Part shown: positions 1-39,078 of the stretch, piece after piece
How positions within the stretch are numbered: position 1 is the stretch's first letter
Layout: each line of letters starts with the position of its first letter
IMG/VR virus record: IMGVR_UViG_3300047157_000166
Coordinates: 1-39,078 of that record
Strand: one strand, 5' to 3'
Length of the DNA: 39,078 nt
Origin: a virus
Translations under genes and position numbers: made by a program
Notes under the pieces: model-generated
Seen by the model: only the letters and a program-made list of their open reading frames with translations
What the model was told of the DNA's origin: nothing
Database searches by the model: none

Positions 1-194
1 TTAGAGAAGCGATCCCGTGACCCTTGGGGTCGCCCTCCACCCTTCCATCCCTTCGTAAAGCGGCCCGTTGTGACGTCCCTACAGGCACTCCTGTCCACCT
101 GCTCCACATTCTTATTATGGTCCATTTCTTCTGGGATTTCTGCAGTGAATGACACCTCATCTGGGCATTCATCTGGTGTATGTTCGTCGCTCAT
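1..194 (-). CDS. terS: Terminase small subunit, N-terminal part (gene crosses the window ends)
   Basis: This is the first 64 codons of a gene whose remainder lies at 38784-39078. The ATG at 194 overlaps the stop of the upstream membrane protein as ATGA, and AGG sits just before it. Reading leftward the frame stays open to base 1; the last two bases plus base 39078 complete a Lys codon and the frame continues without a break. The joined protein is 162 residues. A Gly/Arg/Lys-rich stretch followed by a GSRDRFSK segment leads into a helix LDTLEACWEANADE and a MISRLMPQ segment, a pattern I associate with phage DNA-recognition small terminase subunits. It sits three genes upstream of the portal and two before TerL, as expected. 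Role: binds phage DNA and directs TerL to it. Assignment is by pattern and position. Confidence 0.7.
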   Translation of the reverse strand, partial: MSDEHTPDECPDEVSFTAEIPEEMDHNKNVEQVDRSACRDVTTGRFTKGWKGGGRPQGSRDRFS

Positions 195-373
195 CCTGAC
201 ACCTGATTGAGTTGGTATAGAAGGTAGAGCATGTACGCACCACCACTCATGGAAATGAGCAGGGTGATGACGATAGCTACCTCGAGCCAGTCATTAACAC
301 ATGCGTCCCCGATCTCATCCCGTACCTTGCTGGCTATACCCTTATCGACGCTTGGATCGCTCTGCTTTGGCAT
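191..373 (-). CDS. Small single-span membrane protein
   Basis: Sixty residues, starting at an ATG six bases after GGAGG; another in-frame ATG lies at 379 but has no spacing from that site. The N-terminal half is polar and mixed in charge. One hydrophobic segment near residues 31-53 (AIVITLLISMSGGAYMLYLL) would span the membrane once, leaving a very short tail. The stop overlaps the start of the small terminase gene as ATGA. Position at the head of the late operon, next to a lipoprotein, makes a lysis or envelope role possible (holin or spanin partner), but there is no family motif to prove it. Confidence 0.6.
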   Translation of the reverse strand: MPKQSDPSVDKGIASKVRDEIGDACVNDWLEVAIVITLLISMSGGAYMLYLLYQLNQVSG

Positions 374-509
374 CACCATCCTCCATCTCGAGCCGCTCTA
401 TAGCTGCTGCTGCTGTATCGTGTATGCGATAGGCCAGTAGTAGCCCATACCGCTTGAATCTCTCGACGTTGAACACGCCGAACGATGGCCCCTCTATTGA
501 TACGCGCAT
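342..509 (-). CDS. Hypothetical 55-aa protein
   Basis: A short frame whose ATG overlaps the stop of the upstream lipoprotein gene (TGATG), and whose end overlaps the start of the next membrane-protein gene by 32 bases. The protein begins MRVSIEGPSFGVFNVERF and ends in a charged, Lys/Arg-rich tail; its middle has an Ala run (DTAAAAIERLE). No signal peptide or membrane segment is evident and I recognise no family. Support comes from the start-stop coupling and from filling an otherwise empty gap in a tightly packed operon. Confidence 0.5.
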   Translation of the reverse strand: MRVSIEGPSFGVFNVERFKRYGLLLAYRIHDTAAAAIERLEMEDGDAKAERSKRR

Positions 510-1273
510 CACGGGCACGCCGCTGCGCGCTCTGGTGATACGGGTGAGAACGCTGGTGTCGAGCAGTCGAACTGTGGTGCTGACTCTGTGTCGTCAACGT
601 CCTCGCTGGGGTCGACCACATCATCTGCCGGGTCAACCACATCATCTGCCGGCGTTGTTGTGTCTGGCGTGGTGTCTGTCGTGGTGTCTGGTGTTGTGGT
701 GTCTGTTGTGTCTGCCGGCACGTATGCGTTGCCACTCACCGCTGCGCCCAGTACGTCGTACACACGGCCCTCTACGCCTGCCTCGACGATGCGAACGTCG
801 CGGTTGGCCTTGATACTCTCTTTAGCCTGATCGGCTAGGATAGCTGCTGTGCCGACATTACCCAGTGTGCCGATGAGTGAAGGCGCCAAAGCCTTCACGT
901 AGTCGATTGCGAGTACCTCTCGCTCTGTCTTGAGCGTTGCGGTAGCCGGGCTCTTACCATCGTCCACCGAGCCACGAGCTGCGGCCACGGCCATCACGAT
1001 GGCGAAGTGTGATGCGCTATCTGGATTGCTCTCGATTGCGTCGGACAGTGCCCGCCACATCTCTGACTTGGCCTGAGCGTCTGCAGCACGGCGTGCTGTC
1101 TCCTGCTCTGCCTGTGCCGCGATGGCTGCTACCTGCTTGCTGCGGTAGTCGGAGCGGCTTGCCATGCGCTGATCAGCCGATGCACATCCTGTGAGCACGG
1201 CCAGAGCCATTGATATTACGACGAGCTTCGCTCGGCGCCGTGAAGCCAGAGGCTTCATTGCTATGATCTTCAT
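509..1273 (-). CDS. Secreted lipoprotein with acidic Thr/Asp/Pro repeats
   Basis: A 254-residue protein. The start at 1273 follows AAAGGAAT at good spacing. After a basic N-terminus comes a hydrophobic segment ending in a lipobox, LTGC followed by ASAD (Cys about residue 30), so it should be lipidated and exported. Residues about 45-75 are Ala/Gln/Glu-rich and probably helical. The C-terminal third (about residues 190-235) is low complexity: DTTTP-type repeats followed by two copies of ADDVVDP. The last residues contain two cysteines. The next three genes overlap in series down to the small terminase. A spanin-like or outer-membrane role fits the lipobox and position, but the protein is longer than usual outer spanins and I cannot name a family. 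Confidence 0.7.
   Translation of the reverse strand: MKIIAMKPLASRRRAKLVVISMALAVLTGCASADQRMASRSDYRSKQVAAIAAQAEQETARRAADAQAKSEMWRALSDAIESNPDSASHFAIVMAVAAARGSVDDGKSPATATLKTEREVLAIDYVKALAPSLIGTLGNVGTAAILADQAKESIKANRDVRIVEAGVEGRVYDVLGAAVSGNAYVPADTTDTTTPDTTTDTTPDTTTPADDVVDPADDVVDPSEDVDDTESAPQFDCSTPAFSPVSPERAAACP
615..652. repeat. 21-bp tandem repeat within the lipoprotein gene
   Basis: ACCACATCATCTGCCGG occurs at 615-631 and again at 636-652, a 21-base period that encodes two successive ADDVVDP units in the lipoprotein (minus strand). The neighbouring bases to about 715 continue as degenerate gtgtctg-type repeats encoding Asp-Thr-Thr-Pro units. Confidence 0.75.
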
Positions 1274-1283
1274 AGATATTCCT

Positions 1284-1691
1284 TTACCTTAGTACTGTTA
1301 GTTGCTGAGCCAGACAGTAGCCCTGCGGCTCGATGGTGTAGCGGTCATTCACGACCACATTCACCTGCTTATTCGTTAGCATGGCGATCTGTGCCATCTT
1401 CAGGTTGTTTGCTGCGTCCGGCCTCGACACCCACTGCCCTGCACAATCTAGGGTTAAGAAGGTGTGGTCGCTGCGGTTGGTGCAGTAAAGGGTGTTGGGG
1501 ACTGGCGCCACCTTGACCATGCAGCCGTTGAAGCCATTGGCGCTTGTCGTGATGCCTAATATAGGGGTCCGGTACTGCCTGACCTCACCGTGTGCCACCT
1601 GTGGGTATATGAGCAGAAGCAGGCACGCCAAAGCTATGCTTATGTTAGCGAAGCTAACTAGTGCCAGCGCGATTGAGTGCTCACTCTTCAA
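1284..1691 (-). CDS. Small secreted cysteine-containing protein
   Basis: The 135-residue reading frame has a strongly hydrophobic N-terminal segment (about residues 8-30) followed by AHGEV, which looks like a signal peptide and cleavage site. The mature part contains several cysteines (in NGFNGCM, LYCTNR, LDCAGQW and GYCLAQ) that could form disulfides. A C-terminal pattern of KMAQIAMLTN, VNVVVNDRY and GYC recalls small exported proteins of unknown function in marine gammaproteobacteria; this is recollection only. The longest frame starts with TTG at 1691, overlapping the preceding gene by 11 bases, and no good ribosome-binding site is visible, so the start is uncertain. Confidence 0.55.
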   Translation of the reverse strand: MKSEHSIALALVSFANISIALACLLLLIYPQVAHGEVRQYRTPILGITTSANGFNGCMVKVAPVPNTLYCTNRSDHTFLTLDCAGQWVSRPDAANNLKMAQIAMLTNKQVNVVVNDRYTIEPQGYCLAQQLTVLR

Positions 1692-1899
1692 AGTAGGCGT
1701 CTAGCACGGTCAGTATGCCCATGTAGTCGTGCATCTCTGCCAGCTTGTCCTCGATACGGTCAAAGAGGCCGTTCTCGTTGCCCGGGATCATCATGGGGTT
1801 ATCGACCATGAGGTTCACCTCGTCCTGCAGCATCTTCAGCTGGACCGTGCAGTGCTCTCGTACGGTGTACAGGCGAGACTGTCTCTGAGGTGAGGGCAT
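1681..1899 (-). CDS. Hypothetical 72-aa protein, first gene of the leftward unit
   Basis: The start is set at the ATG preceded by TTAGGAG (seven bases away) rather than at the longer frame from 1953, which has no such site. The protein starts MPSPQRQSRLYTVREH and appears helical and acidic toward its end (EDKLAEMHDYMGILTVLD). No membrane segment or known domain. It is the first gene after the divergent control region, so it probably marks the beginning of the late operon. Confidence 0.5.
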   Translation of the reverse strand: MPSPQRQSRLYTVREHCTVQLKMLQDEVNLMVDNPMMIPGNENGLFDRIEDKLAEMHDYMGILTVLDAYFEE

Positions 1900-2367
1900 C
1901 CGTGCTCCTAAGATAGAATTGTGGCCATGCCGCCTCACGGGTGTGGGCAGCATATAGATAGTATGGGCCGTGAACGCACGGACCGTATTGCGAGAGGCTT
2001 AACGTGACCGGCTCGCTTGGCAGCGGCCTAACTGGTCAGCGTTTCCTCTTCCTTACAAGTAAGTTTCAATAATGACTGTACCTAACCCCCCTTTTTGTGA
2101 ACCAGTTCACACTTTTGGGGTGTCAGTGGCCTAATATGACCCCAGACAGAAGCGTGACGGACCCGACCATCCCGTGCCGACCGCCTGCCTCCACCACGTA
2201 CCACCCACCCTGCCTTGTTACGCTCGCAAGGGGGAAATTTGGCGAGTTATCAATGGCTTAATTTTGATTCGCGTTATTAGCGTAAGGAAGAGAAAATTAA
2301 TTAAAAAAATTTGGAATAAGTTAGAGGTTTAGACCGTCATGTACCTGTAAACACGGAGTATACAGTT
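1900..2367. promoter_or_regulatory. Divergent control region between the two operons
   Basis: No convincing gene is found in these 468 bases. Leftward genes begin at 1899 and rightward genes at 2368, so promoters for both should lie here. The centre carries a perfect palindrome (2096-2111, listed separately) between a CCCC block and a GGGG block. An AT-rich tract at about 2255-2325, including a run of A near 2303-2309, lies just before the rightward operon and could hold its promoter or a melting site. A short inverted pair TTACGCT (near 2218) and AGCGTAA (near 2279) flanks part of it. I could not find a convincing -35/-10 pair by eye. Confidence 0.6.
2096..2111. promoter_or_regulatory. CRP-like palindromic operator
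   Basis: TGTGAACCAGTTCACA is a perfect 7+2+7 inverted repeat. It fits the CRP (catabolite activator) consensus TGTGA-N6-TCACA exactly in both half-sites. It sits in the middle of the divergent control region, about 200 bases upstream of the leftward start and 256 bases upstream of the rightward start. It could equally be the operator of an unidentified phage regulator. Flanking CCCC and GGGG blocks extend the dyad, so an RNA hairpin is a third possibility. Confidence 0.5.
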
Positions 2368-2595
2368 ATGGGCAAGGTTGAGTACGCAGAGAGCTGGGAC
2401 CGAATGGAGGTCTGGTGGTCACCCGAGTGGCAGGTATGGGGCCTGACGGCCTACACCGCCGCTGGCGACCAAGTGGGCGACACCGAGTGGTTCCGCCTGA
2501 AGTCAGACGCCGTAGAGGACGCTGGCCTGTACGTTGACCTGAAGCGCTGTGAGCGCGTCGTGGTCTACACCAAGAATGGAAAAATTGGGAGATAG
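2368..2595 (+). CDS. Hypothetical 75-aa protein, first gene of the rightward unit
   Basis: Starts at ATG 2368 after a CGGAG site about ten bases upstream. The protein is rich in Trp and acidic residues (WDRMEVWWSPEWQVWGL) with a C-terminal CERVVVYTKNGK segment, and looks like a small beta-rich fold. No known domain recognised. As the first gene of the rightward operon it would be expressed earliest; small early proteins of lytic phages often act on host factors, but nothing here shows that directly. Confidence 0.65.
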   Translation: MGKVEYAESWDRMEVWWSPEWQVWGLTAYTAAGDQVGDTEWFRLKSDAVEDAGLYVDLKRCERVVVYTKNGKIGR

Positions 2596-2599
2596 TGAT

Positions 2600-2986
2600 A
2601 TGGACAACAGTGACACAGCGCCGTTTGATCTGAACCAGTTCGGGTCTTGGTATCTGATGGCGGGCATCGAGTGCTACTTGGAGAGCGCGGACATGTCGTG
2701 TCAGTGCGAGACCCTGTTGCTGGAGCTGGACCGTCTGGAGGCTTGGGAGCAGCAGCACGGCGGCTATTACGGCTACGAGCACGTGCAGGAGGGCTTTGCC
2801 GAGCTGCGTCAGCGTATCACAGAGCGTCTGGCTGACATTGAGGCGTATGACACCCAGTACTACGCCGAGCGTGTGCCGCCGCGTCAGAGTTCACCGTCAT
2901 CGAGGGCGGTAAAAAAAATTGAAATAGTTAGGAACTTTCTACGTCAGCTGTTGTCTAAGGTGGCGTACACGGGAGAAGCAGAATGA
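2600..2986 (+). CDS. Hypothetical acidic 128-aa protein
   Basis: Start chosen at the ATG at 2600, preceded by GGGAG, only five bases after the stop of the previous gene. The protein is acidic and helical through most of its length (long ELDRLEAWEQQ and ELRQRITERLADIEAY helices), with an Arg/Lys-rich C-terminal segment KKIEIVRNFLRQLLSK. Two close cysteines occur in MSCQCET. No family recognised. Its stop overlaps the next start as ATGA. Confidence 0.6.
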   Translation: MDNSDTAPFDLNQFGSWYLMAGIECYLESADMSCQCETLLLELDRLEAWEQQHGGYYGYEHVQEGFAELRQRITERLADIEAYDTQYYAERVPPRQSSPSSRAVKKIEIVRNFLRQLLSKVAYTGEAE

Positions 2987-3153
2987 GAAAAGCACACTAC
3001 GAGCAGATCATCGCGCGCGCTAACCGAAGCGACTGGTCTAACCGCGACACCATCGTCGCAGAGTGCCGCTGGCACATTGAGCAAATCGAGCGTCAGGCCG
3101 CAGAGTTCAACGCAGGCTGGCGGAGGTTCAAGCAGGCAGGGAGAGCGAAATGA
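2983..3153 (+). CDS. Hypothetical 56-aa protein
   Basis: Starts with an ATGA overlap at 2983 and ends in another ATGA overlap with the following gene, so it is translationally coupled on both sides. The protein is basic and helical (MRKAHYEQIIARANRSDW, later HIEQIERQAAEFNAGW). No recognised domain. Coding is supported by the coupling and by the absence of any gap between neighbours. Confidence 0.55.
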   Translation: MRKAHYEQIIARANRSDWSNRDTIVAECRWHIEQIERQAAEFNAGWRRFKQAGRAK

Positions 3154-3269
3154 AGACACGTAACCTAGTTGCCAAGCACGCCCGGGCCTTCAACACCGCG
3201 CGTGTGATGGTGGACCGCAAGAAGGCGGCCAAGCGTGGCGCACGCAAGCACAAGGCTCAATGGGCCTGA
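3150..3269 (+). CDS. Very basic 39-aa phage protein
   Basis: Coupled by ATGA to the preceding gene. The sequence begins MKTRNLVAKHARAFNTA and continues with VDRKKAAKRG and RKHK, giving a very high Lys/Arg content with few acidic residues. I recall a conserved short phage family of this shape (N-terminal MK-R-N-VAKHA followed by RKKAAKRG and RKHK), often listed only as a domain of unknown function. A nucleic-acid-binding role is an inference from charge. Confidence 0.6.
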   Translation: MKTRNLVAKHARAFNTARVMVDRKKAAKRGARKHKAQWA

Positions 3270-3311
3270 TTGCTGCGCCACTTTAGTAAACTACTATGTC
3301 GGGAGACTGTT

Positions 3312-3467
3312 ATGAGCAATAAATACTACGAGCTGGTCGCGCTGCGGCGCATTGTTGGGCAGCGGATCGCGCAGCGTGCCGCTGAGGGCATCACCGCCAG
3401 CCAGCGACTGGCTAGGGCGGCGGCACACCTTGACCGGGAGATTGCCCGGCTGGAGGAGGCAGCATGA
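3312..3467 (+). CDS. Hypothetical 51-aa protein
   Basis: Start set at the ATG at 3312 behind GGGAG. The protein is helical and Ala/Arg/Glu-rich (LRRIVGQRIAQRAAEG, LARAAAHLDREIARLEEAA), consistent with a short coiled coil. It ends in an ATGA overlap with the next gene. No family recognised. Confidence 0.55.
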   Translation: MSNKYYELVALRRIVGQRIAQRAAEGITASQRLARAAAHLDREIARLEEAA

Positions 3468-3706
3468 GTATCCAAGACAACCTACTGCGTGAGGCGGAGC
3501 GCATCATGCACGCCGAGCACAAGGCCAATGGCTACGACGATCACGGCACCTGCGTACTGGGTGCCGGCATTGAGGTCGGTGTCCGGGTCGTGATCCCGCA
3601 GGTGTCTCAGGGCAACATGAGCGCCTACGCGGCGGCCAAGCCCGCGATTGAGTTCCTGCAAGAGCACGGCATCTCAGCGCGGTGGCACGATGGCCGTATG
3701 GATTAA
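3464..3706 (+). CDS. Hypothetical 80-aa protein
   Basis: Coupled to the previous gene by ATGA. The N-terminal half is helical with several His and Glu residues (LREAERIMHAEHKANG); the second half alternates short hydrophobic strands (GVRVVIPQV) and a helix ending near EFLQEHGISARWHDGR. It could be a small alpha/beta protein, but no domain is recognised. Confidence 0.55.
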   Translation: MSIQDNLLREAERIMHAEHKANGYDDHGTCVLGAGIEVGVRVVIPQVSQGNMSAYAAAKPAIEFLQEHGISARWHDGRMD

Positions 3707-3720
3707 GGAGGTGTATACCG

Positions 3721-3801
3721 ATGATGGAGTACGAACTGCCACAGCTTGTTTGCTACTTCCTTATTTTGGCAATGATTTTCTGCCTTGTAGTGGAGTCTTG
3801 A
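3721..3801 (+). CDS. 26-aa membrane peptide
   Basis: A very short frame behind a strong AGGAGG site (six to eight bases before ATG-ATG). After MMEYELPQ the whole remainder is hydrophobic (LVCYFLILAMIFCLVVES), so it would be a single-span membrane peptide. It sits between coupled genes with no other coding option. Such tiny membrane peptides are common in phage early regions; function is unknown. Confidence 0.5.
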   Translation: MMEYELPQLVCYFLILAMIFCLVVES

Positions 3802-3802
3802 G

Positions 3803-4036
3803 ATGATGAATCGAGTCGAGAAGGTGCCGGAGCTGAATATGGACCGCATGGTCCGCTCTGCCACCTCTGGGTGGGCAGGAGAGCCCTACTGCGAGCTGAT
3901 CGTGGACTGCCTATGGCAGACTACCGGTTGGAATAACTTCTCTCTGGAGGCCATTGAGGGCTTCTGGGAGGGTGCCGCAAAGTCGGACCTGACCGTCCGG
4001 GAGTTCATTGAGGCCAAGCAAAGGGAGCTTGCATGA
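3803..4036 (+). CDS. Hypothetical 77-aa protein
   Basis: Starts at ATG 3803, one base after the preceding stop, with TGGAG upstream. The protein is Trp-rich and acidic (GWAGEPYCELIVDCLWQTTGWNN) with a helical C-terminus ending in EFIEAKQRELA. Two cysteines in the centre. No recognised domain. Its stop overlaps the start of the DUF2283-like gene as ATGA. Confidence 0.6.
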   Translation: MMNRVEKVPELNMDRMVRSATSGWAGEPYCELIVDCLWQTTGWNNFSLEAIEGFWEGAAKSDLTVREFIEAKQRELA

Positions 4037-4197
4037 AGATGACATACGACGAAGAGGCGAGAGCCTTCTACATCTACACCCGGGAGGGTGAGCAGATTGC
4101 CCGCACAGAGACTGTGCTCGATGGGGACATCCTCATCAACCTCGACAAGGATGTTGAGGGCAACACACTAGGGGTAGAGATACTGCTGCCCCGCTAA
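4033..4197 (+). CDS. DUF2283-like protein
   Basis: Fifty-four residues, coupled by ATGA to the gene before. The pattern MTYDEEARAFYIYTREGEQIARTE followed by GDILINLDKD and LGVEIL matches the DUF2283 family, small proteins found in bacteria and phages. That family typically reads YDxEADALYI, then RT-E, then a DLD and a GIEIL end. Its molecular function is not known. Length is normal for the family. Confidence 0.65.
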   Translation: MKMTYDEEARAFYIYTREGEQIARTETVLDGDILINLDKDVEGNTLGVEILLPR

Positions 4198-4209
4198 CAG
4201 GAGGGCTAC

Positions 4210-4392
4210 ATGAGAAACGCATGGCCGATAACACGAGAGACCCGCAAGGGCTGGGACAGCTACAAGCTGGACGGCTACGACCGCTTCCTGATGGAGCGCG
4301 ACCTGATGAACAAGCGCATGTGGTTCTGCCGGCGTCCATTCCTGCGTCCCCTGAGCCGGGGTTGGGCAGAGAAGTTCAGGTGGGAAGGCTAG
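4210..4392 (+). CDS. Hypothetical basic 60-aa protein
   Basis: ATG at 4210 behind a strong AGGAGG site. The protein is rich in Trp, Arg and Lys (ITRETRKGWDSYKLDGYDR, later MWFCRRPFLRPLSRGW). An overlapping frame from 4221 exists but lacks a ribosome-binding site, so this frame is preferred. No family recognised. The 107 bases after it contain no gene; they hold an imperfect CTAGAA...TTCTAG inverted repeat (about 4420-4456) of unknown meaning. Confidence 0.55.
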   Translation: MRNAWPITRETRKGWDSYKLDGYDRFLMERDLMNKRMWFCRRPFLRPLSRGWAEKFRWEG

Positions 4393-4499
4393 GCCCTTTT
4401 TAACGCAGGGGAAAAAAGCTAGAAACGTCAGCAACTTAGATGGCTTTCGCGTTCTAGTTAACAGACATGGTAAAACACACCGTCACAAGGAGAGTAGAC

Positions 4500-4688
4500 A
4501 TGGGAAAGAAAGTAGATTCATGGCACCAAGTTGGTGCTGGTGGTAGCGACGTTGTCGAGCAGCTGAGTGCTGCGGCGGAGCTGCGCCTCCTGATGGAGGA
4601 TGGCGGTAGCGTCTGGGGTCAGGATCCTGCGGTCCTGTTGGAGCTGGCCGAGTGCGGTCAGATTGATTGCCTGAGAGGGGGTGAGTAA
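4500..4688 (+). CDS. Hypothetical 62-aa protein, possible paralogue of the 5547 gene
   Basis: Start set at ATG 4500, behind AAGGAGAG, rather than the frame's first ATG at 4467. The protein has DSWHQVGAGG near the start and DPAVLLELAE near the end. The gene at 5547-5783 has NDWYQVKAGT and DPSDLLEMFE in the same order, so the two may be diverged duplicates. Function unknown. The stop overlaps the next start as TAATG. Confidence 0.6.
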   Translation: MGKKVDSWHQVGAGGSDVVEQLSAAAELRLLMEDGGSVWGQDPAVLLELAECGQIDCLRGGE

Positions 4689-5011
4689 TGCCGAAACTGA
4701 GTAATGCAGCGTTGCTGGCGCAGCGTCAGGGCAAGGCGGTTGACGCGTTGTTGGCTAAAGCCCGGCGGATCGTGCGAGAAATCCGGGTAGCGGAATCTCG
4801 TGGCGAGGAGCGACTGGGCAACCTGTTGGACTTGGCTGGCAAGTTCTCGCCCCTGAACGCGTCTGACGACGCGATGGAGGAATTCTGGGGGCTGGTCCAG
4901 CTGGGTCAGCAGCAGTTGGAAGCACTGTGCTCTACGGAGCGGGTGCGTGTGAGTGAGGAAGGCGCGGAGGCGTTGGACTCAAAGTCCCTCGGACAGGGGG
5001 CAGTGTTGTAG
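4688..5011 (+). CDS. Hypothetical 107-aa helical protein
   Basis: Coupled by TAATG to the preceding gene. Long helical stretches dominate (LLAQRQGKAVDALLAKAR, RIVREIRVAESRGEERLG, then EEFWGLVQLGQQQLEAL), with a low-complexity tail. No domain recognised. It is the last protein gene before the tmRNA, which begins within about ten bases of its stop; the tmRNA may therefore be co-transcribed with it. Confidence 0.6.
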   Translation: MPKLSNAALLAQRQGKAVDALLAKARRIVREIRVAESRGEERLGNLLDLAGKFSPLNASDDAMEEFWGLVQLGQQQLEALCSTERVRVSEEGAEALDSKSLGQGAVL

Positions 5012-5165
5012 GCAGGTGTCCCGGCGGCCTTAATCGTCGGGTGGTGGATGGTCGCCGAGGCGCCCCTCATCTGGCCGGGCAGATGTAAAACAACCCGGCA
5101 CTAATTCGTTGAAGCATCACGACGAGCAAGGGCGGACGCGGGTTCGACTCCCGCCGCCTCAACCA

Positions 5166-5190
5166 AATGCGCATGAGGTGTGCATCTGAT
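5166..5190 (+). other. tmRNA intervening segment
   Basis: These 25 bases join the CCA end of the acceptor piece to the 5' end of the coding piece. ATGCGCA and TGTGCAT near its two sides pair with one G-U, closing a short hairpin on top of the acceptor stem. In known permuted tmRNAs this segment is removed by tRNA-type end processing. Confidence 0.7.
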
Positions 5191-5278
5191 TGGGGCGTAA
5201 TGGTTTCGACGTTCGAGTGTAAGTGGTGTGGAGAATCGGTGAGGCAGGGCTACCGTAAACGCCAGCAAAACTATAGAT

Positions 5279-5311
5279 GCCAATCAAGACATCTACGCTA
5301 TCGCAGCTTAA
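5279..5311 (+). other. tmRNA tag reading frame
   Basis: The resume codon GCC is followed by codons for NQDIYAIAA and TAA. The tag ANQDIYAIAA has the same length and end pattern as the Escherichia coli tag ANDENYALAA. Bases just upstream (AUAG at positions -6 to -3 of the resume codon) match the conserved context that sets the tmRNA frame. Confidence 0.85.
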
Positions 5312-5373
5312 GTGATAGCCGGGGAGGCCACTGCCCCGTCGCCCAAGTGTGGCACCTAATTCAAGGAGAGAAT

Positions 5374-5517
5374 ATGTCAGACACAAGTAAATTGGTAAGT
5401 CAGTACGTTCCGTGCCCGAAGTGCGGGCAGTCGGTTCGCTCTGAGGCTAGGCTCAAGAACCACATGGTTCGGTGTTTGGGGTGGCAAGTGGCGGAAGAAG
5501 CGTTCCGCCTAGCCTAG
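5374..5517 (+). CDS. Small zinc-finger-like protein (47 aa)
   Basis: Start at ATG 5374 with AAGGAGAG upstream; the longer frame from 5167 runs back through the tmRNA and is rejected. CPKCGQSVRSEARLKNHMVRC gives a CxxC ... HxxxC arrangement (Cys17, Cys20, His33, Cys37 approximately) typical of a C2HC zinc finger. It is probably nucleic-acid-binding. It lies directly behind the tmRNA coding piece, about 20 bases downstream, and may share its transcript. Confidence 0.6.
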   Translation: MSDTSKLVSQYVPCPKCGQSVRSEARLKNHMVRCLGWQVAEEAFRLA

Positions 5518-5546
5518 AAATTAACTACGTCATAAGGAAATGACAT

Positions 5547-5783
5547 ATGAAAGCAACAAGCTACTTAGCAAACCTAGCACCAAAGAATAAGGGCACCAAC
5601 GACTGGTATCAGGTCAAGGCCGGCACGGCAGCCGTAGCGGTAGCTGAGACCACGCCGGTAGAGGTGATGCAGATCGCCGGGGAGATAGGTGATATCAGCG
5701 TTATGGATCCGTCAGATTTGCTGGAGATGTTTGAGGACTACGAAGATCCCGAGTGTGAGATCGACGAGTGGGGTGTCCTCTAA
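5547..5783 (+). CDS. Hypothetical 78-aa acidic protein
   Basis: ATG behind TAAGGAAA. The start region (NDWYQVKAGT) and the later DPSDLLEMFEDYEDPE resemble parts of the protein encoded at 4500-4688, suggesting a duplication. The C-terminus is strongly acidic. No known domain. The stop overlaps the next start as TAATG. Confidence 0.6.
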   Translation: MKATSYLANLAPKNKGTNDWYQVKAGTAAVAVAETTPVEVMQIAGEIGDISVMDPSDLLEMFEDYEDPECEIDEWGVL

Positions 5784-6286
5784 TGCCTGCCGCAAAGTGG
5801 AACCGCGAGCTAGTCGAGGCAGAGGCGCGAAAGTACGGCAGGACCATCGACTTCAAGCGTGGCAGCCGGGGCGCATACGAGTGGGCAATACGAAATGGCG
5901 TCCTCCAAGAGGTGACAGCCTTTATGTCGGAGTTCTCTGAGCCGCCCGTCCTGATGCAAAAGATCACTCAGGAGCTGGGCACTGCATCACGCTGCGCGAA
6001 GGTGGCTGGGGACATATGGAACGCAGACCCCTCCCCATTCTTTGAGCCCAGCGACGACCCCGAGTCTATCAGCGACGGCACCTATCTGGACTTTGATGCC
6101 CAGATGTATGACCAAGCCGCCATTGAGCGCAGCGACAGGGCTCTGGATCACATCGAGCAGCTGCAAAAATATGGCACCCCCGAGCAGGTTAAGGAGGCTT
6201 GGGATATGTATCTCAAGTACCAAACCGGAACGTGGAAATTCGGAACAGTCATTATAGAAACTAACTTGCGGGAGGATGATTTGTAA
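5783..6286 (+). CDS. Hypothetical 167-aa protein with an N-terminal phage DNA-binding-like motif
   Basis: Start set at the TAATG junction at 5783. The first 45 residues (KWNRELVEAEARKYG, then FKRGSRGAYEWAIRNGVL) follow a repeat pattern I recall from phage homing endonucleases and small phage proteins: charged helix, F-(K/R)-GS-GAY-AA-R-G-LDE. It is thought to bind DNA. The rest is acidic and helical with no nuclease motif visible. The end (WKFGTVIIETNLREDDL) is strand-like. It may be a regulatory or DNA-binding protein; function is not shown. Coupled to the next gene by TAATG. Confidence 0.6.
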   Translation: MPAAKWNRELVEAEARKYGRTIDFKRGSRGAYEWAIRNGVLQEVTAFMSEFSEPPVLMQKITQELGTASRCAKVAGDIWNADPSPFFEPSDDPESISDGTYLDFDAQMYDQAAIERSDRALDHIEQLQKYGTPEQVKEAWDMYLKYQTGTWKFGTVIIETNLREDDL

Positions 6287-6447
6287 TGAACGCACTAGAG
6301 AAGATCAGGGCGGGGTACGCACTGTACCCGCAGCTCTGCATGGACTTCCTAGAGGAGCAAGGCTACTGCGTCGAGGCCCTCGGGAATGAGGAGATTCTGC
6401 AACTCACGGAGGAGTTACTAAATGAGATGGATCAGGAGGATACGTGA
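6286..6447 (+). CDS. Hypothetical 53-aa acidic protein
   Basis: Coupled upstream by TAATG and downstream by a GTGA overlap with the helicase-like gene. The sequence is acidic (FLEEQGYCVEALGNEE, ending in LTEELLNEMDQEDT) and helical. The tight coupling with the ATPase gene suggests a shared process, but no domain is recognised. Confidence 0.55.
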   Translation: MNALEKIRAGYALYPQLCMDFLEEQGYCVEALGNEEILQLTEELLNEMDQEDT

Positions 6448-7475
6448 TTGACGAGCTGGAGATGCTCACCCATCTCGGGCTTAACAAGTTCCTTGATCCT
6501 GCTGGTCTTGTTGACTCTGTTATGGACCGGAGAAACAACCCGAGGCTTGGGATCGAGCCACCGTGGAGCAAGCTACAGGGAGGTATCTTTCAGCTGCCAT
6601 CGGGTGGGGTCAGCCTGCTAGGTGGGTTTTCAGGTCACCAGAAATCAACGCTGGCTAACCAGTGGCTGCTGCACGCCGCCAACACTGGGCACAAGGTTTG
6701 CGTGGCGTCTCTTGAGATGACTACGGAGAGTTTGTTCGAGCAGCTAGCCGGGCAGTCTGCCTGCCTGCACGAGCCACACGAGGGGTATCTGAGGAAATTT
6801 GGACGCTGGTGTCAGGACAGGATTTATATCATCGACCACCACGATGTGCTGGGTCCAGAGGAGGCAATCGAGCTGCTTATCGACTCAAAGCGATTGCTTG
6901 GCTGCGACATGTTCGTCTTGGACTGCCTGTTCCAGATTGATCTGGGCGGCGAGCTGGATGTCGAGAAGAGATTCTTCCAGAAGCTGGCGGCTACGGCACG
7001 TGACCTAGATATGGTGGTCTTGGTATGTCACCACATGCGCAAGGGTCAGGGCCCAGACTCGGAGCGCCGCGTGCCGGGCAAGCAGGACTTCATCGGGTCG
7101 AGTCATCTGGTCAACGCATCTGCTGCGTGTCTAATCCTTTGGCAGGATAAGGCCAAGGCTGCAGCGAGGAGCAACGGTGAGGAGGTTGACGACAACCACC
7201 CAGACTTTGTGCTGGAGGTTGCTAAGAACCGCTTCGGCCCATACGAGGGCCGCATCGGGCTGTACCAACACGACAACGCGAGACTGATTACTAACAGCCG
7301 GGCGAGGCAGTACAGGCCGGTGATGATTGAGGAGGAAGAATGCAGGTTTACAGAGTCAGCGAAGGCAATCGAGTCAGGTGGTTCTATGACGAGGGTGACG
7401 CCCGTGGCTTCGCCAGAGATAGATTTGACGACGCCGATGGACCCATCCCGTTCTGTCAGCCAGTTGACGCCCTAG
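6444..7475 (+). CDS. DnaB/RecA-like ATPase (replicative helicase candidate)
   Basis: A 343-residue protein starting with GTG that overlaps the previous stop (GTGA). Residues 60-69 are GGFSGHQKST, a P-loop in which the usual Gly before Lys is Gln. SLEM at 89-92 matches the DnaB SLEMS motif, and MFVLD with Asp160 is a Walker B. HHMRKGQG near residue 190 and KNRFGP near 251 fit sensor and arginine-finger regions of DnaB-type helicases. The DnaB N-terminal primase-binding domain is absent, so this is a core-only helicase, consistent with replication that borrows host primase and polymerase. The last 45 residues are low complexity and overlap the next gene for 136 bases, which is unusual. Confidence 0.75.
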   Translation: MIDELEMLTHLGLNKFLDPAGLVDSVMDRRNNPRLGIEPPWSKLQGGIFQLPSGGVSLLGGFSGHQKSTLANQWLLHAANTGHKVCVASLEMTTESLFEQLAGQSACLHEPHEGYLRKFGRWCQDRIYIIDHHDVLGPEEAIELLIDSKRLLGCDMFVLDCLFQIDLGGELDVEKRFFQKLAATARDLDMVVLVCHHMRKGQGPDSERRVPGKQDFIGSSHLVNASAACLILWQDKAKAAARSNGEEVDDNHPDFVLEVAKNRFGPYEGRIGLYQHDNARLITNSRARQYRPVMIEEEECRFTESAKAIESGGSMTRVTPVASPEIDLTTPMDPSRSVSQLTP

Positions 7476-7564
7476 AGATGCTTATGCACCTCAATGAGCT
7501 GGAGATGGGTAGGGAGGCATTCATGGAGTCCTACGGCAAAGATTTGTCCAGTCCAAGTAAATAA
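7340..7564 (+). CDS. Hypothetical 74-aa protein overlapping the helicase 3' end
   Basis: Starts at an ATG behind GGAGGAAGA, one of the strongest ribosome-binding sites in the region, but inside the last 136 bases of the helicase frame. Protein: MQVYRVSEGNRVRWFYDEGDARGF followed by a helical segment (DALEMLMHLNELEMG). It looks like an ordinary small alpha/beta phage protein, more so than the helicase tail it overlaps. No family recognised. Confidence 0.6.
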   Translation: MQVYRVSEGNRVRWFYDEGDARGFARDRFDDADGPIPFCQPVDALEMLMHLNELEMGREAFMESYGKDLSSPSK

Positions 7565-7582
7565 CTTAATCAAGGAGAGAAT

Positions 7583-7684
7583 ATGTACGAGTTGATAGTG
7601 ATGTCACTAACGGTAGCCATCAGCTGCCTAGCGGTACGGGACGCGGTTGTGCGCTGCCTGAAGATTACGGGGGGTTCGGAGTGA
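7583..7684 (+). CDS. 33-aa peptide
   Basis: ATG behind AAGGAGAG; the 16 bases TCAAGGAGAGAATATG are identical to those at the zinc-finger gene start (5361-5376). The peptide (MYELIVMSLTVAISCLAVRD) is hydrophobic at its start and basic at the end, so it may be a membrane peptide. Its stop overlaps the ribonucleotide reductase GTG start as GTGA, which suggests coupling as a leader peptide. Confidence 0.5.
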   Translation: MYELIVMSLTVAISCLAVRDAVVRCLKITGGSE

Positions 7685-9582
7685 GCGATAACAACATGGA
7701 CAACTTCCAGCAGTTCATCGGATACGCACGCTATAGCCGCTGGCGCCCCGAGCTTAATCGCCGGGAGCACTGGCACGAGACAGTGCGGCGCCTGACCGAC
7801 TGGTGGATGGAGCGCGCAGAGCTGACGGGCAAGGAGGCCGAGGAGCTGTACGACTACACGTACAACCTGAAGGTGTTCCCGTCTATGCGCACGCTGTACA
7901 CGGCTGGACCGGCACTCGATAGGGACCACATGAGTGCTTTTAATTGTACAGCCCAAAGTATCGACCATCAGGCGGCCTTTAGCGAGATGCTGTACGTGCT
8001 GATGGTAGGAGCGGGAGCTGGCTTCTCTGTAGAGCGGGACGAGATCAACAAGCTGCCACTCGTAGCCGAAACGATGCACCCGACGGAAACGACTCTAAAA
8101 ATCCATGATTCTCGCATCGGCTGGTGCAAGGGGCTAAAGCAGTTGATCGCCATGCTGTACGAGGGAGAGATTCCCAAGTACGACCTGAGCGCCCTGCGTC
8201 CAGCAGGGGCCGTGTTAAAGACATTCGGCGGCAGGAGTTCAGGGCCGGAGCCACTGGCTCGGCTGTTCGACCACTGCATCGAGGTGTGGAAGCAGGCAGC
8301 AGGCCGGCGCTTAAATTCACAAGAGGTCCACAGCGTGTGCTGCATGATCGGTGAGGTCGTGGTGTGTGGCGGGGTGCGGCGCAGTTCGCTTATCAGCCTT
8401 GGAAATCTTAGTGATGACAGACACCGACGCCTGAAGGTCGGGGAGTGGTGGCACGCAAATCCTCACTTCCGTATGGCTAACAACTCGGCGGTGTTCACTG
8501 ACAAGCCTGAGTTCGTAGCGTTTCAGGCAGAGATGCAGAGCCTCTACGACAGCAAGTGTGGAGAGCGCGGCATCCTGAACCGTCAGGCTGTGCAGAAGAA
8601 GGCAGAGGAGATCGGCAGGGACCACGAGCACAAGTTCTTAACCAACCCCTGCGGCGAGATCAGCTTGAGGAATGGTCAGGCATGTAACTTGTCGAGCGTA
8701 ATCATCCGACCAGATGACACGCTTGCAAGCCTGAAGGATAAGGTCCGGGTGGCGAGCATATACGGGACGCTGCAGTCGTCTCTGACCGAGTTCCGGTTCC
8801 TGCGCAAGAAGTGGCAGGACAACTGCGAGCAAGAAGCCCTGCTGGGCGTCAGCCTTACCGGGATATGTGACCACCCTGTTATGTCCGGCAAGAAGGGAGA
8901 GAAGGTTCTGATCGAGTGGCTGACCGAGCTGCGCAAGCACGCCCGGGAGGTCAACAAGAAGTGGGCCAAGCGTTTGGGCATCAACCCATCTGCTGCCATA
9001 ACCTGCATCAAGCCCGAGGGCACCAGCTCACTTCTGAATTCGACCAGTTCGGGAATTCACCCGCGCTATGCGCGTTACGTGAAGCGCACGGTGCGTCAGG
9101 CGAACACGGACCCATTGACGGCGTTCCTGAAGGATCAGGGCGTGCCCAATGAGCCGTGCGAGATGGACCCCTACGGGACCACGATCTTCAGCTTCCCGCT
9201 GGAGTCGCCGAAGGAGTCGCTGACCACCGACGAGGTTGGGACCGTTGACCAGCTCAAGCTGGGTGCCATTTACAACACCTTCTGGTGTGACCATCAGGTA
9301 AGCATGACGGTCTATTACGACGATTCCAGCTGGTATCCGATGGTTGACTATATGTGGACCCACTGGAATCAGATGACGGGCGTGTCGTTCCTCCCGAAGT
9401 TTGAGGGGAACACATTCAGTCAGGCGCCACTTAACGCCATCGACCGAGAGACGTACCTGAGACTCAAGAAGCAGCAGCCGGTCATCGACTGGTCGAAGCT
9501 GGCGGAGTTTGAGGCGGGCGAGGACTTCACCGAAGCGGGCAACCAATCTGCCTGTGAGGGTGACAAGTGTGAAATCTCGTGA
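7681..9582 (+). CDS. nrdJ: Class II (B12-dependent) ribonucleotide reductase, monomeric type
   Basis: Reduces ribonucleotides to deoxyribonucleotides using adenosylcobalamin. The 633-residue protein follows the Lactobacillus leichmannii type. Cys89 in AFNCTAQS and Cys335 in GQACNLSS are the expected redox pair, Cys324 in TNPCGEI is the expected thiyl-radical cysteine, and the C-terminal CEGDKC (Cys625, Cys630) is the expected re-reduction pair. GGVRRSSLISLG is also typical. It is somewhat shorter than the 739-residue reference, but both ends are present. It starts with GTG overlapping the preceding peptide (GTGA). An in-frame ATG at 7696 is an alternative. In the cell it would supply dNTPs for phage replication without needing oxygen or an iron cofactor, but it requires host B12. 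Confidence 0.93.
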   Translation: MSDNNMDNFQQFIGYARYSRWRPELNRREHWHETVRRLTDWWMERAELTGKEAEELYDYTYNLKVFPSMRTLYTAGPALDRDHMSAFNCTAQSIDHQAAFSEMLYVLMVGAGAGFSVERDEINKLPLVAETMHPTETTLKIHDSRIGWCKGLKQLIAMLYEGEIPKYDLSALRPAGAVLKTFGGRSSGPEPLARLFDHCIEVWKQAAGRRLNSQEVHSVCCMIGEVVVCGGVRRSSLISLGNLSDDRHRRLKVGEWWHANPHFRMANNSAVFTDKPEFVAFQAEMQSLYDSKCGERGILNRQAVQKKAEEIGRDHEHKFLTNPCGEISLRNGQACNLSSVIIRPDDTLASLKDKVRVASIYGTLQSSLTEFRFLRKKWQDNCEQEALLGVSLTGICDHPVMSGKKGEKVLIEWLTELRKHAREVNKKWAKRLGINPSAAITCIKPEGTSSLLNSTSSGIHPRYARYVKRTVRQANTDPLTAFLKDQGVPNEPCEMDPYGTTIFSFPLESPKESLTTDEVGTVDQLKLGAIYNTFWCDHQVSMTVYYDDSSWYPMVDYMWTHWNQMTGVSFLPKFEGNTFSQAPLNAIDRETYLRLKKQQPVIDWSKLAEFEAGEDFTEAGNQSACEGDKCEIS

Positions 9583-9773
9583 GTAACACAAAGCACTGGT
9601 GGGGCGCCGACAGGCCCCCACGAGCATACGCCGAGGCCCTGTTGCAAATGCAGGGCGACCCCGATCGGCAGCAGGCATTCATGGAGACGCATATACCCGA
9701 GAACGAGGACTTCAGGAACCTCGTCAGGGACCACTACAAGACAGCATTGTCTCTAGGAGGTAAGGAGCAATGA
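9579..9773 (+). CDS. Hypothetical 64-aa protein
   Basis: Begins with GTG in a GTGA overlap with the reductase gene and ends in an ATGA overlap with the next. The protein is polar and helical (SNTKHWWGADRPPRAYAEAL, DFRNLVRDHYKTALSL). No redox CxxC motif is present, so it is not a glutaredoxin partner of the reductase. Function unknown. Confidence 0.55.
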   Translation: MSNTKHWWGADRPPRAYAEALLQMQGDPDRQQAFMETHIPENEDFRNLVRDHYKTALSLGGKEQ

Positions 9774-9997
9774 CCAAGGAGACGGATCGGGAAAGGATTG
9801 CCCGACAGACCGAGGCATTCCTATCAGGCGGCGGCCAAATAGAGGTCGTTGAGATCAAGCGAGTGTTCCCAGACCACATGGCATGGATTGCCAAGCGCGG
9901 GATGGATTACAGCACTTGGGACGAGATAGGCGGGAAGGATTGGTATCGGCGGGACGGAGACTTCCCGCTGGATGCCGAGGACTTCGAGGAGGATTAA
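9770..9997 (+). CDS. Hypothetical 75-aa protein
   Basis: Coupled by ATGA. The protein starts with a charged helix (MTKETDRERIARQTEAFLSGGG), then IEVVEIKRVFPD, and ends acidic (DFPLDAEDFEED). The first 25 residues recall small regulatory proteins that bind DNA or RNA polymerase, but I recognise no defined domain. Confidence 0.55.
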   Translation: MTKETDRERIARQTEAFLSGGGQIEVVEIKRVFPDHMAWIAKRGMDYSTWDEIGGKDWYRRDGDFPLDAEDFEED

Positions 9998-9999
9998 TC

Positions 10000-10269
10000 A
10001 TGGACGAGGAGATTTTTGCATTGGACTTAGTTGAGGAGTTTGCCTTCGCGGCAACGAAATTCACTTACTCCCCGGAGGGGCCGGTGGTCTGCTACGACTG
10101 CGAGGCAATTCTGGAGAGGCTGATAGATGTGGATGGCATGAGTTACGACGACGCCATCGATCACATAGAGGTATCGCTGCTGGGGTCTAAGGCCGTGCTG
10201 CTGCACGACATCGACTTCGAGGTGGAGTTTGAGCCGACCCCGGGGCCGCATCTTCGGCTGGTTCACTGA
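10000..10269 (+). CDS. Hypothetical 89-aa acidic protein
   Basis: Start set at ATG 10000, just after the previous stop and behind GAGGAGG; the longer frame from 9883 lies inside the previous gene. The protein has LDLVEEFAFAATKF, CYDCEAILERLIDVDG and DFEVEFEPTPGP. I recognise no family. The stop overlaps the NinG-like start as TGATG. Confidence 0.6.
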   Translation: MDEEIFALDLVEEFAFAATKFTYSPEGPVVCYDCEAILERLIDVDGMSYDDAIDHIEVSLLGSKAVLLHDIDFEVEFEPTPGPHLRLVH

Positions 10270-10718
10270 TGGGCTTCGGAGGAAAGATTAAACGAAATCA
10301 GGCAGATAAGCACTTCAGCGACTGCATCAGGAAGTCACAAAACTGGTCGTGCCAGCGATGCGGCAAAAACTATGAGGACAAGCCGGCCGGCCTGCAATGC
10401 AGCCACTTTATTACGAGGGGTAACTGGGCGGTTAGGTATGACACCTCCCTGTCCCTGTGCGCCTACTGCCATAACTGGGTGGAGGGAAACCCACCTGAAC
10501 ACATAAAGCTGTTTACAGCCCACATAGGAGGTGAGCGTGAGCTTGAAAAGTTTATTGAGAGGTCTGAGTGCAAAGGGCTCGCCCAGCACAACCGGGCAAA
10601 CGTCAAAGCCCTCAGCGCCTATTACAAGGCAGAGTCCGAGCGACTCTCCGAAGAGCTACAAAAAGCCAAGGAGGGCAAACAGCATGACCTCAAGCTCTAT
10701 CGATACATTAGACGGTAA
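10269..10718 (+). CDS. NinG/Rap-like recombination nuclease
   Basis: The 149-residue protein has CQRCG at 28-32, then CSHF with His46, then CAYCHNW at 64-70. This CxxC ... CSHF ... CxxC(H) order is that of the lambda NinG (Rap) family and related HNH-like zinc nucleases, in which LQCSHFISR is characteristic. NinG-type proteins act on branched recombination intermediates. The C-terminal half is a charged helix (ESERLSEELQKAKEGKQ). Its end overlaps the next gene's start by 35 bases. It sits in a cluster with a Sak3-like annealing protein and an SSB-like protein, supporting a recombination role. Confidence 0.75.
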   Translation: MGFGGKIKRNQADKHFSDCIRKSQNWSCQRCGKNYEDKPAGLQCSHFITRGNWAVRYDTSLSLCAYCHNWVEGNPPEHIKLFTAHIGGERELEKFIERSECKGLAQHNRANVKALSAYYKAESERLSEELQKAKEGKQHDLKLYRYIRR

Positions 10719-11589
10719 CGATCTGCTGCAGCACTGCAACACGCTGAAGCAGGAGGAGGCCGTGACCCTTGTCTACATCGAGGGCATGAGCAGGCGAGCG
10801 GCAGCTCGGCAGCTTGGCGTTGACGAGAAGAGCATACGTGAGCGGCTGCAGACGGTAGAGAAGCGAGCAGAGAAGGGACGTCGTAGCAATAACCCGGCGA
10901 CACCCGGCGGCACACGTGTCGGGATCATCGGTGACACCCACCTGCCCTATGAGCTGGACGGATACCTCGACTTCTGTCAGGAGACGTTCGACAAGTGGGG
11001 GGTCAATCGGGTCGTGCATATCGGCGACTTCGTCGATAACCACAGCCTCTCGTTTCACGACAGTGAGCCTATGCTCCACAACGTAACGGGCGAGTACGAG
11101 TCAGCCCTTGAGCGTGCTCAGGACTGGTACGAGGCGTTCCCCGAGGCGACGCTGATCATGGGCAACCATGACCGCATCCCGGCGAGGCAGCTTAGGAAGC
11201 TAGGCATGGAGCCGAGCATCTACATGCGGCCCATCGAGGAGCTGCTGGGTATGCCTTGGGATGTCGTTGACCAGATCGAGATCGACAACGTGCTGTACCA
11301 CCACGGCGAGACTGCCGGGGGCATCAACGGCTTCCGCAAAGACTGCGAGCAGCGGATGCGCTGCACGGTGTCGGGTCACAACCACAGCAACGCCGGGGTG
11401 TCTGCAACGGCCACCGACCAAGAGTTGGTCTGGGGTCTGGCTGTCGGCTGCGGCGTGAACCACGAGCACATGGCATTCGCCTACGGCAAGAACTTCGCGA
11501 AGAAGCCAATCATCTCGTGCGGCGTGGTCATCGATGGTGAGCCACACATTGAATACATGAACTTGGGATCAAAGGTAAGGAGGGCGTAA
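10684..11589 (+). CDS. HTH-metallophosphoesterase fusion
   Basis: A 301-residue protein starting at ATG 10684 behind AAGGAGG. Residues about 30-57 (YIEGMSRRAAARQLGVDEKS) look like a helix-turn-helix. From about 78 the calcineurin-like metallophosphoesterase motifs appear in order: GDTHLP (Asp84, His86), GDFVDNH (Asp115), GNHDR (Asn161, His162), LYHHGE and SGHNHS. All metal ligands appear present, so it should be active as a phosphatase or nuclease. Similar HTH-phosphoesterase proteins occur in many phages with unknown substrate. The link with recombination genes suggests nucleic acid, as in SbcD-like enzymes, but that is inference. Confidence 0.85.
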   Translation: MTSSSIDTLDGNDLLQHCNTLKQEEAVTLVYIEGMSRRAAARQLGVDEKSIRERLQTVEKRAEKGRRSNNPATPGGTRVGIIGDTHLPYELDGYLDFCQETFDKWGVNRVVHIGDFVDNHSLSFHDSEPMLHNVTGEYESALERAQDWYEAFPEATLIMGNHDRIPARQLRKLGMEPSIYMRPIEELLGMPWDVVDQIEIDNVLYHHGETAGGINGFRKDCEQRMRCTVSGHNHSNAGVSATATDQELVWGLAVGCGVNHEHMAFAYGKNFAKKPIISCGVVIDGEPHIEYMNLGSKVRRA

Positions 11590-11801
11590 TGGATTGGAGA
11601 TCGGACCAGCGTCTCAGCGAGCTGTGGTCAATCGTAGAGATGGCCGGAGAGTGTGAGGAGCTGCCAATCGCCGCTCTGAAGTCTGCGGCAGAAGAATTTT
11701 CGATAAATACCGACGGGTACATCGCGGCGTGGGAGGGTCTGTGCAAGGAGGCATGGGCTCTCATAGAGAAAGCAGAGCAGGAGATGGGATATGTCCATTA
11801 G
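11589..11801 (+). CDS. Hypothetical 70-aa protein
   Basis: Coupled to the phosphoesterase gene by TAATG. It is acidic and helical (LSELWSIVEMAGECEEL, then LCKEAWALIEKAEQEMG). Its 3' end overlaps the next gene start by 11 bases. No family recognised. Confidence 0.55.
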   Translation: MDWRSDQRLSELWSIVEMAGECEELPIAALKSAAEEFSINTDGYIAAWEGLCKEAWALIEKAEQEMGYVH

Positions 11802-12192
11802 TGATGTGTCGCCGGCAAGGCGACTGAACGAAGCAACGCCGGAGGAGTGGGACGACATCAAGGCGGACCGCTACCACGACAACCGCAACTTTGACCTAAA
11901 GGATGCCGAGTGCACGCTGGTCAAGCCGCTGCCGGGGGTGCCGGAGGGTGAGTTCAACTGGGGGCCTAACTCGGACCCAGTGAACAGCCCGAGCCACTAC
12001 ACGCACGGCGGCGACATCGAGTGCATCGACGCAATCGACGCGATGTTAGGGCACGAGCTATCGCTTGCCTACTACCAAGCGTCGGTAGTGAAGTATTTAT
12101 GGAGATGGAAATACAAAGGAGGTGTTGAGTCGTTACGAAAGGCGCGCTGGTTCCTAGAGCGCATGATTAAAACTGAAGTGAAAGGAGGATAG
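11791..12192 (+). CDS. DUF3310 protein (T7 gp1.7-like)
   Basis: A 133-residue protein whose second half carries the DUF3310 signature: DPVNSPSHYTHGGDIECIDA, then YYQASVVKYLWRWKYKGG and ESLRKARWFLERMI. DUF3310 occurs in phage T7 gp1.7, reported to be a nucleotide kinase, and in many other phages. The N-terminal 65 residues are not recognised. A role in nucleotide metabolism would fit the nearby ribonucleotide reductase, but activity is inferred from the family only. Confidence 0.8.
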   Translation: MSISDVSPARRLNEATPEEWDDIKADRYHDNRNFDLKDAECTLVKPLPGVPEGEFNWGPNSDPVNSPSHYTHGGDIECIDAIDAMLGHELSLAYYQASVVKYLWRWKYKGGVESLRKARWFLERMIKTEVKGG

Positions 12193-12915
12193 ATGGATAA
12201 AGTTAATCGTTACATAGCGTTATCAAGGAAGGATGTCAGCAACGGCATCGAGCGCAAGGGCAATCTGGATTATTTGAGTTGGGCCTTCGCTTGGAACGCG
12301 CTGGTCGAGGAGTATTGTGACAGCACGTTTTATTTTGGCGAGCCCGTCACGTTCCCAGATGGGAGCATCATGGTCAAGGCAGGGGTCACCGTGAGAGACA
12401 TCACTCACGAGATGCAGTTGCCGGTCATGGGGTTAAAAAATCAGGCCCTAAAAGAGCCAAACGCCAGAGACGTCAGCGACGCGCAGATGCGTTGTCTGGT
12501 GAAGGCAATCGCCATGCACGGGGTTGGTATAGGTCTGTACCTCGGCGACCTGAAGCACGTTGTCGATACAACTACATACGAGAAGGCGGAGCAGTTGATA
12601 ACCGCACAGGATTCGATGGGCTTTCACGAGTTCGTCCACACCAAGCTATCCGAGCAGGAGCAGGTTGACGTCTTCAACGACGCACCCCCCGGCCGTAAGA
12701 CTGCGTTCAAGTCAGAGTGGCGTGCTCAGCTTGGTATCGCTAACAGCTTCCTCGACGAGGTGGCTGCGTCTATTACCGATGCAACGTCGGCGCAAGATGT
12801 CTCGCTGTTACAGGAGACGATTGGGGAGCTCTCCTCCTATGAGAGAAAAGCAGTATGGGGCCGTCTCAGTGAGGCCGAACAACAATTTGTTAAACAGGCA
12901 AGGAGTGCCGCATGA
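12193..12915 (+). CDS. Single-strand annealing protein, Sak3/DUF1071 type
   Basis: A 240-residue protein. The region from about residue 24 reads NLDYLSWAFAWNALVEEY, then YFGEPVTFPDGSIMVKAGVT and LPVMG, then DVSDAQMRCLVKAIAMHGVG and LYLGDL. This is the DUF1071 pattern (D-YLSWA-AW, VKT-VT, MRCL-K-IA-G-GLYIYAGEDL), a single-strand annealing recombinase family. The C-terminal 90 residues are helical and variable. It would pair complementary DNA strands in phage recombination or concatemer formation. It is followed, with an ATGA overlap, by an SSB-like gene and preceded by the NinG-like nuclease. Confidence 0.8.
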   Translation: MDKVNRYIALSRKDVSNGIERKGNLDYLSWAFAWNALVEEYCDSTFYFGEPVTFPDGSIMVKAGVTVRDITHEMQLPVMGLKNQALKEPNARDVSDAQMRCLVKAIAMHGVGIGLYLGDLKHVVDTTTYEKAEQLITAQDSMGFHEFVHTKLSEQEQVDVFNDAPPGRKTAFKSEWRAQLGIANSFLDEVAASITDATSAQDVSLLQETIGELSSYERKAVWGRLSEAEQQFVKQARSAA

Positions 12916-13169
12916 AGCAATTTAAAAAAGTAGTTGCGACCGTTGGTAAGTACACCGACGCAAATGGTCAGGAGAAGAACCGCTACGTAACAGTAGGCAA
13001 GGCGTTCATCCGTGACGACAAGAGCGTGTCGATCAAGGTTGACGCAATGCCGGTCGGCCCTGAGTTCAGTGGGTGGCTAAACCTGTACGACCTCGATGAG
13101 GATCGTCAGCAGCAGCCAGTCGCTCAGGCGGCTCCCGCTATGAACGTCAAAGAAGACCTGCCGTTCTAG
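12912..13169 (+). CDS. SSB-like protein with SSB-type C-terminal tip
   Basis: Eighty-five residues, coupled to the annealing gene by ATGA. The first 60 residues are strand-rich (FKKVVATVGKYTD, RYVTVGKAFIRDD, VSIKVDAMPVG), compatible with a small OB fold. A short flexible Gln/Ala/Pro linker leads to the end KEDLPF. That acidic-hydrophobic tip closely resembles the DDDIPF tail that bacterial SSB uses to recruit partners. Position beside an annealing protein supports single-strand DNA binding. Family membership is inferred, not proven. Confidence 0.55.
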   Translation: MKQFKKVVATVGKYTDANGQEKNRYVTVGKAFIRDDKSVSIKVDAMPVGPEFSGWLNLYDLDEDRQQQPVAQAAPAMNVKEDLPF

Positions 13170-13471
13170 TGACACCGGCAGAGATTGCCCTGATCGTCGT
13201 CCTCCTAGAGGGCGGCGTTCCGGGGCAGTACCAAGTCTGCATCAACGACGAGTGTGCTCTCTATGAGGGCACCGACCCACCCTATGCCCACGAGTACAAG
13301 GGCGGCATCAGGGTCAGGACTCCGGGTCAGGCTTGGAGTTCGCAGGCAAGAGGGAAGCACAACTGCCGGAGCTACTCCGGTAGCGGTCAAAAACTAACTA
13401 AGTCTGGGCACATCATCAACCGCATCTGCGGATATGACGATGGGTTCAGCATATTTTTCATGGAGAATTAA
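13169..13471 (+). CDS. Hypothetical 100-aa protein
   Basis: Starts with GTG in a TAGTG overlap with the SSB-like gene and ends in TAATG with the next. It has a short hydrophobic start (AEIALIVVLLEGG), then a Cys-containing strand region (YQVCINDECALYEG, HNCRSYSG, NRICGYDD). The cysteines could form disulfides or bind metal. The initial segment is too short to be sure of a signal peptide. Unknown function. Confidence 0.55.
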   Translation: MTPAEIALIVVLLEGGVPGQYQVCINDECALYEGTDPPYAHEYKGGIRVRTPGQAWSSQARGKHNCRSYSGSGQKLTKSGHIINRICGYDDGFSIFFMEN

Positions 13472-13599
13472 TGAGCAAGAAGCAACAACCCAAGCGCCTG
13501 TATCGACGCACCAACACTTACGGAATTTACTTCATCGCCGTTGTGGTGACCACGGTGCTGGTGTTCAACCTGCTGGAGCTGTCGCGTGTCTGTAATTGA
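13471..13599 (+). CDS. 42-aa membrane protein
   Basis: Coupled by TAATG. A basic N-terminus (MSKKQQPKRLYRRTNTYG) precedes a hydrophobic span (IYFIAVVVTTVLVFNLLELS), so it is probably a single-span membrane protein with its N-terminus inside the cell. It is at the end of the rightward operon. Unknown function. Confidence 0.55.
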   Translation: MSKKQQPKRLYRRTNTYGIYFIAVVVTTVLVFNLLELSRVCN

Positions 13600-13642
13600 C
13601 TTCGACGAGCTGCAGCTACTCAGCGGCTACCCGACCGCATAG
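13586..13642 (+). pseudogene. 18-aa frame resembling the start of a DUF4224-like protein
   Basis: GTG at 13586 lies behind GGAG. The 18 residues MSVIDFDELQLLSGYPTA resemble the first helix of small phage DUF4224-type proteins (typically DEL-LTGY-RPSAQ-RWL), then stop. Neither alternative frame restores the rest. It may be a remnant or a genuine very short peptide; evidence is thin. Confidence 0.25.
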
Positions 13643-13804
13643 AAACTAGGTCAACAATTTAAAAAATTGGAGCAGTTTTGAGCGAAAGTGAGCGTATATA
13701 TAGCTTTCCCGTCCAAGGTGTTGGTATGCTTTATTATACGACGCACAAGGATGTGCATCTCACGAGTAGCTCACCCTTTCGTTGGAGCAAGTGTAGGAGC
13801 AGGG
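13643..13804. other. Convergent intergenic region
   Basis: No gene is seen between the ends of the rightward and leftward operons. It holds an AT-rich dyad CAATTT-AAA-AAATTG (13655-13669), a TATATATA tract near 13694, and a small hairpin GCACA-AGGA-TGTGC (13743-13756). AGGGCTA/TAGCCCT (13801-13819) forms a 7-bp stem over the stop of the leftward gene. None has a clear trailing T run, so no intrinsic terminator is called. Confidence 0.4.
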
Positions 13805-15055
13805 CTACTTCTTAGCCCTTAAAGCCTCTGCAAACAGGGAGTCGAACACCTCTCTATCGTAGTCATCGAGCAGACCGTCATCATACATTTCCCGAATCTT
13901 GTACGGGTCTCTTCTGATCCAGAACTTGAGTCCGTCACCCGTAAGGACATCACTGGGCTCAATCTTCCTTCCAGTTACCTCCTCTACCGCGTCATACGCC
14001 TCGTTCATTATCCCGTTGCCACGGTGATCCGTGTTCATACGCATCCCGTATGCACTAAGGTCGCCGTCTGGTGTTACGTAAAACTCCGCGCCGCCAATCG
14101 TGCTGCCTTGATCATCGACTATGTTGAAGAGATGATCGGACTGGGTAGCAGCGGGGCTCCTGCCATCGACTAGCCTGAGACCCATCCTTGCCAGACTGGC
14201 AACCGATGCATCAGACTCCTCTGACTGCCCGGCGGACAACAGGCCAGCAAGGCCAGCAGTGCCTGCGGCACCGCCCATGATGTTGCTGCCCTTGTACTGC
14301 GGATCGAATGCGGCGTTGGGGGAGCGGATGATCGTGTTGTCTAATACAGCAACGTCTTTGATCTCTGGATTAAAGCGCTGGTAGTCAGCTAGGTCGTCGT
14401 AGTCGAGTATGTGCTCAGAGCCCTCGTAGAACCCCAGCGACCCATCGTCATTCTTGACCAGCGAATTTCGCCTGTCGCCGTACTTGTTATCTGGGTCAAC
14501 CTTCAGCCTGCCGCCAACAGGCAGTGCGTCTATGGTCGATTGATCTATCTTGTCACCACCGCGCACCACGATGTCGCTGACCCCGGTGTCGAGCAATCCC
14601 TCCCTGAACTGCGTACCGTAACCGAGATCATCGCCCATCGACTCGCCATAGTTCACAACGTCGCGCCAGTCGCCCCTGCGTCCCTTCTCAAGTACAGCGG
14701 GCGTATAGGTCAATGGGTCGTCGATGTTCTGCTTTCTATACGCTGTGGCGGGATGCGGGTCAGTGGTAAACCAGTGAGCGTTGAATGGAGTATCAGGGTC
14801 GTCAGTGGGTAGCCTTGAGTTGTCAAAGCCCTCGCCCTTTATGCCTCCGCGATTGACGTGAACCAGACCCTCGTCAGCATAGCGAGCGTCACGCCTAGCC
14901 ACCCTGCTGGCCTCGTCCATAGGCAGCTCGCCCGTGGCAATACGCTTCGCCACAGACTCGGGGAAGCCACCGACGCGCACTAGGTCTTCTGCAGCCCCGG
15001 CAATGTCGTCGCCTCTAGCATTTAGTATGATTTTAACTAGCGATGCTGCACTCAC
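13805..15055 (-). CDS. Polyvalent-type ART-like and GNAT-like fusion, probable ejected protein
   Basis: The 416-residue protein is the last gene of the late operon. Residues 42-50 (GELPMDEAS) then VHVNRGG and WFTTDPHPATAYR (95-107), closing at IRSPNAAFDP, follow the ADP-ribosyltransferase-like domain of phage polyvalent proteins. There the pattern is LPMD-AS, YHGT, FT-DP-A--YA and a final IRS-AAFDP. The usual His-Gly is replaced by VNRGG, so activity is doubtful. A Gly/Ala-rich segment (NIMGGAAGTAGLAGLL) and SEESDAS follow. The C-terminal part (MNTDHRGNGIMNEAYDAVEE, then LTGDGLKFWIRRDP) resembles a GNAT acetyltransferase-like domain of the same protein class. Probably delivered with the genome; that is inference. 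Confidence 0.6.
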   Translation of the reverse strand: MSAASLVKIILNARGDDIAGAAEDLVRVGGFPESVAKRIATGELPMDEASRVARRDARYADEGLVHVNRGGIKGEGFDNSRLPTDDPDTPFNAHWFTTDPHPATAYRKQNIDDPLTYTPAVLEKGRRGDWRDVVNYGESMGDDLGYGTQFREGLLDTGVSDIVVRGGDKIDQSTIDALPVGGRLKVDPDNKYGDRRNSLVKNDDGSLGFYEGSEHILDYDDLADYQRFNPEIKDVAVLDNTIIRSPNAAFDPQYKGSNIMGGAAGTAGLAGLLSAGQSEESDASVASLARMGLRLVDGRSPAATQSDHLFNIVDDQGSTIGGAEFYVTPDGDLSAYGMRMNTDHRGNGIMNEAYDAVEEVTGRKIEPSDVLTGDGLKFWIRRDPYKIREMYDDGLLDDYDREVFDSLFAEALRAKK

Positions 15056-16182
15056 TACTGGGCCTCTCTGGTCATCATCTCGATCATCTCAAACAGCGTC
15101 GGTCCCTGCTTGCCCTCACCGAAGTAGAACTCTGCCTCCGCCTTCGGCATCCTCATGTCGTTATATGGATGCATATTTGGCGACATACGGTCTCCTGCAA
15201 GCATTCTTAGGCGGGCCTCGACCGCCCTAGCCTCCGCCTCACCGGCGCTGCTCATGTAGCCCAGACGGTCTGTGGCGTACCTGTGGGCCTCCTTCATTGG
15301 GTCATCGTCAGGCAGGCTATGACTGCTCCTGCTGGCGTCAAGAATCCTGCCCAGCTGTGTCATCTTGTTCTCAACGATATCCTCGTAGACCTTCCACGGG
15401 TCGTCGCCAGTGGGCAGCAGGCTCATGGCGCTGTGCTTCTGTGGGTTCCTGATGTATGACTGGATGTCATCAATCGAAGTTGCCTCGCTCGCCCCTCTAG
15501 CAAGGCCCTCCCTGTCCTGAATGGCGTGCTGCGACTCGTGCAGCAGGCTCCGCAAGCTCTCGCCCCTGCCGGTCTCCGCCATGTAGCCGGTGTTCAGGTG
15601 CATCTCGCCCATCGGGTGACCGTCCCTTGGCCGAGTGTACGCAGCTGGAGAGTCGCCGAGAAGCCAGCTGTTGGGCCTCCAGAGGTAAACGGACATATCG
15701 GCCATATCAGGGTATGCCCTGTACATCGGGTTGTGTCTGACCATGTCAATCATCGAGGTGCCGACATGGTCCTTGCCCTCGCCGTAGTAGTCGTTCTGAA
15801 GCCTCTCGGATAGGGTCTTGGAATATCGCTTGTCGTACAAGCTGTTCAGCGATGCGTTGGAGTCGTTGATCTCGTAGCGTGGCTTATTGTCAGCGCCAAT
15901 GAACCAAGGCTGCCTGCTGTTTCCGGCCTCTCTGGACGCGGCTGCTTGGTGGCGCCCGCTCTCTATCAGGTCATCGAAGTTGGTAAAGATGCTGGGAGTT
16001 TCGTCCATGTGCTGCTTGAACACCCCGTGCGCTGCCTTCGCTCCTAAGATGTTGGCGCCCTTAGCCCCCAGAGAAGCGAATACCGCATCGGCATCTTCCG
16101 ACTGCGTAGCCGCAGCGCCGCCTGCAAGGGCGGGCGCCAGCCACTTCTTTATTATCTGATCTGCTGCTATCTTGGCTACCAT
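15055..16182 (-). CDS. Polyvalent-type HExxH metallopeptidase-like protein
   Basis: A 375-residue protein. LLHESQHAIQDREG contains HESQH (215-219), an HExxH zinc motif, and SSAGEAEARAVEAR (about 311-324) offers the third Glu ligand. The combination LLHE-QHA-Q--EG and AGE-EAR-V is typical of metallopeptidase-like domains in large phage polyvalent proteins. The upstream MGEMHLNTGYM region fits the strand before the active site. The N-terminus has a hydrophobic Ala/Gly segment followed by SEDADA, shared in style with neighbouring genes. A TAATG-type junction links it to the ART-like gene. Expected role: proteolysis of host proteins after injection, or virion processing. Both are inference. Confidence 0.65.
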   Translation of the reverse strand: MVAKIAADQIIKKWLAPALAGGAAATQSEDADAVFASLGAKGANILGAKAAHGVFKQHMDETPSIFTNFDDLIESGRHQAAASREAGNSRQPWFIGADNKPRYEINDSNASLNSLYDKRYSKTLSERLQNDYYGEGKDHVGTSMIDMVRHNPMYRAYPDMADMSVYLWRPNSWLLGDSPAAYTRPRDGHPMGEMHLNTGYMAETGRGESLRSLLHESQHAIQDREGLARGASEATSIDDIQSYIRNPQKHSAMSLLPTGDDPWKVYEDIVENKMTQLGRILDASRSSHSLPDDDPMKEAHRYATDRLGYMSSAGEAEARAVEARLRMLAGDRMSPNMHPYNDMRMPKAEAEFYFGEGKQGPTLFEMIEMMTREAQ

Positions 16183-16226
16183 TAGAGTGCCTTACCTCCT
16201 GCCTTTGCTATCAGTGACGTAGTCAT

Positions 16227-17216
16227 TTACTTGAGGAGTCCTCTTACAGACTCGGCCGCTGCTTTAGCAGGGGTTGATATCCCATCCTTCCAGACACCCA
16301 TCCCCATAATCGCCAGCGGATTGGCTAGGTATTCGGTTGCAAAACCAAGCGCGGCGGAGTCGTCCTTGTGCCATCCCCTGCCCGCAGCCCACTGCTCAGC
16401 AAGCTCTGCGTTATGCTCTGGAGAGTTCCCGGAGACTCGGACTCCATTATCCCATGCATCACCAAAAGACTCACCAGTTGCCAGTCCGTAGATGCCTCTT
16501 CCTATCCCGTTGGTGTAGCTGCCAACCTTATTGTATGAGTCATCCGCGCTCGAGTAGTTGTTTCCGAAAAAATCCAGCCACGGCATCACAGCATCCTTGT
16601 ACGTGGACGGATCTGTCACCCGGTCCCAGTAGCTGGGCTCTGGCTCGAAGTCAGACCAAGGCTGGAATCCTCGGGTCTCTGGGCTGGTCATCTCGCCGGC
16701 CTTGGTTGATCCAGCAGCTCCGGCCGCACTAGCGGCCATCATTTCCTTTAGACCGCCGAAGGCGTTATTAGGCTCAGGCGGCTTTACGGGTGCCCTAGTT
16801 GTCTTCACCTCCTCCACGTAGCCAAGCGGCCTGCCTAGGTGGACCTTGCGCCACTCTTCCAGCTGGCGCAGAGACTCATTAGAGAGCCCGCCGTGTTCCA
16901 CTATCTGATCGTAGATTGACTGAACCCCCTCCTTCCAGTACGGGCCGGCAGTGGTGCCATCAACGTCGGCCCCCTTGGCGTACTTTCCCAGCGCGTCGTA
17001 GGTGCTAAATTTGGGGTCGTGAATTAGGCTCTGTGGAACGGACAAGGCATTTTTCTTGCCCTCTCCTGCGGCTGTCCTCTTGTTGAAGAGGTTTACCAGC
17101 TCGCCAAGGGCGTGCACAACGGGTCGTACGGGGGCGGCCTCTGCATCGTCCGATGCAAACAGTCCGCCAATCCCGGCGGCGACTGGTCCCAGTAATCCCT
17201 TTGGTGGTAACGGCAC
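16227..17216 (-). CDS. Probable internal virion or ejected protein, unknown fold
   Basis: A 329-residue protein whose N-terminus is hydrophobic and Gly/Ala-rich (LLGPVAAGIGGLFASDDAEA), the same style of module seen in the next two genes. The middle region is polar with an Ala/Gly-rich stretch (MMAASAAGAAGSTKAGEM), followed by Trp/Tyr-rich segments (FEPEPSYWDRVTDPSTY and MPWLDFFGNN). A final helical hydrophobic part (ALGFATEYLANPLAIMGMG) may insert in a membrane. No catalytic motif recognised. Placement between a methyltransferase-like and a peptidase-like gene suggests it belongs to the same ejected set. Confidence 0.55.
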   Translation of the reverse strand: MPLPPKGLLGPVAAGIGGLFASDDAEAAPVRPVVHALGELVNLFNKRTAAGEGKKNALSVPQSLIHDPKFSTYDALGKYAKGADVDGTTAGPYWKEGVQSIYDQIVEHGGLSNESLRQLEEWRKVHLGRPLGYVEEVKTTRAPVKPPEPNNAFGGLKEMMAASAAGAAGSTKAGEMTSPETRGFQPWSDFEPEPSYWDRVTDPSTYKDAVMPWLDFFGNNYSSADDSYNKVGSYTNGIGRGIYGLATGESFGDAWDNGVRVSGNSPEHNAELAEQWAAGRGWHKDDSAALGFATEYLANPLAIMGMGVWKDGISTPAKAAAESVRGLLK

Positions 17217-17809
17217 TAGTTTCTCCTTCTTATCAGTGCGCCGGTCGCTGCCAGCTTCTCGGGCGTTATCTCAAACTCCCTGTCCTTTATCTCTTCAGCC
17301 TGACGCAACATGTAGTCGATAAGGCTCTCGTTCTTCCCACCAAACCCGTACTGGTATGTGCCCCGACTTGTCACGATCCCTCCGTCATCCAGCAGGCTGG
17401 GTTTCTTCGCCGTCATGACGTCGCCGTATGATCTGGCACCGATCGCTGCCACACCGTCCGGGTTCAGCTTGCTAAGTATGTCCAGAGCAATCTTTGATCT
17501 CAGCGGCTCGGGCACGACGTTCAGCACGTTCAGGTTGGCGATGCCGTCAAACATCATGCCGGGCGACTCGGTGAAGTCAGGCGAATAACCAGCAGATGGG
17601 TTGGGCTCGTATGACACGGCCCTAGGGCCTAGGTGCTGGGTGCCGTGACCGAGACCCGCCCCGTAGTCGAGTACGTCGCCAGTAACACCCTCTCGCTGGA
17701 GTATCTCTCCGGCCTTCTTGTAGGTGCCGCCAGTGGTAGCCACCTGCGTCTTGCCGCTATTCTTTGCCAGCTCCTCCGCAACGGAGAGCAGACCCTTAAG
17801 TACCGACAT
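17216..17809 (-). CDS. SAM-dependent methyltransferase-like protein
   Basis: A 197-residue protein with a clear class I methyltransferase motif I, VLDYGAGLGHGT (46-57), an acidic end of strand 2 (SYEPN, Glu68), and NLNVLNVVPEP (92-102) in the motif IV position. The fold seems short but complete. Methyltransferase domains of this type with GDVLDYGAGLG and a V-N-LNV-P segment occur inside phage polyvalent proteins; here the domain is a stand-alone gene. The substrate is unknown. It lies directly downstream of the 939-residue internal protein, start behind GGAG, and upstream of the other cassette genes. Confidence 0.75.
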   Translation of the reverse strand: MSVLKGLLSVAEELAKNSGKTQVATTGGTYKKAGEILQREGVTGDVLDYGAGLGHGTQHLGPRAVSYEPNPSAGYSPDFTESPGMMFDGIANLNVLNVVPEPLRSKIALDILSKLNPDGVAAIGARSYGDVMTAKKPSLLDDGGIVTSRGTYQYGFGGKNESLIDYMLRQAEEIKDREFEITPEKLAATGALIRRRN

Positions 17810-20629
17810 CTACTCCTCCATTAACTCTTCGACTAGCAGCGGCGCTGCGAACAGGCTCGATGTGCCGAGCCCCAACAGTGCCAGCAGGGACGGGTCGATG
17901 TTGCCGACGTCCACGCCGCGATCCTGCAGCTTCTTCAATATCTCTGGCGTGATGGTTCCCCGCTTCGGGCCCATCTGCATTGCACGTATGTCTGGGTCGG
18001 CAGGGTTCAGTGCGTCTACCGCGTCCCCTACCCGCCTCTGATCTTCGCCTATGCGTGCGTCTGGGATTAGGTCGAAGATAGTCATGGGCTGATCTTCAAG
18101 CGTTCCTAGACCCTCCCCGGGCATATTGTGCGAGTAGTCTGGATGCAGGTCATCAACAATGACGGGCTTGCTGCCGTGTAGCTCGCCCACGTTCATTATC
18201 CCGCCCTGACGCGAATTAAGCTGGCGCGGGTCTGCAATGGACAGCCGAGCCTCACCTATATTTAGGCCGCCACGGTTTCTGAACTGCACATCCATCGCGC
18301 TCTTGATTGCCTTACGCTTCTTGTCGGACATCGCTTGGAAGGATGCCACGGCGTCGTCGCTATCGAGCCCAGCCCAGCTGTCGTCAATCCCCCTGATGAC
18401 GGCGTCGAATTGCTTCCTCGTTGCCTTGTCCATGTTGGACTGCGCGTAGCGGATCATCGTGCCGCCCGTCATGCTGGAGAAGTCGCTGCCCTGCGGCGCC
18501 ATACGCCAAGGTATAAAAATCACGTTGTCACCGTTGGCTGCGGCCATATTCTTGGTCACGGCAGACTGCTGTGAGGCCCACACCTTGCCCGGATTCCAGA
18601 ACATGAAGTCCTGACCACCCAGTAGCGGCTGCTCACTGGCAAGGTCCACTCCGTTGATGCTGACAATGCGACCCCCGGCGTCTGTCCGGTCTGACATCGA
18701 GGTGATGAAGTCGCGGCCCTCAAGGTCTGAAAGCTTCAGCTGGGGAACATCTGGCCGTGGCGCGTAAATCTTCTCGACGATCAGATCCTGCAGCCTCTGC
18801 TGCTCGCCCACCCGCTTGTCGTACCGTGGGTCGAACTCGTCGAAAGAATGCCTGACGGTGTCGAACAGGCTCCCGTACAGGCGCGGGTTGTTCAGATAGA
18901 AGTCCACTGCTGGCTCACCCCAATGCTTGTCGATGATGCGGTCAGTGATACCCCTGTACTCTCTGGTCGCGGTTCCTGAGTTGGGTATGCCGTCGCTAAG
19001 GAAGTTAGACAGGCTGGCTGCATCAAACACACGCTGCGTCTCGGGCCGACTGTGGCCGCGACCGCGCTTGTACTCGCCCTGAAAGATGTTGCCCAGAGCC
19101 GTGTTAAGGCTCCTGCCGTTCAGGTTCCCGTCGTTGCCTATTGCGGCGCCCTTCTCCAGCGCCATACGAACGCGAGCCATGTCGCGAGCGTCTGCGAACC
19201 TAGCGGCCACTCCGGTGGGGGCGGTCCTCTCGATGAGGTCGTCGATCTCGTTAATAAGGCCGTCCAGAGCGTCGGAGTAGTCGCCGTTCGTGCCTTGGTT
19301 GTTGCTGCGCTGCTTCACCAGCTTCTTGCGTAGGTTGACCAGCTTGTCGCCGTCCATTCCCTCGGCCACCCTCATGGCGTAGTCGTCCAGCTGCTTCTTC
19401 TGTGCCTTTGTAAGGCCAGCGTCCACGGCCAGCTCCGCCACGTTGGTCAGGAACCTATCGTCGCCCACAGTGCGCGTCAAACCCTTCTCGGCATCCTTGT
19501 AAGCCTTGGTGATGACCTCGTCTATCTGGCGCCGCACCTCGGGGGTGAAGTTGTCCACGTTATCGATCCCGAAGCGATCTGCGACCATCTTGTTCAGATG
19601 GGCACGCTGCTCCTCCCATATATCGTGCAGCTTCTGACCAGACGGCTGCGACGACATACGTGCCTCGTCCTGTGCCTGCCTGCGCTGCCGTGATCGCTGC
19701 GCCGGGGTGAGGTTCATGCCCTCCCTCTCTGCAACCTGAAGAAGGCGCTGCGTCTCCTCTGCGCTCTGTCCTGAGACCCTAGGTGCCGCCCTGCCTGTGA
19801 CGGCGTCTATTGCCGCCCCGCCACCGTTGGAGAACACACGCCCGACAAGGTCAAACGCCTTGCCGAATATTCCTGCCGTGGTCGCTGCCACGCCCGCGTC
19901 AGCAAGCGCGTTATCGTTGGAGCTGTGGTCGATGCCAGCCTCAATGCCTGCCCATAACATCTGAGCAGGTATGCGGCCGGGGGCCGCCAAGGTCGGGGCC
20001 GCTGCACCAAACTCACCCACGCCGGTAGCGAATGGGTTGCTCGTGCCATAGCTGTCCTCTGCGAACTGCTCTGCGGCCGCCGCCTGACGGTCAAGCTCTA
20101 TCCCTTCCTCATCGGTCTGCCACGGGTTGAGGTTACTGATGCCGCGCTGGAAGCTGCGGATCTGCTCGCCCATGCCCATGACGCCGGCATCAAAGGATCG
20201 GCCCACGCTCTCTCCGACGAAGTCGTCTACTAGCCCCGGCCTGATCCTGTCGAACTGCTCTCGCTCGTCAGCCGACCCGACTCGCTGGTCCATAGGTCTG
20301 GGAGGTCTAGCGGCACGCTCCTCTGCATAGATGGCGGCCTCTGCCTCCTCGACCATGAGGTCGATTTGCTCGTCCAGCTCGGCCTTGTATCGAGCCCTTC
20401 CGCCGATCAACTCGGGCATCAGGAACGGCGTCAGGCCGGTCATGCCTCCCAGAAGCATCTTGCCGAATGTCTTGCCCTTGCCGTCTCGCTCCATCATCTT
20501 CTCGATGGGGCTCAGGGGCACGGGCAGCAGTGACTCTGATAGCCCTGCCTCCGCCACCATCTCGGGACTAACCCCAGCCTCTGAGGTCTCGGCCCGAAGT
20601 CGCTCCAGCTCTTCTTGGAATAAGCTCAT
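17810..20629 (-). CDS. Large internal virion protein (939 aa)
   Basis: The longest gene. The N-terminal third has an Ala/Gly-rich amphipathic region (about residues 195-280, including GEFGAAAPTLAAPGRI and AGVAATTAGIFGKAF) that could interact with membrane. The middle (about 300-560) is helical and charged. A C-terminal segment (DNVIFIPWRMAPQGSDFSS, then RKQFDAVIRGI, SDKKRKAIKSAMDVQFR and GEARLSIADPRQL) recalls a conserved region found in many phage polyvalent and internal virion proteins of unknown function. The end is hydrophobic (LLALLGLGTSSLFAAPLL). Position after Gln/Asn-rich virion proteins suggests a DNA-ejection protein analogous in place to P22 gp16/gp20. The start overlaps the previous stop (TAATG). 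Confidence 0.65.
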   Translation of the reverse strand: MSLFQEELERLRAETSEAGVSPEMVAEAGLSESLLPVPLSPIEKMMERDGKGKTFGKMLLGGMTGLTPFLMPELIGGRARYKAELDEQIDLMVEEAEAAIYAEERAARPPRPMDQRVGSADEREQFDRIRPGLVDDFVGESVGRSFDAGVMGMGEQIRSFQRGISNLNPWQTDEEGIELDRQAAAAEQFAEDSYGTSNPFATGVGEFGAAAPTLAAPGRIPAQMLWAGIEAGIDHSSNDNALADAGVAATTAGIFGKAFDLVGRVFSNGGGAAIDAVTGRAAPRVSGQSAEETQRLLQVAEREGMNLTPAQRSRQRRQAQDEARMSSQPSGQKLHDIWEEQRAHLNKMVADRFGIDNVDNFTPEVRRQIDEVITKAYKDAEKGLTRTVGDDRFLTNVAELAVDAGLTKAQKKQLDDYAMRVAEGMDGDKLVNLRKKLVKQRSNNQGTNGDYSDALDGLINEIDDLIERTAPTGVAARFADARDMARVRMALEKGAAIGNDGNLNGRSLNTALGNIFQGEYKRGRGHSRPETQRVFDAASLSNFLSDGIPNSGTATREYRGITDRIIDKHWGEPAVDFYLNNPRLYGSLFDTVRHSFDEFDPRYDKRVGEQQRLQDLIVEKIYAPRPDVPQLKLSDLEGRDFITSMSDRTDAGGRIVSINGVDLASEQPLLGGQDFMFWNPGKVWASQQSAVTKNMAAANGDNVIFIPWRMAPQGSDFSSMTGGTMIRYAQSNMDKATRKQFDAVIRGIDDSWAGLDSDDAVASFQAMSDKKRKAIKSAMDVQFRNRGGLNIGEARLSIADPRQLNSRQGGIMNVGELHGSKPVIVDDLHPDYSHNMPGEGLGTLEDQPMTIFDLIPDARIGEDQRRVGDAVDALNPADPDIRAMQMGPKRGTITPEILKKLQDRGVDVGNIDPSLLALLGLGTSSLFAAPLLVEELMEE

Positions 20630-21048
20630 TAGTATTGCCCTTGGTTGCCCTGTCCGTACTGCCCGCCATAGTTCATGTTCGGGTTAACGCCGTAGGGGTT
20701 CATGTTCTGATTCGGGTTCATCTGCTGACGCATGTAGTCGTTGATGTTGAACTGCTGCGCCGGCTGCTGCGGCTGCTCAGGCTGTGGCCTGTACTTGTCG
20801 ATGAAGCCCTGCATGAACTCCGGCGTCTCCATCTGGATCGGCAGGCCCATTGCAGAGCCAAACAGCTTCATAGCTGGGTTGCTGTTCATGGCCTCCATTC
20901 CGCCCTTCAGCATCTCGCCGAACGCGGGGAACGCCGTCTGTAGCAGCGCCCCCTGAAGGTTCTGCTGGGCCTTGCCAGCCTCCTTCATCATCTTCGAGCC
21001 AGATGTGCTGCTTGAACTGCCCTTGTCTTTTCCACCCAAGTTCAACAT
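20629..21048 (-). CDS. Gln/Asn/Met-rich internal virion protein
   Basis: The start is set at the ATG behind AAGGAG (21048), not at the longer frame, which runs into the preceding gene. The 139-residue protein has a Ser/Lys-rich start (GGKDKGSSSSTSGSKMM) and a helical, mildly hydrophobic middle (FPAFGEMLKGGMEAMNS). The tail consists of Gln, Asn, Pro, Gly and Tyr (MNPNQNMNPYGVNPNMNY). Such tails are typical of disordered ejection proteins. Role inferred from composition and position between another such gene and the 939-residue protein. Confidence 0.55.
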   Translation of the reverse strand: MLNLGGKDKGSSSSTSGSKMMKEAGKAQQNLQGALLQTAFPAFGEMLKGGMEAMNSNPAMKLFGSAMGLPIQMETPEFMQGFIDKYRPQPEQPQQPAQQFNINDYMRQQMNPNQNMNPYGVNPNMNYGGQYGQGNQGQY

Positions 21049-21061
21049 TTGATTTATCTCC

Positions 21062-21955
21062 TTATCCCGTGAAGCTAAAGCTGGGTGGTTGTACGTTCCA
21101 GCTGCTGCCTGATCCTGTTGATGTCCCAGAACTGGTGTTCGTGGACCCCTGCATACCCATGCCGGCCTGCATACCATTGCTGAAGCCGTTTGAGTTGCTT
21201 GAGTTCTGGCTGCTGCCCGAGGACGACCCGAGCACCGTGGGCCCGCCAATGATCTGCCCGTACTGCCCGGTGGCGTTCAGGCCGGCCATTGCTGGATTGA
21301 ACTGGTTCATGGCGCCCTGCTGCATGTTCTGCATGTTGCCCAGACCCGCCTGCTGGTTTCGGTCTTGCATCCCGGCTAGGTTCATCTGGTTTTGGACGCC
21401 CTGATTCTGCGAGTTGAAGCGCAGCTGGTTCAGGCCCTGCATAGTATTCTGGTCTACGTTGTCAGCCATCTGGTTTACGCTGTTGTGGTAACCAGATGAT
21501 CCTGACATCCCTGCTGCGGCTGCTCTCGCGTCGAGACCGCCGAGGTTCTGCTGTTTGATCTTTGCCGCGTCACTCATCATGTCGCCGGCCAGTGCGTCGG
21601 TGTAGGCGTTAGGCCCAACCTGACCCTGCAAGCCAGACGCAAAACCGCCGCCGAGCTGGTTGCCGTAGCCGCCCTGAGCCTGATCGAGGGCGCCGGATAC
21701 CTGACCCTGCACCTGCGGCTGCATACCGTTGATCTGGTCGATGGCCTGACCGTACTGGTTGCCGGCGGAGTCATAGACGTTGGCAAGGGCGTCCTGCTGC
21801 CCATCCCATACGCCTTGGCTGCTGCTGTTAGTCGATGTGCCCTGAGATGACGCCGCCTGACCAGACTGGTTCATCCCATAGTTCATGTTGACGCCGGAGC
21901 TGACCCCCTGACTGCTCTGCGAGCTGTTGGAGGTTTGCTTACTTTTCCCGCCCAT
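21062..21955 (-). CDS. Ser/Gln/Asn/Gly-rich internal virion protein
   Basis: A 297-residue protein of strikingly low complexity: runs such as SNSSQSSQGVSSGVN at the start, helical QAIDQINGMQPQVQGQ and AAKIKQQNLGGLDARAAAAG in the middle, then QNQMNLAGMQDRNQQAG and a Ser/Gly tail. The start MGGKSKQTS is common in phage proteins thought to be ejected. Likely a minor virion protein that leaves with the DNA, by analogy with P22 gp7; there is no sequence proof. Confidence 0.55.
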   Translation of the reverse strand: MGGKSKQTSNSSQSSQGVSSGVNMNYGMNQSGQAASSQGTSTNSSSQGVWDGQQDALANVYDSAGNQYGQAIDQINGMQPQVQGQVSGALDQAQGGYGNQLGGGFASGLQGQVGPNAYTDALAGDMMSDAAKIKQQNLGGLDARAAAAGMSGSSGYHNSVNQMADNVDQNTMQGLNQLRFNSQNQGVQNQMNLAGMQDRNQQAGLGNMQNMQQGAMNQFNPAMAGLNATGQYGQIIGGPTVLGSSSGSSQNSSNSNGFSNGMQAGMGMQGSTNTSSGTSTGSGSSWNVQPPSFSFTG

Positions 21956-21958
21956 TGT

Positions 21959-22393
21959 TTAACCCTCTAGGTCTTTTCCAAAAATGATTTCTCTAATCTC
22001 CCAGCCCACCTTGTCTACTGCGTACTGCACAGCAGGCATCTGGGCCGAGCGTGTCTCAATTCGTTGGCAGTTAAACTGCCGAGCTACGTCCTCGTAGAAT
22101 CTGGCAAACGTCACTGCGTTTGCACCGCCCCGCTCCTTTGCCCACGACAGCCACAGAAGGAAAGTCCTGCTGCCCGTGAACTGATCGACCTCGATGGTCG
22201 CGACGTTAAAGAAGTCGGGGTGAACCCAGAGTTGGCTCTCGCCGTTGACGCAGCTTGCGTATACGTCCTCTGGCCTGAATGTCAGGTTGGGGTCTAGGTG
22301 CAGGATCTCCTTGATCCCCGGCTTGACCCAGTGCCACTCCTCACGGATGTTGGCTAATTGCGGCTGTACTACGTCAGGTTTAGCTTCTTCCAT
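21959..22393 (-). CDS. Hypothetical 144-aa structural-region protein
   Basis: The start is at the ATG behind AAGGAGAG (22393). Protein: REEWHWVKPGIKEILHLDPN, RPEDVYASCVNGESQLWVHP, TGSRTFLLWLSWAKERGG. This resembles small phage proteins with an acetyltransferase-like outline encoded near tail genes (W---K-G---IL, DVY--C-----LW), but the match is loose. Its 5' end overlaps the previous gene by 25 bases. Function not assigned. Confidence 0.5.
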   Translation of the reverse strand: MEEAKPDVVQPQLANIREEWHWVKPGIKEILHLDPNLTFRPEDVYASCVNGESQLWVHPDFFNVATIEVDQFTGSRTFLLWLSWAKERGGANAVTFARFYEDVARQFNCQRIETRSAQMPAVQYAVDKVGWEIREIIFGKDLEG

Positions 22394-22602
22394 ACGATCT
22401 CTCCTTGATCCTCGACGCATCCGTAGAATCCCTTCTCACGGACATAAACTATGGCACCTATCTCTCGGCGCAGAGGCATCTGGCCGATCACTGGCGCGAT
22501 GAAGCGCGACAGGTGTGAATCAATTCCAAAGAACTGGCGATCCAAGAACTCCGCCAGCTGCTCGTCTACAGTATCCGGTACGGGCTCCGCTCTATATGTC
22601 AT
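22369..22602 (-). CDS. Hypothetical 77-aa protein in the tail region
   Basis: Coupled by ATGA to the tail protein gene upstream. Protein: MTYRAEPVPDTVDEQLAEFLDR, then SRFIAPVIGQMPLRREIGAIVY, then a strand-rich end. Small proteins with a P-D-V-EQL--EFL-R-F start occur in podovirus tail operons between tail and internal protein genes. Role unknown. Confidence 0.55.
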   Translation of the reverse strand: MTYRAEPVPDTVDEQLAEFLDRQFFGIDSHLSRFIAPVIGQMPLRREIGAIVYVREKGFYGCVEDQGEIVWKKLNLT

Positions 22603-24176
22603 CGGCCACCCGCCGGCTGAAACTCGACATCGAAGCCGGTGATATTGAAGTTGCCGTTTGCTGGCCCCTCCATCCGGTACGAGTGAAGCTCACCTGTAGT
22701 CCTGATATCAATCTTGCGGTCAGTCTGCGGGTCGAAGTCCACGGACTTCTTCCAAGTGGAGCCACCTCCGGCGTACTGCTGCGAGCCCAAGGATATGGTG
22801 ACGGCAGTGTTGCCCTCCACCTGTGGGTAAACTCGCGTGATGGTGGTGGTGTCCTCGTGGCCGACGATGGGCATGGACTCGCGCTCGATGAACGTGGTCA
22901 GGCCCTCCTCCTCTGGGTTCTGTGTGTCGATGTTGTAGACGTTGTTACCAGAGGCGCCGATCAGTGCGCCGTCGAATGGCTGCCTGTTGGCGGATGCCCA
23001 TGTGGTACGCTCGCCCTCCCATACGCCTTCCCACTGCTCCCAAGAGAGGACGTCAGTCGGCTGGTTACCGTAGAGCGCGTGGGCGAAGACCCTCTCGGTT
23101 GACAGGTCACGCAGCGACCAAGTGTTATCGAGGTAGTTGTACACGTATGCCATGTTGGGCTTGTCGTAACCGGCCTCTGCGACACAGAACCATATCTCCT
23201 GCATGGTCTTGTGGTGCGTGGCAAAGGCAGTGCTTCGAGCGTCCTCGTTCAGGGTGCTGGCGAATCGCTTGCGGAGACGGTTGTGCAGAAGTGACTGCGC
23301 TTGGTTCCCGTCGAAGACGATGATGTCCTCCGTAGAGATGTAGTAGTGCTTACCCTTCACCTCCACCAGCGCGTTACGCCCAATAAGCCCAGCGTTCTGG
23401 CTAAGGGTGCGCCTGCGCCAAACGAGTGCATCCCCTGTATAGTCCAAAACTGACAAGGCGCTTCGGCTGTAGATCACGAAGCTGTCTCGCAGGCTCTCTG
23501 CACCGACAATCGCGCCACCACGGCCAAGCGTCACGTAACCGGCGAGGCTCGACGGATCTTCGTCCGGGCCCTGCCACGTATAGGGTATGCCGTTGGGCTC
23601 ACAGGGGTGGCTCCAGCGGACACGGTCCTCGTAGTAGGTCAGGACTCCAGTGTCGGGGTCTGGCTCGGTGCATCCCATAGCGAACAGGAAGTTCTTGTGC
23701 GACTGGAGGATTCGGCAGGACATTCCCGCCTCGCTCCATGTCTCTGCGGGCGACCAGTTAAGCTCGGTCACGGGGTCGGTTCCGGCCCAGTCTGTAAAGT
23801 AGATTGGGCCGATTGCAGGGTTGTTGAAGAAGGTCACCTGACCGATCTGGCAGCTAGTCCACCCAGAAGGGGCAACCGAGCCGGAGTCGTACAGGTTGGT
23901 GAATGCGTTGTCCTCGTAGCTGTCGATGCCGCTGTCGTGGCACACAAGCCACGCGCTGGTCCCCTCGAAGTCGGTGGACTGCTCGATGTGGCCTATCTCG
24001 CCGGCGGCAGATCCGTCTGTGCTTAGCAGCTTCGACCCACCCGACGCGGCAACCTTTCCGGCGACCACGCGAAAGTTACGCCCATCGGTGAGGGCGTTGG
24101 GCGGTAAGTCCCATGCGGCTACGTCAGATACAACACCGACGCTGCCTATGTCTCGGACATTAGCGAGCATTCGCAA
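22599..24176 (-). CDS. Tail stabilisation protein, P22 gp10-like
   Basis: A 525-residue strand-rich protein. The start (LANVRDIGSVGVVSDVAAWD, then PPNALTDGRNFRVV) and the later short repeats with GNNVYNIDTQ, HYYISTEDIIVFDG and YNYLDNTWSLRDL fit the beta-propeller tail protein that closes the portal in P22-like phages (gp10 class). NFLFAMG, RVRWSHPCEPNGIPYTW and DSFVIYSRSALSVLDY are frequent signatures of that class. It would join the portal-adaptor channel to the fibres and tip. The ATG at 24176, inside the end of the upstream gene, follows AAGGAA. Confidence 0.7.
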   Translation of the reverse strand: MRMLANVRDIGSVGVVSDVAAWDLPPNALTDGRNFRVVAGKVAASGGSKLLSTDGSAAGEIGHIEQSTDFEGTSAWLVCHDSGIDSYEDNAFTNLYDSGSVAPSGWTSCQIGQVTFFNNPAIGPIYFTDWAGTDPVTELNWSPAETWSEAGMSCRILQSHKNFLFAMGCTEPDPDTGVLTYYEDRVRWSHPCEPNGIPYTWQGPDEDPSSLAGYVTLGRGGAIVGAESLRDSFVIYSRSALSVLDYTGDALVWRRRTLSQNAGLIGRNALVEVKGKHYYISTEDIIVFDGNQAQSLLHNRLRKRFASTLNEDARSTAFATHHKTMQEIWFCVAEAGYDKPNMAYVYNYLDNTWSLRDLSTERVFAHALYGNQPTDVLSWEQWEGVWEGERTTWASANRQPFDGALIGASGNNVYNIDTQNPEEEGLTTFIERESMPIVGHEDTTTITRVYPQVEGNTAVTISLGSQQYAGGGSTWKKSVDFDPQTDRKIDIRTTGELHSYRMEGPANGNFNITGFDVEFQPAGGR

Positions 24177-24720
24177 GTTCCTTCACGGCGGCCAACAACA
24201 GGACCGTCAGCTTGGGGTAATCGACGCGCAGGTAGTCGCCCTCGGTGGATACGCACTCTGGCATCACGGCCTTGACCTGCTGCGCGGATACGCCCACCTG
24301 CGGCTCGTTCTTCATGCCGTGGTTGACACCCTTGGCGTTGGGCAGATAGTGGAAGCAGTCGAGCATCTTGACCTTATCCAAGGCGTCCATCACGGGGCGC
24401 TGTACGTCCTTCAGGCGGTCGTCTGAGAGGCTAAGTACGTTCCCCTTGGCGGTGATGTCACCTTCCGCCACGACGTTCCCAGAGCCGTCTACGGTCATCT
24501 TTGTGGTCTCTGTCCACTTGCCGCCCACGTTGTGGACGACACTGCCCTCAGATAGCTCTGGATCGACGATATTTGCCTGCGGCTGGTCTGCGTCTGGGAA
24601 GGTCTGCTGTAGCACCTTCTTGATCAGACGGATATGGTTGTCGCCGTCAGAGATCGCGTCTTCCTTGGTGGGCCAGCTGGCGTTCAGCCCCTCGATATAG
24701 TCTGCGTTTTCAGTTCCCAT
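24160..24720 (-). CDS. Tail fibre protein with S74 intramolecular chaperone
   Basis: A 186-residue protein. The first 45 residues (YIEGLNASWPTKEDAISDGD, then NHIRLIKKVL) are a standard fibre attachment segment. The C-terminal part begins SDDRLK (Ser99, Lys104), the expected catalytic Ser-Lys pair of the S74 endosialidase-type chaperone. It is followed by DALDKVKMLDCFHY, PQVGVSAQQVKAVMPECV and YPKLTVLLLAAVKEL, all family-typical. The chaperone trimerises the fibre, then cuts itself off. The fibre shaft is very short here (about 50 residues). It overlaps the tail stabilisation gene by 17 bases. Confidence 0.8.
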   Translation of the reverse strand: MGTENADYIEGLNASWPTKEDAISDGDNHIRLIKKVLQQTFPDADQPQANIVDPELSEGSVVHNVGGKWTETTKMTVDGSGNVVAEGDITAKGNVLSLSDDRLKDVQRPVMDALDKVKMLDCFHYLPNAKGVNHGMKNEPQVGVSAQQVKAVMPECVSTEGDYLRVDYPKLTVLLLAAVKELANAR

Positions 24721-24898
24721 TCTTTCTCTCCATGTCGCTTATGCCTCGGAAGCCACACTCTCTGGTTGCGACATCATTGCGTGTTTGCACGTTCCAATCT
24801 GTCTTGGGGGCGCACCTCTTGATCCAGCCACGCTCTACGTGTGGCCTGCTGCCCGCTAGGGAGAAGATCATCCCGCCTATAACGGTCTGCCCGATCAT
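24710..24898 (-). CDS. Hypothetical 62-aa protein
   Basis: Starts at the TAATG junction with the gene upstream and overlaps the S74 fibre gene by 11 bases. A short hydrophobic start (MIGQTVIGGMIFSLAG) precedes a charged, Cys-containing remainder (KRCAPKTDWNVQTRND, TRECGF). The first segment is too short for a firm membrane call. Unknown function. Confidence 0.5.
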   Translation of the reverse strand: MIGQTVIGGMIFSLAGSRPHVERGWIKRCAPKTDWNVQTRNDVATRECGFRGISDMERKNGN

Positions 24899-25149
24899 TA
24901 GTACTCTCTCCGCTCGAAGTTGGTCAGCTCGCCGTAGTCACCGTCCTCGATGATGCGGACCTTGCCCGAGTCGCCCCTGCTGATCATCTCGCAACGCTCG
25001 TTGCGAAAATCAACAATGTACAGCGGCATCTCGTGCTCTGAGACCTTTGTGCCTGCGGCCTTCAGGGCGTCCTTCAGGCTGCGTGCGTCGAACTTGCGAA
25101 CGCGTGGCAGCTGGAGTGGCTCCTTGAACAGGACTGCGAATTTCCTCAT
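24898..25149 (-). CDS. Hypothetical 83-aa protein
   Basis: Begins two bases after the previous stop and ends in TAATG. A basic, strand-rich start (MRKFAVLFKEPLQLPRVRKF) is followed by a helix (ARSLKDALKAAGTKVSEHE) and two strands. It probably belongs to a fibre-associated small protein group, by position only. Confidence 0.5.
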   Translation of the reverse strand: MRKFAVLFKEPLQLPRVRKFDARSLKDALKAAGTKVSEHEMPLYIVDFRNERCEMISRGDSGKVRIIEDGDYGELTNFERREY

Positions 25150-25151
25150 AG

Positions 25152-25874
25152 CTAAGCTCTCTCTATCGTTAGGTCTCGAACCTTGAAGTTGGCGCGATTA
25201 GTTTGGTTATAAGCGCCGCCCAGATAAGAGGACAGGTTCACGACGATGTGGCGGTGTGTCTCCTCCACAACAAAGGTCTCATCGACGCTCAGTGTCTTGC
25301 TGGGGCCGGGGCGCTCACCGTAGCCCCACAGCGAATAGTTGCGCCTGTCGCCGTCTAGGTATCCGTATCGGTAGCCGAATACAAAGATCCCGGCCTCTCC
25401 AATTGATGAGAAATTGCTTGCCGTCTCTACCGTGGCGCGGAGCCTGTACCGGACATCTGGGCCTGCCTCGCTGGCGAAGAAGATGCCGTTCATCGCCATT
25501 GCCCCGGGGGACTCCATTTTGTATTGCATTGCCTGAAGCTCGGCGTACTTCCCCTTATCGTCCACGCCTAACCGCGCGTATGACCCCCAGCTAGGGCTGA
25601 CGAATCCAACGCTCTCCAGCAGACCATCGGCGCGCCTGTCAATCTCGTCAAGGGGTAGGTTTCCACCGGAAAGCCCGCCGCCGTAGCCGTCGTTGAATAT
25701 CTTATACTGGAGTCCGAAAGCCTGACCGGCGTAACTGAGTAGATCCCATTGCTCTCCCTCATCCAGTTGATTGAAGTCGCGGACATACCTGTCCCCGGAG
25801 CCAATGCCCCCGGACTTCTCAAAGTTGTTGCGTACCGCGTGTAGCGATACCGGAGGTGTTTGGCTGATGCTCAA
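25152..25874 (-). CDS. Probable tail fibre or receptor-tip protein (240 aa)
   Basis: The start MSISQTPPVSLHAVRNNFEK matches the attachment segments seen in other fibre genes here (VSL--AR/VR). The remainder is strand-rich with many Gly and Tyr (YNSLW-type blocks such as FVFGYRYGYLDGDRRNYSLW) and ends in NFKVRDLTIERA, as expected for a small fibre head. Coupled by ATGA to the preceding 99-aa gene. Function inferred from composition and place. Confidence 0.5.
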   Translation of the reverse strand: MSISQTPPVSLHAVRNNFEKSGGIGSGDRYVRDFNQLDEGEQWDLLSYAGQAFGLQYKIFNDGYGGGLSGGNLPLDEIDRRADGLLESVGFVSPSWGSYARLGVDDKGKYAELQAMQYKMESPGAMAMNGIFFASEAGPDVRYRLRATVETASNFSSIGEAGIFVFGYRYGYLDGDRRNYSLWGYGERPGPSKTLSVDETFVVEETHRHIVVNLSSYLGGAYNQTNRANFKVRDLTIERA

Positions 25875-26170
25875 CCTTCTTGCTCCTCTGCTTCCATGGC
25901 CTGCGCTATCTTCTCAAAGTGCCCGGCAGTCGTGGCAATACCAAACAGCTCTTTGGCGTTATCCAAGGTAGCCGCCTCCTGATCGAATAAATTAAGCACG
26001 ATTCGCTTTACGTTGCCCTCCTGCCAATCAATCAGAAGGCCGGGAACAACTGAAACCCTTGACGAGTACATCGCCAGCGCCTCCTGAAGGGCGCCCTCCT
26101 CGTTGTCTGACTTTGCATCCCATACAGACGGGAGTACGTTCCCGCTGAAGCTAACAATCGAATACCTCAT
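25871..26170 (-). CDS. Hypothetical 99-aa protein
   Basis: Overlaps its neighbours at both ends by ATGA. Strand-rich start (MRYSIVSFSGNVLPSVWDAK), then VVPGLLIDWQEGNVKRIVLN and a helical end (ELFGIATTAGHFEKIAQAME). It sits between two fibre-like genes and may be a chaperone or small head subunit; no recognised family. Confidence 0.5.
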   Translation of the reverse strand: MRYSIVSFSGNVLPSVWDAKSDNEEGALQEALAMYSSRVSVVPGLLIDWQEGNVKRIVLNLFDQEAATLDNAKELFGIATTAGHFEKIAQAMEAEEQEG

Positions 26171-26799
26171 AGCTTTATCGCCGCTCCAAGTACGTTCATT
26201 TTCCCCAAGTAGTTATTGCCAAGGGCGGTAAGGGTTAGTGTTATATATGGCGTTGCCGAGCCATCCAGATCAATATCCACCCATCTCGGGCTTTGCTCAT
26301 GGGTGGTTCGGGCGGTTTGGTAATAGGTCGGGGTGCCGGCAAAGAAGCCATCGGGCCAGCCAATTAGCTCCATATTCATGGCGGTGCCTGTTGATGTTCC
26401 GCGAAACCCAAAGCTATATTTATATGTCTTGCTTCCGGGTGGGATTGTCCCCATGTATGACCACCCACCCATAGATATATATTCTGCCCTACCAGTCGAA
26501 GACTGAGCACTGGGTGGGCCGGGATTTTCCAGTACGACATTGTGACTGTTAGTAGGGCTGTAGACGTTTGCCTCGGCGTAGTTTTTTCTACATGAACCCG
26601 CGGGATCAACGTTTCTAGGGAAGCTCCCCGTCACCACCTTGCTTGAGAAGCAGAGAACATGACCGCCGAGCTGCTTGAGGCTGTACCCAGAGCTTCCGTG
26701 CCGGTCAACAAACTCCGTGACATTCCTCATGCCGCCACTGCCGCTAATGCCGCAATCCTCACGGGCCTGTCTCAAGCTGACGTTTCCCTTGTTAATCAT
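26167..26799 (-). CDS. Probable tail fibre or receptor-tip protein (210 aa)
   Basis: The start MINKGNVSLRQAREDCGISG is of the same style as the gene at 25152-25874. The body is Gly/Ser/Thr/Tyr-rich and strand-like (YISMGGWSYMGTIPPGSKTY, YKYSFGFRGTSTGTAMN) and ends in LGKMNVLGAAIKL. Probably a receptor-binding part of the fibre. Its ATG overlaps the frame-shifted end of the upstream fibre gene as ATGA, supporting that reconstruction. Confidence 0.5.
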   Translation of the reverse strand: MINKGNVSLRQAREDCGISGSGGMRNVTEFVDRHGSSGYSLKQLGGHVLCFSSKVVTGSFPRNVDPAGSCRKNYAEANVYSPTNSHNVVLENPGPPSAQSSTGRAEYISMGGWSYMGTIPPGSKTYKYSFGFRGTSTGTAMNMELIGWPDGFFAGTPTYYQTARTTHEQSPRWVDIDLDGSATPYITLTLTALGNNYLGKMNVLGAAIKL

Positions 26800-27498
26800 G
26801 TTGTCACAAAGTCCGGTGCTTTGGCTGTCTTGGCTGAGCTAATCGTGCCATCACCATTGTCAGTCCAGAGGCTTGCACCACCGCCAGCAGTAACCTCTTC
26901 ACCGTTGATGAACAGCCTGCCTGTGATGTTGACGCTTCCAGTGTCGGCGTCTATAGAGAAAAGGGTATCTTTAGCACCGTCCTTAATAGCCCACCCTGCG
27001 CTTGCTATTAATTCGACGTTGTCAGTCCCCTCCTCATAACCAATCAGCGTTAAAGGTAAATTACCAGAGGCCCTTCTTCCTTTTAAATTGAGCAGGGTGC
27101 GACAGAGTTACAGCGCCATCAGCGTCGATGACTACGTTTGCATTGCCCTCAGTACCAACCGTCAAGCCGGAGGCGTCACTGAGCAGATAATGCTTTGCTA
27201 CGTCACTATGACCAAAAACAAGGTTGGCAGATGATGTGCCATTGACCGTTAGCGCCGTCCTGTCTGCACTTGTGTAGAGCGGGGTGTCTGTGCCGATAGC
27301 CACATTGCCACCAGAGACAACCACAGCGCCCTCTGGCGTCCACTCATCACCATCCCATGTGGTGATCTGGCCCTCTGTGTCTCCGTCCTGTATGGAGCCG
27401 CCACTACCATCTGATCCAGCGGCCCACATCCAGTAACCAGTGTCTGGGTTAAGCTCCCAGCCTGCTACTGTGGGGTCTGAGATAACTCGCTCGCTCAT
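26796..27498 (-). CDS. Tail fibre protein, frame broken near 27071
   Basis: The first frame (27498-27061) begins MSERVISDPTVAGWELNPDT and stops after SHPAQFKRKKGLW. Skipping one base in the CCC run at 27071-27073 (GGG on the coding strand) continues as KKASGNLPLTLIGYEEG, then ELIASAGWAIKDGA and FSIDADTGSVNITGRLF. It ends in TAKAPDFVTT with a TGA that overlaps the next ATG as ATGA. The reconstructed protein is about 233 residues. Short beta strands separated by Gly and Asp, and the FSIDADTGSVNITG and TITGxLFINGEEV style, are typical of phage fibres. An extra G in the run is the simplest cause. Confidence 0.65.
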
Positions 27499-28624
27499 TC
27501 TGAAATCTCCTGTGTGGCAATCTCATGCTCAAAGCCCTCTATGAGTCCACCAATGGCATCAGCCAATGCGTCCCTCATACCTTCTAGAGTTGTCTCGTCC
27601 TTGGTTGCGTTGCGTAGGGTAGATAGGGTGCTGATAAGTCCCTTGGCATCAATGACGGGAGCGCCATTCTGTACGGAAGCCGTTGACCGCCGCCTTTACG
27701 TTGCCGCCTGAAAAAGCGCCATTCGTTAGAGCCGTTGTAGTTTAAGTAAGCTCCGGGAGACCTCAATCGATATGTTTGCGTATGAGAGATTATCGGCGCT
27801 CCAGACGCGTTAATGATGATGCCGTTAGCGGCTTGGTCGTCTGTGCCTGCGGAACGACCGATGGCGATTGCGTCTGCGCCTTGGTTGGTCTCTCCGGCAC
27901 TAGGGCCGATGGCTATAGAACTAGCGCCCTGACCTGTCCATCCAGCCGAACCGCCAATGGCGATAGCACCAGTACCCTGAGTTGTCTGACCTGCGTTGTA
28001 ACCAACGCTGACAGCGTATTCGCCTTGGTTGGTATAGCCTGCCGCATGTCCAACAGCTACAGCATTTTCGCCTTGGTCTGTCCCAGCCGAATTAACACCA
28101 ATAGCAACAGCGTAATCGCTTTGATTGGAAACTCCTGCCGCGTTACCGACAGCCACCGCGCTGACGCCTTGGTTGTCTCTGCCAGCCATAACACCAACAG
28201 CCGTGGAGCTAGCGCCTTGGGTTAAGTTTCCTGACATGACACCAACAGCTACAGCATTAGCACCGGCATCAGCCTTAGAGGCCACCAAGTCACCAGTGAC
28301 CGTTACTGTGCCTGTGTAATTAGCGCCGTTAGCGTCCTCAGACCAGACAGCATCTTTGCCATCGACGCCATCCTTACCGTCCGCGCCATTAGCGCCTCCG
28401 GGCATCTGTAGCCACTTCTCATCATCCCAAAAAAGGACAAGGCCAGTGGTGGGGTTCAGCCACTGCATCCCCTCCGCCTTGTCTGTAGGCTCTGTCTCTG
28501 AGATAACCATGCCAGCACCAGCACCGCCGCCGCCGCCACCGCTCCCGCTGGAGAACTCCCAGAATCCGGGTGATGTCTCTACCCAGCCCAAAGCGCCGGG
28601 GTCTGCTATCGCTCTCTCGCTCAT
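27495..28624 (-). CDS. YadA-like repeat tail fibre, frame broken near 27711 and 27667
   Basis: Start at ATG 28624 behind AAGGAA. Order: MSERAIADPG attachment, Gly-rich linker, EGMQWLNPTTG module (about 51-61), collagen-like DGKDGVDGKD (about 82-91), then nine 16-residue YadA-like head repeats (121-264). After SNEWRF the first frame turns into RRQRKGGGQR, unlike fibre sequence. One frame over reads SGGNVKAAVNGFRTE, and the third reads NGAPVIDAKGLISTLSTLRN, ATKDETTLEGMRDALADAIG and a TGA overlapping the next ATG as ATGA. The AAAAA run at 27711-27715 marks the first break and the AGAATGG site near 27663-27670 the second. True protein is about 376 residues. Confidence 0.7.
27833..28264 (-). repeat. 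Nine tandem 48-bp (16-residue) repeats in the fibre gene
   Basis: Units of the form G-x-x-A-(V/I)-A-(V/I)-G-x-x-A-G-x-x-x-Q, for example GENAVAVGHAAGYTNQ and GASSIAIGPSAGETNQ, repeat nine times with no spacer. This is the left-handed YadA-head (Hep/Hag) pattern found in adhesins and some phage fibres. Repeat number could vary between relatives. Confidence 0.8.
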
Positions 28625-28625
28625 A

Positions 28626-29528
28626 TTATTCCTTGTCCTCGGCATTCTCTGTGGCGGCAAGTGCCAGCTTTTCTGCGGCCTCTTCAGCCTCAACCCGGAG
28701 CATCTCCCGCCGCATGACGGTCCTGCCCACCTCAACAGCTCTGGCGTCAGTTGTGAGGCTGACCTTCATTGAAAGCATCGTCGCGTCCATCCCGTACTGG
28801 TAGCCGCTGAAGCTGTTCAATCTTCCGCCACAGCCGAACTGGTAATCGTATTGGTCGTAGGTTGGCAGGGTGACGTAGGTCTTGCCGGAGATGGTCCTCG
28901 GGGTTGAGTAGTCACCGCTGCTATAGGTGCCCACGCGCTCCATGACCCCCTGCTCATTTATCCGCTTTATCTCGCCGTTTTGCCACGTAATCAATTGGGC
29001 CGCGGTCTGCCCCGGGTCGGCTCCCGTAGCGTAAGCGGGCCACGGCATTATTCCAGAGTAAGGTTGGTCCGGATATGTGGTCGCTCGCGGTAAGTTGATG
29101 CTGAATGTGCTGTTTCTATCGGCCTGCGCGCGCACCGAAAAGCTGTACTCGACCTCGACGGTAAACTCACTCAGCTTTTCCTCAGACCAGCTCCGAAAAA
29201 TATCTCCCGACAGGATGTTGAACATCAGGTTGCTGGTTACGTTAGAGGCGCAGTACATCCTCCAGTTTGCCCCGGTGTCCACCGGATTCGCGGGCAAATA
29301 ATTAGGGTATGAGTGCCCATGGTGTTTATAGGTGGCCGGTGTGCTCGGATACTCCATTAGGGGAGGCGGTATCGCCGACTTCCCGTAGAAATTAGAAAGG
29401 CTGATACTCCCGCCGCTAGGCACCCCGTCCGCCGCCGCGTAGTACTCGCTCAGGCTGTGAGGGGTACTGCCGCCGAACTCAGTCGCAACGTCGCTTATAC
29501 TGATTGGCCCAGATGTTGTCAGCGGCAT
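28626..29528 (-). CDS. Tail fibre protein (300 aa)
   Basis: Begins PLTTSGPISISDVATEFGG and later NSLSxFY-type SLSNFYGKS, a well-known start of fibre proteins that bind the tail. The body is Tyr/Ser/Gly-rich and strand-like (YDQYDYQFGCGGRLNSFSGY). The C-terminus is a long helix (RREMLRVEAEEAAEKLALAA), so a coiled coil at the end may trimerise it. The start overlaps the previous stop as TAATG; the stop lies just before the next fibre gene. Confidence 0.6.
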   Translation of the reverse strand: MPLTTSGPISISDVATEFGGSTPHSLSEYYAAADGVPSGGSISLSNFYGKSAIPPPLMEYPSTPATYKHHGHSYPNYLPANPVDTGANWRMYCASNVTSNLMFNILSGDIFRSWSEEKLSEFTVEVEYSFSVRAQADRNSTFSINLPRATTYPDQPYSGIMPWPAYATGADPGQTAAQLITWQNGEIKRINEQGVMERVGTYSSGDYSTPRTISGKTYVTLPTYDQYDYQFGCGGRLNSFSGYQYGMDATMLSMKVSLTTDARAVEVGRTVMRREMLRVEAEEAAEKLALAATENAEDKE

Positions 29529-31069
29529 TACGCAGAGCCCGAGTAGGCAGTGACATCCTTCTTGGTGTTGATGTTGCCGTCGCTTGTTAGTGTCATGACG
29601 CTCACGCCCAAGTGCGAGAACTTAAGATTTCCTTGCGACACAGAGATGGTCCAGTCGCCCAGCTTTACAGAGGTCGCGGAGACATCCCCCGAGCTTGTAA
29701 GGCTCGTGGCAGAAACCTCGCCCGAGAATCTGCCGTTCATGAATTTGGTGCTGTTCGTGCCGAGATCGACGCCCACCTTGGCGTTGCCGCTGTCGTCCAC
29801 GGGAATGATGTCGTCGTTGCTGTTGAACTGCAGCCCGATTGACCCACCGACAAATGTGCCGGTGCCAGACGTTACCTTGCCAGAGCAGAAAATGTCATTG
29901 CCCAGCTTTGTGCCCGCAAAGATTCCGCCGCTATTGAACTGGGTTACCCAGACCTCGTCACCAAAACGCTGGATGGTGTTGTTGCCGGTCTCGGAGCTGA
30001 TGTCAGTGAAGAATGAATCACCGTCCTCTCCGTCCTTGCCATCGGCCCCGTCTTCCCCATCAGCCGCATTTGAGGGGAATTCAAGCCACTTGGCGCCGTC
30101 CCAAATCCAGACGATGGCGGTGGTGGAGTCCAGCCACTGCATCCCCTCGACCCGGTCCTCAAGTGGAGGCTCCGTGGGAGAGATGACAAGGCCAGCGCCT
30201 GCGCCGCCCTCGCCCAGCTCTGCGACGATGCTGTCGATCTGTCCCTGTAGCGCCGCGTCACCGGATTCGATTGCCTCCTCTAGGGCAGTATCCGCCGCCA
30301 CTAGGTCATCGATCTGGCTCTGATAACCGCCGTCTGCGGCGACTAGGCCATCGATCTGGTCCTGCAAGCCGCCGTCAGTAACGACTAGGTCATCGATCTG
30401 GCCCTGAAGGTTCGCGTCGCCATCGATGCGGTCCTGAACCTCCTTGTCGATCTTGTCATCGAGGATCGACACATCAAGATTTTCAAGCTGGTCCTCTACC
30501 TCGTTTACGTGCTCCCAGAGCTCTTCATCGGCAGTGATGCGGTCCTGAATCTCCTGATCGAGCCGGTCCTTGTTCTGCTGGCTCAAATCACTGTTCGACC
30601 CGACCTGACCGGAGAGGCTGTTCAGCGCGTCCTGTATGGTATCGCCCAGCTCATCGTTGCTCTGATCAATCTGGCTGGCCTCGGTCTCGTGGGGGTTACC
30701 CTTCTCGAATACGTGTCTCCAGATGGTGTTAAATGCCGTGGCGTTCAATGTGCCGGTGATCGTGCCCCCATTGGGGAAGTTGACCGGCTCGGGGTCGCCC
30801 TTGATGAAGGCGGCGCCGATAAGGCTTGCGTGGATCTCTACCGGGGTCAGCGTCTTTGCGCTGGCGTCCCATACGGCAAGCCCTGCCTCGCGACTGTCGT
30901 CGCTATCAAACGCCGAGTAAAAGACCGACTGGCCGTCACTCAGGCAATCGGTGAAGGAGCTGTAGCCGGCAGAGCTTCCGCCAACATAGAACACATCGCC
31001 AACGCGGTTGAAGGTCTCTGCGATCCAGTCGCCGGCGCGTGCTGCCTCAAATGCCTCTTGGTTTGTCAT
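29528..31069 (-). CDS. Collagen-like and coiled-coil tail fibre (513 aa)
   Basis: The first 140 residues form a head-binding part (TNQEAFEAARAGDWIAETFN to GNPHETEASQI). Residues about 150-290 are coiled coil, including three 14-residue repeats of the form QIDDLVVTDGGLQD. Next is a Gly-Ala linker, VISPTEPPLEDRVEGMQWL and a WDGAKWLEFP module, then a collagen-like GADGKDGEDG run (about 340-352). The C-terminal 160 residues are short strands (GTFVGGSIGLQFN, KFMNGRFSGEVSATSL) as in beta-helical fibres. The EGMQWL-WD-KW-collagen module is shared with the gene at 27495-28624. Overlaps the adaptor gene by ATGA. Confidence 0.7.
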   Translation of the reverse strand: MTNQEAFEAARAGDWIAETFNRVGDVFYVGGSSAGYSSFTDCLSDGQSVFYSAFDSDDSREAGLAVWDASAKTLTPVEIHASLIGAAFIKGDPEPVNFPNGGTITGTLNATAFNTIWRHVFEKGNPHETEASQIDQSNDELGDTIQDALNSLSGQVGSNSDLSQQNKDRLDQEIQDRITADEELWEHVNEVEDQLENLDVSILDDKIDKEVQDRIDGDANLQGQIDDLVVTDGGLQDQIDGLVAADGGYQSQIDDLVAADTALEEAIESGDAALQGQIDSIVAELGEGGAGAGLVISPTEPPLEDRVEGMQWLDSTTAIVWIWDGAKWLEFPSNAADGEDGADGKDGEDGDSFFTDISSETGNNTIQRFGDEVWVTQFNSGGIFAGTKLGNDIFCSGKVTSGTGTFVGGSIGLQFNSNDDIIPVDDSGNAKVGVDLGTNSTKFMNGRFSGEVSATSLTSSGDVSATSVKLGDWTISVSQGNLKFSHLGVSVMTLTSDGNINTKKDVTAYSGSA

Positions 31070-31728
31070 ACAATTAGTCCGTCCACTTCGGTTCTCAGCG
31101 ATGGGCCGCTCCAGCGGGTGATCTGGTCGTCAACGACGATGTCGTTCAGCGACTCCTTAAATCGGTTGTCGTAGGCAGCGAAGGCTTCGCCGTCTTTTGC
31201 GAACGCATTGATCTCGGCAGATATGCCGAATATGTAAACGTCTGGGTGCTTTTCGGACAGCCAGTTGCTGTCGGTGTCCTCGACCAGTGGGGGCACGTTC
31301 TGAAAGTACACTACCTCCAAGATATCCCCGTCAGCAGGGGGCGCTACCTGAATCTGGTTGGCGATCACGGTGTAGTAGGCTTGGTGCCACCCGTCTTGGC
31401 GCCGCTTCAGCTGGTTCATGTACTCGGGAGATGCGTAGGTCAGCGTCTTGCCGCCGAAACCTGACTGGGCGTTGGCGACGTTTACGTTGGCGCTGCCCTT
31501 CTTTACGATCTCAACGTCACGAAATCCGCCCCAGTCGGATGGCAGTCCATAAAGCTCCTGCCCGTTCTCGAGATAAATCTGGGCGCGCACCGACTGCTCG
31601 CCGGTCTTCAGGGCGGTGTTGATCTTTGACTCGACAACCCTCACGAACGCCGGCATCGAGGTCTTCATCTCCTCGTCGTAGCGGTCAGTGTAGGACTGCG
31701 CGGCCTTCTTTATCTCGCTGTAGTTCAT
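31066..31728 (-). CDS. Head-tail adaptor protein
   Basis: A 220-residue protein whose start (IKKAAQSYTDRYDEEMKTSM and PAFVRVVESKINTAL) and later ELYGLPSDWGGFRDVEIVK, YHTVI-type TVIANQIQVAPPADG, DILEVVYFQNVPPL and PDVYIFGISAEINAFA fit the adaptor (head completion) family. In that family the pattern is F-R--E-RI/KI, --LPSDF-E---V, and L-Y--IPPL followed by P----YA-L-EA. It would sit below the portal. It lies two genes after the capsid gene, as expected. It overlaps the next gene by ATGA. Confidence 0.7.
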   Translation of the reverse strand: MNYSEIKKAAQSYTDRYDEEMKTSMPAFVRVVESKINTALKTGEQSVRAQIYLENGQELYGLPSDWGGFRDVEIVKKGSANVNVANAQSGFGGKTLTYASPEYMNQLKRRQDGWHQAYYTVIANQIQVAPPADGDILEVVYFQNVPPLVEDTDSNWLSEKHPDVYIFGISAEINAFAKDGEAFAAYDNRFKESLNDIVVDDQITRWSGPSLRTEVDGLIV

Positions 31729-31731
31729 CTA

Positions 31732-32076
31732 TTAGACTCGATAGTTGTCGTTCAACATGAATATCTTGATCTCGTCTTCTGCCATGAATTGGGTCAGCAG
31801 CTTCTCTTGGCTCTCGTGGTCGGCGCTCATAAAGCCCTTGTACTTGCCGCCGTATGTGAGCCCGTTGTGTGCTTGGTAGAAGAGATCCTCGGGGATAGTC
31901 GCCACAACGCGGCTATCTGAAATCGTCTGTGTCCCGCCTTGGTTGCGGGTCTTTTGTGCCTGCTCGGCAATGGTGTCGTGGTGCGTCGCCTTTCTATCGA
32001 CGTACCACTTGTCCTCGTGCGCTTGGTGCGTCCACGTGACGTCGGTGACGCCGTCGCTGTATGCAAACTTACTCAT
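31732..32076 (-). CDS. Hypothetical 114-aa structural-region protein
   Basis: The start is at the ATG behind AAAGGG (32076); the longer frame runs into the terminator region. Protein: SDGVTDVTWTHQAHEDKWYV, HHDTIAEQAQKTRNQGG and SDSRVVATIPEDLFYQAHNG, ending in FMLNDNYRV. I recall proteins with VVATIP and a final F-lnD-nyRv in this slot of podovirus genomes between capsid and adaptor; function not established. First gene after the terminator that follows the capsid gene. Confidence 0.55.
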   Translation of the reverse strand: MSKFAYSDGVTDVTWTHQAHEDKWYVDRKATHHDTIAEQAQKTRNQGGTQTISDSRVVATIPEDLFYQAHNGLTYGGKYKGFMSADHESQEKLLTQFMAEDEIKIFMLNDNYRV

Positions 32077-32204
32077 TCGCCAAATCCCTTTGTCGTCCGC
32101 GTGGATATAAATTAGGTCAAGGCACCGACCACACCCTGTTCCGATGAGGTGGTGCCTATCAGTATCGTATTCCTTTACTTGATTACAAACGCAGAGGAAC
32201 ACGA

Positions 32205-32225
32205 TAAAAGGCGCCCGAAGGCGCC
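32205..32225 (-). terminator. Intrinsic terminator after the capsid gene
   Basis: On the coding (minus) strand, GGCGCC-UUCG-GGCGCC is followed by UUUU and AU. Six G-C pairs closed by a very stable UUCG loop and a U run, seven bases past the capsid stop. It would reduce transcription of tail genes relative to the capsid. Confidence 0.8.
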
Positions 32226-32231
32226 GTGGTT

Positions 32232-33270
32232 TTAAGCTACTACTGCTTCGCTGGAGTCAACACCAACGATCATTGCCTGCGAACGCTCATTGTGGCAGCG
32301 CACGCCCCAGTCAGTGGCAAGCATTTTCTTGTTGCTCAGACCGGTTTTCGCAAGATCATAGCCTTGGATACCTGACAGGTATGAAGTGCTCAGGTACTGT
32401 GGGTCCAGCAGATAGACGCAGTCGTTGCCGTCTGTCATAGCGGGCATCAGTCGGTTAGAGACAAGCTTCACTTTTCCGAAGTCAGTCACGATAACCTGAA
32501 TGGCGCCAACAGCTGCCTGCTTGTCCTGCGACGTACCTTGATCCGCAGTCAGTGATGCGATTGGCACATCAGACGAGTAGCAGAACTCAGAGATTGCAGC
32601 GATAACAGACGGGCGAGCCATCAGTACCGATACGTCTCCGCCTTCCTCATACACCGCTTGGATGCCGGACTTGATGGCGCCGTAAGACAGGGCCGCGCCA
32701 GTTTCAATAGCTGCGGGCGTGGTTGTCTTGCCAGTAGAGTGGTTGTAGCCTACTGCTTCTACGGGAGTGCCGTCGGCAGTCATCACGTTGCTTGCGATCC
32801 AAGAGCCCAACGCGCCGGTCTTGCCTGCGGTTGAAGCGCCGTCGTCTGGCACAGATGCCTGATCTGTAAGGGAGATCCCCTCAATATCGCGACGTAAGTG
32901 CTGGTTCGCGCGAGTTAGCTGATAAGCGAACTCTTTCTCAGCACCGATACGATCAGAATCATCGGCTCGATGAGAGACCGCGATAACGCGGGTAGACGTC
33001 TGGCTGTGGTTGCCCACACGCTCACCAGAGGCATCGGCTGCTGCGCCTGCGTCACTACCGTCAACGACGGCGTTAGTCAGGTCAGGTGCGTCCAATTTAT
33101 CAACCACCCAATCGTACCGCTCATTTCTTGTGAGTCGTCTTTCCGACCATATCGGTGTACGGAAGGGGGATACGACTTACGTCGAAGATTTTGTCTAGGA
33201 CCGATTCGTGAATCAATCCGCCTGTTTTGATAGCTTTAAGATCCGCGCTATCTACATTTCCTGCTGCCAT
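32232..33270 (-). CDS. Major capsid protein, SU10/DUF5309 type, frame broken near 33124
   Basis: Forms the head shell. The first frame starts at ATG 33270 behind TTAGGAGAG, MAAGNVDSADLKAIKTGGLI, and stops at 33121 after VGKTTHKK. Moving one base in the AAA at 33124-33126 resumes as NERYDWVVDKLDAPDLTN and runs to 32232. The joined protein is about 345 residues, normal for the family. Late signatures are VIVTDFGKVKLVSNRLMP, LLDPQYLSTSYLSGIQGYDL, AKTGLSNKKML and GVRCHNE. The internal frame alone (from GTG 33107) would lack the N-arm. An extra A is the simplest cause. Confidence 0.85.
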
Positions 33271-33274
33271 GAGA

Positions 33275-34351
33275 TTACTCTCCTAAAATAGCGAGTACCG
33301 CAGTCGCCTCGGCGTCTCTCTTTTCGCCGCCTTTAGCGTTTTTGGCTCGCTCAACTAAACGATTAAGCTTCGTATCCTTTTTGGATGTGAAGCGTCCATT
33401 TGCAGATCGCTGCATTTTCGGAGGGGTCTTGGCTTTCTTGCTGGCAACAGTCTGGCCTTGGTCCCACAAGTAAGCTTTACGCAATACCTGAAGTTCCCGG
33501 TTGTGGATGACGTTAGATAGGTCGTCGTCTGAGAAACCTAGGGTTCGTCCATACTCGACGAGTGATCCCAGCTCTCGCTGCATGACCTCTTTGTCTTGCC
33601 ACTCGGGAACAGACTCAACCATGGATACTCGCTCGGCGGCCAAAATCTGGGCCCGCTCGGCACTCTCCTGCTGTGACTGTTGATCCTGCATCTGGCGCAT
33701 CTGATCACCGAGCGCGTGCCCGGCCTGATGCAACTGCTGTTGTCGCTGATTAAACTCCTGCTGGGCGATTAAGAATCGGGACGGGTCCGTCTCCTTTAAT
33801 GCCTGCCAGTCTACGTTGTTATACTCAGCGAGCAGCTGTTGCTCCAGCATCTGCCCCATTGCCTGAACCTGCTGCAGTCTTCCTGCATACTCCTCTGCAA
33901 CTTGCTGTCTTTCGGTGTCGAAGGTCTTTCTTTCTTCGCTCAGCGCCTGTGCCTTTTGATCGTTGGCGGCACGGTACTGCGACCCAGAAATCGCTTCGCT
34001 AAGAGTGACCTGCTTGTTCTCGCCGGAAACTTTCATATTGACGACAATCTCACCGGCTTCATTAAGAGCAAGCTTGTCGCTGTCTATGCCTAGTTCTGAG
34101 GCGAGGGCCGCTAGCCCCTCATCACCAACTTCATAATCGTCTTCGTCGTCTTGATAGGCTTCTTCGGTTTCAACGTCACCGTCGTCCTCATAGCCGTCTT
34201 GCGAGTCGGTCTCATATTCTGTGGTGTTATCCACATCGGCTGATGCCTCTGTGGTCTCTCCAGCTTCCTCTAATATGGAAGCCACTTGGTCAATGGCTGA
34301 TTCGCCGCCCGCTGTCGATGGTGCTGATTCGGGGTGAAGTGATTCAGACAT
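33275..34351 (-). CDS. Scaffolding protein
   Basis: Start at ATG 34351 behind AAGGAG. The 358-residue protein is acidic at the N-terminus (EAYQDDEDDYEVGDEGLAAL), helical and Gln/Glu-rich in the middle (ERQQVAEEYAGRLQQVQAMG, QQLHQAGHALGDQMRQMQ), and basic at the C-terminus (KKAKTPPKMQRSANGRF, then TSKKDTKLNRLVERAKNAKG). This acidic-coil-basic layout directly before the capsid gene is typical of scaffolds, which organise capsid assembly and then leave. No protease domain is seen. Confidence 0.75.
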   Translation of the reverse strand: MSESLHPESAPSTAGGESAIDQVASILEEAGETTEASADVDNTTEYETDSQDGYEDDGDVETEEAYQDDEDDYEVGDEGLAALASELGIDSDKLALNEAGEIVVNMKVSGENKQVTLSEAISGSQYRAANDQKAQALSEERKTFDTERQQVAEEYAGRLQQVQAMGQMLEQQLLAEYNNVDWQALKETDPSRFLIAQQEFNQRQQQLHQAGHALGDQMRQMQDQQSQQESAERAQILAAERVSMVESVPEWQDKEVMQRELGSLVEYGRTLGFSDDDLSNVIHNRELQVLRKAYLWDQGQTVASKKAKTPPKMQRSANGRFTSKKDTKLNRLVERAKNAKGGEKRDAEATAVLAILGE

Positions 34352-34586
34352 ATTGATTCTCCTTGTTTGCATTGATTAAGACGCCGGAGTTGACTAAGGA
34401 TTCGAGATACATCTCCAATCTGGTTAGCGCTACGGCCTCAGTGTGTAATTCATGCAAGTCTTCCGTCGGCATCGTGCCCACGAACTGCTCAAAAAGTTCT
34501 TGTCTCCTGCTGTCGAGGAACTCCTGCGTTAGGTTGAGTTCCGCCTGCGCGAGCTTTGCCCGCTTTAATTCTGACTCAGCGTCCAT
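34344..34586 (-). CDS. Hypothetical 80-aa protein between portal and scaffold
   Basis: ATG behind CGGAG. Fully helical in appearance (ESELKRAKLAQAELNLTQEF, LHTEAVALTRLEMYLESLV). Eight bases overlap the scaffold start. Likely a minor head-assembly factor by place; no family recognised. Confidence 0.55.
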   Translation of the reverse strand: MDAESELKRAKLAQAELNLTQEFLDSRRQELFEQFVGTMPTEDLHELHTEAVALTRLEMYLESLVNSGVLINANKENQYV

Positions 34587-34622
34587 GCTGTCTCCGGTAG
34601 TTATTTACTCTCACCGACGTAG

Positions 34623-36711
34623 CTACTTACTAGCCGCGGGCACAGCCTGTACCGGGGACTTGTTGTCCTCGTTCTGCTGCGATAGGTCTTTCTTGGCCTG
34701 TACCTCTAGCTTGGTCAGCTCCAGCGCCATCTTGGCCTGCATCTCGGCCCGCTTGATCTCCTGATCCTGCGACTCCTTCAATGCCTTGAGCTGCGCCTCT
34801 AGCGTGTCGATGGTCTGCTGCGAGTTAGCCTTGACCGCCTCTACCTCGTTCTTCATGCGGCCATTTTCCATCTGTGCCTGTGCTTTTTGGGATTCAGCAT
34901 TGGCAACGGTCTGCTGTGCTTGAAGCTGCATCTGCTGCATCTGCAACTGTGTCTGCTGGTCGGCCATAGCCTGCTGCTGCTGCTGTTGACCTTGCTGCTG
35001 CTTCATCTGCCCGAACTGCTGCCCCTCGGGCGACTGCGGGTTATAAAAGAACTTATCGGCCTCGCCTAGGTCGGCGTAGTCCACCATGTCGTTAAGGGTG
35101 CTGTAGACCTTGTTGTGGTCAACCAGCGGGTTCATGGGGTCGGCCATCAGCTGCTGCTGGATACCCAACACCTGCTGCAGCGATCCCAGCTTCATCTGGT
35201 CTTCAGTGGCGCCCGTGCCTACAGAGACTCGGATACGTGAGCGGTCACCCCAGCTGGAGGGCGAAATATTCATCCACTTGCCGCGAAACTTCCACGGCGT
35301 TGGGCTTGTCTGGTATCGGACCAGCAGGTCACGCACCATCGTGTACGCGGGCTTGAGTCCGGTCTCCGCCACGAGCGGATCATCATCTGGACCAGCATCT
35401 CGCGGGCAGACATGATCCTCTCAACACCGTGGGCACTGTCGTTAGATTCGAGGCTGCTCATTCCGGCGCCGTTGGGGCTCACCCCGACGCGCTGGTCTTT
35501 TTGGGTGTCTGCGTAGTTAAGAAGCTGCAGCGCCTCACCGCTAAAGAAGTTACCGCCCAGCTCTTGGATTGCATTTGGCTGCTTGACGCGGATGATTCCG
35601 CCGGGCTTGGCGCCGGCAGAGATCAGGTCATCAAGGTTTACGGCCGACTCTAATACCGCCCGCTGCTTATGATTTTGGTGATACATGCCATCGAGCGTTG
35701 TTCGCAGAACGGCGGTTTTTACGTCTTGTACCTTCGAAGTCTCTCGAAGATCGACATGCCGATGAACTGGTGCGCCATCGGGATGGCCGACATCGCAACG
35801 AACGGGAACGCCGGCACCTCGGTGATATCGAGGATCTCGTCGGGGGTGCTCTCGCCGGTATACACGACGCGGATCAACTCAGAAATGCCGTCCTCATTAA
35901 TATCGAAGCGCATAAAGGCCTCGGTGACAACGATCTGCTTCTGGCTCTCATCAAGGGATGAGGGCAGCGTGTAATCGCCGACCTCGCGGTCCAGATAGGT
36001 CTGCTGCGCGGACTCGATCAGCTCGGGGTCGTAGCCAGACGCCAGCAGCTCGGAGGCCGAGCGGCGGACGGTGTGGGCACAGAATCGGGCCTCTTGGATG
36101 TCTAGGCTGTCCGCGTCGTCATTGATACGGAACTCTGAGCACGGCACGGCCTCGATCCGGACCTTGCCCTGCCGGACGATTCTGGACGCCGTGACCCCGG
36201 TGCCCTCTGTCTCGGAGCGCGTGATCTCTGAAATCTCGACCATGGGGTCGCCCAATAGGGCCTGCAGCTGGTTCTCGTCCAGCCCGCTGTAATTCTCGAC
36301 GGTCCTCTCTGGCGTGTCATCAAAATAAATCTTCATCACGCCAACGCCCACCATCAGGGCGTCTTTAACGGCCTCGTACATCGCGAGGAACCCGTTGTTG
36401 TCCTCGTTGAAGGCGAAGGCGGTGATCTCCTCCTCCAATTTAGCCTGCTCCTCGTCCATCTGGCTCATGGGCATGAAGCGCACGGCCTTGGAGCCGGTCA
36501 GAGAGGAAATAATATTCGGGATCAGCCACTCGATGCTGTCGGCGACGTCTGTGCTCACCACGCCAGAGCGGCCCACGGTCTCGGGGCGCTCGGGCAGCTC
36601 GCCCTCGTAGTACTTCATGGCGGTCTTTCGCTTGCTCACAAGCTCGTCCGAGACGGAGTTCTCCATCTCAGATGCGATGACGCCCTTTAGGTCTTCAATC
36701 ATGTCTGACAT
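34623..36711 (-). CDS. Portal protein, P22-like, frame broken at about 35731 and 35373
   Basis: Forms the DNA channel at the head vertex. Segment 1 (36711-35719) begins MSDMIEDLKGVIASEMENSV and reaches HQFIGMSIFERLRR. One base later in another frame it continues as VQDVKTAVLRTTLDGMYHQN, LDDLISAGAKPGGIIRVKQP and SAREMLVQMMIRS. A second shift resumes with VAETGLKPAYTMVRDLLVRY and RGKWMNISPSSWGDR. The order and motifs match P22 gp1-class portals. The C-terminal 150 residues are Gln-rich helices, as in the P22 barrel. Two missing bases (both in G pairs, coding strand) restore about 696 codons. It starts in a TAATG overlap with TerL. Confidence 0.85.
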
Positions 36712-38114
36712 TAAATGTAGGCTTCCTTGTACTCGATGGGCTTACCCCACGAGCCTGATATGTAGTCGTCAACCGTGAACGCATATACAAGAGCGTCGGC
36801 CAAGTTCGGCGATGGGATGTTCAGCGGCGGCTTTGCCATCTGGCCCTTCGGCATAATTTGAATTTTTCCGTTCTGGTTGGGCACCGTGGGTATCCGGCAT
36901 ATCTCGCTGCGCAGCTGGTCGATCAAGGGGTGCTCCTTCGGCAAAAATATCAGCTCGTCGGGGTCCATGAACTCGCCCTCAACGGCCTGATAGGTCTTCC
37001 AGAACCGTTCCCTTATCTCCCAATAAGCCTGCGCCCGGCGGTTATAGTAGGCATCTCTGTTTGACTTGAAGCCCGAAAACATAGCCGACGGATTTGTCGG
37101 CGTCGCGCCGCCACGAAAGCCCTCAAAGTGTATGTCGCGAGGAGCCAGTGCACGCTCAACCTCACGCGCCAGACCAAGGCCCAGACCATCGCCGTCGTAT
37201 ACATAGTTCGAGCAGTGGTACCTATCGAGGTACTCCAGCGACCACTCAAACGCCTCGCTGACGTTTCCCTCGTGGCGCAATCCGAGGTCCAGTACCTTCG
37301 CCCCGTGGCGTACAGCCAGCCCCGCCGGATCTGGGCCCGTGTCCGCTGGGTCAAACCCGAGAACCTTCGCCCCAGAGGGCCTATATTTGAATTTCTCTTC
37401 TGCAACTAGCGCCGCCTCAAACCAAGAAACATCCACCAGAGCGTCGGTTACGCTATCGTAGTGCTCGCCCTGCCACACATGAGCCCACAACTCCGGGGTC
37501 ATCGTCTTTCTGTCGTTTTCCTTCTCGGCGATCAATTCTGCCGGTATGAAGGGATTCGCATCCCAGTCAACCTTGACGATGGTGGACATCTCGTCCTCGG
37601 CGATCTTGTCGGTCCTGAGCTTCGACATATGCTCATTCAGGAACCTGACGCTAAATGCGTCCCCGCTGGATCTGGGGTTGGCCGTCATGATGAAGTAGCT
37701 CCCGGGCTCCCGTATCGTGGGGGTCAGGATGCGCAGCGACTCGTCCGAAATCGTTTGAGCCTCATCCAAAAAACAGCAATAAATACCGGCCAAACTTTTC
37801 AGGGTCTCTGGAGACCTCGCCAGACCACGGTAGATAATCTCGCCACCACTCGTATGGGTGATCCTGTCCCTAGTGACCGTGAATCCGGGTAGCCCGATCT
37901 GGTCAACCAGAGACGCCATCAGCGCGTGGGACGACTCCGCAATACTGCTCTGGAACTCTCGACACGCCAGAACGCGCTTTCCCTGATAGCACTCCAGCAG
38001 GCACATCGTGGCCGCCGTGATGGACTTACCGCTGCCCCTGCCGCCTACCGCTATCCGGTACCGCTTCTGGGACTCCAGAAGTGGCGCAAAGGCCGTTGGG
38101 ATGTCTATGTTCAC
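36711..38114 (-). CDS. terL: Terminase large subunit
   Basis: The packaging motor and nuclease, 467 residues, starting at GTG 38114 behind AAGGAGGG. Walker A GGRGSGKS (24-31), Walker B YCCFLDEAQ (Asp117, Glu118), and the coupling motif TANPRSSGD (144-152) are clear. The nuclease half has GFDPADTGPDP (Asp255), YVYDGDGLGLG and NLADALVYAF, three acidic clusters of the RNase H-like fold. Terminase_3-like type, in which DNA is often packaged by a headful mechanism, consistent with an apparently permuted map. Directly upstream of the portal gene. Confidence 0.93.
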   Translation of the reverse strand: MNIDIPTAFAPLLESQKRYRIAVGGRGSGKSITAATMCLLECYQGKRVLACREFQSSIAESSHALMASLVDQIGLPGFTVTRDRITHTSGGEIIYRGLARSPETLKSLAGIYCCFLDEAQTISDESLRILTPTIREPGSYFIMTANPRSSGDAFSVRFLNEHMSKLRTDKIAEDEMSTIVKVDWDANPFIPAELIAEKENDRKTMTPELWAHVWQGEHYDSVTDALVDVSWFEAALVAEEKFKYRPSGAKVLGFDPADTGPDPAGLAVRHGAKVLDLGLRHEGNVSEAFEWSLEYLDRYHCSNYVYDGDGLGLGLAREVERALAPRDIHFEGFRGGATPTNPSAMFSGFKSNRDAYYNRRAQAYWEIRERFWKTYQAVEGEFMDPDELIFLPKEHPLIDQLRSEICRIPTVPNQNGKIQIMPKGQMAKPPLNIPSPNLADALVYAFTVDDYISGSWGKPIEYKEAYI

Positions 38115-38164
38115 TCACGGCCCTCCTTGGCTGTTAATTAAGTTCGGGTAATGGAGGGGCCGCG

Positions 38165-38551
38165 CTAGAACTCCAGTGCCTTGGGGTTCGCTGACCCCCT
38201 CCACGCCCTCAGTTTCTTTATAAGATCCGCCTGCCTCTCCGCCTGCTCCTCTGGCGTCAGCGGGCTCTCCCACAGCTGGTTGCGCGGTGGTGGCTCGTCT
38301 ATCCTTGGGAGCGGCACCGGGACCGACGTTGGCGGGAAATACTCCCCGTTGTCGTCGAAGCTGGGCAGGGGCACCTTGCCTCCCGTCTTGGGCGATGGGC
38401 TCTTGGTGCCGCCCTGTCCCTGCTGAGGGAACAGCAGCCCGCTCAGTCCGGGTCTCTTGGGCGCCTGTGCCGCCATGTCCATCAATCGCAGCCGATCCTC
38501 TAGGGGTATCCGGCTGTTGGGCGAGAAGATTAGCTGTTGGTCTTTCTTCAT
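38165..38551 (-). CDS. Proline-rich 128-aa protein upstream of TerL
   Basis: Start set at the ATG at 38551 (MKKDQQLIFSPNSRIPLEDR); a longer frame reaches 38689 but its first 46 residues cross a likely control region. Ribosome-binding site is weak (GAGCC), so the start is uncertain. The middle is Pro/Gly/Ser/Lys-rich and looks disordered (GGTKSPSPKTGGKVPLPS). The end is helical and charged (TPEEQAERQADLIKKLRAW). No family recognised; possibly an accessory packaging or head protein by position. Confidence 0.5.
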   Translation of the reverse strand: MKKDQQLIFSPNSRIPLEDRLRLMDMAAQAPKRPGLSGLLFPQQGQGGTKSPSPKTGGKVPLPSFDDNGEYFPPTSVPVPLPRIDEPPPRNQLWESPLTPEEQAERQADLIKKLRAWRGSANPKALEF

Positions 38552-38783
38552 AATCGGCTCTGGTTGTAGATAGTCATATAGAACAACAGTAAAGGGGTGG
38601 AAATATGCTGCAGGCCGGGCCGGGGGTCGCCAGAGGCCCGATCCTTGAGGTGCCACCCCACCTAGAAGATGCGAATGATTCTCATTCACTAGGCAGCCCT
38701 AAGTCATTGATTGTTGGTGCGCTTCTAACTTCCTTAAATGTATATTTACGTCAGTTATGTTTCATTCATGTATCACATAACTA
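38552..38783. promoter_or_regulatory. Gap between small terminase and the next late gene
   Basis: About 230 bases with no supported gene, unusual in such a packed operon. It contains a Fur-box-like dyad (38673-38687), a GC-rich stretch near 38610-38640, and an AT-rich stretch at about 38730-38783 that could hold a promoter for the leftward genes. No clear -35/-10 pair was identified. Confidence 0.4.
38673..38687. promoter_or_regulatory. Fur-box-like palindrome
   Basis: GAATGATTCTCATTC is a perfect 6+3+6 dyad. On the minus strand its core AATGAGAATCATT differs from the centre of the Fur consensus (AATGATAATCATT) at one base. Lies about 120 bases upstream of the proline-rich gene that precedes TerL. 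A real Fur site would tie late expression to iron; chance or another regulator is possible. Confidence 0.4.
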
Positions 38784-39078
38784 TCAGTGCATATGGTGTG
38801 TGTCTACCTCATCATCTACCAGCTCACCCTCTACTAACCTAGGCTCATCGTGGTGTGGTAGTGCATTGTCCTGTACCTGATTGACTAGGCGGATGGTGAT
38901 AGGTTGTTGATTACCCTCACCTTTTTCCTTCTCACCCGTCAGGTCTTCGGTGATCACGGCCTGTGGCATGAGCCGGGAGATCATACCCATGATGACCTCG
39001 GGCTTCTCGGCAGCCAGCTGCGTCAGCATCTCGTCAGCATTGGCCTCCCAACACGCCTCCAGAGTGTCCAGAACGCGC
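38784..39078 (-). CDS. terS: Terminase small subunit, C-terminal part
   Basis: The remaining 98 codons of the gene begun at 194-1. From base 39078 the frame reads RVLDTLEACWEANADEMLTQ, AAEKPEVIMGMISRLMPQAV, then an acidic, His-containing tail and TGA at 38784. The ATG at 39027-39029 is internal, not the start. The middle helices followed by MISRLMPQ match the core seen in small terminases of the NRFS-type phage family. The acidic tail (EPRLVEGELVDDEVD) may contact TerL. Confidence 0.7.
   Translation of the reverse strand, partial: RVLDTLEACWEANADEMLTQLAAEKPEVIMGMISRLMPQAVITEDLTGEKEKGEGNQQPITIRLVNQVQDNALPHHDEPRLVEGELVDDEVDTHHMH

Follow-up and report, generated by a model that had tools for sequence, protein, structure and literature searches.

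The plus strand of a 39,078-base virus record, analysed here at its full length (the window), carries a complete permuted tmRNA gene 5 kb inside the 39-kb contig, with the acceptor half preceding the coding half and with a seven-pair acceptor stem, a T-arm and CCA. The tmRNA_permuted model (RF04321) matches positions 5104-5311 with 106.8 bits (gathering threshold 47, E 4.6e-20) over model positions 1-213 of 213; the beta_tmRNA model (RF01850) matches 5063-5363 over its full length with 94.4 bits (gathering threshold 84); and ARAGORN calls tmRNA* at 5073-5402 with the tag ANQDIYAIAA. The tag frame has a resume codon in an AUAG context (ATAGAT-GCC), a stop codon and a small hydrophobic C-terminus (ANQDIYAIAA*). 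An earlier note, made by reading the letters of this DNA, had proposed a complete two-piece tmRNA with its own tag and suggested ARAGORN as a check: both covariance models score the whole gene, ARAGORN returns the permuted form with the same tag, and the details that the note listed (the TGGGGCG/CGCCTCA stem, the T-arm, CCA, TTTCGACG, PK1, ATAG and the tag) are all present, which confirms the observation. The start at 5022 given in that note lies upstream of the model coverage, but positions 5020-5101, with a hairpin and a pk4-like pseudoknot, are conserved in a relative (L002, below) and may belong to the gene. The features are as follows.

5020-5041, plus strand: hairpin CCCGGCG/CGTCGGG, upstream of the acceptor domain, in a region conserved with L002
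5068-5099, plus strand: pk4-like H-type pseudoknot; S1 CATCTG 5068-5073/CAGATG 5080-5085, S2 GCCGGG 5074-5079/CCCGGC 5094-5099
5104-5165, plus strand: core of the acceptor piece (P2 3' strand, T-arm, acceptor 3' strand, CCA), from RF04321, duplex prediction and helix coordinates
5104-5107 and 5115-5120, plus strand: P2 3' strand, ATTC and CATCAC
5138-5154, plus strand: T-arm GCGGG-TTCGACT-CCCGC, from RF04321 and helix coordinates
5155-5161, plus strand: acceptor 3' strand CGCCTCA; T70 pairs with G3
5162, plus strand: discriminator A (A73)
5163-5165, plus strand: encoded CCA
5166-5190, plus strand: spacer (intervening sequence) of 25 nt with a hairpin of 8 bp; its removal is expected
5191-5356, plus strand: coding piece, from RF04321/RF01850; 5' end as expected from RNase P, 3' end approximate, placed from the end of PK2
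5191-5197, plus strand: acceptor 5' strand TGGGGCG (U1-A72, G3-U70)
Between the acceptor 5' strand and PK1, plus strand: TTTCGACG
5237-5255, plus strand: PK1, with stem S1 CGGT 5237-5240/ACCG 5252-5255, from helix coordinates
5274-5279 and 5290-5295, plus strand: resume-codon hairpin TAGATG/CATCTA with a 10-nt loop, helix-m-like, from the covariation test
5279-5311, plus strand: tag frame GCC AAT CAA GAC ATC TAC GCT ATC GCA GCT TAA, ANQDIYAIAA*, stop TAA at 5309-5311
5320-5353, plus strand: PK2; S1 CGGGG/CCCCG 5320-5324/5334-5338, S2 GCCAC/GTGGC 5327-5331/5349-5353, from helix coordinates
5374-5517, plus strand: C2HC zinc-finger ORF of 47 aa (CPKCGQSVRS...H...C), directly downstream of the tmRNA

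Phage setting and syntenic relatives

The window has family matches to a DnaB-like helicase, a ribonucleotide reductase (RNR) whose closest cultivated relatives are annotated as B12-dependent, a NinG-like nuclease and a Sak-like annealing protein, and to the structural families of terminase, portal, scaffold, major head and tail proteins. The closest proteins of cultivated phages are distant, and no host was assigned because the first 25 kb of the window has no DNA match to cultivated phages. The RF01850 match was considered as a sign of a betaproteobacterial host and rejected, as phages of Xanthomonas and Acinetobacter score above its threshold too. Tyrosine integrase (PF00589), resolvase (PF00239) and SmpB were not found in the window. 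The tmRNA gene is flanked by an ORF ending at 5011 and by the zinc-finger ORF from 5374, with the helicase further downstream; a scan for promoters and terminators found nothing above chance, and no sigma-70-like promoter near the tmRNA.

The helicase and RNR served as protein queries to collect relatives, contigs of the same phage group, and a pattern search added others. Six contigs, namely the window, L002 (also L011 and L040), L003 (also L032), L012, L051 and L070, have the tmRNA followed by the zinc-finger ORF, the helicase and the RNR, the tmRNA lying between early small ORFs and helicase/RNR. The tmRNAs of L003, L012, L051 and L070 are nearly identical, so that the lineage offers about three distinct types. 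The gene is not a chance resemblance, since it occupies the same position, and its stems are compensated, in relatives obtained by the protein search. Two further contigs, L004 and L007, span the region with neither tmRNA nor zinc-finger ORF; the tmRNA is therefore accessory although its position is conserved. The zinc-finger ORF, whose Pfam zinc-finger matches fall below the cut-off, is present in all six tmRNA-bearing contigs, as if the two formed a cassette. These close phages with and without a tmRNA, with differing tags and compensated stems, make up a natural comparison set for asking why phages bear a ribosome-rescue RNA.

Structure and covariation of the two halves

The acceptor stems of the three types (UGGGGCG/CGCCUCA, GGGCCCG/CGGGUCC and GGGGAGG/CCUCUCC) each pair fully, and the alanine identity elements G3-U70 and A73 are kept in the window, L002 and L003, the latter two of which came from the protein search and not from DNA patterns. 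Among 29 distinct permuted acceptor/T-arm sequences, many of them from loci found with DNA patterns that preset positions 66, 70, 71 and 73, the window alone has U1-A72; this pair, together with a tag ending in AIAA instead of ALAA, makes weaker charging and degradation possible. Stem S1 of PK1 reads AGGT/GCCT in L002 and CTGG/CCAG in L003, and the PK2 stems of L003 read CGGGG/CCCTG and GCCAGC/GCTGGC; as judged from this alignment, the changes in PK1 and PK2 among the relatives are compensated. PK2 was also considered as a second copy of pk4, an idea dropped because its CCCAA loop resembles, by eye, PK2 of other permuted tmRNAs.

P2 of the window does not stand out from shuffled sequences in pairing energy, and so rests on homology. 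In L003 (4360-4385; also L012, L051 and L070), a hairpin GAGCC-TTCG-GGCTC can form within the acceptor-piece strand of P2, in competition with the pairing of this strand to the coding piece. The spacer is expected to be gone from the mature RNA, by analogy with known permuted tmRNAs; its hairpin has 8-10 pairs in every type, across all six tmRNA contigs, in sequences that are unrelated to each other.

The mature RNA may or may not include the hairpin that lies upstream of the acceptor domain. In L002 this hairpin reads, by eye, CCCGGCAG/CTGTCGGG, one G-C to A-U change (a comparison of two sequences only, and weak). The pk4-like pseudoknot that follows has perfect helices of 6+6 pairs, a score reached by 1 of 1000 dinucleotide shuffles; 2 of 1697 plus-strand stretches also reach it, and these two are expected to come from the element itself. 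It is also present in L002; no clear counterpart was found in the L003-type sequences. By eye, its topology, its loop and its flanking UAAA...ACUAA are those of pk4 in one-piece tmRNA. The two-piece tmRNA of Caulobacter retains a single helix of pk4 (PMC1168896). A DNA pattern for the junction of pk4 and P2 was set aside, having found the known relatives and chance matches without a tmRNA. The stretches ACTAATTCG (5100-5108), at the start of the acceptor core, and ACCTAATTC (5354-5362), at the end of the coding piece, each directly follow a pseudoknot ending in GGC, and are possibly the relic of a tandem duplication.

The resume-codon hairpin was aligned across nine phage and bacterial sequences, in which 92.6% of cells are paired (a figure biased upwards, as the nine were chosen for a visible hairpin, the two-sided changes being less affected); its covariation score is 0.491, a value that none of 500 shuffles reaches (their mean is 0.188), and the signal collapses in slid controls. 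The comparable hairpin of E. coli, helix m, was predicted by energy calculation only (PMC1168896), and a resume-codon hairpin now has covariation support. The tags differ among close relatives (ANQDIYAIAA, ANDDNYAIAA and ANDSEYALAA) within a constant layout, A-N-...-Y-A-[IL]-A-A, and two of the alanine codons differ synonymously between the window and L002. The isoleucine of the window tag, where L002 has asparagine, is coupled to a base change in the other arm by the pairing of the resume hairpin (UAGAUG/CAUCUA versus UAGUUG/CAACUA).

Proposed function and alternatives

The window gene is probably a functional phage-encoded two-piece tmRNA that rescues stalled ribosomes with the AlaRS, SmpB, EF-Tu and ClpXP of its host, because the Rfam models and ARAGORN agree, the place of the gene is conserved, its stems are compensated, the resume hairpin covaries, the spacer hairpin is kept and the tag retains its layout. 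Against this reading stand the accessory nature of the gene, U1-A72, the AIAA end, the failure to find a sigma-70-like promoter nearby, and a lineage of only about three distinct sequences. The RNA would be transcribed within an early phage transcript, and the precursor would fold across the 25-nt spacer hairpin, as the sequence supports; host RNase P and 3' processing would then release the acceptor piece, with CCA at its end, and the coding piece, which would begin with TGGGGCG; the acceptor stem and P2 would keep them joined. Host AlaRS would charge the acceptor piece by way of G3-U70 and A73, both of which are in place, and host SmpB and EF-Tu would bring the charged tmRNA to stalled ribosomes. 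Translation would resume at GCC (5279) in the frame described above, append (A)ANQDIYAIAA and stop at UAA, after which the ribosome would be recycled and the tagged fragment passed to ClpXP-type proteases. The likely benefit, and the least certain step, would be to keep ribosomes available when mRNA breakdown during infection yields non-stop complexes.

An RNA that titrates SmpB, AlaRS or ribosomes, and so damps or retunes trans-translation in the host, has a precedent in mycobacteriophage DS6A, whose tag-less tmRNA is thought to act in this way, a similar RNA being able to inhibit host tmRNA (PMC4131195); the window phage, in which SmpB was not detected, must share that of its host. DS6A, like the window phage, bears a tmRNA, but only as a tRNA-like domain with no tag frame, whereas the window gene is complete with a tag frame. 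A decoy would need none of the tag, stop codon, PK1, PK2 and resume hairpin, all of which are preserved and covary here, and titration is considered unlikely. The same low probability is given to selective tagging, by which a phage tag unlike that of the host would mark particular host or phage proteins for degradation, or escape recognition by adaptors. The differences between the three tags of close relatives are consistent with this, and selective degradation of host proteins has been proposed for phage Melnitz (PMC9004378), but the layout of the tag is close to that of an ordinary bacterial tag, and the change between isoleucine and asparagine is also explained by the pairing of the resume hairpin.

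The gene could also be functionless cargo, taken from a host ssrA that served as an integration site: integrative phages such as SopEPhi and SEN8 have stretches that match the T-arm/CCA segment and are presumably ssrA attachment sites, and the gene is missing from some relatives. Both halves are complete, however, in an early region far from the contig ends and without a detected tyrosine integrase or resolvase, and the gene is syntenic and covarying in relatives, so that such a remnant is very improbable. The narrower possibility of an ssrA attachment-site fragment (the 3' part only, at the end of an element with an integrase) was rejected, as the earlier note had argued, since the gene is complete and internal and PF00589 and PF00239 are absent. 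The window is a metagenomic virus contig, in which a host tmRNA could have been joined to phage DNA by misassembly, but the arrangement recurs, in diverged sequence, on independent contigs of other metagenomes; these syntenic relatives refute a chimera, to which virtually no probability is assigned.

Kinship with other permuted tmRNAs

Two-piece tmRNAs are already known in phages, and the window is a clear further case with a few unusual structural details: the pk4-like pseudoknot, the resume hairpin, the covarying spacer hairpin, U1-A72 and the co-occurring zinc-finger ORF are what is less ordinary. Among 18,146 phage genomes, 402 had a tmRNA, representing 133 unique structures of which 53 were two-piece, mostly aquatic (PMC9004378), and in a tmRNA database the permuted sequences total 11,946 and the unique bacteriophage sequences 79 (PMC11915505). 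Here, complete permuted tmRNAs were found in five cultivated phages whose records lack the annotation (L202-L206: Alcaligenes, Tunturiibacter, two Xanthomonas and Acinetobacter), and one pattern found more than 40 IMG/VR contigs with a permuted tmRNA; Alcaligenes phage QDWS595 is one of the cultivated phages with such a gene. The earlier note thus overstated the rarity of such a gene on a phage.

In a tree of 58 permuted tmRNAs, the window and L002 join a group of phage sequences (L022, L023, L030, L054, L057 and L073) with support of 100, the L022 group being the nearest sampled relative of the window tmRNA at 61-63% identity. Both lie outside the sampled bacterial clades, including Burkholderiales, in a tree with weak deep nodes, and the L003-type sequences are placed elsewhere. 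The L022 group (tag ANDDSYYGDYALAA), Acinetobacter phage BUCT628 and Xanthomonas phage XacN1 resemble the window in having a complete permuted tmRNA, and the L022 group also has the resume hairpin. These phages are unrelated to the window, with no similarity of early genes, and their tags are longer; the pk4-like pseudoknot was not seen in L022.

The permuted tmRNA of Burkholderiales (RF01850; Advenella, Oligella, Brackiella and Taylorella) shares the gene order, T-arm, G3-U70, PK1, PK2 and a 10-codon tag ending in AA with that of the window, but its acceptor pieces have promoter-like TATA boxes instead of a pk4-like pseudoknot, its genes end in intrinsic terminators, and no Burkholderiales sequence is among the nearest to the window in the tree. 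Methylophilales phage Melnitz and related marine phages (PMC9004378) likewise have a complete permuted ssrA among early genes, with no integrase and with host SmpB presumed. The tmRNA of Melnitz is of an alphaproteobacterial/SAR11-like type, and a glutamine riboswitch is predicted for it (PMC9004378), whereas the window, a different small phage, scores best with the betaproteobacterial model and has the pk4-like pseudoknot. As a tentative and rather doubtful proposal, phage-adapted lineages of two-piece tmRNA might move among phages regardless of the form in the host, the full pk4 might record an independent or early step of permutation, and the zinc-finger protein might be a dedicated partner.

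L139 (titled Stenotrophomonas chelatiphaga) and L174 have a permuted tmRNA plus a standard one-piece tmRNA elsewhere in the genome, the few neighbouring genes with Pfam matches not looking phage-like. Permuted tmRNAs on phage contigs of 235 kb and 332 kb (L019, 613-945, and L021, 3073-3405) have the tag ANSDSFRLVA, without the usual AA end. In Tunturiibacter phage Tunturi_4 (L203, 1120-1972), the predicted tag of the permuted tmRNA is unusually long, at more than 30 residues, and the gene adjoins one annotated as an RF-1 domain release factor, possibly a second ribosome-rescue gene.

What the first reader, a model, noticed from the sequence alone, without database searches (positions are those of the whole stretch)
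13805..17809. Unfused polyvalent-protein effector cassette at the end of the late operon
Four consecutive genes after the 939-aa internal protein encode a methyltransferase, an unknown, an HExxH peptidase and an ART-like plus GNAT-like fusion. In other phages such domains are usually joined in one giant ejected protein. Here they are separate genes placed where ejected virion proteins lie. This suggests a modular set delivered with the DNA to disarm host defences.
Basis: partly seen in the sequence, partly recalled or inferred. Interest (0 to 1): 0.8.

Follow-up and report, generated by a model that had tools for sequence, protein, structure and literature searches.

The report
Split phage polyvalent effector gene cassette
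This phage carries, as separate neighbouring genes at the end of its virion-gene operon, a set of enzyme modules that related phages string together in one long protein, and the modules share a short conserved joint sequence that may help deliver them into, or release them inside, the bacterial host.

Summary
Four intact, tightly packed genes lie last in the late operon: a methyltransferase-like protein, an unknown, an HExxH zincin peptidase, and an ART-like + GNAT-like fusion. Each has a relative fused to an ART module in one polypeptide in other phages; the peptidase also has relatives inside giant proteins of Pseudomonas phages F116 and 8P. The last third of the 939-aa upstream protein is a fifth module. 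A phage about 99% identical outside one swapped stretch carries that module as a free gene, so fusion/fission is recent. Its predicted fold weakly resembles YTH/EVE (PUA-like) modified-base readers. The new element is a short joint at module borders: a Gly/Ala/Leu stretch, an acidic patch, then [A/S]xA. A profile of it gave 94 matches against none in reversed or shuffled proteins; it sits at the N-termini of two cassette proteins and inside a third. The ART family usually lies beside terminase, portal or other head genes. Delivery with the DNA is therefore likely but unproven. 'Disarming defences' is untested; the methyltransferase lacks DNA-methyltransferase motifs. The window's own ART copy is weakly supported (structure model failed). 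Verdict: a real, unfused variant of known polyvalent proteins.

The parts
13805..15055 (-). ART416: N-terminal conserved segment, ART-like middle, joint, GNAT-like end
   Evidence: ORF; relatives match ART-PolyVal; Acetyltransf_1 E 0.0064; own structure model failed
15055..16182 (-). HExxH375: zincin metallopeptidase of the polyvalent type, with N-terminal joint
   Evidence: LPD23 2.5e-5; relatives in F116, 8P, D14S giants; catalytic residues invariant
16227..17216 (-). unk329: unknown two-part protein with N-terminal joint; first domain fused behind ART and joint in L003, L030, L073
17216..17809 (-). MT197: class I methyltransferase-like protein
   Evidence: Methyltransf_23 8e-5; fused homologue in L061 above cut-off; solo homologue in Microcystis phage MJing1, 44%
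17813..18871 (-). 939-C module (aa 587-939 of the 939-aa protein): polyvalent module, free gene in L002 and L025; fold weakly YTH/EVE-like
18872..20629 (-). N-terminal part of the 939-aa protein, presumed ejection-type virion protein; most of it replaced in L002
   Evidence: position, and L002 breakpoint exactly at codon 587; N-terminal ~100 aa shared with L002, L025, L003, L073, L074
14207..14275 (-). Internal joint of ART416 (aa 261-283, GGAAGTAGLAGLLSAGQSEESDA)
16084..16143 (-). N-terminal joint of HExxH375 (aa 14-33, WLAPALAGGAAATQSEDADA)
   Evidence: first 40 aa 36/40 identical to L025 homologue against 45% overall; L025 homologue found by the joint profile at 7.4 bits
17136..17198 (-). 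N-terminal joint of unk329 (aa 7-27, GLLGPVAAGIGGLFASDDAEA)
   Evidence: joint profile 7.9 bits in L002 copy, 14.9 in L025 homologue
17813..17896 (-). C-terminal hydrophobic tail of the 939-C module (aa 912-939), C-terminal form of the joint without [AS]xA
   Evidence: hydropathy 2.01 over 19 residues; same module end is followed by a full joint in L028 and L063

Best explanation
The region is an unfused polyvalent effector cassette. Five modules (939-C, methyltransferase-like, unknown, zincin peptidase, ART-like+GNAT-like) are made late with the virion proteins and are most likely packed in the head and ejected with the DNA, one of them riding on the 939-aa ejection-type protein. Shown: gene anatomy, position, homology to ART-fused relatives, a recent swap that turned a free module into a fusion (or the reverse), and a conserved joint at module borders. 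Inferred: that the joint is a delivery or release element (a short hydrophobic stretch of signal-peptide length plus a cleavable [A/S]xA site that frees modules), and that the freed enzymes then modify host proteins or nucleic acid early in infection. Which host pathway is hit is unknown.
For: Cassette intact and under purifying selection. Every module has an ART-fused relative. The 939-C module is free in L002 and L025 and fused to the 939-aa protein here; flanks 98.9-99.3% identical and breakpoint at codon 587. Genes next to the ART family: 46 in a terminase large subunit cluster, 31 in a virion structural protein cluster, others portal, major head protein, scaffold. Solo MT overlaps the portal-like gene in MJing1. 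g297 relative matches 'DNA ejection protein' 1e-14. Joint profile: 94 matches vs 0 reversed and 0 shuffled; strict motif 44/58 vs 3.3 +/- 1.6 in shuffles; kept as protein while codons change; internal joints have [AS]xA 46/57, C-terminal ones 0/5.
Against: No virion proteomics; no function tested. The joint could be a passive linker. Internal joints are too weakly hydrophobic for clear membrane anchors. The window's ART copy is not matched by ART-PolyVal and its model failed. MT197 carries no joint. The Fisher test is not corrected for common ancestry. No protease for the joint is identified: this zincin family is absent from most related records.
Confidence: 0.55

Rival explanations
1. The N-terminal joints are ordinary export signals: the peptidase and the unknown protein are made late, exported by the host Sec pathway, cut by signal peptidase I, and act in the envelope (lysis, exclusion of other phages) rather than being packaged.
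For: HExxH375 and unk329 start with a charged segment, a hydrophobic stretch of about 13-15 residues and [A]xA; -3 is A or S and -1 is A in the joints.
Against: Most joints lie inside proteins, some with two in one chain, which fits export poorly; the acidic patch is unusual for a signal peptide; genes lie among head genes.
Confidence: 0.15
2. The zincin peptidase of the cassette is the dedicated processing enzyme that cuts the joints of these proteins, as proposed for polyvalent proteins in general.
For: Zincin-like metallopeptidases were predicted to process polyvalent proteins, and P1 DdrB is processed before packaging (PMC5512222). The window and L025 carry both the zincin and joints.
Against: Of 21 searched related records, only one has this zincin over its length (two more gave short partial matches), although most carry joints. 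Some records are fragments and other protease families were not searched.
Confidence: 0.12
3. The joint is a passive flexible linker that is simply where modules recombine; it has no delivery or release role, and the proteins may or may not be packaged.
For: It lies at module borders in mosaic proteins, and Gly/Ala-rich linkers are common.
Against: Specific acidic-[AS]xA pattern far above shuffles; occurs at the N-termini of single-module proteins; conserved as protein rather than as DNA; the motif is missing at C-terminal joints.
Confidence: 0.15
4. The separate genes are fragments of one broken giant gene, split by mutation or by sequencing errors in the record.
For: The record does show apparent frameshifts elsewhere: the portal gene is spread over three ORFs.
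Against: No gap against L002 over 6,174 bases of the cassette region; separate genes also in L025; ribosome-binding-like sequences before three of the genes; pN/pS 0.20, though on only 10 changes.
Confidence: 0.03

Closest known systems
Polyvalent proteins of phages and conjugative elements (Iyer et al. 2017, PMC5512222)
   Same: Same domain set (zincin, ART, GNAT, methylase), encoded with late virion genes; ART next to GNAT and solo versions of several domains were already described
   Different: Here the modules are mostly separate genes in one operon, with a conserved joint at their ends; the words signal peptide and transmembrane do not occur in the paper's main text, nor do YTH/EVE/PUA
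Giant proteins of Pseudomonas phages F116, D14S and 8P
   Same: Contain a relative of the HExxH375 zincin with the same HExxH and GExEAR residues
   Different: Single proteins of 1649, 3812 and 5145 aa in which no clear joint was found by the profile
T4 internal proteins / Alt and giant-phage head propeptides
   Same: Separate effector or head proteins packed in the capsid and ejected, some with short propeptides that are cleaved (PMC9503650, PMC10052503)
   Different: SPN3US prohead protease sites are AXE; the joint here ends in [AS]xA and some copies contain no glutamate
YTH / EVE (PUA-like) modified-base readers
   Same: 939-C module: all 50 listed PDB matches in the second-look alignment are YTH or the PH1033 structure, Z 5.3-6.9
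   Different: Not significant in Foldseek (E 0.29), no Pfam match, large helical insertion

Membership tests
Polyvalent proteins (phage type) | Domains drawn from the polyvalent set (zincin, ART, GNAT, MTase) | tested here: met
   zincin firm, the others probable
Polyvalent proteins (phage type) | Several such domains in one polypeptide | tested here: not met
   Only ART416 joins two enzyme domains; MT197, unk329 and HExxH375 are separate genes. Hence 'unfused counterpart', not member
Polyvalent proteins (phage type) | Encoded with late virion genes | tested here: met
Polyvalent proteins (phage type) | Delivered into the host with the DNA | not testable with these tools
   needs virion proteomics
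Zincin-like metallopeptidase | HExxH and a downstream glutamate in the second helix | tested here: met
   H215 E216 H219 and GExEAR invariant in five sequences; fold not modelled
LPD23 (PF18838) | Score above the Pfam gathering cut-off | tested here: inconclusive
   24.4 against 27 bits, E 2.5e-5
ART-PolyVal (PF18760) | Match of the window protein to the family | tested here: not met
   No match in the window copy; 6 of 13 relatives match. Profile comparison weak, model failed; aligned histidine H66 kept
GNAT acetyltransferase | Score above cut-off of a GNAT model | tested here: inconclusive
   Acetyltransf_1 17.2 against 20.7 bits
Class I methyltransferase (Methyltransf_23) | Score above cut-off | tested here: inconclusive
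   22.8 against 27 in the window; 31.1 in L061 homologue
DNA adenine/cytosine methyltransferase | [DNS]PP[YFW] or PC motif | tested here: not met
   neither present in MT197
YTH/EVE PUA-like fold (939-C module) | Significant structural match | tested here: inconclusive
   VIA Z 6.9, Foldseek E 0.29
Sec signal peptide (N-termini of HExxH375 and unk329) | Charged start, hydrophobic core, [AS]xA site | tested here: inconclusive
   Read from the sequence; no signal-peptide predictor available; the acidic patch is atypical

The most novel reading that the evidence does not exclude
The joint is a general delivery-and-release element for ejected phage effectors: a short hydrophobic stretch plus a cleavable [A/S]xA site found on or between otherwise unrelated enzyme modules, so that phages can carry the modules fused or as separate genes and still deliver them; one of the modules is a YTH/EVE-like modified-base reader.
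Probability: 0.22. Interest if true: 0.85.

Novelty: new variant of a known kind. Interest (0 to 1): 0.6.

Why it matters
If the joint marks proteins for packaging, ejection or release, it would give a sequence handle for finding phage effectors that enter the cell with the DNA, including short ones that do not stand out by size. The near-identical pair (window and L002), in which one module is fused or free, makes a direct comparison of the two states possible. The weak YTH/EVE resemblance, if real, would add a modified-base reader to the set of ejected modules.

Tried and rejected
AlphaFold2 model of ART416 with 22 sequences failed (pLDDT 48), so it was not searched. Sequence searches of the PDB with the ART and 939-C alignments gave nothing, and with MT197 only two matches worse than E 0.05. 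A genome-contig scan with the ART alignment found no relative; with the 939-C alignment, one small Flavobacteriaceae MAG contig. tblastn of ART416, the 939-aa protein and the L025 C-module against cultured phages found nothing. Viral scans seeded with the peptidase or the unknown-protein pair reached only L002 and the L025 contig. NCBIfam gave no usable match. Rejected: broken-gene reading; DNA self-methylation by MT197. Disfavoured: zincin as the general joint protease; internal joints as ordinary transmembrane anchors, by hydropathy; AXE-type prohead protease sites, because some joints have no glutamate. No paper on virion proteomics of the Flavobacterium phage or on polyvalent internal virion proteins of podoviruses was found in the held library.

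Full report
Setting. The window is a 39,078-base IMG/VR virus record. PHROG matches on the minus strand give terminase large subunit (36711-38114), portal (35719-36711 and 34623-35372), scaffold (33275-34372), major head protein (32232-33107), virion structural proteins (31066-31728, 22599-24176) and tail-fibre-like proteins. Replication-type genes are on the plus strand. The cassette ends at 13805, facing a plus-strand ORF that ends at 13471.

Observation. Their junctions are tight (stop-start overlaps or abutting codons, one gap of 44 bases), and ribosome-binding-like sequences precede MT197, unk329 and HExxH375. Contig L002 (IMGVR 3300032011_001631) aligns to window 12699-18872 at 99.3% identity without a gap; 6 synonymous and 4 non-synonymous changes fall in the cassette. 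Contig L025 (IMGVR 3300047376_000522) has separate genes for the 939-C module (361 aa), the unknown (333 aa), the peptidase (348 aa) and an ART (419 aa), and no MT gene between them. The set is therefore real and variable in content.

Domains. The 375-aa protein is a polyvalent-type zincin: Pfam LPD23 at 2.5e-5 (just below cut-off), 24-27% identity to parts of 8P_023 (5145 aa), F116p60 (1649 aa) and the D14S giant (3812 aa), with H215, E216, H219 and the GExEAR glutamate invariant in an alignment of five that includes L068. The 197-aa protein resembles class I methyltransferases (Methyltransf_23 8e-5, below cut-off); its homologue in L061 exceeds the cut-off. It has neither a DPPY-type nor a PC motif, so a DNA methyltransferase is not indicated. 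The 416-aa protein has a conserved N-terminal segment (GFPESVAxRIATGELPMDEASR), a variable middle, a conserved IRSxNAAFDPxYxGxNIMG, the joint, and a GNAT-like end (Acetyltransf_1 0.0064, below cut-off). Six of 13 relatives match ART-PolyVal, and fused relatives exceed its cut-off. The window's own middle part does not match it; profile-profile comparison is weak (E 3.6e-4, probability 37%, 53 columns) and the structure model failed. The 329-aa protein remains unknown; its first domain (about 72 aa) is fused behind ART and joint in L003, L030 and L073/L074.

The fifth module. Residues 587-939 of the upstream 939-aa protein are 42-46% identical to domains fused to an ART in L028, L067, L078, L082, L084, L089 and L093. 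In L002 the flanks are 98.9-99.3% identical to the window but the stretch between them differs, and the shared sequence resumes at codon 587; there the module is a free 365-aa gene. So within one close lineage the module is free in one phage and fused to an ejection-type protein in the other. That the N-terminal part is ejection-type rests on position and on neighbour g297, whose homologue in L008 matches the PHROG 'DNA ejection protein' at 1e-14; the N-terminal part itself has no family match. The module's model is confident (pLDDT 87, pTM 0.83). In the second-look alignment to the PDB, the 50 rows shown are YTH domains and the PH1033 structure (Z 5.3-6.9), but Foldseek itself gives only E 0.29, Pfam gives nothing relevant, and Z under 8 can be a common arrangement. 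EVE and YTH domains are modified-base readers (PMC7641849); that PH1033 is an EVE-type protein is from my own knowledge. The main text of the 2017 polyvalent-protein paper does not contain YTH, EVE, ASCH or PUA. I treat this as a lead.

The joint. In the ART family the conserved NIMG/NILG is followed by a Gly/Ala/Leu stretch, an acidic patch and [A/S]xA, for example GGTAAGALGLTALMAPEEAEA|G. A profile made from these sites gives 94 matches of at least 10 bits among 998 predicted proteins of 85 sequences, and none in reversed or 20-residue block-shuffled versions; most of the 94 are seed sites or copies of them. Twenty-one matches of at least 6 bits were not preceded by the usual AAFDP; several are ART ends with a variant of it, others lie after the 939-C module (L028, L037, L039, L063), between domains of L003, and at the N-termini of the unknown protein (L002 and L025 copies) and of the peptidase in L025. 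A strict form of the motif occurs in 44 of 58 tails against 3.3 +/- 1.6 in shuffles and 2 in reversed tails. Between the window and L025 the first 40 residues of the peptidase are 36/40 identical against 45% overall, with 9 synonymous codon changes; between ART416 and L004 the joint keeps 16/20 residues with 10 changed codons. The joint is thus conserved as protein. Joints at the very C-terminus lack [A/S]xA (0 of 5) while internal ones mostly have it (46 of 57; Fisher p 7e-4, not corrected for ancestry). The 939-aa protein ends in a strongly hydrophobic stretch (hydropathy 2.01), whereas internal joints are only moderately hydrophobic.

Position in relatives. Of the genes one or two places from an ART-family gene, 46 belong to a terminase-large-subunit cluster upstream and 31 to a virion structural protein cluster downstream; others are portal, head, major head and scaffold proteins. 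Microcystis phage MJing1 carries a solo MT, 44% identical, overlapping its portal-like gene (portal-like is my reading of the protein). Octadecabacter Antarctic DB virus 2 gp6 has an ART-family region by tblastn and lies between the terminase and tail tubular genes.

Mechanism. The best-supported account is that these are virion-associated effectors made late, packed with the head contents and ejected, and that the joint is a shared delivery or release element. Anatomy, homology and conservation are shown; packaging, cleavage and targets are inferred. The zincin is unlikely to be the general cutter of joints, because that family was matched over its length in only 1 of 21 searched related records (some are fragments). 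The competing view, that the N-terminal joints are export signals acting late in infection, cannot be excluded but fits internal joints poorly.

Relation to known systems. The domain set, the link to virion genes, ART next to GNAT, and the existence of solo domains are already described for polyvalent proteins (PMC5512222). What differs is the nearly complete unfused set in one operon, the free/fused pair of near-identical phages, and the joint. I therefore file it as a new variant of a known kind.

Noticed in passing
34623-36711 (-): The portal gene is spread over three ORFs in different frames (PHROG portal matches at 16-364 and 494-709 of 714), which suggests two frameshifts in the record, real or sequencing error.
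   Followed up: partly
20629-21249 and 21062-21955 (-): The 206-aa ORF overlaps g297 by 188 bases; the L002 homologue is 141 aa starting MGGRSK, and the window-L002 alignment of 20373-23704 has 11 gap openings, so the 206-aa start is probably a frameshift artefact.
   Followed up: partly
L004:125-2337, L044, L067, L082, L014: Tandem or repeated ART units, as neighbouring genes (L004, L014) or within one protein (L044, L067, L082), with the same N-terminal segment and joint and different middles.
   Followed up: partly
L003:9974-12271, L061:1136-4834, L097:2752-4233: A second recurring module with H/EDGRHRA motif (resembles ParB-like DdrB domains, from memory) is joined to ART proteins.
   Followed up: no
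L098 (PQ492659.1): Limnohabitans phage DC33 is filed under Inoviridae although its 39-kb genome and 3125-aa protein with an ART-like match look like a tailed phage.
   Followed up: no
L096:18010-19524 (-): In MJing1 the gene beside the solo MT has a joint-like stretch (GLLVGDPGDAEGAG, 6.4 bits) and the MT itself ends in a hydrophobic-acidic tail (GASGLLAEPPEETMR).
   Followed up: no
7681-9582 (+), 10531-11589 (+): A ribonucleotide reductase (633 aa) and a metallo-phosphoesterase (352 aa) by PHROG match are encoded on the plus strand.
   Followed up: no
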